From Hippopus hippopus (Eukaryota > Mollusca > Bivalvia > Cardiida > Cardiidae): a stretch of 64,000 nt of DNA. The position numbers and the translations under genes were made by a program. Positions 1-64,000 of this stretch are shown here, piece by piece. The DNA lies in contig OX328096.1 in assembly GCA_946811185.2 (NCBI GenBank), positions 40,250,011-40,314,010 of the forward strand, given 5' to 3'. Below the pieces are notes generated by a model. That model saw only the letters and a program-made list of their open reading frames with translations, was not told the DNA's origin and ran no database searches. Position 1 is the stretch's first letter; the number at the start of each line of letters is the position of its first letter.

Positions 1-240
1 AATCTGATTAGCACATAGTGTTGTTTGGTAAAGGGTTAGCCTGGAAGCGTTTGGCCTTATATGGTAGTTGTAGTCATATGTGTCAGAGTATCTCGTTTCT
101 AGTAATGACAATGCTAGTCTTTGAGTTGACAGCTGGAACTAAATAATCAGTGAGTTTGGCTCCAGCACTACTATGATTTCCCCATTTGATGAATTATTGA
201 GAATGAGAACATATTCATATATTTGCTCCTTTCTCTGTAG

Positions 241-314
241 GTTGTGTGTCAGGCACTAGAACTAGAATTTGGAGTGAAATGTACAGAGAAATATGTCCTT
301 GACATGGATGCAAG
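241..314 (+). CDS. PRIMPOL: PRIMPOL exon a (internal)
   Basis: Acceptor ttctctgtag ends at 240 and donor gtaata begins at 315. Encodes VVCQALELEFGVKCTEKYVL then DMDA and ends phase 2 (AG), completing Ser with the next exon. It matches the PrimPol segment just before motif II (FGxxC...LDLDSS). Confidence 0.85.
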
Positions 315-2677
315 GTAATATTATGGTGAGGAGGTTGCTCTTATGTGTAGTATATGTCTCTCAACTTGGCCTCTTTTGTATTGAAATTATGAAGAAAATG
401 ATGGGCAACTGTTTCATCACTTTACAGGTAGTTTTTGTCCCAGTGTTGTTTTTATTTTTCATATTACTAGTATATGTCCTTTTGTTATCACCTGTTATAT
501 TTGATGTTTTAATTTGGCTTATTATGCATGGAAGAATGAAGCATATAGTGGTAAATGCCAAAGATTACAAATTTATTCAAAACAGGATACATGTATAAAT
601 AAATTGAACCATACTTTTTTCATTGATGCTGTAAATCAAAGGTATGAATTTTACCAATAAGAAAAAATCAGCCAGGCATGCAATGAAAGGATTTACTGTT
701 TCCTTCCCTTGGCCATTCTTATTACAGAGATATTTACAAATAACCTTAAACAACGTATAGGATTTGCTGTTCTGCAGACATGGCCTGTATTGCTGTAACA
801 AAATAGGAAATCATATGCAGTTTTCCACAACTGAATGCTTTTTATTGCTTAACTACCTTGTTCTCAATGTAATACAACCATTATAAATTTTCTTATTTGA
901 ACGCATTTGAGATAAGCATATAGTGCATCATTTCGTCGAAGCTCTGTAATCATACGCATCAGTTCTAAAACATTGCTGACCCAGATTTCTCTTTTTAAAT
1001 TTACTGGCAAAATTGTGAACCCTTTACTACATGACAAAATTTTAGACCTAGCCAATCTCAAAGCATACGCAGACACCAAATTCAATGTGGCTAAGATTGG
1101 CTATGATAGAATAGAAAACATTGTAGAAAAAGGAGAAAATGCTGTTTACCAGCATTTTCTCCTTTTTCCACAATATTTTCAAGTCTTCTTTCTCAAGGTC
1201 GTTAAAAGTCAGCATTATGTGATAAAGGATTTTAATTGTGACAAAGCTGAATATTTCATCATCTTTAGATTCAAAACAGGAATTCATTATACGCAAATTT
1301 CCTTTGAACTATTTTTCCTCTGTGATGTACACACCTGTCAAAGAAACAAAAATGTTTCAATACACATATGTATGTATGCTTATTTTTTTAAGACATCATG
1401 AACTGTAATTCTTGAGATACAGTCATGTGATAAAAAGAATCTGACATGGTTGGCTATTAAGGCAAAATTTTAGTAAAGTTGTAGACAAAAAAAATTGTCA
1501 TTACACCAGCCTAAGGCTCACTTAATACCATTTTTCCAGACTTGTTTAATAAAATTCAATCTCAAATACCAACTCATGTCAGATCCTATATATCTGGTAA
1601 TAATTAAAATACTCTAGGTTTTTGTATTGCTTTTTTCATGACCCAGCACACAGGAGAAATTTAGCAGACATTTGGTTTTCCAGTTGAAACATGCAGTATT
1701 TAAAGACAACATACATGCAGGTAAATTTTGATTCTATCTCTTTCTGAACATGGATTGCATAGATTTGATGTCATAGGAACTCGCCAACCTACTGCTTGTC
1801 AGTTTGAATTGTCAAATCTATCATAAAGGCTGATGAATTATACAGGTTTCACTGCTTACTGGATATAAAGCATTTCATATTAATTCTGACCAAGGTTTAA
1901 AGCCCATGTTTATTATTTGATTTATTTCAATCTAATTTTAAATGGGGAATTATTAAGAAATACAGCTAATTTCGCCACATGAATTATCAGCTACATATTG
2001 TGTATGGATGTTTGTATAAAAAACAGGAAAAAACACAACATGTTTCTCTGTCTTATTTCATATTAACATGAAGATTTGCTTCATATGCCATGTCAGAGCT
2101 TGTGTCTTATTTTCTATTCACAGGAAGATTTGTTTCATATGTCATGTCAGAGCTGATGAGTTACAGACAGAAAAGGATCGAACTCACCAAGAAAAGCGAT
2201 GAAAACAATATTTTGGAATGTATTACAAATGCCAAAAAGGACACTCAGTCATTAGGGAATGGAAGAGAAAAAGACAAAAACCTGTCAATATGTTCTGCAG
2301 ATAAAGATAAGATAGATTCTAATTTCATACCATTACAGCAATGTGGAACAAGTAACAATACTGCAAGATATTCACTTGAATTACCTCATTCAGCAAGTCA
2401 TGGCACTGGAACAATATCAGACACGGACAGAAGAAATTTAAGGCCCCATGATATACAGTATTGTAACCAAGAGGAAAGCAAAGAAAACCCTGATGGTGAA
2501 CAGAGTGAAACGAAAGTCACAGAGAGAACTGCAATTGATTTAGATGAAAGATATTCTTGTTTGTTCCAAAACTTTACTCCTGATGAGCTGGATTCACTTG
2601 TGGTAAAAAACAAGCATGAAGAAGAGATTCTGTTTTGTGATTTGGGTAAAGCATAAAATCTTGAAAATTTGTTTTTA

Positions 2678-2710
<33 letters not shown>

Positions 2711-5700
2711 CCTAATAAAACTTCTTCAATGAACTTACATTAACATGGAAAATGTTTATATATCTGGCTTTCATTAAAGCATTGCATACAAAGACACAAT
2801 GATTATAATTCTGAAAGGTGGTCAAATACTTTTTTTCTCCTCCACAGAGTTTCACAAACTATACGTGCCAGCGATATATACGGCCGGTAGGGGACTAGGT
2901 ATTGCTATGCAATACTATCAGAATGCTTGTTCAACTCTGAATTTTCACTTAAAATCAAGCAACTGCAGTTGAGCATTGGTACCCACATGCGGTGCTCTTG
3001 TTTGTTACCCATATCAAATTTGTGTGTTACTTATTTGGTGTATCAGATTCAGCTCCTGTTCCAAATGTCTGGGTCAGTGCTCAGCTAATTGAAGTAGAAT
3101 GAACAATAAAAATGTTTTGCTCTCTTTTTATACATGCATTTGTTTTCATTTTTCCAGGTGTTTACACTAAGAATAGAAATTTCAGACTATATTTATCATC
3201 AAAAATGAACAAGAAAAACCCTCTGGTGTTGTCTTTAGAAAACAAACTTGAGGTACCAGAGAAAGAAGAGGAGATCTTTCTACAGTCTCTTGTTTCCAAT
3301 CCAAGGTGAGGTGGATCATTTGCTGTTGGATTTTATGTACCGACAATTCTGGTTCTTCATAGTCCAATCCCTTACTCCCTTAACCCTTTACCACACAACT
3401 TTTTAATGACCCTGAGGGAGAAGCTTTTTTTTTTTATAATATTGTGTGAAAAGCAGAAAATGCTGGTTACCAGTATTTTCTTCTTTTCCCACAATCTTTT
3501 CTACCTTTTGAATGAGAAGCCATTTTGAAGCATTCTAGAAAAAGGAGAAAATGTTGGTGACGAGCGTTTTCTTCTTTTTGCACTGTGTTTTCTACGCCTT
3601 AAATGACAAAGTTCATGTTTCAAGTAACTTTTAATATGTCGTCTGCAATTGCTTTTTAAATTCGGACAAATCTAAAATCATCTTGTCTGGTAAAAGGTGA
3701 ATGGTTCATATTTTGTTCAGTAAGTTCAACCGGTACAAAGTGTTAAGAGTATTTGGATGTAAACTGCAGCTAAAATTGAAACTTTCTTTTGAAATGTTGG
3801 ATACTTCAGTCTCACATCTGCAGCCAGTTCTCGAGCTAGGCAACATTGTCTTGTTTGGTGAGTTGTTTCCTTGAACTGTATATTTCCTGCATTCCTAAGT
3901 CATAACCAAATACTGTTCAAATGCTGAATTCCAAGACTAGCCATCTGATTGACTGAGGCAGAATGTCTCAGCCAATCAGGGTACGTATTCACCAACCATT
4001 CTTAAGTACAAATGGTTTAGCCAATCAGAGTTTGCGTTACTTTCTAAATCTAGATTAAGACCAAGAATAAAACTAATAATGATTGGTGAAAACTGACCCT
4101 GGTGAATGAGACTAGAAAATAGATTGGATCATTTATTTGGTCTGAATTGAAAGCTTGTGGTAATTGTAGTTCAATAAAAGATTGGTACATCTATAATTAG
4201 TGGTCTTCTTTCTGTAAAATTATTAGTTCTTCTCACATTATAAACTGTATTGTGGATACCTATACAAATTGTCTCAGTGAGGCAATTTATTTGAGTACCA
4301 ACAGTATTGAGTTGTGGGAAGGATTGACATGTAAGTATTGTTGCCTTAACCCGTTACCACACAATCCCAAGTTTTAACAGCCCAGCTAAAGAGAGCTTTT
4401 GAAAAAGTTGTTGGAAAAGGAGGAAATGATGGTAACCAGCATTTTCTCCATTTCCTTCAATGTTTTCTTCCCATTTACAGCCAAAATGCATAATTCCAGC
4501 CACATTTACATTGTCATCTGCAAATGCTTTCGATTTAGCTCAAAATTTCATTATTTGGTAAAGAATTAAAATGTGTTTGTCAGTCATTGCCACAAGGTAC
4601 ATCCCACTTTGAACAGCTCATTACTGCAGCAGACTACTTTGAAAACATCCTTGAAAGTTTTATTAGTCTTTATGAATTAGGTTTGATAAATGAATACATG
4701 TGTATTCATTGTGACTATAGGAGACATTGTTCTATATAAGAGATTTGACGGTATACATGGATCCGTGGTGATAAGATAAACCGACTTCCTAAATAGATAT
4801 ACAGTAGAGTAGATAGACTACTTAAATCGTGCTGTCATGACTGTTTCTCTCAATAAAATTCTGATAAAAATATTTCTATCACATGTTTCTACCGATAATG
4901 AATTTTCGGTAAGAAATTTAAAGATCATTGAACTAATTTACACAAGAATATGTACTAAAGTGCGAATTACGGAGGCTACGGTCTATGTAATAGATCTTCT
5001 TGCTTTAGCAATGTTTTGAACTTCAATGAGAAAAATTGAAACACCTCAACAATCCTCCGCTTTGCCACAGAAAAAAAAAAAAGAATCAGAGATACCCATT
5101 GCTTTCGTAAGGCTAGTTAAGTTGTCTCAAAATCATACTCAATTGAATAGCACTGAATTACAAGCATTTCGAAAAAATTATAGATTATACAGAAAGGTGT
5201 AAGTTTAAGAAAAATTTCAATTTCAGCTAAAGGAAAAAAGGGTTGTCTGATGATTTTAAAATGCGTTAAGTGTGCTGTCAGTTAACAAACTTGTTAATAT
5301 CATTGACGGTAGTTTGTTTTATCTTATGATATACTGAAGACAACGGGTGGTCAAGTTGATTAGAGTGGCAAATTGGTTTGCAATCAAACACACTTCGTAT
5401 CAACAGTTTACCGACAGACCCTTTGAAATGGCAGATGTGCTAATCCACTTTGATACAACTAAGTCAAAAGTTTATTTAATCAATAAAAGTTGTCTTTTGA
5501 GCTGAACTTCCACCAGTACAGAATTGAAGTTAGGCTTTTTTTTTTTAAACTGATATCTGCTTTTAGTGAGGAATGTGTAGTAAGGAATTCACGTCAGTAT
5601 GCTTATTGTAAATAGCAGAAAGTTTTAATCCAAGATTAAGCTGCATGTTTTTTGCAATCTGATCTATATCTACACATTCAGCATATTCTTCACACACCAA

Positions 5701-8700
5701 GGGTACGGTCTTTATCAATGTTTTTTTTTTGTTTGTTTGTTTTGTTCCTTTACAGTGAGTGACAGGATAAATAGAATAGATAGTTGGTGTCTTGCATGGG
5801 TTAAGTTTATCGATCGGGCTCGGCTCCGAAATTTATCTGGTTCGCCTATGGCTCACCAGATAAATTCCTCCGCCTTGCCCGATAAACTTAACCCATCCAA
5901 GACACCAGCCATCTATTCTCTATATAAGTAAGTAAGTTATTCAATGGAATATAATCTGCATCCACGTTTTTACTTTAAGTATAAACTTGTTTTCCTTTCA
6001 TTAAGAATTAGTCATGTTAGAATTGAAAGAATTGGTCATGTTAGAATCGAAATAATCTTCTTTCTATCGTGGTTTATCGTTCAATAAACTACGTTGTGAG
6101 TTATGAGGTGCAAAGAATAACCCACTCGGGCTATTGCCCTCGTGGATTATTTATTGTGCCTCATAACTCACAACTGTGGTTTATTGAACGATAAACCATG
6201 ATAGAAAGAAGATAATTTCTTAAATAACATTTTTCTTTAACTTTCAGATTTACTTCATCTACGAAAGTTTTGACATTTGAGTGTGAATCAGACTATGGTT
6301 TAAGTTATACTAGAAAAAGACCTGAGAAAGGAAAGTGCTCTGGTAATGCTGTTTGTCTTCAACATTCTAATTTTAGTAAATTTCACATTTATCAACTTAA
6401 ATACATTTCGTTTTACTTCTATGAAGCAGTATTTCCATTTAGTGCAATTTTCTCTTGTTGGCTTCTATATCTATTTTTTCTCTGTTTACAATGTCCTTGA
6501 CTACATATTGTCCATTGACTTAGTTTAAGAATGAGGTTTTTCCCTGAAAATAGTGCAGAAGCAGGTCTGATTGCTGGTTTCTGAAATCACACTTGCCATT
6601 TTGTTTTCCCGAGGCATTGCAGTAAATACTCCAATACTCTCATTTAGCATTGTTTGAATAACCCTATATCAGATTATACATTTTGTCCACATTGAAAGCA
6701 TTTGCAGATCAAAAATCAACTGTGGGTCAAACAATGGAAGTTGCCTTTGAATGTATTTAAAACCATGTGGATAGAGTAGAAATTGCTGTTTAGCAGGATT
6801 TTCTTCTTTTCCCAAAATGTTTTCATAAGGATTGTTTGGTAATAGGAATTATTAAGATTTAATTCAAATGAATGAAAACTGAATGACCTTTAAATCATTA
6901 CATCTTCCATTCTGTCTTAGACTACGTTTGTTAACATTGTAGGAAAAGTAGAAATACCTTGTAGCAGGCATTTTCTCCTATTACAACAGTGTTTCCACAA
7001 ATTGTGCTGGAAGTTATCTGCTGCAAAGTTTGGATTATTTGTATACATTGCTCAAGTGGTCATATGTATTGGTCCAACCCATGAATTTATGTGGTTTGTT
7101 TTGCATAGATTCCATAGAAGGATACAACAAATCACCCTATACAGAAGTAGATGACTTTATCACAAGCTTGATAACAGAGAATGGTAATAAAGGCGCTATC
7201 CGACACTGGAGTTATTTTCATCAAGGGGAACTACTCCTGTATGAGATATCTCGTTACAGATTTTGTCATAATATTGGAAGGGAACACAAAAGTAATAATA
7301 TAATGTAAGGATTATTTGCTAGTAACTTGATGTAAAAACTAAGTGTATTTCCCCTTCCTTTTTGGAGAAGTAGGGCTAATTTGTCTTGTTTGTGTTTAAA
7401 ATTTCTTGTAACAATAAGTAGACTCGGATTTGACCTATGCTCTTCATGCTTGATGATCCCTTCTAAACATGAGGCCAAAAGTTTCGGTCACTCTAAAGCC
7501 ACATATTAATTTCAGTTAAATCATAGTATTCATAACTCTTTAAAGTGCCTTTCAAAACTTTACCTGCTTCTCTTGTTGGTGTTGGTCAAGATCAGATTTC
7601 GTGAAACAAGAAGTCTGTTCTATGATCTACACGGTCTGCTATGCTTAGCCATTATAGCCTCAAGCAACCTTGAAACTTTGATTATATGGAAATTTTCTCT
7701 TTCCTTGACTGAATTTTGACTTACTATGTTATGGTGCTCTAAAGTTGAACAAATCGCTTACAAGGAAGAGTGTGAGCACATATTTATCGTAGAAACCCTC
7801 TTCAGCAGAAATTTATGCTCGGGGAAGTTTGATTTTTGGATGGATTTTACGAGAAGACATTTTAACCTCTTAACACACAACAAAATTTCAAACATGTCCA
7901 ACTTGAAAGTATTTGCAGATAAAAACTTAATGTGACTCAAAAAGTGGTATGTGTTCTGGGAAGGGTAGAAAACATTGTGGGAAAAGGAGAAAATGCTGGT
8001 CACCAGCATTTTCTCCTTTTCCCACATTGTTTTCAAAAGCTTTTTTCTTAGGTTCATTACAAGTCTGGATTGTGTGGTAAAGGTTTAATGCATGACTGAT
8101 CAGTCCTACATGTCACATTTGGTACATTGTCATACAGGTTCATAGTGGACTTGCAGAGAGGTGTGTTCTATCAAAAGTGTCATGACCCAGACTGCCATTT
8201 TCAAAATTATAAATCCCCAGGTAGGCATAGCACATGTATCTCTCCCCTTTCCTGTCTGTGTACAACCTCTATTGCATTTACCATTTGCACACAGGCATCT
8301 TACCTTGTCTTGTTGTCATTCGTTTATGAAAGCATTTTGGCATAATTAGAAGTTGACCCCGAGCATTTTCTCCTTTTTGCCACAATATTGATGTTCATAT
8401 TCATGCATGTTAATTATCTGTAATCTCCAAGGGTGTTTTCAAAGTCATCTCCAGCAATTTGGTCCCAGGAAATGAGGAGAAAAGGTTTAAGCCTTTGCCA
8501 TATAAAGTGGTATTTAAATGATACTGAGGAACAAAACTTTCAAAAGCATTGTGGGAACAGGAAAAGATGCTGGTAACTTGTTGAAGGCACATCCCTATTC
8601 CTAACATTTAAGCCACATCTGAATTATCGTCTTCAAATGCTATCAATTCAGACTAGCCTAATATTTTTTCATTTTGTAAAGTGTGAAATTTGATGGTTAT

Positions 8701-10743
8701 GAAAGAAGAAAGCAGCCATTTAATAACTCTTTACCACAGACCAACATTTTAGACTTGTCAAACTTTAAAGCATTTGCAGATTAAAAACAAAATGTGGCTT
8801 TAGTAATATATTTGACCATGAATGGGTAGAAAATATTTTAAGGATAAAAAAGAAATGCTCTTTATCAGCATTTTCTCCATTTCCCACAATGTTTTCAAAA
8901 GCCCTTTTCCTTAGGGTTGTCAAAACTTGGGATTGTGTGGTAATGAGTTAAAAATACAGTATAATGCCTAAGCACCGGCAGTTGTACAGCATTAAGGTTC
9001 ACATAACAAAACTTGTATCATCAATTTTTTCTTTGGATGTCCAAGACTAACAGTTTGTGCTGTTCATACAAATACATTTTTAGACACTGCAAAAAATTGA
9101 AACCTAGTTACTTTGAAGTAATTTTGACTTCCAAGCACTTTACTAGAAAAGTATTTTAACTCTTTACCATACAATCCTAAGTTTTAACGACCCTGAGAAA
9201 CAAGACTTTGGAAAACATTCTGGAAAAAGAAAATGCTGGTAACCAGAATTTTTTTCCCACAATGTTTTCTACCTCATCAAAGACAAATTCCATCATTTGA
9301 GCTATGGTATATTTAAATTATTGTCTTCAAATGATTTTAATTTGGACAAGTCTGTATTTTGCTTGCGTGCTAAAGAGTTAAACCTTTAAATGCTGTGCAA
9401 AGCATGCATTGTTGCAGAAAACGTAAGTCAAGGTCAGACTGCACAGGACGTGCAGCTTGATATCTGATCTACACTGAATCATGCAAGATGTTTTGACAAG
9501 AGCAGTCTTAACTCTTTGAGTGCAAGATGATTGAAATGCATAAATTCAGTTGGCAAGACATGCTAAGTATTGTAATTTCAATGCCTTTTTGCAAAAAATC
9601 AGAGTAGATCGAGATCAGACACTTTCTATGATCAACACTGTCAGTAAAGCCAAATTTCCAGACTGAAAATGTTCATTTTATAATTTTAGTACTCAGTGTT
9701 GTCAAAGAATATTCACCTACTGGTTTTGTATCAATGCCCAAAATATGCTATGTCTGTAATTTTGCCCCATACACCTTTTGAAAAAAGTCATAGAAATAAA
9801 AAAATTACTCGGTATGAGTGACCTCTGCCAGATCAGCATTAGCGTGACTTTATTCATGCCCAGCTTTTGTAGTTCATCATATTCTGTTGTGCTCTATATA
9901 TTTTTAAAGCCAAATTTCAGATAATTTGCTGAATTAACATGATCCTGGAAGTTCATCCTATGAAGTGTGCTTACATGTATGTGTTTGAATGTTTTGTGGC
10001 ACTGTGGAAACTTCAAATTTCTTTTAAGAATGGCAGCTTCCCCGAACTATTTTACCAGAGAGTTACTTTACTGATGTTGAAGATGATTTTGAATTGGAGA
10101 TGGATGATCAAGAACTGCTGGATTCAACTTTGAGGCTGGAACAATCAATTCAGGACAAATATGTACACACAGGTTGAAATTCAGATTATTGACCCTCAAT
10201 GTTTGCATTGCATTAACCCATCGCTACATATATAGACTTTTTCACAAACTGCACAGATCGCGAGTTTTTGGATTTTTGAGACCAAGAAAATTGCATCTGT
10301 AATGGACCAAATGTAATGTCATCAGGGCAACAAAAAATACTATGAAAAACAAAAATTGCTGTTTTATAGCAGTGTTATGGTAGTGATGTGTATTAAAACA
10401 GTGTAGTTGGTTAGCATTATGTAAGCAAACTAATAACAGGTTTGTCTGTCATGGTATGTTTTCCGGTAACAAGCAATGGGTCTGACAATTGCTTTTATTT
10501 TGTAACTGTGTGGTCAAATACCAGACTTAATGAGATCAGGTAAGAAATTGATCTGTTGTTCAGTAGTTGCAGAGGATGCTTTTCTTCCTTACCTACAGTA
10601 ATTTGTTTTTTCATAGAACCAAGAGAAGCATCTATGAAGAAGGGAATAAAATTGTATACATGTATTTCTTTTTAGATGATCTCAATGATGGAAGTGATGA
10701 GGACCTGATAAATGCTACACAAATGATGGAAAAGCCAATCTAA
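241..10743 (+). CDS. PRIMPOL: PRIMPOL, DNA-directed primase-polymerase, 3' nine exons (5' end off window)
   Basis: PrimPol is an archaeo-eukaryotic-type primase that re-primes stalled forks in nucleus and mitochondria. CDS = join(241-314, 1647-1720, 2124-2645, 3158-3305, 6248-6342, 7109-7304, 8138-8220, 10029-10172, 10676-10743), 1404 nt, 467 residues plus TAA, every junction GT-AG and in phase. Visible landmarks: catalytic motif II SRH (exon 1647-1720); motif III Asp in CDLG just before VYTKNRNFRLY; the zinc knuckle Cys and His of RFCHNIGREHKSNNIM and the two Cys of YQKCHDPDC; and acidic C-terminal stretches where vertebrate PrimPol binds RPA. Motif I (DxE) must lie left of the window. The linker between motifs II and III is about 174 residues in one exon and looks low-complexity and polar, longer than I expect from vertebrates. 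A polyA signal follows at 10834. Family identity is certain; the exact 5' exon edge at 241 is slightly less so. Confidence 0.95.
1016..1235 (+). mobile_element. MITE-A copy, PRIMPOL intron
   Basis: Diverged copy of the family described at 19117-19342. TTTACTACATGACAAAATTTTAG at the left, GAAAATGCTGTTTACCAGCATTTTC at the core, GTGATAAAGG at the right. Both termini are decayed. Confidence 0.8.
1647..1720 (+). CDS. PRIMPOL: PRIMPOL exon b, catalytic motif II (SRH)
   Basis: Acceptor tttttcatgacccag, donor gtaaat. Reads STQEKFSRHLVFQLKHAVFK then DNIHAG. FSRHL is the SxH motif that binds the incoming nucleotide. It is 74 nt, enters phase 2 and leaves phase 1; too short and closed to show as a long ORF. 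Confidence 0.93.
2050..2158 (+). repeat. Tandem duplication across an intron-exon junction of PRIMPOL
   Basis: Two diverged units of about 54 bp (about 2050-2103 and 2105-2158) share tcttattt, then gaagatttg, ttcatatg, catgtcagagct. The second holds the functional acceptor and first codons of exon c. In the first, cacag has become acatg, so no usable AG remains. Confidence 0.8.
2124..2645 (+). CDS. PRIMPOL: PRIMPOL exon c, long linker to motif III
   Basis: Acceptor ttttctattcacag, donor gtaaag. Starts GRFVSYVMSELMSYRQKR, continues as a Ser/Asn/Lys/Glu-rich, probably disordered linker, and ends SLVVKNKHEEEILFCDLG, where the Asp of DLG is the motif III metal ligand. It is 522 nt, much the largest PRIMPOL exon here. 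The acceptor lies in the second unit of a tandem duplication (2050-2158). Confidence 0.93.
3158..3305 (+). CDS. PRIMPOL: PRIMPOL exon d, after motif III
   Basis: Acceptor catttttccag, donor gtgagg. Begins VYTKNRNFRLYLSSKMNKKN, the strongly conserved stretch after the motif III Asp that shapes the active site, and ends LQSLVSNPR. Phase 1 in, phase 2 out. Confidence 0.95.
3380..3705 (-). mobile_element. MITE-A, two partial copies in series
   Basis: Left end TTAACCCTTTACCACACAA at 3380, one hairpin core at 3457-3500, then a second core at 3537-3595 and a single right end (TCTGGTAAAAGG). It looks like an internal duplication or a nested insertion. Located in the PRIMPOL intron 3306-6247. Confidence 0.75.
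4346..4569 (-). mobile_element. MITE-A copy with TTAA at both ends, PRIMPOL intron
   Basis: Starts TTAACCCGTTACCACACAA, centre base A (ATGGTAACCAG), ends TTTGGTAAAGAATTAA. Inverted orientation; the left half of the palindrome has mutated (gaggaaatgatgg). Confidence 0.88.
5771..5920. mobile_element. Foldback element, PRIMPOL intron
   Basis: Long palindrome: agaataga..gttggtgtcttg at the left pairs with caagacacc..tctattct at the right; inner arms are gggttaagtttatcg / gataaacttaaccc and aatttatctgg / ccagataaatt. A second copy lies at 50300-50440; both share the same left flank (gtctttatcaatgttt, poly-T, cagtgagtgacaggataaat), so that flank belongs to the element. Confidence 0.8.
6055..6213. 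mobile_element. Second foldback element, PRIMPOL intron
   Basis: Palindrome with outer arms cttctttctatcgtggttta / taaaccatgatagaaagaag and inner arms gttgtgagttatgaggtgca / tgcctcataactcacaac around cactcgggctattgccctcgtgg. It lies 35 bp before a PRIMPOL exon, so an intronic RNA hairpin would sit beside that acceptor. Confidence 0.78.
6248..6342 (+). CDS. PRIMPOL: PRIMPOL exon e
   Basis: Acceptor tttaactttcag, donor gtaatg. Encodes FTSSTKVLTFECESDYGLSY then TRKRPEKGKCS. It aligns by position with the vertebrate segment ending the polymerase core (LTCE...); weakly conserved but phases fit (2 in, 1 out). Confidence 0.85.
6690..7000 (+). mobile_element. MITE-A fragments, PRIMPOL intron
   Basis: Two degraded pieces: 6690-6845 (ttgaaagcatttgcagat, then a decayed core and ATTGTTTGGTAATAG) and about 6935-7000 (core remnants gcattttctcc). 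No intact TIR pair. Confidence 0.55.
7109..7304 (+). CDS. PRIMPOL: PRIMPOL exon f, start of zinc-knuckle domain
   Basis: Acceptor gtttgttttgcatag, donor gtaagg. Contains IEGYNKSPYTEVDDFI, GELLLYEISRYRFCHNIGRE and HKSNNIM. The Cys of RFCHN and the His of GREHKS match the first two zinc ligands of PrimPol (human C419 and H426). The intron splits the final Met codon AT|G. Confidence 0.95.
7862..8088 (+). mobile_element. MITE-A copy with TTAA at both ends, PRIMPOL intron
   Basis: TTAACC...ACACAACAAAATTT at the left and GTGTGGTAAAGGTTTAA at the right. The core is an almost perfect palindrome from aaaacattgtggg to cccacattgtttt with centre GGTCACC instead of GGTTACC. It ends about 50 bp before the PRIMPOL zinc-knuckle exon. 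Confidence 0.9.
8138..8220 (+). CDS. PRIMPOL: PRIMPOL exon g, zinc-knuckle cysteines
   Basis: Acceptor cattgtcatacag, donor gtaggc. Reads FIVDLQRGVFYQKCHDPDCH then FQNYKSP. The two Cys of KCHDPDC complete the zinc site needed for primase activity in vertebrate PrimPol. Confidence 0.95.
8480..8700 (-). mobile_element. MITE-A decayed copy, PRIMPOL intron
   Basis: Inverted, recognisable by TTTGCCATATAAAG, acaaaactttcaaaagcattgtggga, a half core (gatgctggtaac) whose right arm is deleted, and TTTTGTAAAGTGTG at the right. Confidence 0.6.
8723..8951 (+). mobile_element. MITE-A copy, PRIMPOL intron
   Basis: AATAACTCTTTACCACAGACC at the left and GATTGTGTGGTAATGAGTTAA at the right. The core has mismatched arms (aagaaatgctctttatcagcattttctcc), so the hairpin is weaker than in young copies. 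Confidence 0.85.
9156..9381 (-). mobile_element. MITE-A copy with TTAA at both ends, PRIMPOL intron
   Basis: TTAACTCTTTACCATACAATCC to GTGCTAAAGAGTTAA, centre GGTAACC, inverted. Part of the right arm of the palindrome is shortened (agaatttttttccc). Confidence 0.87.
10029..10172 (+). CDS. PRIMPOL: PRIMPOL exon h, acidic C-terminal region
   Basis: Acceptor caaatttcttttaag, donor gttgaa (a weaker, non-consensus donor). Encodes EWQLPRTILPESYFTDVEDD then FELEMDDQELLDSTLRLEQS. ESYFTDVEDD resembles the vertebrate RPA-binding motif A (DDAYFLEATEDAE) by position and composition; that assignment is inference. Confidence 0.82.
10676..10743 (+). CDS. PRIMPOL: PRIMPOL terminal exon
   Basis: Acceptor gtatttctttttag. 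Encodes DDLNDGSDEDLINATQMMEK then PI and TAA at 10741-10743. The acidic-hydrophobic SDEDLI stretch sits where vertebrates have RPA-binding motif B. Phase agrees with the preceding exon. Confidence 0.82.
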
Positions 10744-10833
10744 GTTTATGACACAGAACGTTGTATTTTTTTTTTATTCTTTTTGCTTTTTATAGATATT
10801 TGTTATTCCTCTATTGATGAAATATCACCTTAA

Positions 10834-10839
10834 AATAAA
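10834..10839 (+). terminator. PRIMPOL polyadenylation signal AATAAA
   Basis: Canonical AATAAA about 90 bp after the PRIMPOL stop, in an AT-rich, T-rich stretch. It is the nearest hexamer downstream of the stop, so a short 3' UTR is likely. Confidence 0.6.
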
Positions 10840-11090
10840 TTTATATTTTATAATTATGAATTGAGTTTGTTAAGCTTTCCTTATGTTCTATTGCTTAATA
10901 GGTTTTGTCTTTTTGAAACTAAGTTTTGCATTTTTACAGGTAAAGAAACATTCAAAGGGAAAAAAGAAAACGTCTTTTTTTGCTTGTTGAATCTTTGGCA
11001 TACCCTATGACAAAGTATTTTCTCACCATATTGTCATAAACTGCTTACTGCAGAGTTGTTTGTAGATGTTAATGAAACATTCCTGTATTA

Positions 11091-13056
11091 TTAGCTCACC
11101 TGGGCACGAAGTGCTGAGGATGAGCTACTGTTATCACTCACCGTCCGTCGTCGTCCGTCCGTCCGTCGTCCGTCTGTTCACATTTCTTTGTTTACACTCT
11201 AGCATCTACAAATATTAACCAATCAGCACCAAACTTTGTCAAAATATATATGACCATAAGATCTCGGATGAGTTCGATTATGGGTCTAATCGGACCAGAA
11301 CAACTGGAGTTATTTGCCCTTGAATTAGAAAAATTGCTTGTTTGCATTTGTTTACACTCTAGCATCTACAATTTTTAACCAATCGGCACTAAATTTGGTC
11401 AAAATATATATGACCATAAGATCTCGGATGAGTTCGATTATGGGTCTAATCGGACCAGAAAGACTGGAGTTATTTGCCCTTGAGTTAGAAAAATTGCTAT
11501 ATTTGACTTTGTTTACACTCTAGCATCTACAAATATCAACCAATCAGCCCCAAACTTGGTCAAAATATATATGACTATAAGATCTCGGATGAGTTCGATT
11601 ATGGGTCTAATCGGACCAGAAGGACTGGAGTTATTTGCCCTTGAATTAGAAAAACTGCTATATATGCATTTGTTTACACCAGCATCTACAATTTTTAACC
11701 AATCGGCACTAAACTTGGTCAAAATATATATGACCATAAGATCTCAGATGAGTTTGATTATGGGTCTAATTGGACCAGAACAACTGGAGTTATTTGCCCT
11801 TGAATTAGAAAAATTGCTATATTTGACTTTGTTTACACTCTAGCATCTACAATTATTAACCAATCGGCACCAAACTTGGTCAAAATATATATGACCTTAA
11901 GATCTTGGATGAGTTAGATTATGGGTCTAATCGGACCAGAACGACTGGAGTTATTTGCCCTTGAGTTAGAAAAATTGCTACATTTGACTTTGTTTACACT
12001 CTAGCATCTACAAATATCAACCAATCAGCACCAAACTTGGTCAAAATATATAGGACTATAAGATCTCGGATGAGTTTGATTATGGGTCTAATCGGACCAG
12101 AACGACTGGAGTTATTTACCCTTGAATTAAAAAGTTCTTTAAAATAGTTCTTTGTCCGGAGCATAACTTTGTCATCTCCAGTCCGATTGACTTGAAACTT
12201 GGCATTTGTGTTTGTTGCAATAATACGGAGTGCAGTGTAAAAGATCCATAACTCTACCTCATACTGTTCGAGTTATTTCCCTTTGATCGTCATTTTTACA
12301 GCATTTTCTGCTCGTCTGGAATATAACTTTGTCATCTCCAGCCTGAACATCTTCAAATTTGGTATGCATGATTGTTGAAAAATTATGGAGTGCAGTGCAC
12401 AAGAACCATAACTCTTCCTAGCACAAATTTTGAGTTATTCCCCCTTTGACCTTTATTTTTATAGCATTTCTTGCCTGTCTGGAGCAAAACTTTGTCATCT
12501 TAAGTAGGAATGACTTGAAATAAGGTATGTTTATTTGTTGCAATATTTGGAAGTGCAGTGCACAAGAATTGTAACTCTACCATATGCTGTCTTTGAGTTA
12601 TTTCCCTTTGAATGTCATTCTTACAGCATTTAGTGCTTGTCCAGAATATAACTTTGTCATCTCAAGTCAGAACGACTTCGAACTTGGTATGCATGTTTGT
12701 TGCAATATTAGCGAGTACAGTGCGAAAGAACAATAACTCTACCTAGCGCGGATTTTGAGTAATTCCACTTCAATATTCATTTTTACAGTATTTCTTGCTT
12801 GTCCGGAACGGAACTTTGAAGTCTCAAGTCAAATTGACTTGAGAGCTGGTAAACATGTTTGTTGCATTACCTGCCCTTTGCAGTTATTACACCTCCTTGA
12901 CAACTGGCGGTGAGACGGGCATATCTTGCGACAATTTGCTGCTCGTTTCATTATCATTTGGCCTTGAACCTCGATATTTGGTATTTATCTTTATTTTAGA
13001 CCTTTACTGTTTAGTACTCAGGTGAGCGATATAGGACCATCATGGTCCTCTTGTTT
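11091..13056 (+). repeat. Array element I, + copy (160-bp and about 167-bp monomers)
   Basis: Bounded by TTAGCTCACCTGGGCACGAAG on the left and CAGGTGAGCGATATAGGACC ... CTCTTGTTTAA on the right, with a (GTCCGTCC) simple stretch near the left end. Inside are six monomers of 159-161 bp beginning GTTTACACTCTAGCATCTAC (11190, 11350, 11511, 11672, 11831, 11992), then about five degenerate monomers of about 167 bp marked by ATAACTTTGTCATCTC. This build (non-coding ends plus central tandem repeats) matches pearl- or Helitron-like elements known in bivalves; no transposase is present. Confidence 0.85.
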
Positions 13057-13510
13057 AAATCTTTCAGTGGCAAAATATACTAACTCAAACTCTTACCTAC
13101 TACTGAATATACAAACCACTAAAACTTGGCAAGGTTTTTTTATCCTACAGGCTTGACCAGATGATGTAGATCCAAGATCAGACTGCATATTCTGTGTAGT
13201 CTGTACTTGATCTATGCTGTCTGCAAAAGTCCTTGTTTTTGCTTGTGATCTTGGGGAAGAAGGCTTTTGAACACCTGGGAAAATGTAACCAGCATTTTTT
13301 TTTTCCCAAATGGTGTTCATTGCAGCCACACCCAATCCATCACCGAAAATACTTTCAGTTTGGGCAAGTATTGATTTTATAATCTTTCAAGGTTAAATAT
13401 GGCATATGAAAGCATCGTCTTTGTCACTACCTATATTGATCTACTTGTGAATAGCCATCATGCTGACTAAATTCCTGCCAGAGTACAGGTAATCTCCCTC
13501 ACCAAGTAGT

Positions 13511-13820
13511 AGCCCAGCGCTGGTAGCTCAGTCGGTAGCATACAGGACTTGAGAATACGGGGTCACTGGTTCAATACCCAGCTGAGCCAATTTGATGATA
13601 CAGGATTGATGATAGTCATTGCAATAGAATTAATTGCTCTCTCACTGCTGATCACTGCTTCGACAATGATTATATGGGAAAGCAGCCAGTGGCTTGGAAA
13701 GAATATTGAATGGAGTACTGGTGACAGAAACTCCAGGAAAGCATGGATAGGTGCACTGGCCGCCGCGTTATAGCTGAAATAATGTTGAAAATGGCATTAA
13801 ACACATTCAATCATCAATCA
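13511..13820 (+). mobile_element. tRNA-derived SINE (family 1), intergenic
   Basis: tRNA-like head GCGCTGGTAGCTCAGTCGGTAGC with A box TAGCTCAGTCGG (13523-13534) and B box GGTTCAATACC (13568-13578); body with GGTGCACTGGCCGCCGCG; tail of ATCA-type simple repeat (caatcatcaatcagtc). About 300 bp. Confidence 0.85.
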
Positions 13821-14541
13821 GTCGCCAAATAGCAACCACCAATTTTTCTTTAATAAGATTCTTTTGAAACTTGCATTTTGTTAGAAACAATTATAGAGAC
13901 CAGAAAAAGTATGGCAGAAGGCAGTTTTCAAATGTGGGAAATGGAGACAAAACTATATTAATCAGCATTTTCTTTTTCCTTTGATGTTTTCCATCAAAGA
14001 ATAATTCAATATTAGTTTTTTTCATAAACATTGGCGAGTTCTGATTGCCTGAAAAAAAGTTTTCATAGCTCCATGGAAAAAAAAATTAAGCAGTACCGGA
14101 ACTACTTTTACAGTCAAACTAATGTAAACAAACATGTATACAAGATTCCATAATGTTTTTCTGCCTGATTTTATATCCAGTCCGTATTTCAAATTGCTAG
14201 ACTAGCTAAATTTATTTTCTCTGAACATTGAAAAAAAAATATCCAACAGTAAATTCAAAGAGAGAGCTTAAACTCATTGTCACTTTGCTGGGTCCTAACA
14301 AACTTATTTTCAACTAATTCTAGCGTATTGAACTTCTAATAATAAATCTACTAAATCTGCCAATGTTCAATACTATAATGACGTCATGAATTTACGTCAT
14401 TATTACTTCATGAACGAGCAGATTTACCGTGCTATGAATTATCAATGAAATGGACTTTAAATAAATACGCAATTTTGGATTTACAAAAAAAAAAAGCAGA
14501 GTAAAATTTAAGTGCATATTTGTTGTCTGTGATATTGAATT

Positions 14542-14707
14542 TTAAGGAATGAAGAGAATTATTTTTTGTTTTCATGGAGATATGGAAAAAAAAAAACCCT
14601 TATCACACTTTTGTATGAAACTGCGAAGCGGTTTCATACAATGTGATTAGGTTTTTTTTTTTTTTCATACCTCCATGAAAACAAAAAAAGTTCTCTTCAT
14701 TCCTTAA
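14542..14707. mobile_element. TTAA-ended foldback MITE, intergenic
   Basis: Inverted arms ttaaggaatgaagagaa / ttctcttcattccttaa, then tttttgttttcatggaga.. / ..ctccatgaaaacaaaaa, a poly-A/poly-T pair, and tcacacttttgtatgaaact / gtttcatacaatgtga around gcgaagcg. Almost the whole 166 bp is self-complementary. Confidence 0.82.
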
Positions 14708-15159
14708 CTTATCTAATCATTTGAGATACAGTTTATTTCTTGTCTGCTAATGTTTTGAAAACAGACTGAAATTTGTCGTCTGGTAAAGAGTTGAAGATCA
14801 ACTTAGTGCTAGGAATGTGCATTTTGTTGAGATAACTTATTGTTCAGGAGGATGAATAATAATAATTTTTACAAAATCGTACCCTAAAAGAACCAGAACT
14901 GTTATAAAAGCTGACCTCATACAGATATTTAACCCTTGGGCTGCAAAGCTTGACAATGTAGATTGAGATCAGACTGCACAGAATTTGCAGGCTGATCTTT
15001 GATCTACACTTTCCGATATCTTTCCCCCAAAATACCTTGAAATAGCAATATGTAGGTTTTTACTATAGGCTTGAAAGTTTCATTTCACTTCTTTAGCACT
15101 GTAAAGGTTAACTTGCATTCAACAAAACAAATGGCAAAGTTGGGGTGGGGGGGATTTGC

Positions 15160-15315
15160 CTTTACCACAAATCTCATGTTTATGAACCTGATGAAGGCAG
15201 CTTTTGAAAAATTAAAGGAAGAGAAAATGCTGTTAACAAGCACTCTCTCCTTTCCCACATGAATTTATCCAATCATGGTGGTAACTAGCATTTACTTCTT
15301 TTCATACAGTGTTTT
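15160..15315 (-). mobile_element. MITE-A partial copies, intergenic
   Basis: TTTACCACAAATC at the left, a core gaaaatgctgttaacaagcac, then a second right-half core (ggtggtaactagcatttacttc). Decayed and truncated before the array element at 15338. Confidence 0.6.
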
Positions 15316-15337
15316 CTATCCAATTAAAGAACTTTGG

Positions 15338-16325
15338 TTTATTATCCCCCGCTGAAGGTGGAGGGATATAGTTTTAGCGTTGTCCGTCCATCCGTCTGTC
15401 CGTCCGGGACAATATCTCCAATACCATTGGACGGAAATTTGTAAAACTTTATTTATACATGTGTACCACAACCTATTCTGCCGATATATATTTTTATGCG
15501 CCCCTTCAACGAAGTGGGGGTATATTGCTTTGCTAATGTCGGTCAGTCTGTCGGTAGACCTTACCTTGTCCGGATGATAACTAGAGACAGAATTGACCTA
15601 GGTTCGTCAAATTTGGCACAGACATGCGTCTCAGAGTGTACATGATCCCTATTGATTTTGAGGTCAAAGGTCAAGGTCACAGTGACCGTCAACATGTTGA
15701 TATATAGACCAAACCTTGTCCGGATGATAACTAGACACAGAATTGACCTAGGTTTGTCAAATTTGGCACAGACATGCGCCTTGGAGTGTAGATGATCCCT
15801 ATTGATTTTGAGGTCAATCGGTCAAAGGTCAAGGTCACAGTGACCGTCAACATGTTGATATATAGACCAAACCTTGTCTGGATGATAACTAGACACAGAA
15901 TTGACCTAGGTTCGTCAAATTTGGCACAGACATGCGTCTTGGAGTGTAGATCATCCCTATTGATTTTGAGGTCAATCGGTCAAAGGTCAAGGTCACAGTG
16001 ACCGTCAACATGTTGATATATAGACCAAACCTTGTCCGGATGATAACTAGACAGAGAATTGACCTAGGTTCGTCAAATTTGGCACAGACATTGGTCTCAG
16101 AGTGCAGATGATCCCTATCAATTTTGAGATTAATCCATAAAGGTCAAGGTCACAGTGGCCTTCAACTTAATGATATTTAGACCTAACCTTGTCCAGATGA
16201 TAACTAGACCCAGAATTGACCTAGGTCCTTCAAATTCTGTACAGATATTCATCTTGGAGTGTAGATGATCCCTATCGATTTTAAGGTTAATCCGTGAAAG
16301 GTCAAGGTCACAGTGAGCACCAGAT
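15338..16325 (+). repeat. Array element II (about 155-bp monomers with nuclear-receptor-like motifs)
   Basis: Left end TTATTATCCCCCGCTGAAGG with GTCCGTCC, then a second start TGCGCCCCTTCAACGAAGTG (a nested or fused unit), then five monomers with ACCTTGTCCGGATGATAACT near 15562, 15713, 15871, 16029 and 16186. Three carry an identical AGGTCAAGGTCACAGTGACC block. It ends near 16325 beside GGGCCCGCGC. Confidence 0.8.
15675..16003 (+). promoter_or_regulatory. Three perfect ERE-type palindromes GGTCACAGTGACC in successive monomers
   Basis: Exact GGTCAnnnTGACC at 15675-15687, 15833-15845 and 15991-16003, spaced 158 bp. Each is preceded by AGGTCAAAGGTCA or GGTCAAAGGTCA (direct repeat, 1-bp spacer) and TCAAGGTCA (ERR/SF-1 half-site). 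The next two monomers (16143 onward, 16299 onward) have lost one base of the palindrome. Matches to consensus are direct; function is not shown. Confidence 0.5.
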
Positions 16326-17082
16326 GATTCAGGGCCCGCGCTGCCATTCGCCACTTGAGCCATTTGCTCAAAAAAAAAATTAAAGTGTCTCAAAAATCAT
16401 CATGTGGCTCAACTTGTAGCTCCAACATTTTATTCGCGTATTATCGGGGACATAGTAAGCATCGAAGTTGACTGGGAAAAAGCGGAAGTCGAACGCGTGT
16501 GCCGAAAAAATCGATAACCCAGTCTGTGTATCGGCGACTGTTTACAATCTTGTATGTATACACATGGCGGTGTGTATAATTATGTGAACTGTTGACAGAT
16601 TATCACGTTTAATAATTCTTTGTTTCATTAAAAACAAACTACTCTTGTGATTCATGATAAGTTTTAACCTTTATTATCATTTAAAATAATTCATTTAATT
16701 ACAAGCAATCCTTAGCAAAAAATATGATTTTCATAGACATTTACACAAAACCATTTTCATAAATAAACATTTTCAAAATTATATGCATTTTTACTCATTC
16801 TAATTTATCAAGAAATTATGCACTCCCTTAACCATGCTGTCACATTCTTCATTTTACACAAGACAAGTTCTTTTACACAATACAAGTACTTCCTAACTCA
16901 AAAGTAACAATTCTTTATGATTTTAAAGGGAAAAAAAAAACACATTTTCAGGGCCTTCCACTGACTGAATTTGTCAATTTATTTGGTGCTCAATTTTTTG
17001 TTCATTTTTATTAATGTAAGATTAATGCTTCAGCATTATTTGTCATATTGTGGCTCATTCATCAAATCCTGAGCTTCAGCTG

Positions 17083-17222
17083 TACTAGGCTAGGGCTCTG
17101 AAATGTTTTTGGCAAGGACACTGTAACACACAATCCAGTTCTTAGGATGAGGATCATACATGTACCTGGGGCCTCAAGACTGAGGCACCTGAGACACCTT
17201 ACCACTGAGCCATGCTGGACCC
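17083..17222 (-). mobile_element. tRNA-derived SINE (family 2), intergenic
   Basis: On the - strand: GGGTCCAGCATGGCTCAGTGG (A box TGGCTCAGTGG) and the 3' end CAGAGCCCTAGCCTAGTACA. The B box is degenerate. The same 3' end recurs at 31610 and 43190. Confidence 0.6.
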
Positions 17223-17240
17223 AACTATGTTTTTTAACAT

Positions 17241-17468
17241 TTAACTCTTACTGTACGACAAAATTTTTGACTTGTCCAAACTGACAGCTTTTGCACACTG
17301 CAAATGCGATACGACTCAAAAAATGGGTTCTGTCTTTGAAAGGGTACTAAACATTGTGGGAAATGGAGCAAATGCTGGCTATCAGCATTTTCTTCTTTTA
17401 AACACAATGTTTTCAAAAGGTTGCTTTCTCAGGTTTGTACAAAGGCTATGTTGTGTGGTAAAGGGTTA
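17241..17468 (+). mobile_element. MITE-A copy with TTAA at both ends, intergenic
   Basis: TTAACTCTTACTGTACGAC to GTTGTGTGGTAAAGGGTTAA. The core shows ggctatcagc at the centre and a mutated right arm (cttcttttaaacacaatg). Confidence 0.88.
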
Positions 17469-17489
17469 ATTGGTGAATCTTGATTTTTA

Positions 17490-17640
17490 ATGCCCCCAAG
17501 ATAAAAGGCTTTTGAAGACACGGTGGGAAAAGAGAAAATGCTGGTTACCATGTTTTCTAGCTTATCATAGACAAAAACCATTATCTGACACACATTAACC
17601 TGTCATCTGCAAATACTTTTAATTTTGACAAGTCTGAATA
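17490..17640 (-). mobile_element. MITE-A truncated copy, intergenic
   Basis: Inverted copy lacking its TIRs: aaaaggcttttgaagacacggtgggaa, gaaaatgctggttaccatgttttc with most of the right arm deleted, then gtcatctgcaaatacttttaa. Confidence 0.7.
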
Positions 17641-17984
17641 AATGCAGACATCTTATTGGGTATGGATCTGCATACAAGTGTGAATGTTGATCACAAATAC
17701 AGAATAACATCCAATCACAATTCAACACTCTACATATACTTGCTTTTGCAAACATCTTAAATCATTAGATTTAGATCAAGGGGCACAAAAGAGCCTTGGT
17801 CCTATGCATCAACCATGTATAACAGCATTCTTGGTCTACTGCTCAATAATTTTCTAATATCAAAGTAACACAATTTCTGACTGACTGTGTAAATCAGGTA
17901 AATGTATTCCATCTAGAATAAGATTAAGAATGCCTGCCCAGTTTTTGGATATACACTGTATATCTATGGTGCGATTATTTAAAA

Positions 17985-18985
17985 TCTAGAGGGCCTGAAA
18001 TCGCTCTACTGCCAGTGATTTTGCTTTTTTGCTAGCATACATTATGAATTCATGATGCAAAAAGACAAAAAACACAAAAATGTGTTCTTGCAAGTGGGCT
18101 TGAACCCACTAAGACAGCATAAGTAGGCATGGTGAGTTGAACAAACAGTGAAAAATAATGAAAAGCAATTTCTCAAAACTAATTGTTTGGAATCCAGCCA
18201 AATTTGATACGGTTTCAGTACGCCTTGTATTAAACAATCCTAGCAAATTTCAAAGAAATGTGACTAATAATGTGGACTTTGTTGAGTAAATGATACTAAG
18301 TCATCAAATGGCTGCTTTTCCTGAATAGTTTACTAGATTTTCTTCACTTTTAATAGAGTTCAATCCCTTGATGAACCAAATAATCTTTGCAAGTTTCAAA
18401 AGAATTGGATCACCACGGTGGACTTCATTGCCTGAACAAGAAATGGAAATTTTCAACTTTGAATGGCTACTTTTCCCACACTGATTGTCAGATTTTTTTC
18501 AAAATCAATAGGGTTCAAGCTGTTTATGATACAAAGCAACTGCAAGTTTCATGAAAAACCGACCACAAATGCTGACCTCATCGCGTTGCCAAGAAATGGA
18601 AATTTTCAACTTTAAATGGCTACTTTTCCCATACTGATTGCCAGAGTTTTTTCGAAATCAATAGGGTTCAAGCTGTTGCTGGGAAAAAGCAACTGTGCAA
18701 GTTTCATGAAAATCTGACCACAAATGCTGACTTATCACGTAAACAAGAAATGGAAATTTTCAACTTGAAATGGCTACTTTTTCCATATTGTTTGTTGGAT
18801 TTTTTTTCAAAATCAATAGGGTTGAAGCTATTGATGAGATAAACAAACTGTGCAAGTTTTACGGAAATCTGACCATAAATGCAGACTTTATCGCGTAAAC
18901 AAGAAAAAAACTAACGGATGGACAGACGATGGAAACCACACCATGACATAAGGTCTGCTGGCTTTCAGCCAGTAGAGCTAAAAAA
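17985..18985 (-). repeat. Array element III (about 154-bp monomers), intergenic
   Basis: Ends agagggcctgaaatcgctctac and gctttcagccagtagagctaa. About four monomers with CAACTTTGAATGGCTACTTTTCCC near 18300, 18454, 18607 and 18761 and repeated TCAATAGGGTTCAAGCT. A GACGGATGGACAGACGATGG-like stretch stands near the right end. Confidence 0.75.
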
Positions 18986-19116
18986 CAGCACTGAAATTGC
19001 AATATTTGAGCCTTTTTATCTGGTTCAGATTTTTTTCCCCTTAAGGTTTAAAGATATTATTTTATAAAATTTCAACTACAGTACATCTGAGTTACCATGT
19101 TACTCTACTGAGCTTT

Positions 19117-19342
19117 TTAACCCTTTACCACACGACAAAATTTTAGACCTGTTCAAATTGAAAGCATTTGTAGACGACAGTTTAACATGGCTCAAATGAA
19201 ATTATTTTTCTTTGATAGGGTAGAAAACTGTGAGAAAAGGAGAAAATGCTGGTTACCAGCATTTTCTCCTTTTCCCACAATGTTTTCAAAAGCCTTCTCT
19301 TTCAGGGGTGTTAAAAGTCGTCACTGTGTGGTAAAGGGTTAA
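19117..19342 (+). mobile_element. MITE-A reference copy: TTAA-bounded, palindromic core
   Basis: The clearest full copy, 226 bp. Both ends carry the same perfect 17-bp inverted repeat TTAACCCTTTACCACAC / GTGTGGTAAAGGGTTAA. TTAA with CCC next to it is the target and terminus style of piggyBac-type elements, so this is probably a non-autonomous piggyBac-class MITE (inference). After about 70 bp of spacer comes the core: aagga-gaaaatgctggt, one central T, accagcattttc-tcctt, flanked by further paired bases. In this frame + means centre T (CTGGTTACCAG) and - means centre A. No coding potential. Confidence 0.93.
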
Positions 19343-19452
19343 ACATGATTTTCATTAAGGAAGCACAGAAAATTTTTTGAACTGACTGGAAGATGACCCT
19401 GTCCTGACTGACTAAAATCAATACCCTTTCTAATCTTACACAAAATAGTTAT

Positions 19453-19672
19453 TTAACTCTTTACCAAACAACAAAATTTTAGGATTGTACAAACTGAAAG
19501 CATTTGCAGATGATAAATGTGCCTCAAAAATTGAAATTCCTTTTCGCTTGGGTAGAAAACATTGTGGGAAAAGGAGAAAATGCTGGTTACCAGCATTTTC
19601 TCCTCCAAAATTTTTTCAACAGCTTTCTTGGTCAGGGTTGTTAGAAGTCGGGAATGTGTAGTAAAGGGATAA
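19453..19672 (+). mobile_element. MITE-A copy, intergenic
   Basis: TTAACTCTTTACCAAACAAC to GTGTAGTAAAGGGATAA. The left arm of the core is complete; the right arm lost ttttcccac (tctcctccaaaatttttt). Confidence 0.9.
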
Positions 19673-19746
19673 AATAACAATAGGCTTTGAAATTCTGTTT
19701 TCTTGCCCCAAAAACCATCCCTAACAAGTAAAAGTAGGCCTTACTT

Positions 19747-19974
19747 TTAACCAAATGACAAAATTTTACTCTTGTCAAAAATTGAAAGCTTTTGCAGACG
19801 ACAAATAAAATTTGTTTCTTATCACGAAACTTGTCTTCAATAGTGTACAAAAAAATATGGGAAAAGGAGTAAATAATACTGGTTATGAGCATTTTCTTCT
19901 TTTCCCACATTATTTTCAAAAACTTTATTCACCAGGGTCATTAAAACATTGAATTGTCTGGTAAAAGGTAAAAT
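19747..19974 (+). mobile_element. MITE-A copy in the USO1 3' region
   Basis: TTAACCAAATGACAAAATTTTAC to TGTCTGGTAAAAGGTAAAA. Core decayed (gtaaataatactggttatgagcatt). It lies in the likely USO1 3' UTR and holds the - strand AATAAA at 19924-19929. Confidence 0.85.
19924..19929 (-). terminator. Candidate USO1 polyA signal inside a MITE-A copy
   Basis: On the - strand this reads AATAAA, 117 bp beyond the USO1 stop and the first canonical hexamer there. It lies within the right part of the MITE-A copy at 19747-19974, so the transposon may supply the transcript end. Confidence 0.4.
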
Positions 19975-20045
19975 TTTAGTTTCAAGATGGTAGAACACTG
20001 AAACAAAATAAATATTTGTGCTTGATGTTTCCAATCAAAATAAAG

Positions 20046-20099
20046 CTAACTCTCATCTCCATCTTCTAAATCATCGTCGTCATCATCGTCATCTTCCAC
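20046..20099 (-). CDS. USO1: USO1 exon 22, acidic C-terminus
   Basis: Encodes VEDDDDDDDDDLEDGDES and stop TAG at 20046-20048; acceptor atattttag. The acidic C-terminus is the part of p115 that contacts GM130 and giantin. The terminal Ser sits in an acidic context like the phosphorylated Ser of mammalian p115 (inference). It lies 4.7 kb from exon 21. Confidence 0.93.
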   Translation of the reverse strand: MEDDDDDDDDLEDGDES

Positions 20100-23000
20100 C
20101 TAAAATATATAAAAAGTTCAAAATTGAAATCTCCCTAAATTCTTGGTGTTTCTACAAAAGCACACTAAAGATCAAATTCTACCTGTACTTATGCACAGTT
20201 AACCCTTTCCCACACAATCCCGAGTTTTAACTACCCTGACAAAGTAGGCCTTTGAAAACATTGTGGGAAAAGAAGTTGCTGGTAACAAACATTTTCTTCT
20301 TTTCCAACAATGTGTTTTACCGTAGGACAAAAGTAGTTAATGTGAGCTGGATTTGATTTGTCATCTGCAAATGCTTTGAATTTTGCTATTTGGTACAGCG
20401 TTAAGGTCAACTTGAAATTATCAGACAGAAGGAATCTTGGAATGTGTACTGAAAATCTACAGTGAACTTAATGTAGATGATAAATGTAAAGCCTCTTTAC
20501 TTCTTCTATGACTGTTTAGATGCATTAACAGCATAAAAAGTCTCCAAGTAAGCATATTGAGACTTCTTACATCATAAATGTTTTAAAGACTTCTAACTTT
20601 CAATTGGAAATAGTTCCAACTGTTTCATGGTTGTTACATTTTTCCTTTTTGTCATTGTTGAAAGGGATGGTAGTTAAATGACATTATCACGGAGAAAAAA
20701 GAAGCAACTGTACACAACAAAAAAGCTGAGATAAAACAAAGCTGAATGTGACCATGCATGACAGAAGACCAATAGATACCATCAGACTGAAATGCCATTG
20801 CCCAAGACCCTTGTTGTTGTTGATCATTTCGAAAACCCAAAAATTTCGATATGCAAATAGAAAAAAAAAAGAAATGGACCAACACATAGCCCTCACCAGC
20901 CCTTCTCGTTTTGTTGCAAGAATGTCTGACCACTATGGATCAACAACTTTAAAACTTAACCTTTATTTAATTAATCTGAAATACCAGTATTGACTATTAC
21001 AAAAATAAATTCATTAGATTTGGATTGGCTTAACTCTTTACCAAACGACAAAATTTTAGACTTGTCCAAATTGAAAACATTTGCAGACAACAAAGTAAAT
21101 GTGACTTGAAAATTGAAATTCGTATTGGGAAGGGTAGAAAACATTGTGGGAAAAGGAGAAAATGCTGGTTACCAGCATTTTCTCCTTTTCGAACAATGTT
21201 TTCAAAAGGCCTCTTTCTCAGGGTCGTTAAAAGTCGGGATTGTGTGGTAAAGAGTTAACATGACAAAAAGTGATAATAGAACAGCAGAACGTCTAGGGCA
21301 ACATCAGACTGCTTGAAGGTGCAGGCTGATCTTGCTTTACTTTCTCCTCAAAACATGTCAACAATCATGAACCGCAAGACAAGAGTTCAAGTACCGGTAA
21401 CGGCTTATATTAAGCATGCTCTTAGGATGGAAATATTAAATGGGTGGAGGGGAATGCAAGAATATGGACAATGGTACGTGTAATGACAGATGTATACTTT
21501 ACTGCAACAAGAGGACCATCATGGTCCTATATCGCTCACCTGAGTACAAGCAGTAAAGGTCTAGAATGAAGATAAATACCAAATATCGAGGTTCAAGGCC
21601 AAATGATAACAAAACAAGAATGGCAAATTGTTGCAAGATATGCCTGTCTCACCGCCAGTTGTCAAGGAGGTATAATAATCGCAAAGGGCAGGTAATGCAA
21701 CAAACATGTTTACCAAGTCTCAAGTCAATTTGACTTGAGACTTCAAAGTTCCGTTCCGGACAAGCAAGAAACACTGTAAAAATGAAGATCAAAGTGGAAT
21801 TACTCAAAATCAGCGCTCGGCAGAGTTATTGTTCTTGCGCACTGTACTCGCTAATATTGCAACAAACATGCATACCAAGTTTGAAGTCGTTCTGACTTGA
21901 GATGACAAAGTTCTATTCCCGACAAGCACTAAATGCTGTAAAAAAGACGATCAAAGGGAAATAACTCAAAGACAGCAAGAGGTAGAGTTACAATTCTTGT
22001 GCACTGCACTTCCACATATTGCAACAAATAAGCATACCTTATTTCAAGTCATTCCTACTTAAGATGAGAAAGTTTTGCTCTGGACAAGCAAGAAATGCTA
22101 TAAAAATTAAGGTCAAAGGGGGAATAACTCAAAATTCGTGCTAGGAAGAGTTATGGTTCTTGTGCACTGCACTCCGTAATTTTTCAACAATCATGCATAC
22201 CTAATTTGAAGATGTTCAGGCTAGAGATGACAAAGTTATATTCCGGACAAGAAGAAAATGCTGTAAAAATGACGATGAAAGGGAAATAACTCATAGACAG
22301 TATGAGGTAGAGTTATGGTTCTTTCACACTGCACTCCGTATTATTGCAACAACTACAAAAGCCAAGATTTAAGTCAATCGGACTGGAGATGACAAAGTTA
22401 TGCTCCAGACAAAGAACTATTCTAAAGAACTTCCTAATTCAAGGACAAATAACTCCAGTCGTTCTGGTCCAATTACACCCACAATCGAACTCATCTGAGA
22501 TCTTATGGTCATAAGTATTTTGACCAAGTTTGATGCTGATTGGTTAAAAATTGTAGATGCAAGAGTGTAAACAAAGTCAAATATAGCAACTTTTCTAATT
22601 CAAGGGCAAATAACTCCAGTTGTTCTAGTCAGATTACACCCATAATCGAACTCATCCTAGATCTTATGGTCATATATATTTTGACCAAGTTTGGTGCTGA
22701 TTGGTTAATAATTGTAGATGCTACAGTGTAAACAGTCAAATATAGCAATTTTTCTAATTCAAGGACAAATAACTCCAGTTGTTCTGGTCAGATTACACCC
22801 ATAATCGAACTCATCTGAGATCTTATGGTCATATATATTTTGACCAAGTTTGGTGCTGATTGGTTGATATTTGTAGATGCTAGAGTGTAAACAAAGTCAA
22901 ATATAGCAATTTTTCTAATTCAAGGACAAATAACTCCAGTTCTTCTAGTCCGATTACACCCATAATCGAACTCATCCGAGATCTTATGGTCATATATATT

Positions 23001-26000
23001 TTGACCAAGTTTGGTGCTGATTGGTTGATATTTGTAGATGCTAGAGTGTAAACAAAGTCAAATATAGCAATTTTTCTAATTCAAGGGCAAATAACTCCAG
23101 TTGTTCTGGTCCGATTACACCCATAATCGAACTCATCCGAGATCTTATGGTCAAATATATTTTGACTAAGTTTGGTGCTGATTGGTTAGTATTTGTAGAT
23201 GCTAGAGTGTAAACAAAGAAATGTGAACGAACAGACGACGGATGCCGATGGACGGTGAGTGATCCCAATAGCTTCGTGCTCAGATGAACTAAAAACATAG
23301 GTCAAGACTTTTCATTTACACAGAGTGAAAAAAATTTAAAAACATGACTGCTTTCTCACCATGTATGAAAAAAAAAAAAATCAGATTATGGTACAAAATA
23401 ATGTTATATCAGTATTTCATATCATATTTGAAGCCTTTGAGTTTGTGTGCCACAAAAACCCCAAAGAGATGGACAATGCGAACTATTTCTATAGGTGAAA
23501 AAGATCTATGTATGTACTTTAATTTCAAAGCTATCATCTTAATATTTTATAAAATCAGATTACCACTCAACAGAGCAAATTTAAGATCAGATTGCACATT
23601 CAGTGCAGTCCCACTGTAATGTCCACAAGTATAATTAGCATAACAATCTAAGGGTTAAGCAAAACAAAAAGAACAGCCTCTACACATAAGTCAACTTTTC
23701 AATGGAGTTTTCATAAAGAAATTACAGATTTAAATAAAAAGTGAGGTTTCAGTTTTGCCTTTGAAAGAAAGACCATGTCCTTCTTCTTTGGTTTTTAAAA
23801 AATCATACCGTTTTTAAAAAATCTCATATATAACTCTTTTTATACAAGTACATGCATATGATGATAGCTTTGAAAATGACAAAGAGGTAATGCTGTAAGA
23901 GTGACATAGAACAAGCACATAAGGTATTAAACATTAGCTTTGACTAACATGAGGATGCAACATTGATGTCAGTGCTTCAGAGCAATAGGGTAAGAAAGGA
24001 TTTTCCTATATCTTTGGAAAAAAATAAAAGCAAATGGGTATCTACATACAATAGTTTACCTCTCCTGTCTGGATTCAAAATGCAAAGACAAAGAGCTTAG
24101 AAATCTTTTGTTTGAAAAATATTTCCTTAAATATAATATGCAGCATTTATTTTGCCAATTTGGATTAGTTATAAGATTAGTAACACAAACAGGTATGTGA
24201 AAACTAGTATTTTGATTACTGGTACCATGTTAAAATACAAGTATCTACTAATTCTTTCTATTTTTCTTTTCTGAAAAAGAGTAACTATGAAATTGTTCTC
24301 ATTACGTGAAAGAAATTATGTAAGGCTAAGTAAATGTTTTTTTTGGGTTAAATTTTCAAGCTGATACATTTAACGCAAAGAAGACAAAATCAAAAACGGT
24401 AAAGTTAAAAAATTGGTTACCCAGGTTGACTGAACCAAGACAGTTGCAGCTGCCAGACTTGTTTTACAAAAATTTCTTAATAAAAACAAGTAAATGTTAA
24501 CCATGAGTAAGCTGCACTAGCTTAAGTCTGCAAATAAGCATTCAACAACATCCACTTTTAATTAAATATAATCAACATTCAAGTACTAAGGGTTCCTCTT
24601 GCATGACACTCTTCCCCATCACTGGGAAGGTGAATGTCAAGTTACATCAATAATTCAAAATATTTCATTGTAGGCACTCAATATGGACAAAATCTGACAA
24701 GAAACCTGAGCATATTCCTGAACTATTAGAAGTACAACACATGAAAAATTCTAGCATCATTTACAGGAAAATCTACCAACCTCTTGTCCGAGCTCCCTTA
24801 ATCTGGTTTTATATTTGTCAATTTTGGCATCTTGGTCTGTTAATAGGACCAACAAATCTTCTTGCTCTTTCTTCAGTGTTTCTAATTCATCAATTATTGC
24901 ACTTTTTTCACTATCCTTCTTCTTTATTTCTTCTTCCAATTTCTGAAAGGCAGGACAATCTATGTAAGTTTCTATTTTCAGTAAGAATTTGAAAAAAAAT
25001 CTTAAAGATACATCTTTACAGCCTGAGAATAAACAATCACTGTTCAAACTTACAGTGTGTAGAATCTAGTTAGCTGTGTAAACATAGATAAAAAATCGAT
25101 ACAAGGTGTATGGGATAAAGAAACGCAATGGATTTTCCTTTGATTTAAAACGGAAACTGTGGTTGTAATGTCTAGGGATAGTCTCCAGAGAATGAAATGC
25201 ATTTTCTATCCGCCGTAATCTGTGCAACTTTCCAACCATCAGGGGCAACATTTGGCACAAAATACAAGAATGATTATATGTTCATAAAAGATAAAATTGG
25301 TTAAAAAACTGGATGAAAATGAGTATAGATGTATCTTTTAGCATAACACCTTTTCACTGAAAGAGACAAACATCCCTGTAATACTAAGTGGCAAACTAGT
25401 GATGATCCTTTTCAAACAGATAACAATGATACAGACAATCTATACATAATTTTAAAAGGTTTGATACCAGAAAAAAAAAATCAATACAATGTAAAACAAC
25501 TTTTTTTTATAAATATATATATATTTTTTTCACTCATGCCAATACAACAGATAATTTACCACATGATTTTAATGTTGTATAAAATATTACTTAAGTAAAT
25601 ATAATGGGTTGCAGTGTAAAATTCAGGATTTTCATTTCATGGGATATCTGGGTATGCACAATAAAATGTGGGGAACAAGTGATTTTTTTAAGGAAGATAT
25701 ATATTTGCTTGCTACTGTAGTCAGGTCGGCAAAAATCACTATTTCAGACAAAGTAAGAGTTTGTCAGTAGGCCCCACCCACACATGTACAAATTGCTTAC
25801 CCAATACCATCATACTCAAGAAACACTGTTGTTTACATCAGAATACATGGCGTATCAATGCTGTAAACTAACTGAAGGCTTGTTATTGGAATTTTCAGAC
25901 TTGATTTTGTTGGACCAATCACGCCTTATAATAGTTTTCTGGAGGGACAATGGCTTATCAATAGTGTAATTTTCACAATGCCCTGGCCTAGATAAAACAC

Positions 26001-29000
26001 TGGAGTCAAGGGAAAGACCCTGCTTGTAATGGAAATGTTAAATTCTAACTTAATCATATCTTCCTCTTTACAATCTCATGATGCAATTCTGTTTTCTGGC
26101 AGATTAACATAGAGATATTTTTTAACATAAATACAAAGGGATACATTGTTAAATACTTTATTTATATAATTCCATACATATACAGTGTGTAATCTAGCAT
26201 ACGATCTATCAGAATAAAGACATGATCTCTAATGATACTGTAGATTTGCAAATTAAGCAATAAAAACACTCCACATAGTTATGAAAAGTAGTAGTGCAAC
26301 AATACACAAAGTTATACGAGTGTTACTCTGGCAAAAGTAGGCTTAGTGCATCTCCATGATGCATTATACCAAGCAAGACATCATAAAATAATGGATCCAT
26401 AACACTCGTTTTGTTTTACAACTGATGGAATAATGAGGTAGACTTGTCCTTTGACAAGCAGAAAATTGACTGATAGAAAAAAACTTAGACCAAGGTCAGC
26501 CTGGACTGCACAGGTTGACCTGGGTCTATACTTTTTACAGGTGCATTGTACTCTCATTTTAACAGAGCATGACTTGTATACATTGTATATATATATCAAA
26601 TTCTCATACATCTGTAACACAGGTGAACAGAAAACAACTCCCAAGAATTAAACCATTACAAGTGACAAGGAGGACAAATATTTAAAGGAAAATTTCGTTT
26701 TTAATGTAAACTCAGTCCAAAAAGTGAAATTAGTCAAAAACTGAGGTGTAAATAGCTATATCTGTAACAGGCTGATACTGAACCTGACTCTGTAACGTTG
26801 ACTTACATTTATTCTATCTATCAAATTGAGGTTTTCTTCATTGGCCTTTTTCACTCTCTCTTGTAAAGAATTCTTTTCCTCTCCTAATTGTGTAAGTTCG
26901 TCATTTATTGCAGCAAGTCTTGCTTCTAGCTCTGCTGAATTATTGTTAGTAGGAATAGATTGCTGAAAGGCAACAAATTAAATCTTATAGCTAGAGCTCT
27001 GAAAGTATGGATATTTCCAATCTGAAATGAAAATCAAGATATCAGATTTTAGAAGGTGCTTTAGACTTAAAAATAGGGAATACTGCAGATCCAACATCAG
27101 ACTGCACAGTCTGACCTTCACCCTTTACCAAACAGTCCTGGGTTTTCACAACCCTGAGAAAGAAGCCTTCTGAAAATGCTGGTAACCAGCATTTTCTCCT
27201 TTTCCCACAATGTTTTCCACTCTTCCCAAAACAAATTTCAATTTTTGAGTCACATTAATTTTGTTGTCTGCAAATGCTTCCAGTTTGGACTAGTCTAAAA
27301 TTATGTCGTTTGGTAAAGAGTTGATCTACACTATCATCATATGCAAAATTGTGCTTGGCTCTTTGTTGGTTATGCTTTAGTTAGAATACAAACTGGTAAA
27401 AATAACAAAAGCATATGAATTGATCAACCCTTATGGTCTTCATTCAGAAAGTGCCACGTGCAGTAAATGAAAAATACATTTTCACCCGTAGAGATGATCC
27501 AAATAATATAATGTCAGGGGTTTTTTCTGTAAAAAATGTCAAACAAAATGACAGATAGTGTAGATCCAAGATCTGAGATCCCTATTTGCCACATGATCCT
27601 AGCCTAAAAGTGTCTACAAAAGCAATAATAGTTGTATTTGGTATTCTCTGTGTAAAATCAATGTAACCCACATTTTCATCTGACTAATGGTTATGTGCAA
27701 GATTCTTCTAAAAAAATTTCATTTAGCAGTTTTAGCCATTAACAGTCACTGAACCTTTATGATCTAAATCCAAAAAATCCACATAAGCTAGAGAAGTTAC
27801 TTCTGAAATTTGAGTATAAATGGCTCAACAGTTTTTGAGTAAAGAAGATCTATGAAATGTTTATATTTACTTTTACCTTCAGACTTGCCTATACTGAAAG
27901 CATTTACAGACAACAAATGTTGCTCAAAGAAAAAGAAATTTATTTACTAGAAATAGGTGTGTCAGAGACACAGATGACCCCGCTAAATGGTATTGGTCAC
28001 AGGTATGTCATATGAGAGAATCAGTAGGTATTACAGAAAATTGTTGTTTTTGGATAACAGCTTAGACAGGGTTAAGAAGGTTTGTTATATATATAGCCAA
28101 GCAGATAAAAGATTATTTATACCTGATAATAAAATTGAGGACTGGTCCAAGTTGAAAGCAATATGCAGACAATAAATTATATGGTTTGTATTGCATATGG
28201 TAGAAAACTTTGTGAGAAAAAGATGAAAATGCTGGTTTTGAGCATTAACTTCTTTTTATTCAGCGTTTTCCTTAATTTTTCAACTGAGGGTTACTTATAC
28301 TCAGGATTATGAAGATCTTAACTTGAGGAATGAGAGTGAGAAATATAGCAATAATAATTATTTTGTTGGACTTCCTCTATGAGACAGGAACAAATTGGAT
28401 CAAATATTATCACACTGGACTATAGTTGAAGGGTAGGTTGCAGCCTCAATATTCTCTGGCATAGTTCTTTGGATGAGTCTTTTTAAAAACCAAAACTGTA
28501 TCTTCATATCACAATTCTGCTGAGCAGGATGTAAAACTGGGTTGAACAGTCAATTTAAACATTTGACCTTCAACTGTGACCTTGACCTTGGGCGTATCAA
28601 AACAAACTTTTCGCATGACACTAGTACTAGTTAAGGAGAACAAGTGTGCAAAGTTTTTTTGAAATCCATTGATAAATGTAGAAGTTAAGCGCCGGACAAG
28701 GTCAATTTAAACATTTGACCTTCAACTGTGACCTTGACCTTGGGTGTATCGAAACAAACTTTTCGCATGACACTAGTACTTGTTTAGGAGGACAAGTGTG
28801 CGAAGTTTTTTTGAAATCCATTGATAAATGTAGAAGTTATGCTCCGGACAAGGTCAATTTAAACATTTGACCTTCAACTGTGACCTTGACCTTGGGTGTA
28901 TCAAAACAGACATTTCACATGACACTAGTACTTGTTAAGGAGAACAAGTGTGCAAAGTTTTTTTTGAAATCCATTGATAAATGTAGAAGTTATGCTCCGG

Positions 29001-32000
29001 ACAAGGTCAATTTAAACATTTGACCTTCAACTGTGACCTTGACCTTGGGCGTATCGAAACAAACTTTTCGCATGACACTAGTACTTGTTAAGGAGAACAA
29101 GTGTGCAAAATTATTTTGAAATCCATTAATAAATGTAGAAGTTATGCTCCGGACAAGAATTGGACACACACACACTAATGCACACACGCACTAACACACT
29201 AACACACACAGACGGACACAGGTAACTCTATATGCCCTTCCGCCATTTCATGGCATAAAAATATGGCATGGGCATAAAAACAATACTATAATAACAGTAT
29301 GAGGGCTGTTCGGAAATTATTGAGACAATGTATGTTTTGAGAGTGAAACTTAACATATGTACATACAATTTTCCATAAACATGAAGTAACCTTTAATATA
29401 TTGAGACCTAAATGAAATCTGTATTAATTACCCATTATAATTGTATATCATCTAAAATCAACAAGAGGGATGAGTAACAGGAGCACGCGGTAAAAATGAG
29501 TTAGTTCAAATAAATCGCACTTGAATAAAAGCTTGAATAATATTAAAATAGCGGCGAAAAGTCAATTAAAATGATGCCATATACGCTACGTTATTCTGTC
29601 GAATTTCCGGTGAAGTTTCATAAAGTTCATGTAATAGATAAACAAGTTTTGACCATTTTCTGGAAGTTCGTGCTACCAAAGAAACAGCGACAAAATGGAT
29701 AACGACGTAAAGGCGGGGCAGCGAGCTTACATAAAGTTTTGCGTCGAGCTTGGAAAAACCCCTATTGAAACAAAAGAGATGTTAAAACATGACACGGAGC
29801 GGAAGAGGCCTGTCTCGGGCTCTTGTTTATCGGTGGCACAATTGGTTTGTGAAAGATGCATCATCTCTGTACATCACAAAAGGAGGTGGGGACCGACGAT
29901 CATCGACGTCTTTCCACATGTCAAGTCCCAGTTGAGAGGTACAAGATTCAATAATTCAGTGAATTGAAGACTGCGGCACTAAATGTGGTGAGGTAATTAG
30001 ATAGTGAATGATGTAAAACTGTAAGACAAATGGGCGCAGCGACATATGAAGTTAGATTGAACGGTTTTATTTTGAAAAGGAATGACATGCAATGGTGTAA
30101 ACGCAAGGTAATGTTGATAGGACGTCATGTTCAAAACGCCGTTGTGCTCCAGACGAGCAAGGTGGTATATTTCCGACAGGCCCCAACACTTATACAGAAG
30201 ACCCAGCGGCCTGATATTTGGCATGTATAAAGTAATAAAGTATATGTTATCTGTTATGAGATATTTCGTTTGTATGTCTTAACATTCTCATATAATAAGT
30301 GTTGTCTCAAAAATTTTCGAACAGCCCTCGTATAATTAAACAATTTGATTTTGAATTTTACATACCACATTTTGTATCTGTGACTGTAAGTTGGAATATG
30401 CTGTATTTAAATTGGTTAATTCTGCCTCTTTGTTTGATGTAACAACACGGAGTGCATGTAACTCGGAGTTCAATTTATTCACAGTTTGTTGTAACACAGC
30501 TATTTCACTAGGATTGTTTTCTTTATTTTCATCATTTATCTCCAACGATGCATTCACACGTGCCTCAGCCACAGTCAAATCTGTTTTCTAAAAGATATAA
30601 ATAAATAAAATCTATTGAAATCCAGAAATGTGATATGAAGGGTTAAGAAAACGTATTGCACCCCTCCAACAAACATCGACTGCCATTGAGTCTTTACAAA
30701 GCACCAAAATTTTGGACTTGTCCAAGACCAAAAAAACTGCAGAAAACAAGTCAAACATGGTTGAATTAATTGCATCTGTCTTTGAAAGGCTAGAAAACCT
30801 TGTAGGAAAAGGAGAAAATGCTAGTAACCAGCATTTTCTGCTTTTCCCACAATGTTTTCAAAAGCCCCTTTCCTCAAGATCAATTAAAGTTTGGATTGTG
30901 TGATACAGGGTTACAGTACTACCTGGACACCATTACACATTTTAGCAAACTCTTTCATGTGTGGTGCTTCACAGCTTAACTGCAAAACCTGAGGGGGTGT
31001 AATGCATCTGTGTGATGCTTTATAACAAGCAAGTCATCACATAAACACGGATCCATAAAATGAATCATGAGGTACAAAGATCCTTTGACAAGCAGAAAAT
31101 TTTAAAAAAGCAAACACATTAGACCCATGTCATACCTGTGAGGACTGCACAGGCTGACATCGTTGGATACTTTTAACAGATGCATTAAACCCTCTTTTCA
31201 TATATCATGGCCCATAATTAATTTTTTATTTAGTAAGATCTACTGAGGACTTTTGTGGAGCTATTGCAACCACTGAAAGTATTCAGATAGAGACAAAACT
31301 GGAAATGCCACTAACTGCAACTAATAAAAGCTCTAGGTCTATTGGACCAAGATTTCACCCTAATACTTTATACTGTACATCTAAATATACCATTTCAACC
31401 CAAGGCTTAAATGAGAGTCTTTGTTAAAGTCAACTGTGCGATACTAGAGAACAAATTTTATGTACAATGCATTATACCAAATACCATAGCTCTAGGCCTT
31501 ATTTACCCAGACAAGAAGCTCTTTCATTGACTGAATGGTATTTTACATTCAACATTAGTTCAGTCATGTCACAGTCACATCAAATTTATTCATGCTTTTG
31601 TTGCTTTCACTAGCTAGTACTAAGCTAGAGCTCTGATGTGCCTTGCCCATGGAAACTCACAGAAAAAAAAACCCAGCCATCAAGTGAGAAATGAACCCAG
31701 AGCCTTCAGGCTACAAAGCCTACAGCTTTATAACTGAACCAAGCAGCTCTTTCAAGTAATCATATAACACCTGTCACACCTAGAACAGGCCATCACTGAC
31801 CGCATGGACATGAATAAATTTTACAAGGACCTACTACAGCATGCTACATACACTGTAACCCTGTTAGAATGAACTTTACTGAAATGCTGACCCTACTGTA
31901 ACGCAGCTGTCCTATGGCTCCCAGAACTTTGGAGGGGTGGGGGGAATGGGGGTCGGTTTCACTATTTTCGAGTCTGATCCGAATCCACCATGACGCTGAT

Positions 32001-35000
32001 AAGAATGCTCAATGTGAAAAAAAACAAAAAAACTACTTATTGACCAAATACTGATGTTAAATCGATACCATGCACAAAATGTGACAATTTTCACCTTACC
32101 TTGTTGATTATTTTCATCACCTATGGCTGCGCAAATTGGTCGCCAGCAGTTGGGGAGGGATTGGCGAGATATTTTTTTACCCCAAACATAATGCTGTAGT
32201 CAATTGTGGCTCCCAACTACAGCACTATAGAGGGTTCCACTGTAGTATTAATGTTTTATGCTTTGTGGTTTCGAGTAAGTTCCACAAATATTTATCAATA
32301 CACTTCCATGAAAAAATCTGACTTCTGGGACAGTGCTATCTTTAACTCAAGGACAAAATTTTGAACAGCTTTGATAAAGACTCACTACATCCATGCTATT
32401 TACAGAAACAAGATGATTTTCTAAGTTTTCCATATAGAGATCGATAGAGCACAGCCAATCCAAACATAGTTAGAAAGTCCCCTCCAGTGATCATTCGAAC
32501 AATCCTTGTACATATATGCAGTGTTTCTCTCAGCTTCAAATTTTTGAGGGTCATTTGTGACCCCAACTCCTAATTTTTACCGTTTCATAAACTCTAAATA
32601 TAAATAATCATGGCATACGAAATCTTCTCTCTCTGCATATATGAACCTTACTTTGCCTCTTAGTATATCGGCTCGACGTCATGGTGTGCATTATAAACCA
32701 TTGTTTTGATTAAACTGATATTTTTTGGTTGCGTCAGAAAAGATACACAAGATGAATTTCAGTGCGTCAGCAAAGAAATCATTGAGTCAAAAAACACTGT
32801 GTATGTACATCAAGTTTCAAAACAACTTGACATCTTGTTATGGAGAAAAAATATCTTTGTCTGATTCAAATCACTAGTGGCAAAATAGTTCTAATGACTA
32901 AAATAATACAAACAAAATTCATTTCTTTTAGTTTTTGTTGTGAATACTTACTAATTTGTCTATATGTGAATCTTTTTCTGTTAATTGTAAGTTTAATTTC
33001 TGTATGTTTTCATTTAATTTTTTTATTTCATCTTCCTTCTCGTCATCTACCTGTTTGGATCCCCCTGGAATTCAAAGAAAAACCTTTTCACATTCATATA
33101 AACAGATGAATCACACTGTAAACCTCCCACAAAAAATTTTCAGCATGTAACTCTGACAACATCCTTGTATGTTTGAATGGTGTTCTACACCTCTTTCAGC
33201 AGGTTTTTATTTTAATCACAATAACAGCTGACTTATGTGTTTCCAAGGTTTTAGAAGTAATAGGGTAGTGTAGTGTGTTGCCTTATTACAGGTAACTTGC
33301 ATGATATCATGGCAGCCAGAACATCTCAACAGTCTGCAAAAGCAACTAAATTCACTCTTTGTGACAAAAGAAATAATAACGCTTTTTCAAAACAGGCATC
33401 CCATTAACCTATCCATGATCTTCGAGTCATATTCTTTTGCATAAAACTAACCCTTTTCCGTTTTTTCTTCTTTGATTACTTGTCATTTTTAAATCATCAA
33501 GATCAATCATTCTGACTTCTGACTGTTTTGACTTAGTTGGATTATTTTTGACAAGGATTCTATATTTTTTCTACAATAACAAGCAACTGCTCCTTCTCTA
33601 TTAATCTTTTGTTGTTCTGCACAACTTGCGCTTTTGCTGACAGTGTGGATCAACCAAGATCAGGCTGCATCTTGGATCTACACATTCCGATACAATAATT
33701 TCATTCCTGCACAAATAACTTTAAAATCACAGTATTTGGGATTTTAGCCATTAGCTGAAATTTTTAGTTAATGATTAAGCAGTTATAGGGTTAATCTTTT
33801 CACAAGCTGCAAGGATTCTACAGTGTGTAAACTTTGGTAAGAAATTATATATGAGACTTTTTTCCTCAACAACATACATGAAGTATACTGAAATCTACTT
33901 GCTGTGTTAGCCAATCTATATCAAATGAATTCGAGTTTTTATGTTGTAACTAACAGAAAAAACTAGAAGCATTTGACTTTTATAAAATCTAGTACCAAGT
34001 GATCTTTTTACCTTTTGTAGCCTTTAAAAGAGCATTCTGGTCCTTTAACTGCTGAACTTGCTGAGTAAGTTCCTCTAGTTGTTTACAGGACAAGTCATAT
34101 TTCGACTGTATGGATTCTAACTGACCTTGGGTCTCCCTCAAACGACCATCCTACAAAACATACAGACACAGACTAGAGTCTCAAACCAATACAATGACAA
34201 AATGATAACTCCATCAAGATAAATCCAATCTGCCCTACATTCAAGAATCACATTGCCTTACGCAGACAACAATTTTCTTCTTAAAATAAAAGAAAATTCA
34301 CAGAATGAACACTTTATGAAAGTAAAGTAATTGCAAAAAATGTGCTTCCATTAGCCCAAATGTTGCAAAAATTCAACTTCTCAAATTCAAAACACTTACA
34401 CCTATTACCAATTATTCCCATGTTTTCATGACCGTGAGGATAAAGCCTTTTGAACATAATGTGGGAAAAAGAGAAAATGCTTGTTATCAGCATTCTCTCC
34501 TTTTCCCACAGTGTCTTCTAATTTATGAAAAATAAATCCAATTCATTTCTTTGAAAATGAAAAAAAAAAAAAAGGTGGTTAGGTCAAGTTTTCTACTCTC
34601 TGAGAGACAAATTCAATCAATTTGGCTACACTTGTAATATGCAAATGATTTCAATTAACTCTTCACCACAAAATCTTAAGTTTTTCTAGACCCTGAAGAA
34701 GGGGCCTTTTGAAAACATTGTGGGAAAAGAATAAAATGCTTGTAACCATCATTTTCTTCTTTTCCCACAATGTTTTCTACCCTTTGAAGACAATTTTTCT
34801 CTAGTAAGTAAATTTGATCATTATGTGGTCTGAAAGTGCTTTTAATGTGGGCAAGTCTAAAATTTTGTCATTTCATAAAATGTTAAAAAGACTAAAATTT
34901 TGCCTAGAGTTAATTCTGACAACACACTAAATAATAACTTTATGCAACTTCCAACTACATGTACACGGAAAATATATTTACCTGTTCCTGTATTAAATCT

Positions 35001-38000
35001 TTATACTGAGACACAATACTTTCATGTTCTTTAAGGTTTGCTAGCTGCTTTTTAGTTTCTTCTCTATTGGCATTAGGAGATAATGACTTGAGAATCTCAT
35101 CTGCATGGTAAAAAAGTTAAGTTATGGGACTTTTGACAGAGCACTCTTTTTCAGTGAATCAAGCATGTTACAATTCTGAATGTACAAAAATCTTATATGG
35201 ATCATTGTAATGTCTTAGAATAAGATCAGAGTAACTTATGGCCTTCTATGATGCATACATATTTGAAAATGAAATTTCAAGCGCTATCATTCTGTGGTTA
35301 TTTCTTTAAAGTTAGGTTCATGTTGACCAAAACAGGACCTGAAAGGGTTATAAGTAAAGCGTTATTGTAGAAATCAAAACATATTTTCAAGTTTTCTCAA
35401 ACAGTGTTTTTTGCTTATGTCTTTGTTATTTTGGGCATCAAAATAAGTCTTCTGACTTTCCTTTAAGAAGATAATTGAACATAATATTGCAGAATATTGT
35501 GTTTAAGCTTTTCAATAGTACACATACCTTCAACAAAACTTTAGAGGGTCATAGATTTTGTGACAGGCAAACCTCATTTAACTAGATCATAGATATAATT
35601 AAACCTGCAATATAACAGTAGAACAGTACTCACGTTCTTGAGCTTTGAAGAGTCTGGTAAATTCAAAATCGAACACAACTTCACTTGGCTGTCTATAATT
35701 GAGATCAGGTTTCTTGATAGCTCTGACGTAACTTTCACTTTTTGTCACTTGGGTTAACTTGTCTGTGAAAGTCTCTAGACCAATTCGTTTTTCTATGACT
35801 TGTCGCAAAGATGCCCTATAAGACACAGAATCAGTAGATACGTTGACTGTACTTTGATAGGCAACGTTAGTTTTAACTTCTATCAATACTAACTAAGCTA
35901 CTGGTATGCTTAAAATTTGTAATAATAGAAAACAATCCAAATTAAAGTTTTGACAAATTTTCCTGTTAAATAGCCCTCTAACATACTTTTCACTCTAATT
36001 AGAGAACTAAGATCTATCATTAAACCCACACTGTATTCAAGATGCACAAAGAAAAAAATGAAGAAATGGAAAAAAAAGAATTTTTTTTTGCATAAAATAG
36101 AAAATGTGTTGGAAAAGGAGCTAATGTTTGTGATAAGCATCTGCTCTTATTCACGAAATTATTTAAAACCTCTAGACTGCAGGGCAAGAGGAAAGGTTTC
36201 ATTTTAGGAGTAATATGTAAAAAGAATGTGAAATACATTTGCAAGATAATGTTAACATCTAAAACAAACCATCCTATAGATACATAAGAGTACAATGCTA
36301 TCTATAACAAATCCTACAGCAATTATTTGCTTATCTGTTTGCTTTTTAGTAAACATGAAATTAACTTTTTTAGATAAATGTTTAAATGTAAACACCAACA
36401 CAAAAACCATGTTTATCGTTGTTAATCATCTAATTTACAAATTGTTGATAACTTACGATGTAAAACTTTGGTTCTGATCATCATTACAAAGGACACAAAT
36501 ACCAAGAAGAAAGGCACATAAACCATGAACATTCTGCTCATTTTCATCTCCATCACTGGCAGACACTTGGGATATGAGCTGTCTAACAGTTAAAGTTAAA
36601 TCAGTTGTCCATTTACTGTACAAGAAAGTTCCATTCCAATCAAAAAACTATGCAAGTGACATGACCAAAGCAAATTCAGACATGTCAAAGTTGAAAGTAG
36701 TTGCAGATGACAAATTAAATGTGACTCAAATGATGGAAACAATCTTATAGACGATTGAAAATAATGTGGAAGAAGAGGAAAATGCTAGTTACAAGCATTT
36801 CTTATTTACCGTAATATTTTCAAAGTTGTCTTCAACCGGATTCTTAGTACACTGAATTTTTTGTTTAAGTGAGTGTATTTGAGCCATGCTCTGTGAAAAG
36901 GGGATTTAATGCATCTGCAAAAAATATCGATTCATATCAGCCTGTGCAGTCCATGCAGGCTGACCTGGGTCAAAACATGTTGCTATTTGTCAATTTTCTG
37001 CTTGTCAAAGGACCTTCTACCACATGATTCAGTTGATTGTTAGACAAACTGGGTTTCCATAATTATGTGATGACTTACTCATATAATGCATCATGGAGGT
37101 GCATTTAAACCCCCTTTTGCAAGAGTTTGGCTCATTTATAACACAGTTCAGTCATTACAGATATGCAAATGACAGTTTTTCCACAACAAGCAGTGCTTCA
37201 GCATTTGTGGTAGCTGGTGTAAGCTATCAGAAATGCTGCTCCGCATTTTTTTTTTTTTACACAAGCCCATTTTAGCAAATACATCTAGCCGAGTAAATTT
37301 TTGCATTTTTTGAAAATCAATATTTGTCAGTTTCTTGTTCAGTTTTTCTTTAAAGTCCATTCACTATAGCACAAATATTCTGTTTGTAACAAAGGATACA
37401 TAGGGAACATTAGCAGTGTTGAAGAGAAAATGGGCCACAGCTGTAGGGCAGTCAGACATCCAGGCAGCCAATAACATCAATATTCCGATCCGCGTTTGTA
37501 TTCTTCCACCCTAGAACCATTGAAACATACAAAGCTTTTATAAGCAATATCTCATATGTAACACGCACCTTCTATTGGTTAGTCATTTAATCATTTCTGT
37601 TCATTTGCTCTCAGTGTTGTTTACATCCAAAAATGTTTTTAATTATTAATTCATTACATCACCTTCTGCAGACTACATCTATTGTTTTATACCACAAAAA
37701 CCTTTGATAATTTTTTCCATTGCCACCATATTTTCACTTGTATTCATGCATTCATCTACAGTTCACACTGATTATCCATAGTTTACAGCAATGTTTTTCA
37801 ATTCATCTAACACAGGTAATTTTTCAGGAGGTAATAGGTTAGTTTGGTTTTCATTTCTAAGATTTTTGTTAGTCATCAGGTATGTATATAGAGGGGCAAA
37901 TAAAAATAGGTCCTGTATCTTCTTTAAAGATGTATTAATATGCCATTTGAGTATTATCCCTGCAAATTCTGTACAATATTTTTTAAAATATTACCTTTAA

Positions 38001-41000
38001 GTAGGCTTGTGACATTAGTATATAGTCTTGACAGTGGACTTGTGTCTTGACAGATAATATTGAATAAATTCACTTTTTTTTTTTAATCAATACAAGTAAC
38101 TAGCAAAAAAAGAGGGTATATTTTATCTGCAATATATACCTGGGCCAGGATATTACAGCATTGCTGCAGTAAAGAAACTGGTGGATTTCCAACACTTGTT
38201 GCCAGTTGGACACGTAACAACTGTTCTTTCTGTGTGGGGTTTTCGACGATAGCATTCAGTAGGGCAACTGAGGCAAACCAGTTGGACAGGGAGTCAGAGC
38301 TGAACAAACCTCCACACAATAATTGGCCAGCTGTGATTGTATTGGCTGAAGTAATCAGTGACAAAGAAAACATTTATAAAGTACATCTTTGGTTTACCCA
38401 TTACCAAACACCCTATTTTTTCGACATCCCACCAAGAAACACAAGTGACATGAAGACATCTTCAAAATTGTTTGGAGGATAGGAATATGGGAAAAATCTT
38501 TAGAAAGAAACAAGCTACTTTTTTCTACCAGTAAAATTTTGAAAGATTGCAACAACATAGTTGTATGGTCATGAAATAACTTGTAAAAGAAGAAAAAGAA
38601 AACTTCAACAATTAAGAACCCAATATACATCATAAATGAAAAGATAAACAAGGACAGGATCCTTTTCACATAAAAAGGATGTTTACAAATCTTAATCCTA
38701 GTCTATCTCAACTTCAGCATTGGCAGGGATGTCAAAATGGTAAAACTGCTCAATTAGACCAAGTCTTTCCCTTTGAATACATACTTACTAGCCAATCATG
38801 TTTTGTTATTTCATTATTCTGCATTTTTTTTTCCTTCAGTCTGTTCTGTAGATTTTGGGAAAGAAAAAATGTCATTTTTAGTCAAATGAGTACAGTTCTT
38901 TAACAGCAATTTTCATAGAAGGCAATAAGTGTTATAAACACAGAGAGAGTTGACTTACCATCAGCTGAAGTTGGTAACAATGTCTGGACAATCTGTGACT
39001 GACCCACTTCATTTTTGTACAAAAATGATTGAAAACAGTATAAAACAGCACATCTCAGTGAAAATGGTTGTTTCTCATTTACCATTGACATCAACAACAC
39101 AACAATAGCTGGTCTGTGAAATACATATGATGTTTCAATATAACTAGATCTACTTCAACATTACTTTGCAATAGACGTGAAATAAATGTAGCCAGTATAA
39201 ACGTACAATTAATTATATGCATCTTTTTAGAATTCAAATAAATCAGGTAACAAGGTTAAATTCACTAATAGGTATCAGTGATATTCTGAAGTCATTTTTC
39301 AGTCACATAAGGAAAGGTTTTGCACACCACTGCAAGACAGACCGCTGCACAAGCAAAAACAGCCAATGGAGTCGCAAGTTTTAATACAGTCTTGTTCAGC
39401 AATTTTGAGTAATCTGCCATAAATTCAGACATTTACTTTAATAACAGGTAGGCTACAAAAAACTTAAGATAACCAAACAATTCCAAAAAATATTCTTCAA
39501 AGCGGTTAATTAAAGTTTCTCTGATTTTATGTACATGTATACATCATACAATTTCAATATTATAATAATACTCACAAGCTAAACTGAAATAAATCTGCAG
39601 AATTATGCAACTCTGAGTCAGTTCATTGTACAGCAATAAAAGTAAAAGAAAGCTGACTGCAAGAGGTATGTATAAAAATAAATGCCAAGGCAAACACGGT
39701 CACTTTTCACCTTTATATCACTTGAAATGAGTGTTTATTGTCATTTATACAAAGGGAAGATCTGGAAAACAGATGTCTTCAATATCTGAGGCCATCACCA
39801 TATACCAGTTCTTTTCCAAACTAATCTATGGCTTCAGATCTAAGCACAGTTATAACATATGCAAAAGCAAACAGGAAAATAAAAAGCTCAACTATCTACT
39901 TGTGTAGAAATTCCCAATTCAATGATGGAAAGAATGAAAGTAATGGGAGGATCTAATTTGATGACCTAATCTATTTAAGTCTGTACCACACAACAAAATT
40001 TTGGACTCAACCAAATTCAAAGCATTTGCTGACAACAAATAAAATGTAGATCAAATGATGATTTCTGTCTTTGATAGGGCAGAAAATGTTGTGGGAAAAG
40101 GAGAAAATGCTGGTAACCAACATTTTCTCCTTTTCCCACAATGTTTTCAAAAGGCTTATTCTTTGCGGTGGTTAAAACTGGGGATTGTGTGGTAAAGGGT
40201 TAAAAAAACATAAGTGCTCTCACAATTATACAATTCGCACAAAGTAGTTAACATATTGTATGTCTAGAGTTTACTGCTATACTGGAGAGTGTTTCAGTTC
40301 CAAGTTAATCATGCACAATTTTAGCTTTTCCAACAATGATTTCAAAAGCTGTCTTAAGCTGCCTGTAGTTGGTAATGTGGTTCAATTCCTTAACCCTTTA
40401 CCACACAATCCATTTTTTTAATGACCCTGACAGAGAAAGCTTTTGAAAACATTGTGAGAAAATGCTGGTAACCAGCATTTTCTCATTTTCCCTCAATGTT
40501 TTCCACCATATCAGAGAATTTAAGCTCATTTGCACCAATGTCAAAGTTGTTGTCTGTAGATCTTAGGAATATGGAGAGGATAAAATTTGTTGTTTGGGAA
40601 AAGGTTAAGAAGAAAACGATGAACATATGGAGTTCACTTGATTTAATAGTAACATATATTGACAAGTTATAACACTACAGCAGGGTTTATTAAGCATCTT
40701 TCTTTCATCATTCAAGGAAAAAAAATGAACACTTCCCTTCATCATCCTAAATTTGAAAATAAGCATGATAATGTAATCCCCATCCTTTGAAAAATGTCAC
40801 TGCTACCTTACCTTTCAGTTAACTATGGATTACAAACTATTTTAAGTTTTGAAAAAGACTGATATATGAACAAAATGAACAGGATGAACTTTGACAATTC
40901 AACAACACCAAGGTTATTAAGACATATACATACGACTGTGCAGCCATGCTTTGGATTGGAAAAAAAACCTTTATCTTGAAATCTCAAATGAAATTTTCTT

Positions 41001-44000
41001 TAAAGACATATTTTAAAATGGACTTAAGCCAAATCTTTGAAAAAAGAGATGACTTAATGTCAGAGTTTATTACTGTATGTTAGATAAAATTTTGGTATTG
41101 GTTGTCTGCTTTTAATCGTGGAAATCATTACTTTGTGGGTCAGACTAATAAATCTTAAACAGAAAGAAAACATCTCTCACAGAATACTTGCAAAACCTCT
41201 TTCAGAGATGTACTTGACTTAAAATTACAACACTGCTTAATAGGCCCTATCAGAGCAAAGGAAAATCCTGATTATAAATCTGAGTTAAAGTACATACAAC
41301 TATCCAGAAGAAAATGGCTTCTGACAATGTTAGTGACCTGCACTTTCTCCTTTTCCCACAATGTTTTTTCCTTTTCAAAGACAAATCCCATCATTTTGAC
41401 CAACAATAATTTGTTGTTTGCCACAACTTAAATTTGGACATGTCTAGAATTTTGATGTCTATTAAAGGGTTGATTCATGTCAGAAATTTTCCTCACTACA
41501 GAATTCCAATGTTACAGTTTCTAATGCAAACATGCTAAACCACTATGAGGATAACCATTACCTGGGAGGGTTGGATGGTGCCATCACGGAGGCAAAATAT
41601 TCCTGATTCTGTAGATTTCCTCTAATCACCTCTGACACTGTGTTTATTGTCTGTAAATAAAAATCAATAAATTATTTATCACATTGTGACAAGGATATTA
41701 CTCAGCAATGGTGGAAATGAAAAAAAGCCAAGATACACCTGTTGAATCGTTTGTCTGCTTGTTTGTATGGTATTTAATGCCTTTTTCAACATCATTTCAG
41801 TTATATTGCTGGGGCCAGTGCACCTATCCGTGCTTGCCTTCGAAATACTTCGAAAGAAATTCATTAGGCTAGGAATTCAAACCAGCAACCCCTTGTCTCA
41901 TATCCTGTATATTACCCACTGCACAACATGGGCTTGGCACCCCTGTTGTAAGCTGACTTGTAAATTACAAAATGTGCACAGAGATTTGATTGATGAGGTA
42001 TCACGGGAGAAAAGGGAAGGAGAGAGAGAGATAATGCCTTGACCCCCAAAACCACATACTTCAGTGAATAATTTCAAAGCAGATCCTTCTGTGCTGGGGT
42101 AGTTTTGAGTTTTCAATTTTGCCTTCAATGGAAAGAAATCCTCTGAAAGAAGGAAAAATCACACTCCTGTATTCAATTAATTATCATGAACTTAAATTCT
42201 ATACCTTTCTCTTCACCCTTTACAACACAATGCCAAGTTTCTGTGACTGTGAGAAAGAAAGCTTTCGAAAACATGCAGGGAACCAGCATTTCCTTCTTTT
42301 CTTCTTTCCACACACTATCTTCCATCCTTTCAAATACATGTACAAATCCCAGCATTTTGGCAACATCAGCCTTGTGCAAATACTTTCAATATCAAACAGT
42401 CCTAAATCTTCTTGTCAGTTCTGATACAGAACTGAGAAGCAAAACAAAGAGTTAATAAATTATAATACTGGTCTGAGAGAGGAGAGAATTAACCCTTCAC
42501 TACACAATCTCAAGTTTTAACGACCCTGGGGACCTTTTGAAAACATTGTGGGAAAAGGAGAAAATGCTGGTAAGCAGCATTTTCTCCTTGTCTCACAATG
42601 TTTTCTACCCTTCTAAAGTCAGGTTTCATCAACTGAGGCACGTCCAATTTGTTGTTTGCAACAGCTTTGAATTTGGACGAACCTACAGAATCTATCTACA
42701 GTACCTCTGTAAGGACATCTGCTGGTACTCCACTGGCCATCAATATACCACACAGCTGTTGGGCAAGACCTAGAAAAATGCAACAGTAATGATACACATA
42801 CTTTTACTACAGTTATGTATTGCATAAACCTTTAACAGATGACAAAGTTTTACACTTGTAAATACTGAACTAACTGCAGATGATAAAAATGGCTCAAATG
42901 ATGGGAGTTTGTCTTCGAAAGAATACAAACATAGTGAGAAAAGGAGAAAATGTGGGATACCTCCTTTTTTTATAAAGTTTTGAAAAGCATTTTCCTTCCT
43001 TATAATTGAAATAAACACATGTTTCAGGTTTCTCTTTGGATCTTCCCCTGAAAATCTGATATATATCTGTATATCATACAGCAAGACTATAAATACCCAA
43101 TTAACTGAATGGTGTTGAACGTCCCTTTCAATATTATTTCATTTCTATCATGACAACAGCTCACATATTCATGTATTTCTTGGGTTTCACTAGTACTAGG
43201 CTAGGGCTCTGCTCAAGGACACTCCCACAAAAAACCCAGTGGATCCAGTGAGGCTCCAACTCCAATTTATTAGTTCAAAGATACTAAAGTTGCCTTTAAT
43301 TACTAATGTAATTGCTTTCATAAAAGTAATCTTCGTCTAGAAGGAATTTTGCAAAACAATGCATTTGTAAACAAAATGTGATATTAGTCAGTCGCCAAAT
43401 ATCTAAATGAGCCAAGCTCTGTAAACAGGTGGCTTAATACATATGCGAAAAGTATCAAGCCAGGTTAGCCTGTGCAGTCTAGAAGGAATTTTGCAAAACA
43501 ATGCATTTGTAAACAAAATGTGATATTAGTCAGTCGCCAAATATCTAAATGAGCCAAGCTCTGTAAACAGGTGGCTTAATACATATGCGAAAAGTATCAA
43601 GCCAGGTTAGCCTGTGCAGTCCACACAGGCCGACCTGGGCTGAAACTTTTCGCTACTGGTCAATTATCTGTATGTCAAAAGACCACTCTTCTTCTAGATT
43701 CAGCCATTCATTAGACTAGGTGGATTTATGGATCCCTAATTATGTGATGACTTGCTTGGTATTATTAAGCCCCCTTTTGCAAGAGCAGGGCTCAAATATA
43801 AGTGAAATACAATAATCAACAACCTCAAAATGTTTCACAACCTCAACATACCACAAGAATACATTGCCTTCTGACAGTTTGCAATCTGTTGTTGTGGATT
43901 ACTGGGTGAGACAAGACTGCGGACTAGCTGAAATACAGAAAACCATACATAGGTTATTGAAAATATACACCCTTTTCACATTAATCGATACATGAACCAT

Positions 44001-47000
44001 AGAACCCCAAACTCCATTTTAGGTATACATAATTTTCATAAAAATACACTTGTAGAAAGGGTATTCAGTATGAACCACAATTAACAAAGTAAGGTAGTAA
44101 GTAAATTGGGATCATTTGTTCTTCATACCTAATTGAGAGGTATAAACTCTTCCACAGAAAATTTGAATAAGCATATCTCCAGCCAGTTTTTGAAGCCTGC
44201 AACAGGGGTGTAAAATTTTTTCTTTGTCTACTTGTCCCGTAGGACTAGTGGGTAGAAAAAGTTACTCGTCCTTATGACACTATCACTTGTCCCAACTTGC
44301 GGACTTGAATGACCATTTCTACTGCATATACTACGATGTCTATATAAACAAAGTAGACGGTGTTTAATACTTATTTTTTCCGGTGGCTTGACTAGTAAAC
44401 CTGCCCCGATCTAACAATATAGGAATTGTAGCAGAGATCGCACAGGTATACTAGTCTAACCGACGCCATGAACAGAAAACCCATCAAGCACTTTACAGAT
44501 GCGCATGCGTAATAAACATAAACATCCTGTATCGTGATCGAAGAGACGCTCTGGAATTTCAGTTTTACGTTCGTTTTGTGTTTGCCGTGAAATAACCTGT
44601 AATTTGAATTTTACTCGACAAATTTAGAATTCATTAGTTTTAAAATGTACTCGTCCAACAGGACGAGCTGGGCATTTTTTCTACATGCCCGAAGCCAAAA
44701 GTTACCCGTCAATACAAGCAGACGAGTGGAGTTTTACACCCCTGTGCAAGTTAATATGAAACATCCATGAGGGTTACAAGAATATCACTAACAAAAATTC
44801 TTACTCAGAGGGAGTTATGGTACCTACCTGTAATAACAGATGGATATTGGTCACTTTCTGGGCTGACCATCCAATTTGAGACCTATGCTGGTCTTGATCA
44901 AGTTCAAAAAAAGGTGTCAGATACTTAATATGACTTCCTTCTCGGAAAAAATTCTGGTTTGAAGTGTTGTTTTTCAACAGATTTAACAGTAACAACAAAC
45001 AGTCTTCAACAACAATACCTGAAACAGAAAGTAATTTTCAAACAACTCAATCAATCAGATCACTTGAATGTTTGTGTGGGAATAGAAGATTAGGTCTTAG
45101 CATACTTGGGATACATTACATGCAGAGCAGATCAAGATCACCCTATACAGACTGACCTAGGAGTCTGATTTTTTATTTGCAACTACTGATATTTTACCAA
45201 ATTGTTTCACAATGTGCCCTTGAATTTGAAATATTTGGGGCTTTTAATCCTTTGTTATTCAGGTGTGACAAAGTAAGCTCACCTTAATTTTTCAACCCTG
45301 TAACAACTGACATGTGAAATATTGTTTTCAGTGAATATCTATAACGCCTAGCAATAATCTGATACCAGATCAAATGTAAATAAAATACTAGTAATCATTC
45401 TCTCATGCAAAAGATGGCATATTTGGTTTACAACAAATAATATGATTCTATATTGGCTGGACAGAAAAAGAAAGGTGGTTACTAGTTAGCTGTGGGTTTT
45501 GCATGACATGATTAAACTATCTCGAAAAAATACTGAGATCACCTATCAGATTACCTCACTAATAAACAATAAGTACACAGAAAAGTCAAGTGAAAGAGAT
45601 ATTCTGTGGGTATTAGAAGGAAAGGGAAAGAAACTTTCACCTGATTCTCGGAGAATTGGGGGAGGTTCTTATTCCCCATTTAATTTGGTTACATATAGTG
45701 GCCTAACAGGTTGATAGATAAAAGCAACAATAATGATTGAAGTTTCAGACAAACCTCCGTCTATACCTCCTTCCTCATGGATAATGTCTAAAAGTCTTTC
45801 AAAAGCATTTTCAAAAGCCACAATTTTCTGGATATTAGCATTTCCTTTTGTCAGCTGATTTAGTAGTAGTAATGCCTGAAAGTACACAATACATCAGCCA
45901 AACCTTGTAGCTAATTGGTTATTGAGTTATAGTACCTGTCAGTCTCAGTCATTAAAACAGGACAAAACAAAACAAATCCAAGATATGTAACATGGTCAAG
46001 TAGGAGTTGGTTTAAATTGGTATCTTGAGATGTAGTCCAATAGCAGGTCTGAGCTGATACAGTCAATACACTTTAACCACCAAATTTTTGTTAATTAAGG
46101 TAAATCGTTCAAAGTTATTTGCAAACTTAGATAATTTAATTTTGGATAATTCAAGATATCACTTGGGTGGGTATCAATCATTCTTGTTAAGTTTGTAAAT
46201 AAAACTCACATCATTTCTAATAATCTCTCTACTGTCAGATAACAAGTCCATCAGTTTTGACACACCCATAGGGTGTACCAGGATACACTCTTGTACATCC
46301 TTTCCTCTGTTGGTCAACAATATTGTTAATAACTTCACTGTTGGCCAACGCACATGAAAATCGTACTCCTGTAAAATAAATTTCAAAACAGATTAAGCTG
46401 AGCAGAGCATGCAAAACAGTTCAAAAACAATACAGTCAACCAGTATAAAATATTCATTTAAACCAAGTTTCATCAAAATTGGGACTTACGGTAAACCTTT
46501 ACCACATAATCCTGAGTCTTCATGACCCTGACAAAAGAGGCTTTTAAAAACATTGTGGGAAAAGGGGAAAATGCTGGTAGCCAGCATTTTCTCCTTTTCC
46601 CATGATGTTGTCTGCATGTTCAAAAACAAATACTATCATATGAAAAACATGAATTGACTGTAAATTCGTTCAATATGGATGAGTGAAATTTTGCCAGGTG
46701 GTAAAGGGTTAAACAGAAGCATTAAGATTTAGTATCACTTTTTCAACTTACTAATAAAAATGTGATATCTATTCTCCTAATTCTTCAATAAATGGCAGAC
46801 CTTTAGGCTTGTCTAAATATAAAGAATTCGCAGCCGATAGATTAGATATGCCTAAAACGATATGATTCATCCTGTTAGGGTAGAAACTGTAGTGAGAAAA
46901 GGAGAAAATGCTGGAAGCTAGCATTATCTTTTTCCTTCACAATATTTTCACAAGCCTTTTTCCCATGGTACTTAAAACATGGGAGAGTTTGGTGAAGGGT

Positions 47001-50000
47001 TAGTGCATTTTGTTGTACATGCTTGAAGGTTTTAGATAGTAACAACTGGTCACAAGAGGGCCACTGGCTCTACTGCCATATAAGATTGATAAAGTTGTAG
47101 ACATCCTGGTTGTGAACTTGTAATGATGGAAAAAGACATGATTGCAAGTGCCCTATATTTTGATTCAGCATGGCCGAGTTTCACACCTGGTTAAGATATT
47201 CTCAGAACAAAAAGTCTGATAAAATTTCTTGAGACTCAGGCTTAAAATGTGGCCTGTACAGTGCACACAAAATTTTTCTAACGTATGTCCCATTTACCTA
47301 CTTTTTGACCTGATGTGACCGAATTCTGACTTTTGATATTAACAAGACAAACATTCTGACACAATGTCATGTGCATCAGGCTGAAAATGTGGCCTATACA
47401 GTGCACAAAAGTTTTTTTTTCTAACATTTGTCCCAGTGACCTATTTTTTTTTACCAAATATGGCCATCTTTTGAATTGTCCAAGATATTATGAAGATAAA
47501 CAATCTGACCAAGTTTCATAAGTATCTGTCTAAAAATGTGGTCTCTAGATTGGAAAAAAGGTTTATCTAGAATTAGTCTCACTGACCTACTTTCTGACCC
47601 AACATGACCCAATTTTGAAATTGCCCAAACATCATCTAAACAAACATTCTGACCAAGTTTCATCAAGGTACTCGAGCTTTATAATAACTTTTAAGCATGA
47701 GTTGGTGTTTTGACTAATCCCAGGCAGAATTTAATTGCTGCCCTTAATTTGATGTTGCCAACTGATATCATGTTTTAAATTTTGGTTAGTGATAGTGCCT
47801 TGAAAAATTGTTTGTATCTTAACAGACCAAAGTTAAAAAAAAGGTTAAAATTTCCAAAAAAGACCCATGAAACATCATTAGAAAGCAGATGACTTTGCAG
47901 AGTTGTATGCAAAAGGAAAAGGCATGCGAAGGCAGTAGTGATATGTGTTGGGGTTGTTCAAAATTTATGTAGATTTTCATGTGCTCAGGGTATACCAATG
48001 TGTTTTGGTATGTTTTTCAACCCTTGAATAAGCCTGAAAATGTGGCCTCTAGAGTGCACACATGGCTTTTCTACGATTTGTTACTGTGAACTACTTTTTC
48101 ACTTCAAGTGACCCAATTTAGATCTATCCAAGATATTAACATGACAAACAATCTGACCAAGTTTCATGAGTATTAGTCTGAAATGCCTCTAGATACTGCA
48201 CACAAGTTTTTTCTAGGACTTATCCCAGTGACCTACTTTTGACCCTACATGATCCCATTTCAAACTTGTACAAGATATTGTCAAAAAAGAAAAACGTCAT
48301 CAAGACAATATTCTCACCAAGTTTCATGAGTATCAGATTAAAAAACACACAACAGACAAAGTATGACGGACACAGCACAATCACAAAAGCTTACCTTGAG
48401 CACAGAGTGGTCAGGTGAGCTAAAAATGCTTAATTTCTGCTAATTTTACACTTGATATTGATCAATCAAATACAGATTTTCAGTGTTAGTACAGATTTAG
48501 TTCAAAACATGACTAAAGTCTAGTTGTAAGTGTCTTAAATCTTAGAGGTCCTAGAGAGGCTGAGCTAAGCGCAACTCTAGCTGCTTTACAGAACAGTGTA
48601 GATCAAGATTAGACTGTGCAGACTATTCAGCCTTACCTTGGCTGTTTTGTGTGATATTCTGCCCAATTCAGCCCAAGAAAGACACAGAAATAAGCTCTAG
48701 AGTGTTCGTTATTTTCAGTACAAATATGACTAGAAATGTGTCCCTAACATGGATGCCCCAGCAATCTGTCAGCATTATGATTGTAGCAAATATTGACCAA
48801 GTTCAACCAGGCACTATGACCTTGACCTTGAGCTGGCAACACGGTTCTTGCACATAACACGTCATCTAGTCATGACAGTTGTTTGTGCCAAATTATTTTT
48901 TGCCGAACACAAATACTACTGTTTACGGAAAACACACACACATACATACAAACACACAGACAGGGGTAACACTTGATAGCTGAGCCCCTTTTTATGGTGG
49001 GGGCGTAAGAAGGGAGAACAAGTAATAAGACAGATTCACCTCTAATAAGGAAAGGAGCAGTCCTATGTTGTCAGACTTTTTGGTAAATATTTCTGTAAAC
49101 TGCCCTCCTAAGTCATCTGGAAAGTGATTGGGAACTTCGTCATCTTGATAATGAAAAGAGATATAAATTTAACTTTCTCCTTTTTGTTAAAGCGCATTTA
49201 GACCCACTACATAGACCATGCATAAACAAAAACCAGTGGCATCATATATTAAGTGCAATAAAACACAGCAATCTGTACAAATGCAGGAATATTTTATTGT
49301 GATACAATGTCTAATAAGTATACGAAGGCTTTCATTTCTTATTGTCTTTTCCTGCAATGGGTTAGTTAACGATTTTCTTACAAGCACCGAGATAGTTCCA
49401 ATAATATCACGCAATCTTGTAAGACTTGTTCATTTTCTTACCATATATGCAAAAGAATGCTCAAAGAAAAATAACTCTATCGGACTGGTAATAATGGATA
49501 AATTTCTACCCTGAATTTTTATCTTAATTGGTTTCTCTTCTGCAATTTTAATTCATACCAGACTCAACCCTACTATGGTGATGGAGAGACTGGTCATTAA
49601 CAAGGCTTCTGCAATTAAAACTGCAGACATGTATTGTTAATCTTTATCAGGGTCAAGGAAACCCAAGATTGCTTGGTAAATGTTTTAACTGGAGTAAAAC
49701 AGTAAATGGCTAATATTTTGATTTATCCTGTCACATTCTATAATTTCGACTCGATAACAGGGTGCCATATATTTTTTTTGTTATCCGTCAGTTTGTCATG
49801 TGACCGCAAAGTGCCCACCTGCTAACTGGGACTAATTTCAACTAATTGTCTTACTAACAAAATCAAATGAATATCAATCGCTAGCGAAAATTTTGCTCGT
49901 TTAATAGTCTGTTATGTTAAAACGCATTGTCTTTTTCGCCGCAATATTATTTGCGGATATATGTCACGTTTATGACGCAGCCAATATCATTCATGATGTC

Positions 50001-53000
50001 ATTATTGCATCAGCATATTCAGAGGGCTTTACACGGTTCTTCATATTTTAAATTTTCTCATAGTGAGAAAGATATCAATATGTGCCTTACTTCAAGCAAA
50101 ATATTCAATTTAGTCGGATTTTGCATTATAATTGAGAAAATGGGATAAATAAAACGGACGCTTGGTGTCTTGGATTGGGAAAGTCTATCAGGCTCGGCTC
50201 TGGAAATTTATTAAAGGTACGGTCTTTGTCAATGTTTCTGTTTTTTTTTTCGTTTGATTGTTTTGTTTTGTTCTGTTACAGTGAGTGACAGGATAAATAG
50301 AATAGATGGTTGGTGTCTTGGATGGGTTAAGTTTATTGGGCTCGGCTCCAAAATTTATCCGGTTCGCCTTCGGCTCACCAGATAAATTCCTCTGCCTTGC
50401 CCAATAAACTTAACCCATCCAAGACACCAACCATGTATTCTCAATATAAAGAGCCCTAGCAGCCATTAATGAGACAAATACAGATATTTACCATCATCAG
50501 TTGGTTCATTTGACATTACATTACACAATGCATCTAGGGCATAACCAGTAATTTCAGCATCGCTCCTGTCTGCCTCCAAGGTACGAACCAAAACGTCCAT
50601 TCCTTGTGTTCCTACCTCAAGTCGAAATTTCTGCATAAAAATAAAGATACTCCATAAACTTTATTCCTCTTCTAATTTACCTTTGTACAGAAAACCTTGG
50701 ATAAATCAAACAATTTTCAAGTAATTCGTTTGCCCACTATTTTTTTCAATTCTGTCCCTACATTTACACTTCATGTGACAAATTCATTCAATAAATTTGT
50801 TAAGAGCTATATATGTCATCTGAATATGTTTTCAAAATTGACAAGTATAGAGTTCTATCTTCTGGTATAAATTATTCCTTTACCATACGACAAAATTTTG
50901 GACAGGACCAAAATTGAAAGCATTTGCAGACAACGAATTATATGATGCTAATTTGATAATTCCTGTGTCTGATAGGGTAGAAAACATTGTGGGAAAAGGA
51001 GAAAATGCTGGCTACCAGCATTTTCTCCTTTTCCCTCAATGTTTTCAAAAGTCTCTTCTTTCAGGGTCGTTAAAAGTCGGGATAGTGTGGCAGAGGGTTA
51101 AGACATATTTACCCTTGGGTGACAGATGTTTCAGTAACAAACATGTCTGGTAAATTGAATTTGTATATATAATAATTTAATTATAGTAAACTGATTGGAG
51201 GTTTAAGTTATAAGGTGATTATTAAGTATCAATGCACTACCAAGAATTTCACACCCAATACTCAGCTTCCATTTGTTTCTCATGTCCTAAAAGGTAGAAA
51301 CTAGTTTTACAAATACATGTACTAGTGTCAGTGCTCATAAATTTAAAGAGTTAAATGATAAACAAATCGAAGCAAGGTATTGGGTGTGAAAAGCATCACA
51401 ACTTTGTTACCAAAACCAATCAATTTACCATATAAATTTAATCAACTGAACTTGTATGTTAGGAAATTACCCAATCTTACCCTTGATAATGCTTTAATTG
51501 CCCTGACTGCATCTCTTCTGTCATCCAGTAAAGTGGATGAAGATGCTCTGTCAACAAGTCTTTCAACCTGATAAAAAAACAACACATTTTGGTGGTATTG
51601 CTATGCAATGTGTTCAGGTGATGTCATCTAATTATGTCCCTTTCTCTAACCAATTGCTATTGCATGTGAGGGTTGTCAGATATGTTATTTTAAACAAAAA
51701 TATGATTTTAAATTGAAGAGGGGATATGATGCATAAAAGAAGTTTTAAAAGAAAATTTGAAGAAAACTATCAATTTTAAGCATAATACAAAACTAGGCCT
51801 TAATTTTTGATGGTCGTGATGAAAACACTGAAGTCTAAGATTTATCTGTATTTAACTCTTTACCAAACAACAAAATTTTAGACTTGTCCAAATTGAAAGC
51901 GTTTGCAGACGCCTTAATAAACGTGACTCAAAAATTGAAACTTGACTTTAGAAGAGTAGAAAACACTGTGGGAAAAGGAGAAAATGCTGGTTACCAGCAT
52001 TTTCTCCTTTTCCCACAATGTTTTCAGAAGGCTTCTTCCTCTGGGTCGTAAAAGCCAGGGATTGCTTGGTAAAGGGTTAAGCAGTGTCTGTTCTAGGATG
52101 TGGATTGCAGGATTCATGCTAATTTTCCTCAGACCCTGCAGAAATTCAGACCTAATGTGTGACAGTTCAGGGTTAAAAATCAACATTGAAAAATCATTTG
52201 AATATAGCAGCATCATTTCCAGCTGTTTTGCAGCATATTACCTCCATTGAAGTAACCTCCCTTGACAGGAAGTTAGTCAAAATGGCCCACTTCCAAAATG
52301 ACCAGGACTGTGTGACAACACTGTTAATTCATCATAAAATGCCCCAGAAAAAAAAAAACCCTTCAGAGCATAATCCTGAAAAATACCCTGTTGGATGTTG
52401 CTTGCCAAGTTTGTGGCATATTACAAGAAATGTAAATGAATCTTGAAATGATGAATAAATCAAGACTTGGGCAGTGTTCAATCTAGCTTTGCTGTAAGGA
52501 GGCCCATTGGGCCCACAAACATCAAGATAGGGGGTCATTTTGGAAAGCTGGGGGCCACATATAAAAATCAAATAAAATATGTACAAAAATCATTATATCA
52601 CTGGAATTTAACCCATTTATTTAACTAGTGTATTCTCATTCATGTATCCATGAATACTATGCTAAGGCCTAACAAAAAAATATCTGTGTTTAGGGTTTCA
52701 GTCCGAGATACTGTAGGTAGGGTAGGTAGGGATTTATTTTTTTTTCCAAAAACTTTTTACATGGAACATGTAATGAAATCACACCCGACAGATTTTTTTT
52801 TTTTCAATCATAGCAAAAAAAATTTAGTGTCGGCAGCATTTTCTAGGTAGGGTAGGGAAACCCTAAACGCAGATATTTTTTTTTAGGCCTAATAAAACTG
52901 CAACATTGCAGAAATTATCATTGTTATTGATGCAACCTTATTTTCGCCATTAATCTAACCCTTAATAAAATGACGGAATATGTCTCTAAATGGTAGACCT

Positions 53001-56000
53001 TCAAAAATTCTGACATCCTGTAGGTATTTGACTTCTCTGTCGATTACTCAAACTACAGTTTATAAATCTAATTTTCTCATTATACCAACCAATTTTTTTA
53101 ACCGATTGTCCAAAACTTGAACGGGCAGAAGCTATTTTGGTTGAAACTCGCCCCTCTGTGAGGTTTTATTATTGTAGCTTGAATTAGGGGTAGGTACTGG
53201 CCCAAATGTGCTTTCTGAAGTGTTATTTTCAATAGGTTTTGCAATTTTTGCCCTATTTAGGCTTTCAAAACACTCAGAAATTTACTTCATTGTGAAGTTA
53301 ATTGATCAATGGAATTTGACAGATTTGTAACCAAACTGGTACCCATTGCATTTATAGTAACCATACAATATGATAATAGTAGGATACCAGTCTGGTCCCT
53401 AACCATAACATGTCTGGTTATTAATGAATTCTTACTGGAAAGCGCAGTATCATCTATATTTAGTGGAAAGAGCAGAAACGAATCTGGGACTTTTGGGGGC
53501 CTATGGCTAAATGGTTCGCTCTAGATTGAACACTGTTTCGGTATTCACCATTTAAACATTCATTCCACAGGTATCCTCGACCGTCCATGATCTGTACCCA
53601 TAAGAAAGGATCGATCACCAATCTTTCAATCTACGGAGATATCTTTAATAATAGCAGCTACATAGGTGAAAAAGACTTATTGGATTACTTTGAATGACTG
53701 TTGTTGATTTATTTCTCATTGCTTCTGATTATTTTAACTCTGTTGTTCTGGGGAAGTTAGAAACATTGTGGAAAATGGAGAAAATGCTGGTTACCAGCTT
53801 TTTCTCCTTTTCCCACAATGTTTTCAAAGGCTTTCTTTTTCTTGGTCGTTATAAGTCAGGATTGTGTGTTAAAGAGTTAACTATGTTTAAAACCAACATT
53901 GATCACATTCTGTTCCTGGGGCTACCGTCCTTGAATTGAGCCACAAATGGATGATGTCATACAGACTTAATTTACAGGCCAAAATTAATTTCAAGTGGAG
54001 TAATCATTGTTATGTTAACTCAGGAATGAAATCATACAGGATACTTAAGGATTTTCGCAGAAATAAGTCTGGGATTCTTTCTCACTAGAAATGTCATGGT
54101 TTAATTGTCAAAAGGGGAAAAAACATGCGACAAAGGCCATATTTGGGGAAAATTTACTGTCTTGCTATATATGTTGGTGTACATCATTATACATGTATGT
54201 GATATACATTAAACATTATGTACTATCAAAAGAACACTGGAATTAATCTTTGCAATAACACTTACATGTATATATATGAAACTGAATTAAACTGTTTTGT
54301 GAATACTGAACTCTCATTTACTCTTGGGCCCAAATTTTCAAGAGTCAAAATGGAATTTCCGAGAGTCAAAGAGAAATGTCCAAGGGTCAAGATTACTTGA
54401 TTATCATGGAGAGATAAGGATGAAATAAAGACAATTTTTCATTCACACTCTTTGTTGATGGCAACAAATTAGACAAGAAAATACCTCATCTTATGTACAA
54501 ACTAGTTGAAATGAAGTGGATAGAAGAATTTTAAATCGCAGCCCTAGAATGCAATTCATCTGTATGAACTTACAGACGAAAAATACCTTTTAACTGTTTA
54601 CCAAAGAACAAAACTGTAGACTTGATCATGTTTTAGACATTTACAGATAACAATTCAAATGTGGCTGAACGATTTGATTTGTATTTCATTGCCTAGAACT
54701 TTGTGGAAAAGGGAGAAAATATTTAGATCAAATCTATTAAATCCATTAAAGTGTTATTTCTTTAAATTTTAGTCTTCTGTTTTGGTCCTATTATGTCTTC
54801 TTTCACACTTGTTCCAGTGCTAATACTGTAAGACAAGAAGGCCTATCCTCCATCCCCCCACCATCTATCCAGATAATCTACAAAGATTGTGTATTTTTAC
54901 TGCAAAAACAACAAAAGTTTTTCCTAATTTAGACTCAATCTAGGTCTAGTTTGTTTCTTGAGAAATACAATTTGTCAAAGATCTTCATCAGAAGTTAAAC
55001 TAGATCCAGTAAGAAATCAGCGATTGCTGATCTTCGTCACTTCGCACGTAAATACAATCCGAAACTCAATTGAGAGGAAAAAAAGTCTGCTATTCATTTA
55101 CATTTGTGATCGGTTCCCATAAAGTCTGATACATTTCACCGAAATTATTAACTGAAATAAAATTATCGTGGATTTTTCCAGGTTAGTTTGTGAAAAGTAT
55201 CAAAAAAAATGATTATACAACCTGAATATCCCAACTTTATGTTTTTATAATGCTTGAATGTGGAGAGAAATATGACTTTTTCCCGTCTGCAGAATTTGTC
55301 TGAAAGTGATCTAAAAATAGAACAAGGAAAATCTGGTTTTCTGGAAGTGTCATTGGTTACCTCCCTTCCATGAAAATTTTCGTACATTTTCCTTCGAGTT
55401 TATAAAGGTTATAGCGATATGTAATCTATTTTGCATCTCCTTTCTTCTTTTCTTTCCTTCTTTGTCAGGCATTATGTAGCAATATTGGAGCGTGTTACGG
55501 GAGACCACTCCTTCATGCATGGCTTCGTCCCGATTTAAATACAATACCTAACAACTGCGTTAGGGAGATGTCTCTTTAGCTCAGTGGTTATGGTATTGGA
55601 TCTTTTAAACCTCGAAAAACGAGGATATTTGCCCGTCATGGGTTCGAATCCTGCCAAAGGCAGTTTTATTTCAGCTATGCATTTGTTGCGGACTTCCATG
55701 TTCGTAAGATGGGGGCTCGTCTGGGATTGGCCATTGAGCCATTAATCCCATTTGTTGTTGTCCAAAAGTGGACATTTGTTGTCTAAATAATAGACTTACT
55801 GCCTAATAAGGCTTTGAGTCATCAATAAATGATGACTTTAAGAGGGGGGGTGTTACGGGACATCACTCCTTCACGCATGGCTTCGTCCCGATTTAAATAC
55901 AATACCTAACAACTGCGTTAGGGAGATGTCTCTTTAGCTCAGTGGTTATGGTATTGGTCTTTTAAACCTCGAAAAACAAGGATATTTGCCCATCATGGGT

Positions 56001-57424
56001 TCGAATCCCGCCAGAGGCAGTTTGTATTTCAGCTATGCATTTGTTGCAGACTTCCATGTTTGTAAGAAGCGACCTAGACGATTTTAGCGTGAATCGCGCA
56101 CATCGCCCTTGTCCAGAATAAACACTAACTATTGGTGTCCATGTTTTTTTTAATGCTCGAAAGAAAGCGTTGAATATCAAATTAATGCTGGATTCCAGTA
56201 TTTTTTCGTATTATACCACAAGCATGTTCAGATTATTCCGTGCACTGAATGAATAGAAAGTACAAAAACAGCCAATTAGTGGCGGTTTTTCCACGAATCT
56301 CAAAGGCGGATGTCTCATTATACAACAAAAGTATCGGTTGTCTTTGCAGCTGATATTTCGGTCTGGGATTGGGTTCATTAACTAAATCTTAGTACAGTAC
56401 TTTTTATTACAGCAGGGAAAGTCGATTTCTAAGGGGAAAATTGGTTGCTTGGGGGGAAACTACATCTTTGGGGAAAAATTTGTTGAGGGGAAGACGCCGA
56501 CTATCAGCGTCACTTTCTTAGTAAAAAAAAAAAACCCTGATAATTGTCAGTTAAGATTGGCGTATTTTATGGTCAAAAAAAATTTTGCTTTACATATTTA
56601 CCCAGACCTAATGGAACTACTGAATCATGAATTTCATCTATGTGAAAAATTATTCAAAAATAGTAGTCTAGTCAGCCATATACAAAATTTTAAGGTATGA
56701 ATAATTTGCAATGGAAAAGCAACAAGGTTAAATGTAGTTGTATTTTTATTTAGATATCTTCTTACTTGTGTAAGTCCAACTTGAAAGCATTTGCAGATGA
56801 CAGAATAAATGTGACTCAAAATTTGAAATTTGTTTTGTGAAGGATTGAAAACACTGTGGGAAAAGGAGAAAATGCTGGTTACCAGCATTTTAAAAAGCTT
56901 TCTTCCTCAGGGTCGTTAAAAGTTGGGATTGTGTGGTAAAGGGTTTCAAGGTGGGACTCACAAAATTTGTTTCAGGCTCGTAGTTTTCCATCCTGGTGAG
57001 TCCCTGGACTCACTTATGGCAAAATGTAAAAAAATCACTGATTATTAAAAACAAAACGCCAAAGAAAGTCCCCTTTAGCTGCGGTTATGCAATCTTCCCC
57101 GCTAAATCTCATGTTATTTCATAATTGCTTATAGAACTAAATGAACATATTATCTAAACGCACTAAATTCCTTATAAACACATCCTAGATAGTAAAATAC
57201 TGATAGAAGATATTCACCCCACCCACCAAGAATACATAGGCTTTAACCGGTTCCCTATATAGCATTAAGATCAAGTGCAATCTTAAAAAAGAAGTTCGTT
57301 GCGAATTTCTCGTGCTTTTGAAATAGTGCATAAAATTAAATATCGATAGATAACACACTGTTTCAGCCCCAGTCGGTTGTTCTCCACCTTGAGCAGGTCC
57401 AAGATATTTCCGGAAGTACTCCAT
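20046..57424 (-). CDS. USO1: USO1/p115 general vesicular transport factor, complete 22-exon gene
   Basis: p115 is the peripheral Golgi tether that links COPI/COPII vesicles to GM130 and giantin under Rab1 and promotes SNARE assembly. CDS = complement of 22 exons totalling 2838 nt, 945 residues plus TAG, all phases compatible. Vertebrate p115 is about 960. Start MEYFRKYLGPAQGG at 57424 has a strong Kozak context (AAGATGG); MRHSSK lies in frame just upstream. Residues 1 to about 640 form the armadillo-type head, with near-identical blocks such as VEDCLLLLLNLLKNN, SNQNFFREGS, GWSAQKVTN, ITAGQLLCGGLFSSDSLSNW and NPPVSLLQQC. Residues about 645-928 are heptad-rich coiled coil. The tail ends EEDL-type QEDLLVLLTDQDAKI, then nine Asp in a row and LEDGDES. 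Introns are full of MITE-A hairpins. Identity is secure. Confidence 0.97.
20199..20404 (-). mobile_element. MITE-A copy, USO1 last intron
   Basis: TTAACCCTTTCCCACACAATCC to TTTGGTACAGCGTTAA, TTAA at both ends. Shortened core (aagaagttgctggtaacaaac). Confidence 0.87.
21030..21258 (+). mobile_element. MITE-A copy, USO1 last intron, near-perfect hairpin
   Basis: TTAACTCTTTACCAAACGAC to GTGTGGTAAAGAGTTAA. The palindrome runs from gaaaacattgt to acaatgttttc with a single mismatch region (ttttcgaac versus gtgggaaaa). Confidence 0.92.
21506..23294 (-). repeat. Array element I, inverted copy in USO1 last intron
   Basis: Reverse-complement relative of 11091-13056: starts AACAAGAGGACCATCATGGT, holds the about 167-bp monomers first, then about five 160-bp monomers with GTAGATGCTAGAGTGTAAAC, and ends GACGGTGAGTGATCCC..GTGCTCAGATGAAC. 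Monomer order mirrors the + copy exactly, giving two inverted arms of about 1.8-2 kb separated by 8.4 kb. Confidence 0.85.
23295..24780. other. USO1 last-intron remainder
   Basis: AT-rich; a MITE-B scrap near 23583, poly-A tracts. No exon or element recognised between the inverted array element and exon 21. Confidence 0.5.
24781..24942 (-). CDS. USO1: USO1 exon 21, end of coiled coil
   Basis: 54 codons: KLEEEIKKKDSEKSAIIDEL, ETLKKEQEDLLVLLTDQDAK, IDKYKTRLRELGQE. KKEQEDLLVLLTDQDAKI is nearly identical to the vertebrate C-terminal block KKEQDDLLVLLADQDQKI. Donor gttggtag, acceptor tgcctttcag. Confidence 0.96.
24943..26334. other. USO1 intron, no recognised element
   Basis: AT-rich with poly-A/T and ATATAT tracts near 25480-25530. 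Nothing recognisable up to the MITE-C copy at 26335. Confidence 0.5.
26335..26578 (-). mobile_element. MITE-C copy, USO1 intron
   Basis: About 240-bp family whose reference copy is 36889-37137. Here: gcattataccaagcaagacatca, tcctttgacaagcagaaaattg, gcctggactgcacaggttgacctgg, aacagagcatgact. Confidence 0.75.
26807..26962 (-). CDS. USO1: USO1 exon 20, coiled coil
   Basis: 52 codons: QSIPTNNNSAELEARLAAIN, DELTQLGEEKNSLQERVKKA, NEENLNLIDRIN. Phase 0 at both ends. Acceptor gcctttcag, donor gtaagtc. Confidence 0.9.
27116..27325 (-). mobile_element. MITE-A copy, USO1 intron
   Basis: TTCACCCTTTACCAAACAGTCC to TTTGGTAAAGAGTTGA, centre GGTAACC. The left arm is truncated at gaaaatgctgg, so only a short hairpin can form. 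Confidence 0.87.
28128..28315 (+). mobile_element. MITE-A decayed copy, USO1 intron
   Basis: Recognised by ggtccaagttgaaagcaatatgcagac, ggtagaaaactttgtgag and gaaaatgctggttttgagcatt. A separate scrap of the left spacer lies at 27888-27935. Confidence 0.6.
28549..29270 (-). repeat. Array element IV (152-bp monomers), USO1 intron
   Basis: Four highly similar monomers starting GTCAATTTAAACATTTGACC at 28549, 28701, 28853 and 29005, followed by a (CACA)-rich microsatellite (29160-29210) and the end GCCATTTCATGGCATAAAAA. Monomers contain TGACCTTGACCTTGG, the complement of two ERR-type half-sites. Confidence 0.82.
29300..30330 (+). mobile_element. Deleted mariner-type transposon, USO1 intron
   Basis: Terminal inverted repeats of about 28 bp (GAGGGCTGTTCGGAAATTAT left; the right end is its complement with few changes) flanked by TA at 29298-29299 and 30331-30332. 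Length 1031 bp, too short for a full element of about 1.3 kb. It carries a broken transposase N-terminus at 29695-29967. Confidence 0.85.
29695..29967 (+). pseudogene. Mariner transposase N-terminal remnant
   Basis: QRAYIKFCVELGKTPIETKE then ML matches the first helix-turn-helix of mariner transposases. The frame then shifts: SRALVYRWHNWFVKD, the next conserved piece, lies in another frame. No DDD catalytic region is recognisable before the right terminal repeat, so the copy cannot be autonomous. Confidence 0.75.
30366..30587 (-). CDS. USO1: USO1 exon 19, coiled coil
   Basis: 74 codons: KTDLTVAEARVNASLEINDE, NKENNPSEIAVLQQTVNKLN, SELHALRVVTSNKEAELTNL, NTAYSNLQSQIQNV. Phase 0 at both ends. 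Sequence conservation is low but the heptad pattern and splice sites (tatcttttag, gtatgt) are good. Confidence 0.9.
30687..30914 (+). mobile_element. MITE-A copy, USO1 intron
   Basis: TTGAGTCTTTACAAAGCACC to GATTGTGTGATACAGGGTTA, with a near-perfect core (gaaaatgctagtaaccagcattttc). The left spacer is partly replaced (gaccaaaaaaactgcag). Confidence 0.87.
31000..31215 (-). mobile_element. MITE-C copy, USO1 intron
   Basis: gatgctttataacaagcaagtcatcac, tcctttgacaagcagaaaatt, gaggactgcacaggctgac. Right end decayed (tatcatggcc). Confidence 0.7.
31610..31755 (-). mobile_element. tRNA-derived SINE (family 2), USO1 intron
   Basis: On the - strand: head GCTGCTTGGTTCAGTTATAAAG, B box GGGTTCATTTC, then a poly-T tract and 3' end CAGAGCTCTAGCTTAGTACT. 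Confidence 0.6.
32519..32799. mobile_element. Possible hAT-like element with CAGTGTTT ends, USO1 intron
   Basis: CAGTGTTTCTCTCA on the left and AAAAAACACTG on the right (8-bp inverted match), 281 bp. No target duplication is evident, so the boundaries are tentative. Confidence 0.4.
32952..33064 (-). CDS. USO1: USO1 exon 18, coiled coil
   Basis: Encodes GSKQVDDEKEDEIKKLNENI then QKLNLQLTEKDSHIDKL. The acceptor gaattccag at 33065-66 was chosen over an AG 14 bp downstream because only the former restores phase with exon 17. Donor gtaagtat is excellent. Confidence 0.9.
34012..34150 (-). CDS. USO1: USO1 exon 17, coiled coil
   Basis: Encodes DGRLRETQGQLESIQSKYDL, SCKQLEELTQQVQQLKDQNA and LLKATK. 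Clear heptads. Donor gtaaaaagatc, acceptor tgttttgtag. Ends phase 1. Confidence 0.92.
34398..34555 (-). mobile_element. MITE-A partial copy, USO1 intron
   Basis: CACCTATTACCAATTATTCC at the left, then tgaccgtgaggataaagccttttgaa and core gaaaatgcttgttatcagcattctc. The right end is lost next to a poly-A tract. Confidence 0.75.
34655..34887 (-). mobile_element. MITE-A copy, USO1 intron
   Basis: TTAACTCTTCACCACAAAATC at the left and TTTCATAAAATGTTAA at the right. Core arms are gaaaacattgtgggaaaag and cttttcccacaatgttttc; the inner loop is decayed. It ends about 95 bp from USO1 exon 16. Confidence 0.85.
34982..35100 (-). CDS. USO1: USO1 exon 16, first coiled-coil exon
   Basis: Encodes EILKSLSPNANREETKKQLA then NLKEHESIVSQYKDLIQEQ. 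HESIVSQYKDLIQEQ parallels vertebrate HDNIVTHYKNMIREQ, the start of the coiled coil. Donor gtaaatatat, acceptor ttttttaccatgcag. Confidence 0.94.
35634..35815 (-). CDS. USO1: USO1 exon 15, end of head domain
   Basis: Encodes ASLRQVIEKRIGLETFTDKL, then RAIKKPDLNYRQPSEVVFDF and EFTRLFKAQE. FDxEFTRL is the p115 signature at the head-to-coiled-coil boundary. Donor gtgagtac, acceptor gtcttatag. Confidence 0.95.
36090..36860 (+). mobile_element. MITE-A remnants, USO1 introns
   Basis: A weak scrap at 36090-36170 (agaaaatgtgttggaaaaggagctaatg) and a better 5'/3'-truncated copy at 36675-36860 (tgaaagtagttgcagatgac, gtgactcaaatgatgg, core gaaaatgctagttacaagcattt). USO1 exon 14 lies between them. Confidence 0.6.
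36457..36578 (-). CDS. USO1: USO1 exon 14
   Basis: Encodes LISQVSASDGDENEQNVHGL then CAFLLGICVLCNDDQNQSFT. GLCAFLLGIC matches the vertebrate GLCALLLGIC helix. Donor gtaagttat, acceptor taactgttagacag. Confidence 0.95.
36889..37137 (+). mobile_element. MITE-C reference copy, USO1 intron
   Basis: GAGCCATGCTCTGTGAAAAG on the left; CCCTTTTGCAAGAGTTTGGCTC on the right, an imperfect inverted pair. Inside is the small palindrome GCCTGTGCAGTCCATGCAGGC. 249 bp. Confidence 0.78.
37400..37510 (-). CDS. USO1: USO1 exon 13
   Basis: Encodes GGRIQTRIGILMLLAAWMSD then CPTAVAHFLFNTANVPY. I chose the donor gtatcctttg because reading past it adds residues ending in a stop, whereas NVPY joins exactly to LISQVSASD as NVPFLTGQI does in vertebrates. 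111 nt, phase 0. Confidence 0.93.
38140..38345 (-). CDS. USO1: USO1 exon 12, most conserved head block
   Basis: Encodes NTITAGQLLCGGLFSSDSLS, NWFASVALLNAIVENPTQKE and QLLRVQLATSVGNPPVSLLQ, ending QCCNILAQ. Nearly identical to animal p115 throughout. Donor gtatatat, acceptor tgattacttcag. Residues 418-486. Confidence 0.98.
38959..39113 (-). CDS. USO1: USO1 exon 11
   Basis: Encodes PAIVVLLMSMVNEKQPFSLR, CAVLYCFQSFLYKNEVGQSQ and IVQTLLPTSAD. Donor gtaagtcaac. It opens the conserved Uso1/p115 head segment. Residues 367-417. Confidence 0.96.
39975..40203 (+). mobile_element. MITE-A copy with TTAA at both ends, USO1 intron, near-perfect palindrome
   Basis: TTAAGTCTGTACCACACAAC to GATTGTGTGGTAAAGGGTTAA. 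The core pairs continuously from gttgtgggaaaagg to ccttttcccacaat; the only break is near the centre (ggtaaccaac). Confidence 0.92.
40390..40607 (-). mobile_element. MITE-A copy with TTAA at both ends, USO1 intron
   Basis: TTAACCCTTTACCACACAATCC to GTTTGGGAAAAGGTTAA, centre GGTAACC. An internal deletion removed ggaaaagg from the left arm. It is 183 bp from the preceding copy and in opposite orientation. Confidence 0.9.
41307..41474 (-). mobile_element. MITE-A 5'-truncated copy, USO1 intron
   Basis: Starts at gaagaaaatggcttctgacaatg, keeps cactttctccttttcccacaatg and ends TCTATTAAAGGGTTGA. The left TIR is missing. It ends 88 bp from USO1 exon 10. Confidence 0.78.
41562..41650 (-). CDS. USO1: USO1 exon 10
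   Basis: Encodes TINTVSEVIRGNLQNQEYFA then SVMAPSNPP, ending in a split Arg codon. Donor gtaatggtt, acceptor tttatttacag. Residues 337-366. Confidence 0.95.
41765..41945 (-). mobile_element. SINE (family 1) diverged copy, USO1 intron
   Basis: Reverse copy: tatttaatgcctttttcaacatcatttcag, ggggccagtgcacctatccgtgc, then a decayed head (aattcaaaccagcaacccc, cccactgcacaacatgggc). Confidence 0.65.
42212..42418 (-). mobile_element. MITE-A decayed copy, USO1 intron
   Basis: TTCACCCTTTACAACACAATGCC at the left; core reduced to ggaaccagcatttccttcttt; right end decayed. Confidence 0.72.
42489..42680 (-). mobile_element. MITE-A copy abutting USO1 exon 9
   Basis: TTAACCCTTCACTACACAATC at the left, near-perfect core (gaaaacattgtgggaaaagg to ccttgtctcacaatgttttc, centre ggtaagc). 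It runs to aatttggacga and lacks the right TIR, ending about 25 bp from the USO1 exon 9 donor. Confidence 0.85.
42705..42769 (-). CDS. USO1: USO1 exon 9
   Basis: Encodes LAQQLCGILMASGVPADVLT then E. At 65 nt it is the shortest internal exon. Donor gtactgtag, acceptor catttttctag. ASGVPADVLTE followed by TINTVSEVIRG in exon 10 is diagnostic of p115. Confidence 0.95.
42828..43005 (+). mobile_element. MITE-A decayed copy, USO1 intron
   Basis: AACCTTTAACAGATGACAAAG at the left and gagaaaaggagaaaatgtggga at the core. The right half is reduced. It lies about 60 bp upstream of the USO1 exon 9 acceptor. Confidence 0.7.
43185..43262 (-). mobile_element. SINE (family 2) 3' part, USO1 intron
   Basis: Contains ACTAGTACTAGGCTAGGGCT, the shared 3' end read on +, plus aaaaaacccagtggatcc. 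All three family-2 copies lie in the same direction. Confidence 0.5.
43335..43618 (+). repeat. Exact 142-bp tandem duplication
   Basis: Unit 1 43335-43476 and unit 2 43477-43618 appear identical base for base, starting GTCTAGAAGGAATTTTGCAA. The junction falls inside CTGTGCAGTC of a MITE-C palindrome. Confidence 0.9.
43409..43794 (+). mobile_element. MITE-C copy with internal exact duplication, USO1 intron
   Basis: GAGCCAAGCTCTGTAAACAG occurs at 43409 and again at 43551, because 142 bp are duplicated exactly (43335-43476 = 43477-43618). Right end CCCTTTTGCAAGAGCAGGGCTC. Confidence 0.85.
43852..43927 (-). CDS. USO1: USO1 exon 8
   Basis: Encodes LVRSLVSPSNPQQQIANCQK then AMYSC. Acceptor ttctgtatttcag, donor gtatgttg. 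Residues 290-314, ending phase 1. Confidence 0.94.
44203..44744. mobile_element. hAT-like non-autonomous DNA element, USO1 intron
   Basis: Ends CAGGGGTGTAAAA / TTTTACACCCCTG, flanked on both sides by TGCAA (44198-44202 and 44745-44749) as a 5-bp duplication. Sub-terminal inverted pieces include acttgtcccgtaggac and gtccaacaggacgag. 542 bp, no coding frame. CAGGGGT ends suggest hAT, although hAT normally duplicates 8 bp. Confidence 0.75.
44828..45018 (-). CDS. USO1: USO1 exon 7
   Basis: Encodes IVVEDCLLLLLNLLKNNTSN, QNFFREGSHIKYLTPFFELD and GWSAQKVTNIHLLLQ. Donor gtaggtacc, acceptor ctgtttcag. Residues 226-289. Confidence 0.96.
45755..45875 (-). CDS. USO1: USO1 exon 6
   Basis: Encodes ALLLLNQLTKGNANIQKIVA then FENAFERLLDIIHEEGGIDG. 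Donor gtttgtctga is weak but the phase (1 out) and homology fit. Residues 186-225. Confidence 0.95.
46210..46368 (-). CDS. USO1: USO1 exon 5
   Basis: Encodes EYDFHVRWPTVKLLTILLTN, then ILVHPMGVSKLMDLLSDSRE and IIRND (residues 133-185). Phase 0 on both sides. Donor gtgagtttta. One of the most conserved p115 blocks. Confidence 0.96.
46491..46712 (-). mobile_element. MITE-A copy, USO1 intron, near-perfect palindrome
   Basis: GTAAACCTTTACCACATAATCC to CAGGTGGTAAAGGGTTAA. The core arms pair fully around ctggtagccag. Only one end keeps TTAA. Confidence 0.9.
46797..47003 (+). mobile_element. MITE-A 5'-truncated copy, USO1 intron
   Basis: Starts in the spacer (agacctttaggcttgtctaaat) and ends GAGAGTTTGGTGAAGGGTTA. 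The core right arm is decayed. It sits 85 bp from the preceding, opposite copy. Confidence 0.78.
47054..48426. repeat. Array element V (degenerate monomers), USO1 intron
   Basis: Starts AAGAGGGCCACTGGCTCTAC and ends GTGGTCAGGTGAGCTAAAAA, the same kind of termini as element I. Internal diverged units share TGACCTACTTTTTGACC and ACATTCTGACCAAGTTTCAT (about 47290-47370, 47430-47540, 47580-47670, 48080-48180, 48230-48330). Confidence 0.7.
48745..49010. repeat. Fragment of an array-type element, USO1 intron
   Basis: Contains CTATGACCTTGACCTTGAGC, a CACACACATACATACAAACAC microsatellite, ACAGACAGGGG and the end CCCCTTTTTATGGTGGGGGCG. It resembles one monomer plus the terminus of elements II and IV. 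Ends about 30 bp from USO1 exon 4. Confidence 0.55.
49040..49143 (-). CDS. USO1: USO1 exon 4
   Basis: After a short acidic DDEVPNHFPDDL linker it reads GGQFTEIFTKKSDNIGLLLS then LLE. Acceptor ttttcattatcaag, donor gtgaatctg. Residues 98-132; matches the QFTEIFIKQQENVTLLLSLLEE segment of vertebrates. Confidence 0.93.
50210..50440. mobile_element. Foldback element, second copy, USO1 intron
   Basis: Palindrome core 50300-50440 (ggttggtgtcttgg / ccaagacaccaacc), preceded by the shared ggtacggtctttgtcaatg flank. A partial, older piece of the same element (cttggtgtcttggattggg) lies just left at 50160-50210. Confidence 0.8.
50492..50630 (-). CDS. USO1: USO1 exon 3
   Basis: Begins KFRLEVGTQGMDVLVRTLEA, continues DRSDAEITGYALDALCNVMS and ends NEPTDD. 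Acceptor atttttatgcag, donor gtaaatatct. Residues 52-97; armadillo-type helices. Confidence 0.95.
50876..51101 (+). mobile_element. MITE-A copy, USO1 intron, near-perfect palindrome
   Basis: TTCCTTTACCATACGAC to GATAGTGTGGCAGAGGGTTAA. Arms pair from gaaaacattgtggga to tccctcaatgttttc around ggctacc. Confidence 0.9.
51481..51567 (-). CDS. USO1: USO1 exon 2
   Basis: Encodes VERLVDRASSSTLLDDRRDA then VRAIKALSR (residues 23-51), the first helices of the head and highly conserved. Donor is gtaagattgg; a second gtaattt 10 bp downstream is rejected because it would add residues absent from homologues. Confidence 0.95.
51852..52080 (+). mobile_element. MITE-A copy with TTAA at both ends, USO1 intron 1
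   Basis: TTAACTCTTTACCAAACAAC to GATTGCTTGGTAAAGGGTTAA. The palindrome spans gaaaacactgtgggaaaagg to ccttttcccacaatgttttc with one mismatch and centre GGTTACC, about 67 bp in all. Confidence 0.93.
52482..53535. mobile_element. hAT-like element with 15-bp perfect TIRs, USO1 intron 1
   Basis: CAGTGTTCAATCTAG at 52482 and CTAGATTGAACACTG ending at 53535. No matching target duplication is visible, and no transposase frame. Another MITE (52665-52890) is nested within it. Confidence 0.72.
52665..52890. mobile_element. Nested MITE with AGGCCTAA ends
   Basis: Inverted termini of about 34 bp: AGGCCTAACAAAAAAATATC..TTTAGGGTTTC and GAAACCCTAAA..GATATTTTTTTTTAGGCCT. Interior has GGTAGGGTAGG at both sides and poly-T tracts. 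It sits inside the hAT-like element, so it inserted later. Confidence 0.8.
53748..53880 (+). mobile_element. MITE-A 5'-truncated copy, USO1 intron 1
   Basis: Begins just before gaaacattgtgg and ends GATTGTGTGTTAAAGAGTTAA. The hairpin is largely kept (gaaaatgctggttaccagctttttc). Confidence 0.82.
54590..54722 (+). mobile_element. MITE-A 3'-truncated copy, USO1 intron 1
   Basis: TTAACTGTTTACCAAAGAAC at the left, then spacer and gtggaaaagggagaaaat, where it stops; the right arm of the palindrome and the right TIR are absent. Confidence 0.72.
55571..55664 (+). other. tRNA-like sequence in LTR1
   Basis: A box TAGCTCAGTGG (55577-55587) and B box GGTTCGAATCC (55641-55651) are both perfect Pol III promoter matches. 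Between them are CTTTTAA (Lys-UUU-like anticodon loop) and a perfect stem CCTCG-aaaaa-CGAGG placed like a long variable arm. Acceptor and D stems pair poorly, so it is tRNA-like rather than a functional tRNA. Confidence 0.7.
55929..56021 (+). other. tRNA-like sequence in LTR2
   Basis: Same unit as in LTR1: A box 55935-55945, B box 55998-56008, both intact. The variable-arm stem has one mismatch (CCTCG..CAAGG) and one A is deleted before the anticodon loop. Confidence 0.7.
56770..56945 (+). mobile_element. MITE-A copy with deleted right arm, USO1 intron 1
   Basis: Starts in the spacer (gtccaacttgaaagcatttgcag) and ends GATTGTGTGGTAAAGGGTTT. The deletion falls exactly inside the palindrome: gaaaatgctggttaccagcatttt joins aaaagc. 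Confidence 0.82.
57359..57424 (-). CDS. USO1: USO1 exon 1, start codon
   Basis: ATG at 57422-57424; encodes MEYFRKYLGPAQGGEQPTGA then ET, donor gtgtgt. Phase 0 joins directly to VERLVDRASSS in exon 2, as AETIQ..CDRVASS does in vertebrates. An in-frame upstream ATG at 57440-57442 would add MRHSSK. Confidence 0.88.
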
Positions 57425-58600
57425 CTTCGAAGAGTGACGCATGCGTAGCAACGTGGCACTAGACTTACTTCTATAAACGCTTGATTATGCAGTGAAAATT
57501 CGTTCATCGACGATTTCAAGCACATCCGTGAAATGTCTCGTGACGATGAAACGAACCCAACTAAGTTATTTCAGCAGCAATTTTTTCCACCTCATTTTTC
57601 CCACTCTTGTAAAGGAACATATCATCATCCGAGAAAAAATTCATTTTACTGTCTGCAGATGAATTAGAAATTGATAAGGCTAACCTTTTGTCGCATGGGA
57701 ATTGATTAATTTATTTATAAATTGGCTTAAAGGAAATATCGTAAACTCTGACAGTCGGAGAACATGCTTACAAAAGCAAAAGCTAATACAAGCAATTTCA
57801 ACAGGCATATTTGATTTGAAAATTTATCGTGAAGGTTTTGCTTCATACACCAGAGTCGACATTTGTAGCATTTTCGTGCTTTGTAGATCATGTAGATCTA
57901 GATCAATCAATATCTAGATCTTATGCTGCTGATCTCAAGGAATTTGGCCTGAATATGGTCCCACACCTTCTACTACTGTATTGTAAACGTTGATCAAAAT
58001 TTCATATAGTTTTAAGATGTTTCTTTAATATAAGTCGAATAGTTAGTTTATGTTAATATTTAAAAATAAGACAGATTTTATCTGTTTTGCGGCTAAAAAG
58101 TAAATGCCAACGTTTATCATTGATTAATTCAGGGATCGTATATACACGTATATAAGATCCCTGATTAATTAAAGAAATGAGACTTGTAACGAGTACAGAA
58201 TTTTTTTTTTCAAGTATTTATTGGGTAAAGAGTGTTTGGATTGACCTTTCATACGGGCATGTATAGTGTGATGGCTAGCCTGGGTCCACGCGGTAATAAT
58301 TTATTAATAACTTCGTATCACACTGTACTAATCTCGGTCTGCTGTCGATCTTTGGCAGCTATCCGTTATTATTATCATTTTCGACAAAGTAACGTCCGAA
58401 TGATAGAAAAGGAAAAAAATGAACGGACTGGAACCCAGCCTATGTACGTGATGGTTAATGGAAAAGGCAAGATTGTTGACGCCCCCCCCCCCCCCGATCG
58501 GTTACAATGGTCTAGGGGAGAAAACTATTTGTAGCCTTTCATTTAGTTTAAGAAAGAGTGGCTTCCCTTACAAGACACCCTATTGACCATGTTACCGGAC
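57425..58600 (-). promoter_or_regulatory. USO1 5' flank / candidate promoter
   Basis: Sequence upstream of the USO1 ATG. ACGCATGCGT (57437-57446), an NRF1-like palindrome, lies 13 bp from the start codon, probably in the 5' UTR. No TATA box is placed with confidence. A 15-bp-arm inverted repeat (58122-58170) lies 0.7 kb upstream. No other gene was recognised. Confidence 0.35.
58122..58170. repeat. Short perfect inverted repeat upstream of USO1
   Basis: GATTAATTCAGGGATC, an 18-base AT-rich spacer itself palindromic (gtatatacacgtatata), then GATCCCTGATTAATT. One isolated copy. Confidence 0.7.
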
Positions 58601-60351
58601 GTATATAATCTATCTGCACTGATAGACGGACTAGCAGACGACAGGAAGGTGTTTTGGATAAACACAACAAGCAAGCTTTATTACAAAAGAGTTTTGTTTC
58701 CAAATTGAAGTTGTCTTGTGACTGAAGAAAAAGACAACATTTAGAATTAAACTTACATTATTGGGCGGGAATGATGGGAAAAGGAGAGACTGACAGACAG
58801 ACGTAAAGACAGAGAGACTCAGTGAAGTTAACTCGAAGGTAGACGCTACCTATATAACTCTGTACAACTGAGCCACAGTCCAAGTTAAAACCGTGCTTAT
58901 AAAGCCAAGGTCGGCTAGGGTGCCCGGCTGTACCGAAAATAAAGTTAGATGTCAATACATTAGCAGTGATACGCAGACTGCTAAACATCACAATTTTCTC
59001 GAAAATATATCCAATATTTCCAGATAAGAAGCAGATAAATGCACAACTGATGAAAGGGAGTAGATAATGGCATGTACGGAGGGCAGAAACTGATGTTGTA
59101 AGATAACGTGCAGAGTGAGGTAAACTGCCAAATTATAAGGTATTACAGTACTTATAATGCATAGTGAGGACATTGAGAAAACAAATCATGAGTACGGGGC
59201 ATGGAAAATAGGGTTTTTTTTTATACGGGTAGTGAATCACTTCCGTTACAAATATATTTTACTCTCAGATCATGATAATTCTAGCCTTTGTTGACATACA
59301 CAATATAACAAAACGAACACATTAAACGTAGAATAGGAACTAAAACACAATGCATCATTACATAAACAGTACGACTGGCATTTTAGCAGAAAAGAATACC
59401 GTTTGGCGTTTTCCCCTTTCATTGTGAAATCGACCGACCGTAAAAAAACATTAAATAGCTATCGTCTGGGAGCAATATAGATCTAGATCTATTATGTTTA
59501 TTTTTTTGTTGATTTTTTTTTTTTTTTCGAAAAATGCCTTGTAACATTTAAAAAATTCACAAGTATTTGTATGCATAAATAGATGACAGAACTTGTCTTA
59601 GACAAACGTAGTGTATTTTCTGATCACCACCAATAACCTTTTAAAGAGCGATATCGCAAAACGAAGTACGAGCTTTAGTATCGAAAAGTATGTTGGACGA
59701 AAATTAATAATCAAAGTGCTGAAAGTAGTGACAGACTAGCGAATTTGAAATAAGTGGCTATTGTAAAAGAGTCCGTTCCAGTTCCATCGGTTCATTCCTG
59801 TTATTAAGTCCATTCCGGTCTAATCCAGATCCAGTTCAATCCATTGACTTTACCCAACGCTCTTGACTATTTACTTCTCAAAACAAGAAATATCATGAAA
59901 AACTTCAGTTTGTTAACTTTCAGTTTAAAACAGGTTATTTTGTTTAAATGGTATCTCTCACCTAAAAAGACCTATTTTGATAGAAACATATAAGAGGTAT
60001 TGTGTTTTGCATGTACACGTGGCCTTTTGTTATTGGTCCATAATGAAATTATCCATTAAGCCCCCCTTTTCCATAACGTAGCATTTGATTAGATAAAAAC
60101 AAATAATGATTGTCTTTGCCTTAAGATAAACAAGATTAATATGAAGTTTCATAAAATTGTGTCCAGTGGTTAAAGAGATATCAGTCCATAATGGAAATAT
60201 ACATCAAGCCCCCTTTTTCGATGACACGGCATCAAATAAAAAGAAAAAGAAAAAAATCCTTAGCGGCGGATTATCGTAAGGAATACTTGTATGAAGTTCC
60301 ATCAATTTTCATCAAATATGTCTGTCCAGACGGACGAGCGGTCAGACAGAC

Positions 60352-60407
60352 AGTGTAGATCAAGATCAGACTGCACAGACTGTACAGTCTGATCTTGGTT
60401 CTACACT
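60352..60407. repeat. MITE-B palindrome (AGTGTAGATCAAGATCAG...), USO1 5' flank
   Basis: 56-bp near-perfect palindrome: AGTGTAGATCAAGATCAGAC..ACAGAC / its complement ending CTACACT. Diverged relatives: about 9430-9480, 13168-13215, 14960-15012, 21300-21340, 23583-23615, 27085-27118, 33643-33690 and 48597-48640; those at 14960 and 33643 share its right flank (TCCGATA, then an ACTTTGAAATAGCA-like stretch). Confidence 0.65.
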
Positions 60408-60567
60408 ATCCGATAAGGGGATATTTTTCTCAAAAAAATAACTTTGAAATAGCAGTATTCAGGTTTTTAACATCAACCTAAAGGCTTTATTTAACTTTTT
60501 TTGGCGGGTTAATGATTAAATTGAATTATATAGTTAATCAAAAGCACAAGATGTAATAGTGAACTAT

Positions 60568-60796
60568 TTAACTCTTTACAAAACGAAAAAAATTACACCC
60601 CTCCAAATTGAAAGCTGTTCCAGACCATAAAGTTAAATGTGGCTCAAATGATGAAACCATATTCTGAAAGGGCTGAAAACAATATGGGAAAAGGAGAAAA
60701 TGCTGGTAGCCAGCATTTTCTCTCTTTCCCGCATTGTTTTCAAAGCGCTTCTTCCCCTTTTTCGTGAAAACTCGGGATTTTGTGGTAAAGGGTTAA
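60568..60796 (+). mobile_element. MITE-A copy with TTAA at both ends, USO1 5' flank
   Basis: TTAACTCTTTACAAAACGA to GATTTTGTGGTAAAGGGTTAA. Near-perfect core around ctggtagccag, with gcattgttttc at the outer right arm. It is the only full MITE-A copy outside the two genes' span on the right. Confidence 0.9.
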
Positions 60797-61299
60797 TATA
60801 CAAGACGTAAAATAACAGTTTAACATATCAGTTTCATGTTTACAATGATCTAAATAATGAATGACTGAAGGAATGACAAGGGTTCCCAGTCCAGTGAGGG
60901 TTTGTGTAGCTGGGATTTGCTACAAGATAACTGGGGGTTTCTATTTTTAGAACCATTCATAATTTTAAGCACTGTTGTGTACGAATTAGTGATATGAGCA
61001 TGATTTGCATAGGTCACTTAATTTACATATAAGCAAACATCATGTACCTTATCAATGACATCTTGTACTGTCTTTTACTTTGTAAGTAGACATGTTCAAT
61101 TCGGTATGGTAGAGATTCCGTGCTTTTTGTCAAATTTGTCATATATGACAAAATTAAGATTCCTAACAGTACTAAGTTATTTTCTATGAGGCAGTATTTG
61201 TCAACTGTGGGTATTTTTTGTTTACATTGAGTCTGGCTCAATCTGAATGCCTATTGACTAGCTTCGCTAGTCTAAAAATCGGACGGTTTCACTTGGGTA

Positions 61300-61690
61300 C
61301 GCCTAAAATGCGAAAAGGAGTCCTTTTCCTTTTCGCGAAAAGGATCTAAGATTTTACGAAAAGGAGTCAGACGAGACGACTCCTTTTCACGAAAAGGACT
61401 TAAGACTTTATGGAAAGGAGTGAGTCCATTTCGCGAAAAGGACTCAATATTCCACCAAAAAGACCCTTTTTTATAGTAGGACTTATTTTCACGAAAACAT
61501 TTGTTTATATGGTGTTTTCAACATCATATCAGTTATATCGCGGAAGCCAGTGCACCTGTCTATGCTTTCCTGGGGTCCAAAAAAAGGAGTCCTTTTTGTG
61601 AAGCAAGTCTGAAATTTATACGAAAAGGAGTCATTTCCATGCAAAAAGAAAAGATTTCATGAAAAGGACTCCTTCAATGAAAAAATAAAA
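61300..61690 (+). repeat. AAAAGGAGTCC palindromic array, copy 1
   Basis: Dense variants of GCGAAAAGGAGTCC and its complement (CCTTTTCGCGAAAAGG, GACTCCTTTTCACGAAAAGG) around a SINE fragment at 61500-61570. No coding frame. Confidence 0.75.
61500..61570 (-). mobile_element. SINE (family 1) 3' fragment
   Basis: Only the 3' body remains (gttttcaacatcatatcag..gccagtgcacctgtctatgc), at the same junction (tatggtg..) with the AAAAGGAGTCC repeat as the copy at 63244-63500. Confidence 0.75.
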
Positions 61691-61847
61691 TCCGTATTTT
61701 CTTTCAAATTTTTGGCACGAACGTTCTTGGTATGGTCGACTGGTCCAAAGTGATTGAAATGATATTGATCAGTTATACAATATCTAGAACTATATCTTCT
61801 AGGTATAGGTTAACAAAGCAATAATTGGAACCTTATGTATAGATAAC

Positions 61848-61880
<33 letters not shown>

Positions 61881-61884
61881 GAAT

Positions 61885-62170
61885 GAATGAATGAAGTTTT
61901 CAACATAATTTCAGTTTTATCGCGGCGGTCAGTGCACCTATCCATGCTTTCCTGGACTTTCTTTTTACCAGCACTCCACACAACATTCTTTTCAAGCCGC
62001 TGGCTGCTTTCCCACACAACCATCATCGAAACAATGGTCAGCGGTGACAGGAATGAAGGCAGTCGCAATGACTAGATCAATCCTCAGAAAGAAATTGGCT
62101 GAGTCGGCGATCGAACCAGCAGCCCTGTTCTCAAGCCCTGTACGCTACCAACTGAGCTGCCGGGGCTCGG
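61885..62170 (-). mobile_element. tRNA-derived SINE (family 1), USO1 5' flank
   Basis: Reverse orientation: (TTCA/TGAT)n tail at 61850-61905, body CGCGGCGGTCAGTGCACC, head CCGGCAGCTCAGTTGGTAGC read on the - strand. B box degenerate (TGGTTCGATCGCC). Confidence 0.85.
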
Positions 62171-62734
62171 CAAATTTATGGATAAAAATTATTTTTATGA
62201 ATGCAAAGAAGTAATATAGACCATTTGATATCAGATAGTAGCGCTGTGGCAAAACCGTCCATAAACTGCCTTGTAGATTGCAAGCGACTTTAGTACTAAA
62301 TTTCGAAGAGAAACGCATAAGTACGAGCAGTTTCAAGGAACGGGCCGCCGCGTTGCGTTTCAAATTACTTATTTATATAAAGATGGCAAATTCAGTGCGG
62401 AAATTGAATGTCGATCAAATGAGTACGACAAAAATTTAGATTAGAATAGGTTGAACTTTCGATTCCACGTAAACCATTTCGAGATGCCGCAAAATGAACA
62501 GAAACTGCTAGCGCGGATTTAAATGACTTACTCCCACAATAATGGTTTAAAAAACTATTGACCATAGAAAGGAGAACTCCGTTATGGAATAGAACAGCAC
62601 CAGACCGTCTTGAGAACGCATAAATAGTTCTTTAATATGCATTTGTTCTTATTACTGTGTGTGCTAGTTCAACTGACCAGGAGGAAAAGAAAGATAAATC
62701 AATGTCTGTTCAAAAAAACATTTCTGTCACAATG

Positions 62735-62972
62735 TCATGTCTGGTGTCTCAGCGATGCATCATAACAAGCAGGCCATCATACAATTATGGATCCATACAA
62801 TCAGTTTTCTCTAACAACTGACTGAATCATGAGGTAAACTGGTCCTTTGACATGCAGAAAATTGGCTAATAGCAAAAAGTTTCAGCCCATGGCAGCCTGT
62901 GCGGACTGCGCAGGCTAACCTAGATCAATACATTTTGCAGATGCATTAATCCCCATTTTCACAGAGCATGGC
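62735..62972 (-). mobile_element. MITE-C copy, USO1 5' flank
   Basis: gatgcatcataacaagcaggccatca, tcctttgacatgcagaaaattgg, gcctgtgcggactgcgcaggc, acagagcatggc. Confidence 0.78.
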
Positions 62973-63114
62973 ATAATAAGATAAACTCGAGAAAGGATAA
63001 AACACATATAAAAGCCAGATGGATTTGGAAAGGATTTAATAAGGCTAAGTGTACGTGTGAATTACCCCTTTTTTAAGTGACTCTGAAACATATTACAGAA
63101 TGTTCACCTTAGCT

Positions 63115-64000
63115 ATTCCTATTGTGAAAAGGAGTCCTATTTGTAAAAAAGAGTTCTGTTGTGAAAAGGATTCTTTATTTGTTGAGTGAAAAGGGGTAAG
63201 CTTAAAGTACGGAAAAGAGTGAAAAGTTCTTTTCGTAAAGCCAAGCCCGGTAGTGCACAGGACTTGAGATCATGAGTCGCTGGTTCGGATCCCCAGCTTA
63301 ACGAATTTCTGTCCAGGATTCATTCCTCTCTCATCGTGAGTCATTTGTTCGATGGTAGTTGTCTGGAAAAGCAGCCAGTTCCTTGAATAGAATATTGTGC
63401 GAAGTAGGTCTACTGTTAAAAGGAACTCCGGAAAAGGATAGATAGGTGCACTGGCCGCCGCGATATAACTGAAATGATGTTAAAAACACCATACAACTCT
63501 CTTTATGAAAAGAAGTCCTAATTTGAAAAGGGGTCTTTTTTATTGGTTGTAAAGTCCTTTTTGAGAAAAGGACTCACTCCTTTCCGTGAAATCTTAAGTC
63601 CTATTCGCGAAAAGGAGTCATCTGCTCTGACTCCTTTTCGCATTATCTCGCGCTAGATGGCATTCTACAAATACACATAGATCTAATTTGGGCATTCTGG
63701 GTACAGAACCGGACTACTTTTCAAAACGACAACCGTTACTTTGAATTTCAAAATAAAATAAACGTTTACTCAATAAAACGCTACCTGGTGCGATTCATTC
63801 AGCTATAATCAGCTAGCATGTAACCTATGCACCGGCTATTTATGAAAACAGCCCAGACAGGCTTGGGTAATAGCTTCGGAATACGCCCTACTTTTCCCTA
63901 CTATATGGGGTCGGTGATGCGTCATAGCAGACAGGTCGAATCTTCGAAAAATATGACATGCGCAGACAACGCTCCTTTTCGTAAAATTTTAGATCCTTTT
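63115..64000 (-). repeat. AAAAGGAGTCC palindromic array, inverted copy, runs off window
   Basis: Two stretches of the same motif (63115-63240 and 63505-63660) flank a SINE; read backwards they match the order of copy 1 (GGAAAGGAGTGAGTCC, GAAAAGGAGTCA). The motif resumes at 63970-64000 (CTCCTTTTCGTAAAATTTTA), so the array continues to the right. Confidence 0.7.
63244..63500 (+). mobile_element. tRNA-derived SINE (family 1), inside the AAAAGGAGTCC array
   Basis: Head shortened (AAGCCCGGTAGTGCACAGGAC), B box GGTTCGGATCC, body GGTGCACTGGCCGCCGCGATA, tail acaccatacaactctc. Palindromic AAAAGGAGT sequence flanks it on both sides. Confidence 0.8.

Follow-up and report, generated by a model that had tools for sequence, protein, structure and literature searches.

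A Helenus-type TRIM family with tRNA-like LTRs and a row of internal hairpins in the bivalve Hippopus hippopus

The locus and the element

We have analyzed a window of 64,000 nucleotides, the whole stretch of DNA considered here, from the genome of the bivalve Hippopus hippopus. Exons of the gene for p115 (USO1, vesicular transport factor) extend over 24760-51522 on the minus strand. A frame at 38086-38373 matches the p115 structures 3gq2 (E 2.9e-31) and 2w3c (E 7.3e-31), and further p115 exons were read by eye, one of them near 51522; the candidate first-exon frame of this gene gave no match in the PDB search. Tandem arrays with a period of 152-162 bp are found at 11186-12133, 12152-12866, 15555-16316, 18435-18906, 21696-23218 and 28549-29157, those at ~11-13 kb and 21.6-23.2 kb containing long inverted copies of one another (91-94% across 630-670 bases). 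Besides, an abundant interspersed repeat with the palindromic core GAGAAAATGCTGGTAACCAGCATTTTCTC appears in many places, for example at 7970-8090, 21139-21259 and 51961-52081.

Upstream of the p115 exon near 51522, and in the opposite orientation, we found a TRIM of 575 bp located at 55493-56067. The self-comparison of the window delimited two LTRs of 217 bp with an inner domain of 141 bp between them, and no second match of comparable size to the LTR repeat was found within the window. The two LTRs are 95.0% identical and differ by 9 substitutions, of which 8 are transitions and 6 fall at CpG as our script defines it, and by 2 one-base indels. The PBS adjoins the 5' LTR directly, and 17 of its 18 bases are complementary to the 3' end of tRNA-Pro. 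The mismatched position reads C, the base that matches tRNA-Pro, at 80 of the 85 listed genome sites, Gypsy elements included. There are five stop-to-stop frames of at least 120 aa in the window, none of them overlapping the TRIM. A first-pass annotation of this DNA had described an element with these limits, LTRs of this length, a tRNA-Pro PBS with 17 of 18 bases, a PPT, AGCG target-site duplications (TSDs) and about nine differences between the LTRs, and all of this was found as described. The A and B boxes that it placed in each LTR are also present, while the variable-arm-like hairpin that it gave to both is fully paired in the 5' LTR, with one pair broken in the 3' LTR. The features, in window coordinates, are the following.

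55489-55492, + strand: left copy of the TSD, AGCG (from the LTR self-comparison)
55493-55709, + strand: 5' LTR, 217 bp, starting with TGTTACGGGA and ending with GTAAGA
55534-55541, + strand: TATA-like TTTAAATA of the 5' LTR, ~30 bases ahead of the tRNA-like unit
55570-55662, + strand: tRNA-like unit, 5' LTR (limits placed by aligning it with its 3' LTR counterpart)
55577-55587, + strand: A box TAGCTCAGTGG of the 5' LTR
55603-55606, + strand: TTTT of the anticodon loop (CTTTTAA), 5' LTR
55610-55624, + strand: variable-arm-like hairpin CCTCG-AAAAA-CGAGG, 5' LTR (read from the sequence)
55641-55651, + strand: B box GGTTCGAATCC of the 5' LTR
55664-55667, + strand: private TTTT immediately following the tRNA-like unit, 5' LTR
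55710-55727, + strand: PBS of tRNA-Pro type, 17 of 18 bases
55723-55749, + strand: hairpin H1, outer stem GGGAT..ATCCC and inner TGGC-CATTGA-GCCA, overlapping the end of the PBS
55759-55774, + strand: hairpin H2, missing from some copies
55781-55795, + strand: hairpin H3, missing from some copies
55801-55812, + strand: hairpin H4
55817-55837, + strand: hairpin H5, 8-bp stem beside the PPT, with AATAAA in the loop at 55824-55829
55840-55850, + strand: PPT AAGAGGGGGGG
55851-56067, + strand: 3' LTR, 217 bp
55928-56019, + strand: tRNA-like unit of the 3' LTR (55927-56020 by ARAGORN, as tRNA-Lys(TTT); Rfam tRNA, 26.8 bits)
55935-55945, + strand: A box TAGCTCAGTGG of the 3' LTR
55960-55963, + strand: TTTT of the anticodon loop, 3' LTR; putative 3' end of the RNA
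55998-56008, + strand: B box GGTTCGAATCC of the 3' LTR
56068-56071, + strand: right copy of the TSD, AGCG

Family size, age and known relatives

We searched the host genome (1,068,471,763 bases in 34 contigs) with the TRIM and found at least 43 matches, 40 of the 3082 first-look candidates having been scored. For a divergent subfamily, 40 of 3283 candidates were scored, and at least 41 matches, counting the query copy itself, covered nearly the full length at 84% or above. The family is abundant in this genome. We fetched 40 loci with their flanks, the window copy among them, and judged 37 after setting aside three in tandem (L034, L040 and L046). Perfect TSDs were found in 32 of these, 30 of 4 bp and two of 5 bp (L028 and L031); 26 were recognised directly and 6 after extending the 3' end of the element. 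In the other five loci the TSDs agreed at 3 of 4 bases. As many as 25 different sequences appeared among the 32 perfect TSDs, and L026 and L027, which have common flanks, were counted as a single insertion. Such a search had been named beforehand in the first-pass annotation as its refuting test, and the outcome spoke for a mobile family. The absence of a comparable repeat elsewhere in the window and the recurrence of the entire unit across the genome, flanked by TSDs, exclude a chance arrangement.

The Kimura distance between the LTRs was obtained for 30 of 39 copies, the other 9 being left out because the match to the 3' LTR was truncated, and had a median of 0.055 (range 0.014-0.091). The value of the window copy was 0.043, only slightly under the median, so that its insertion, which had been called fairly recent, is recent only in a relative sense. 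The TRIM also exists in tandem arrays, seen as overlapping matches and, among the H5 pattern sites, as spacings of 323 and 364 bases. Three LTR subfamilies could be distinguished: S1, to which the window copy belongs, S2, with another U5 end, and S3, with LTRs ~80% identical. Short exact patterns of the LTR, the PBS and the variable arm found no relatives in prokaryote genomes and viral contigs; we regarded a lone 20-base match in Gardnerella as accidental.

There is a published class with this organization. TRIMs with tRNA-like LTRs are known as Helenus from fungi, animals and one plant (Kojima 2024, PMC10886601), bivalves included, and the initial impression that no animal TRIM carries a tRNA-like LTR has to be abandoned. 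We assign the family described here to Helenus by the features that define the class. Like Helenus, it is short and non-autonomous with two LTRs (575 bp, the published total being 311-1263 bp), has tRNA-derived A and B boxes in both LTRs, weak as tRNA in our case, has a PBS to a tRNA 3' end and a PPT, makes the 4-bp TSDs of animal Helenus and forms a multi-copy family (PMC10886601). The molluscan members were aligned with tRNA-Lys-TTT, the type that ARAGORN calls here, and tRNA-Pro is among the primers of the bivalve families (PMC10886601). However, all 51 bivalve families published come from Pteriomorphia (PMC10886601), whereas our host is a cardiid and thus a heterodont; the family may widen the host range of Helenus beyond Pteriomorphia among bivalves. 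Kojima proposed that a SINE insertion in an LTR founded Helenus long ago and regarded Gypsy as the likely helper, stating that Pol III transcription of Helenus (TRIMp3) was unvalidated and that the maintenance of the TRIM-helper dependence was not known (PMC10886601). In the main text of that paper neither 'hairpin' nor 'heterodonta' appears, and 'terminat' only in one passage on Cassandra (PMC10886601). Among the literature matches listed we found no further work on Helenus, or on hairpins or packaging in Helenus. Within the literature searched, the row of hairpins, the shortage of TTTT and the Gypsy family with the same PBS and similar ends seem to be undescribed, and we consider these additions worth following.

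Other small elements were compared as well. Cassandra, a plant TRIM, has a Pol III promoter inside each LTR, and its RNA runs from the 5' LTR to the 3' LTR and is terminally redundant over 18 bp (as given in PMC10886601). The RNA logic is the same as that proposed below; however, the promoter unit of Cassandra derives from 5S rRNA, unlike the tRNA-like unit found here. Membership of Cassandra or Ajax was rejected because a tRNA match was the only one listed by Rfam in 55300-56300 (E up to 10), with no 5S rRNA, and membership of the retrozymes because the same search gave no hammerhead match. In bivalves, biv-TRIM is described as a TRIM with terminal repeats of 202-218 bp, an inner domain of 77-80 bp and tandem arrays, with no clear PBS and with a conserved TGATCCCAAAGGAC segment (Satovic et al. 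2019, PMC6934838). The inverted repeats of its inner domain can form a hairpin in several species (PMC6934838), so that hairpins in the middle of a bivalve TRIM have a precedent. The LTR length, the tandem arrays and the inner hairpin potential are similar to ours, but our inner domain measures 141 bp and the PBS is clear. We rejected membership of biv-TRIM on that inner domain and because TGATCCCAAAGGAC, even with 3 mismatches allowed, had no match inside the TRIM. The text of that paper contains neither Pol III nor polymerase III, and neither box nor target site (PMC6934838). Finally, tRNA-derived SINEs (SINE2) share the promoter of A and B boxes and are non-autonomous, but our element has LTRs, a PBS, a PPT and short fixed TSDs, which indicate reverse transcription and integration of the LTR type.

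Pol III signals and internal hairpins

The tRNA-like unit is a feature of the family, as had been suggested from the window copy. Among 39 aligned copies, the window included, a loose A-box match occurred in 33 of the 5' LTRs and 36 of the 3' LTRs, the exact B box GGTTCGANTCC in 26 and 28, and both boxes jointly in 22 and 25, respectively. A check with a tRNA model had been recommended in the first-pass annotation. In the window copy ARAGORN called a tRNA-Lys(TTT) in the 3' LTR only, and the Rfam tRNA model gave this unit 26.8 bits, under the curated threshold of 29, the 5' LTR being unlisted; the unit is therefore tRNA-like and not a normal tRNA gene. In the family ARAGORN called 12 of 78 LTRs, every one of them Lys. 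No LTR reached the Rfam threshold in the 20 loci searched (of the 40 fetched), five of which showed weak matches of 23.3-27.0 bits. The mean pairwise difference of the whole unit was 0.096 in the 5' LTR and 0.084 in the other, the highest of the main regions, the internal region having 0.060. Within the unit, the A box region had 0.044 and is well kept, in contrast to the B box region with 0.084, so that the argument from conservation applies to the A box alone.

The T-runs had a peculiar distribution. In 38 copies we counted 83 runs of four or more T, compared with 208 expected from shuffles, and 68 of the 83 sit in the context C-TTTT-A. A-runs in the same copies were above expectation (115 vs 85). 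These copies are related members of one family, so that the deficit of TTTT amounts to one observation and the counts are not independent. No T-run other than the CTTTTAA of the anticodon loop is retained across the family; this one is present in 36 of 38 5' LTRs and 31 of 38 3' LTRs (bin counts). AATAAA was found in none of the 38 5' LTRs, in one 3' LTR and in 36 internal regions, and the weaker poly(A) signal ATTAAA in three 5' and three 3' LTRs. Going by the 3' LTR, 31 of the 38 other copies have the TATA-like TTTAAATA. A position about 30 bases upstream, as this box has, also fits Pol III genes.

The 112 bases that follow the PBS contain five perfect stem-loops in series (H1 to H5). Together they have 27 stem bp vs 8.2 expected, a value reached by none of 2000 shuffles, and five or more hairpins appeared in 0.55% of the shuffles. 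The MFE of the internal region had a z of -4.7 on each strand; as both strands fold equally, the folding is silent on whether RNA is the working form. Within the subfamily of the window copy there were no two-sided changes in 1216 cells, with 57 broken and 14 one-sided cells, the subfamily being too young for covariation. For a wider sample we took the 85 PBS matches of the genome in which the next base is not T, cut out 50 loci, and used the 25 with a recognised start of the 3' LTR plus two domains of L088. This last locus contains a tandem S3 array (~4.4-7.5 kb, reverse complement), in which one internal stretch of ~2 kb lies between a normal PBS and an H5-like end with a PPT; the Gypsy query protein did not match this stretch.

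With strict motifs, in which point changes are scored as a loss, H1 was found in 51 of 66 internal domains, H2 in 50, H3 in 42 and H4 in 58. In some copies H2 or H3 is missing as a whole unit, and each of them is preceded by an identical ATTTGTTGTC. For H5, the best 8-pair stem at its place had at least 7 pairs in 64 of the 66 domains, with a variable loop. Its outer pair is generally A-T and is T-A in subfamily S3, that is, a compensated change, although it may be a single event. In the 66 domains the outer pair was A-T in 46, T-A in two and A..A in one, 17 being changed elsewhere in the stem. Genome-wide, the A-T pattern gave 1463 sites and the T-A pattern 297, 1760 intact H5 forms together, with none for the reversed-pattern control; these are pattern matches, not placed individually in elements.

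Candidate helpers and proposed replication

We found two Gypsy families with the same PBS as the TRIM. The first (L082, L086 and L087) has end repeats at least 99.7% identical and has therefore moved recently. The Pfam order in L087 is SCAN, zinc knuckle, integrase, reverse transcriptase and RNase H, with the integrase first and SCAN in the Gag part, an order known as Gmr1-like. This family was rejected as the helper: it has the tRNA-Pro PBS in common with the TRIM, but its ends differ, and the U5 end was not above shuffles. The likeness of its PPT region to that of the TRIM was reached by 42 of 3000 shuffles, which makes the PPT test a weak one. The second family (L083-L085 and relatives) is distantly related to the first; its domain order is the same by local protein match in one copy (L081). 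Its LTR termini are TGTTATG..CGTAACA, the clear-ended copy (L085) has a 4-bp TSD, and its PPT CTTTAGGAGGGG is close to CTTTAAGAGGGG of the TRIM.

The first-pass annotation had suggested looking for autonomous elements with matching ends, and this second Gypsy family answers in part, with the same PBS and similar ends but uneven support from shuffles. Its likeness to the TRIM was reached by 1 of 3000 shuffles for the U5 end of S2 and by 9 and 16 of 3000 for the PPT plus LTR start. For the U5 end of S1, the subfamily of the window copy, the figure was 137 of 3000, and for S3 95 of 3000. The region after the PBS gave 50 to 501 of 3000 across six copies, two other Gypsy controls giving 866 and 2588. 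The longest open frame on the element strand in the five loci listed for this family was 328 aa. The uneven results and the many comparisons made lead us to keep it as a lead, and the sequence likeness suggests it, rather than the first family, as the candidate helper. Other helpers may exist, because our PBS pattern excluded elements with T after the PBS.

We propose that the TRIM would be transcribed by Pol III and mobilised in trans, judging from the signals in its sequence. Pol III would begin close to where the tRNA-like unit of the 5' LTR starts, pass the weak CTTTTAA of its anticodon loop and the internal region poor in T-runs, and stop at the CTTTTAA of the 3' LTR or at a flanking T-run. 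The product would be a terminally redundant RNA, with U3 of ~77, R of ~35 and U5 of ~100 bases. The Gag of a helper Gypsy would bind the string of internal hairpins and package this RNA, tRNA-Pro would prime reverse transcription, the plus strand would begin at the PPT and the integrase of the helper would make the 4-bp TSDs. Because Pol III would have to read past any terminator inside R in the 5' LTR, termination must be leaky for the model to work. The private TTTT of the window copy (55664-55667), found in none of the 38 other aligned copies, may cut off the full-length Pol III RNA at that point. Taken as a whole, a Helenus-type TRIM family that would depend on Pol III and on a helper Gag is probably the best explanation. 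Its most specific form is a mini-genome in which R would go from the tRNA start to the TTTT of the anticodon loop, the rest would be nearly free of terminators, and modular hairpins, gained or lost as units, would be recognised in trans by an integrase-first Gypsy. We offer it tentatively and think it rather unlikely to hold in every part.

A chance SINE insertion in one LTR of this copy, which then spread to the other LTR, is scarcely credible as an origin, since the unit is present in both LTRs across many independent insertions and also in the subfamily with ~80% identical LTRs; as an event in the window copy it is already refuted. The element might also be an ordinary Pol II TRIM that starts at TTTAAATA, with a fossil SINE or tRNA fragment in the LTR whose boxes are passengers. 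The frequency of TTTAAATA would agree with this, as would the few ATTAAA in the LTRs and a tRNA-like unit that is under the Rfam threshold and, as a whole, the least conserved of the main regions. However, few stretches are conserved as well as the A box, the LTRs are almost devoid of AATAAA and TTTT is rare outside the anticodon loop. Besides, the internal AATAAA precedes the PPT, so that polyadenylation there would remove the 3' R region. We judge the Pol II alternative improbable.

The role of the hairpins is more debatable. They could be inverted repeats produced by template switching, or act at the DNA level or in plus-strand priming beside the PPT, and not as a packaging signal. The ATTTGTTGTC that precedes both H2 and H3 and the loss of whole units in some copies are what template switching would give, both strands fold equally, and a Gypsy family with the same PBS folds a hairpin beside the PPT in the copies folded (without shuffle control). 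On the other hand, the retention of H5 in nearly all domains and the compensated pair between subfamilies speak against it. We lean away from this reading while granting it a considerable chance.

With a large family, subfamilies ~80% alike and a candidate helper, two questions become testable in one animal, namely whether Pol III transcribes a retrotransposon into terminally redundant RNA and by which features a short RNA is selected for packaging by a Gypsy Gag. If our reading is true, no Helenus would have been reported before from bivalves outside Pteriomorphia, nor one for which a structural packaging region is proposed together with a candidate helper in its own genome. For annotators, LTRs of this kind can be called as tRNA genes, and perhaps as SINEs too.
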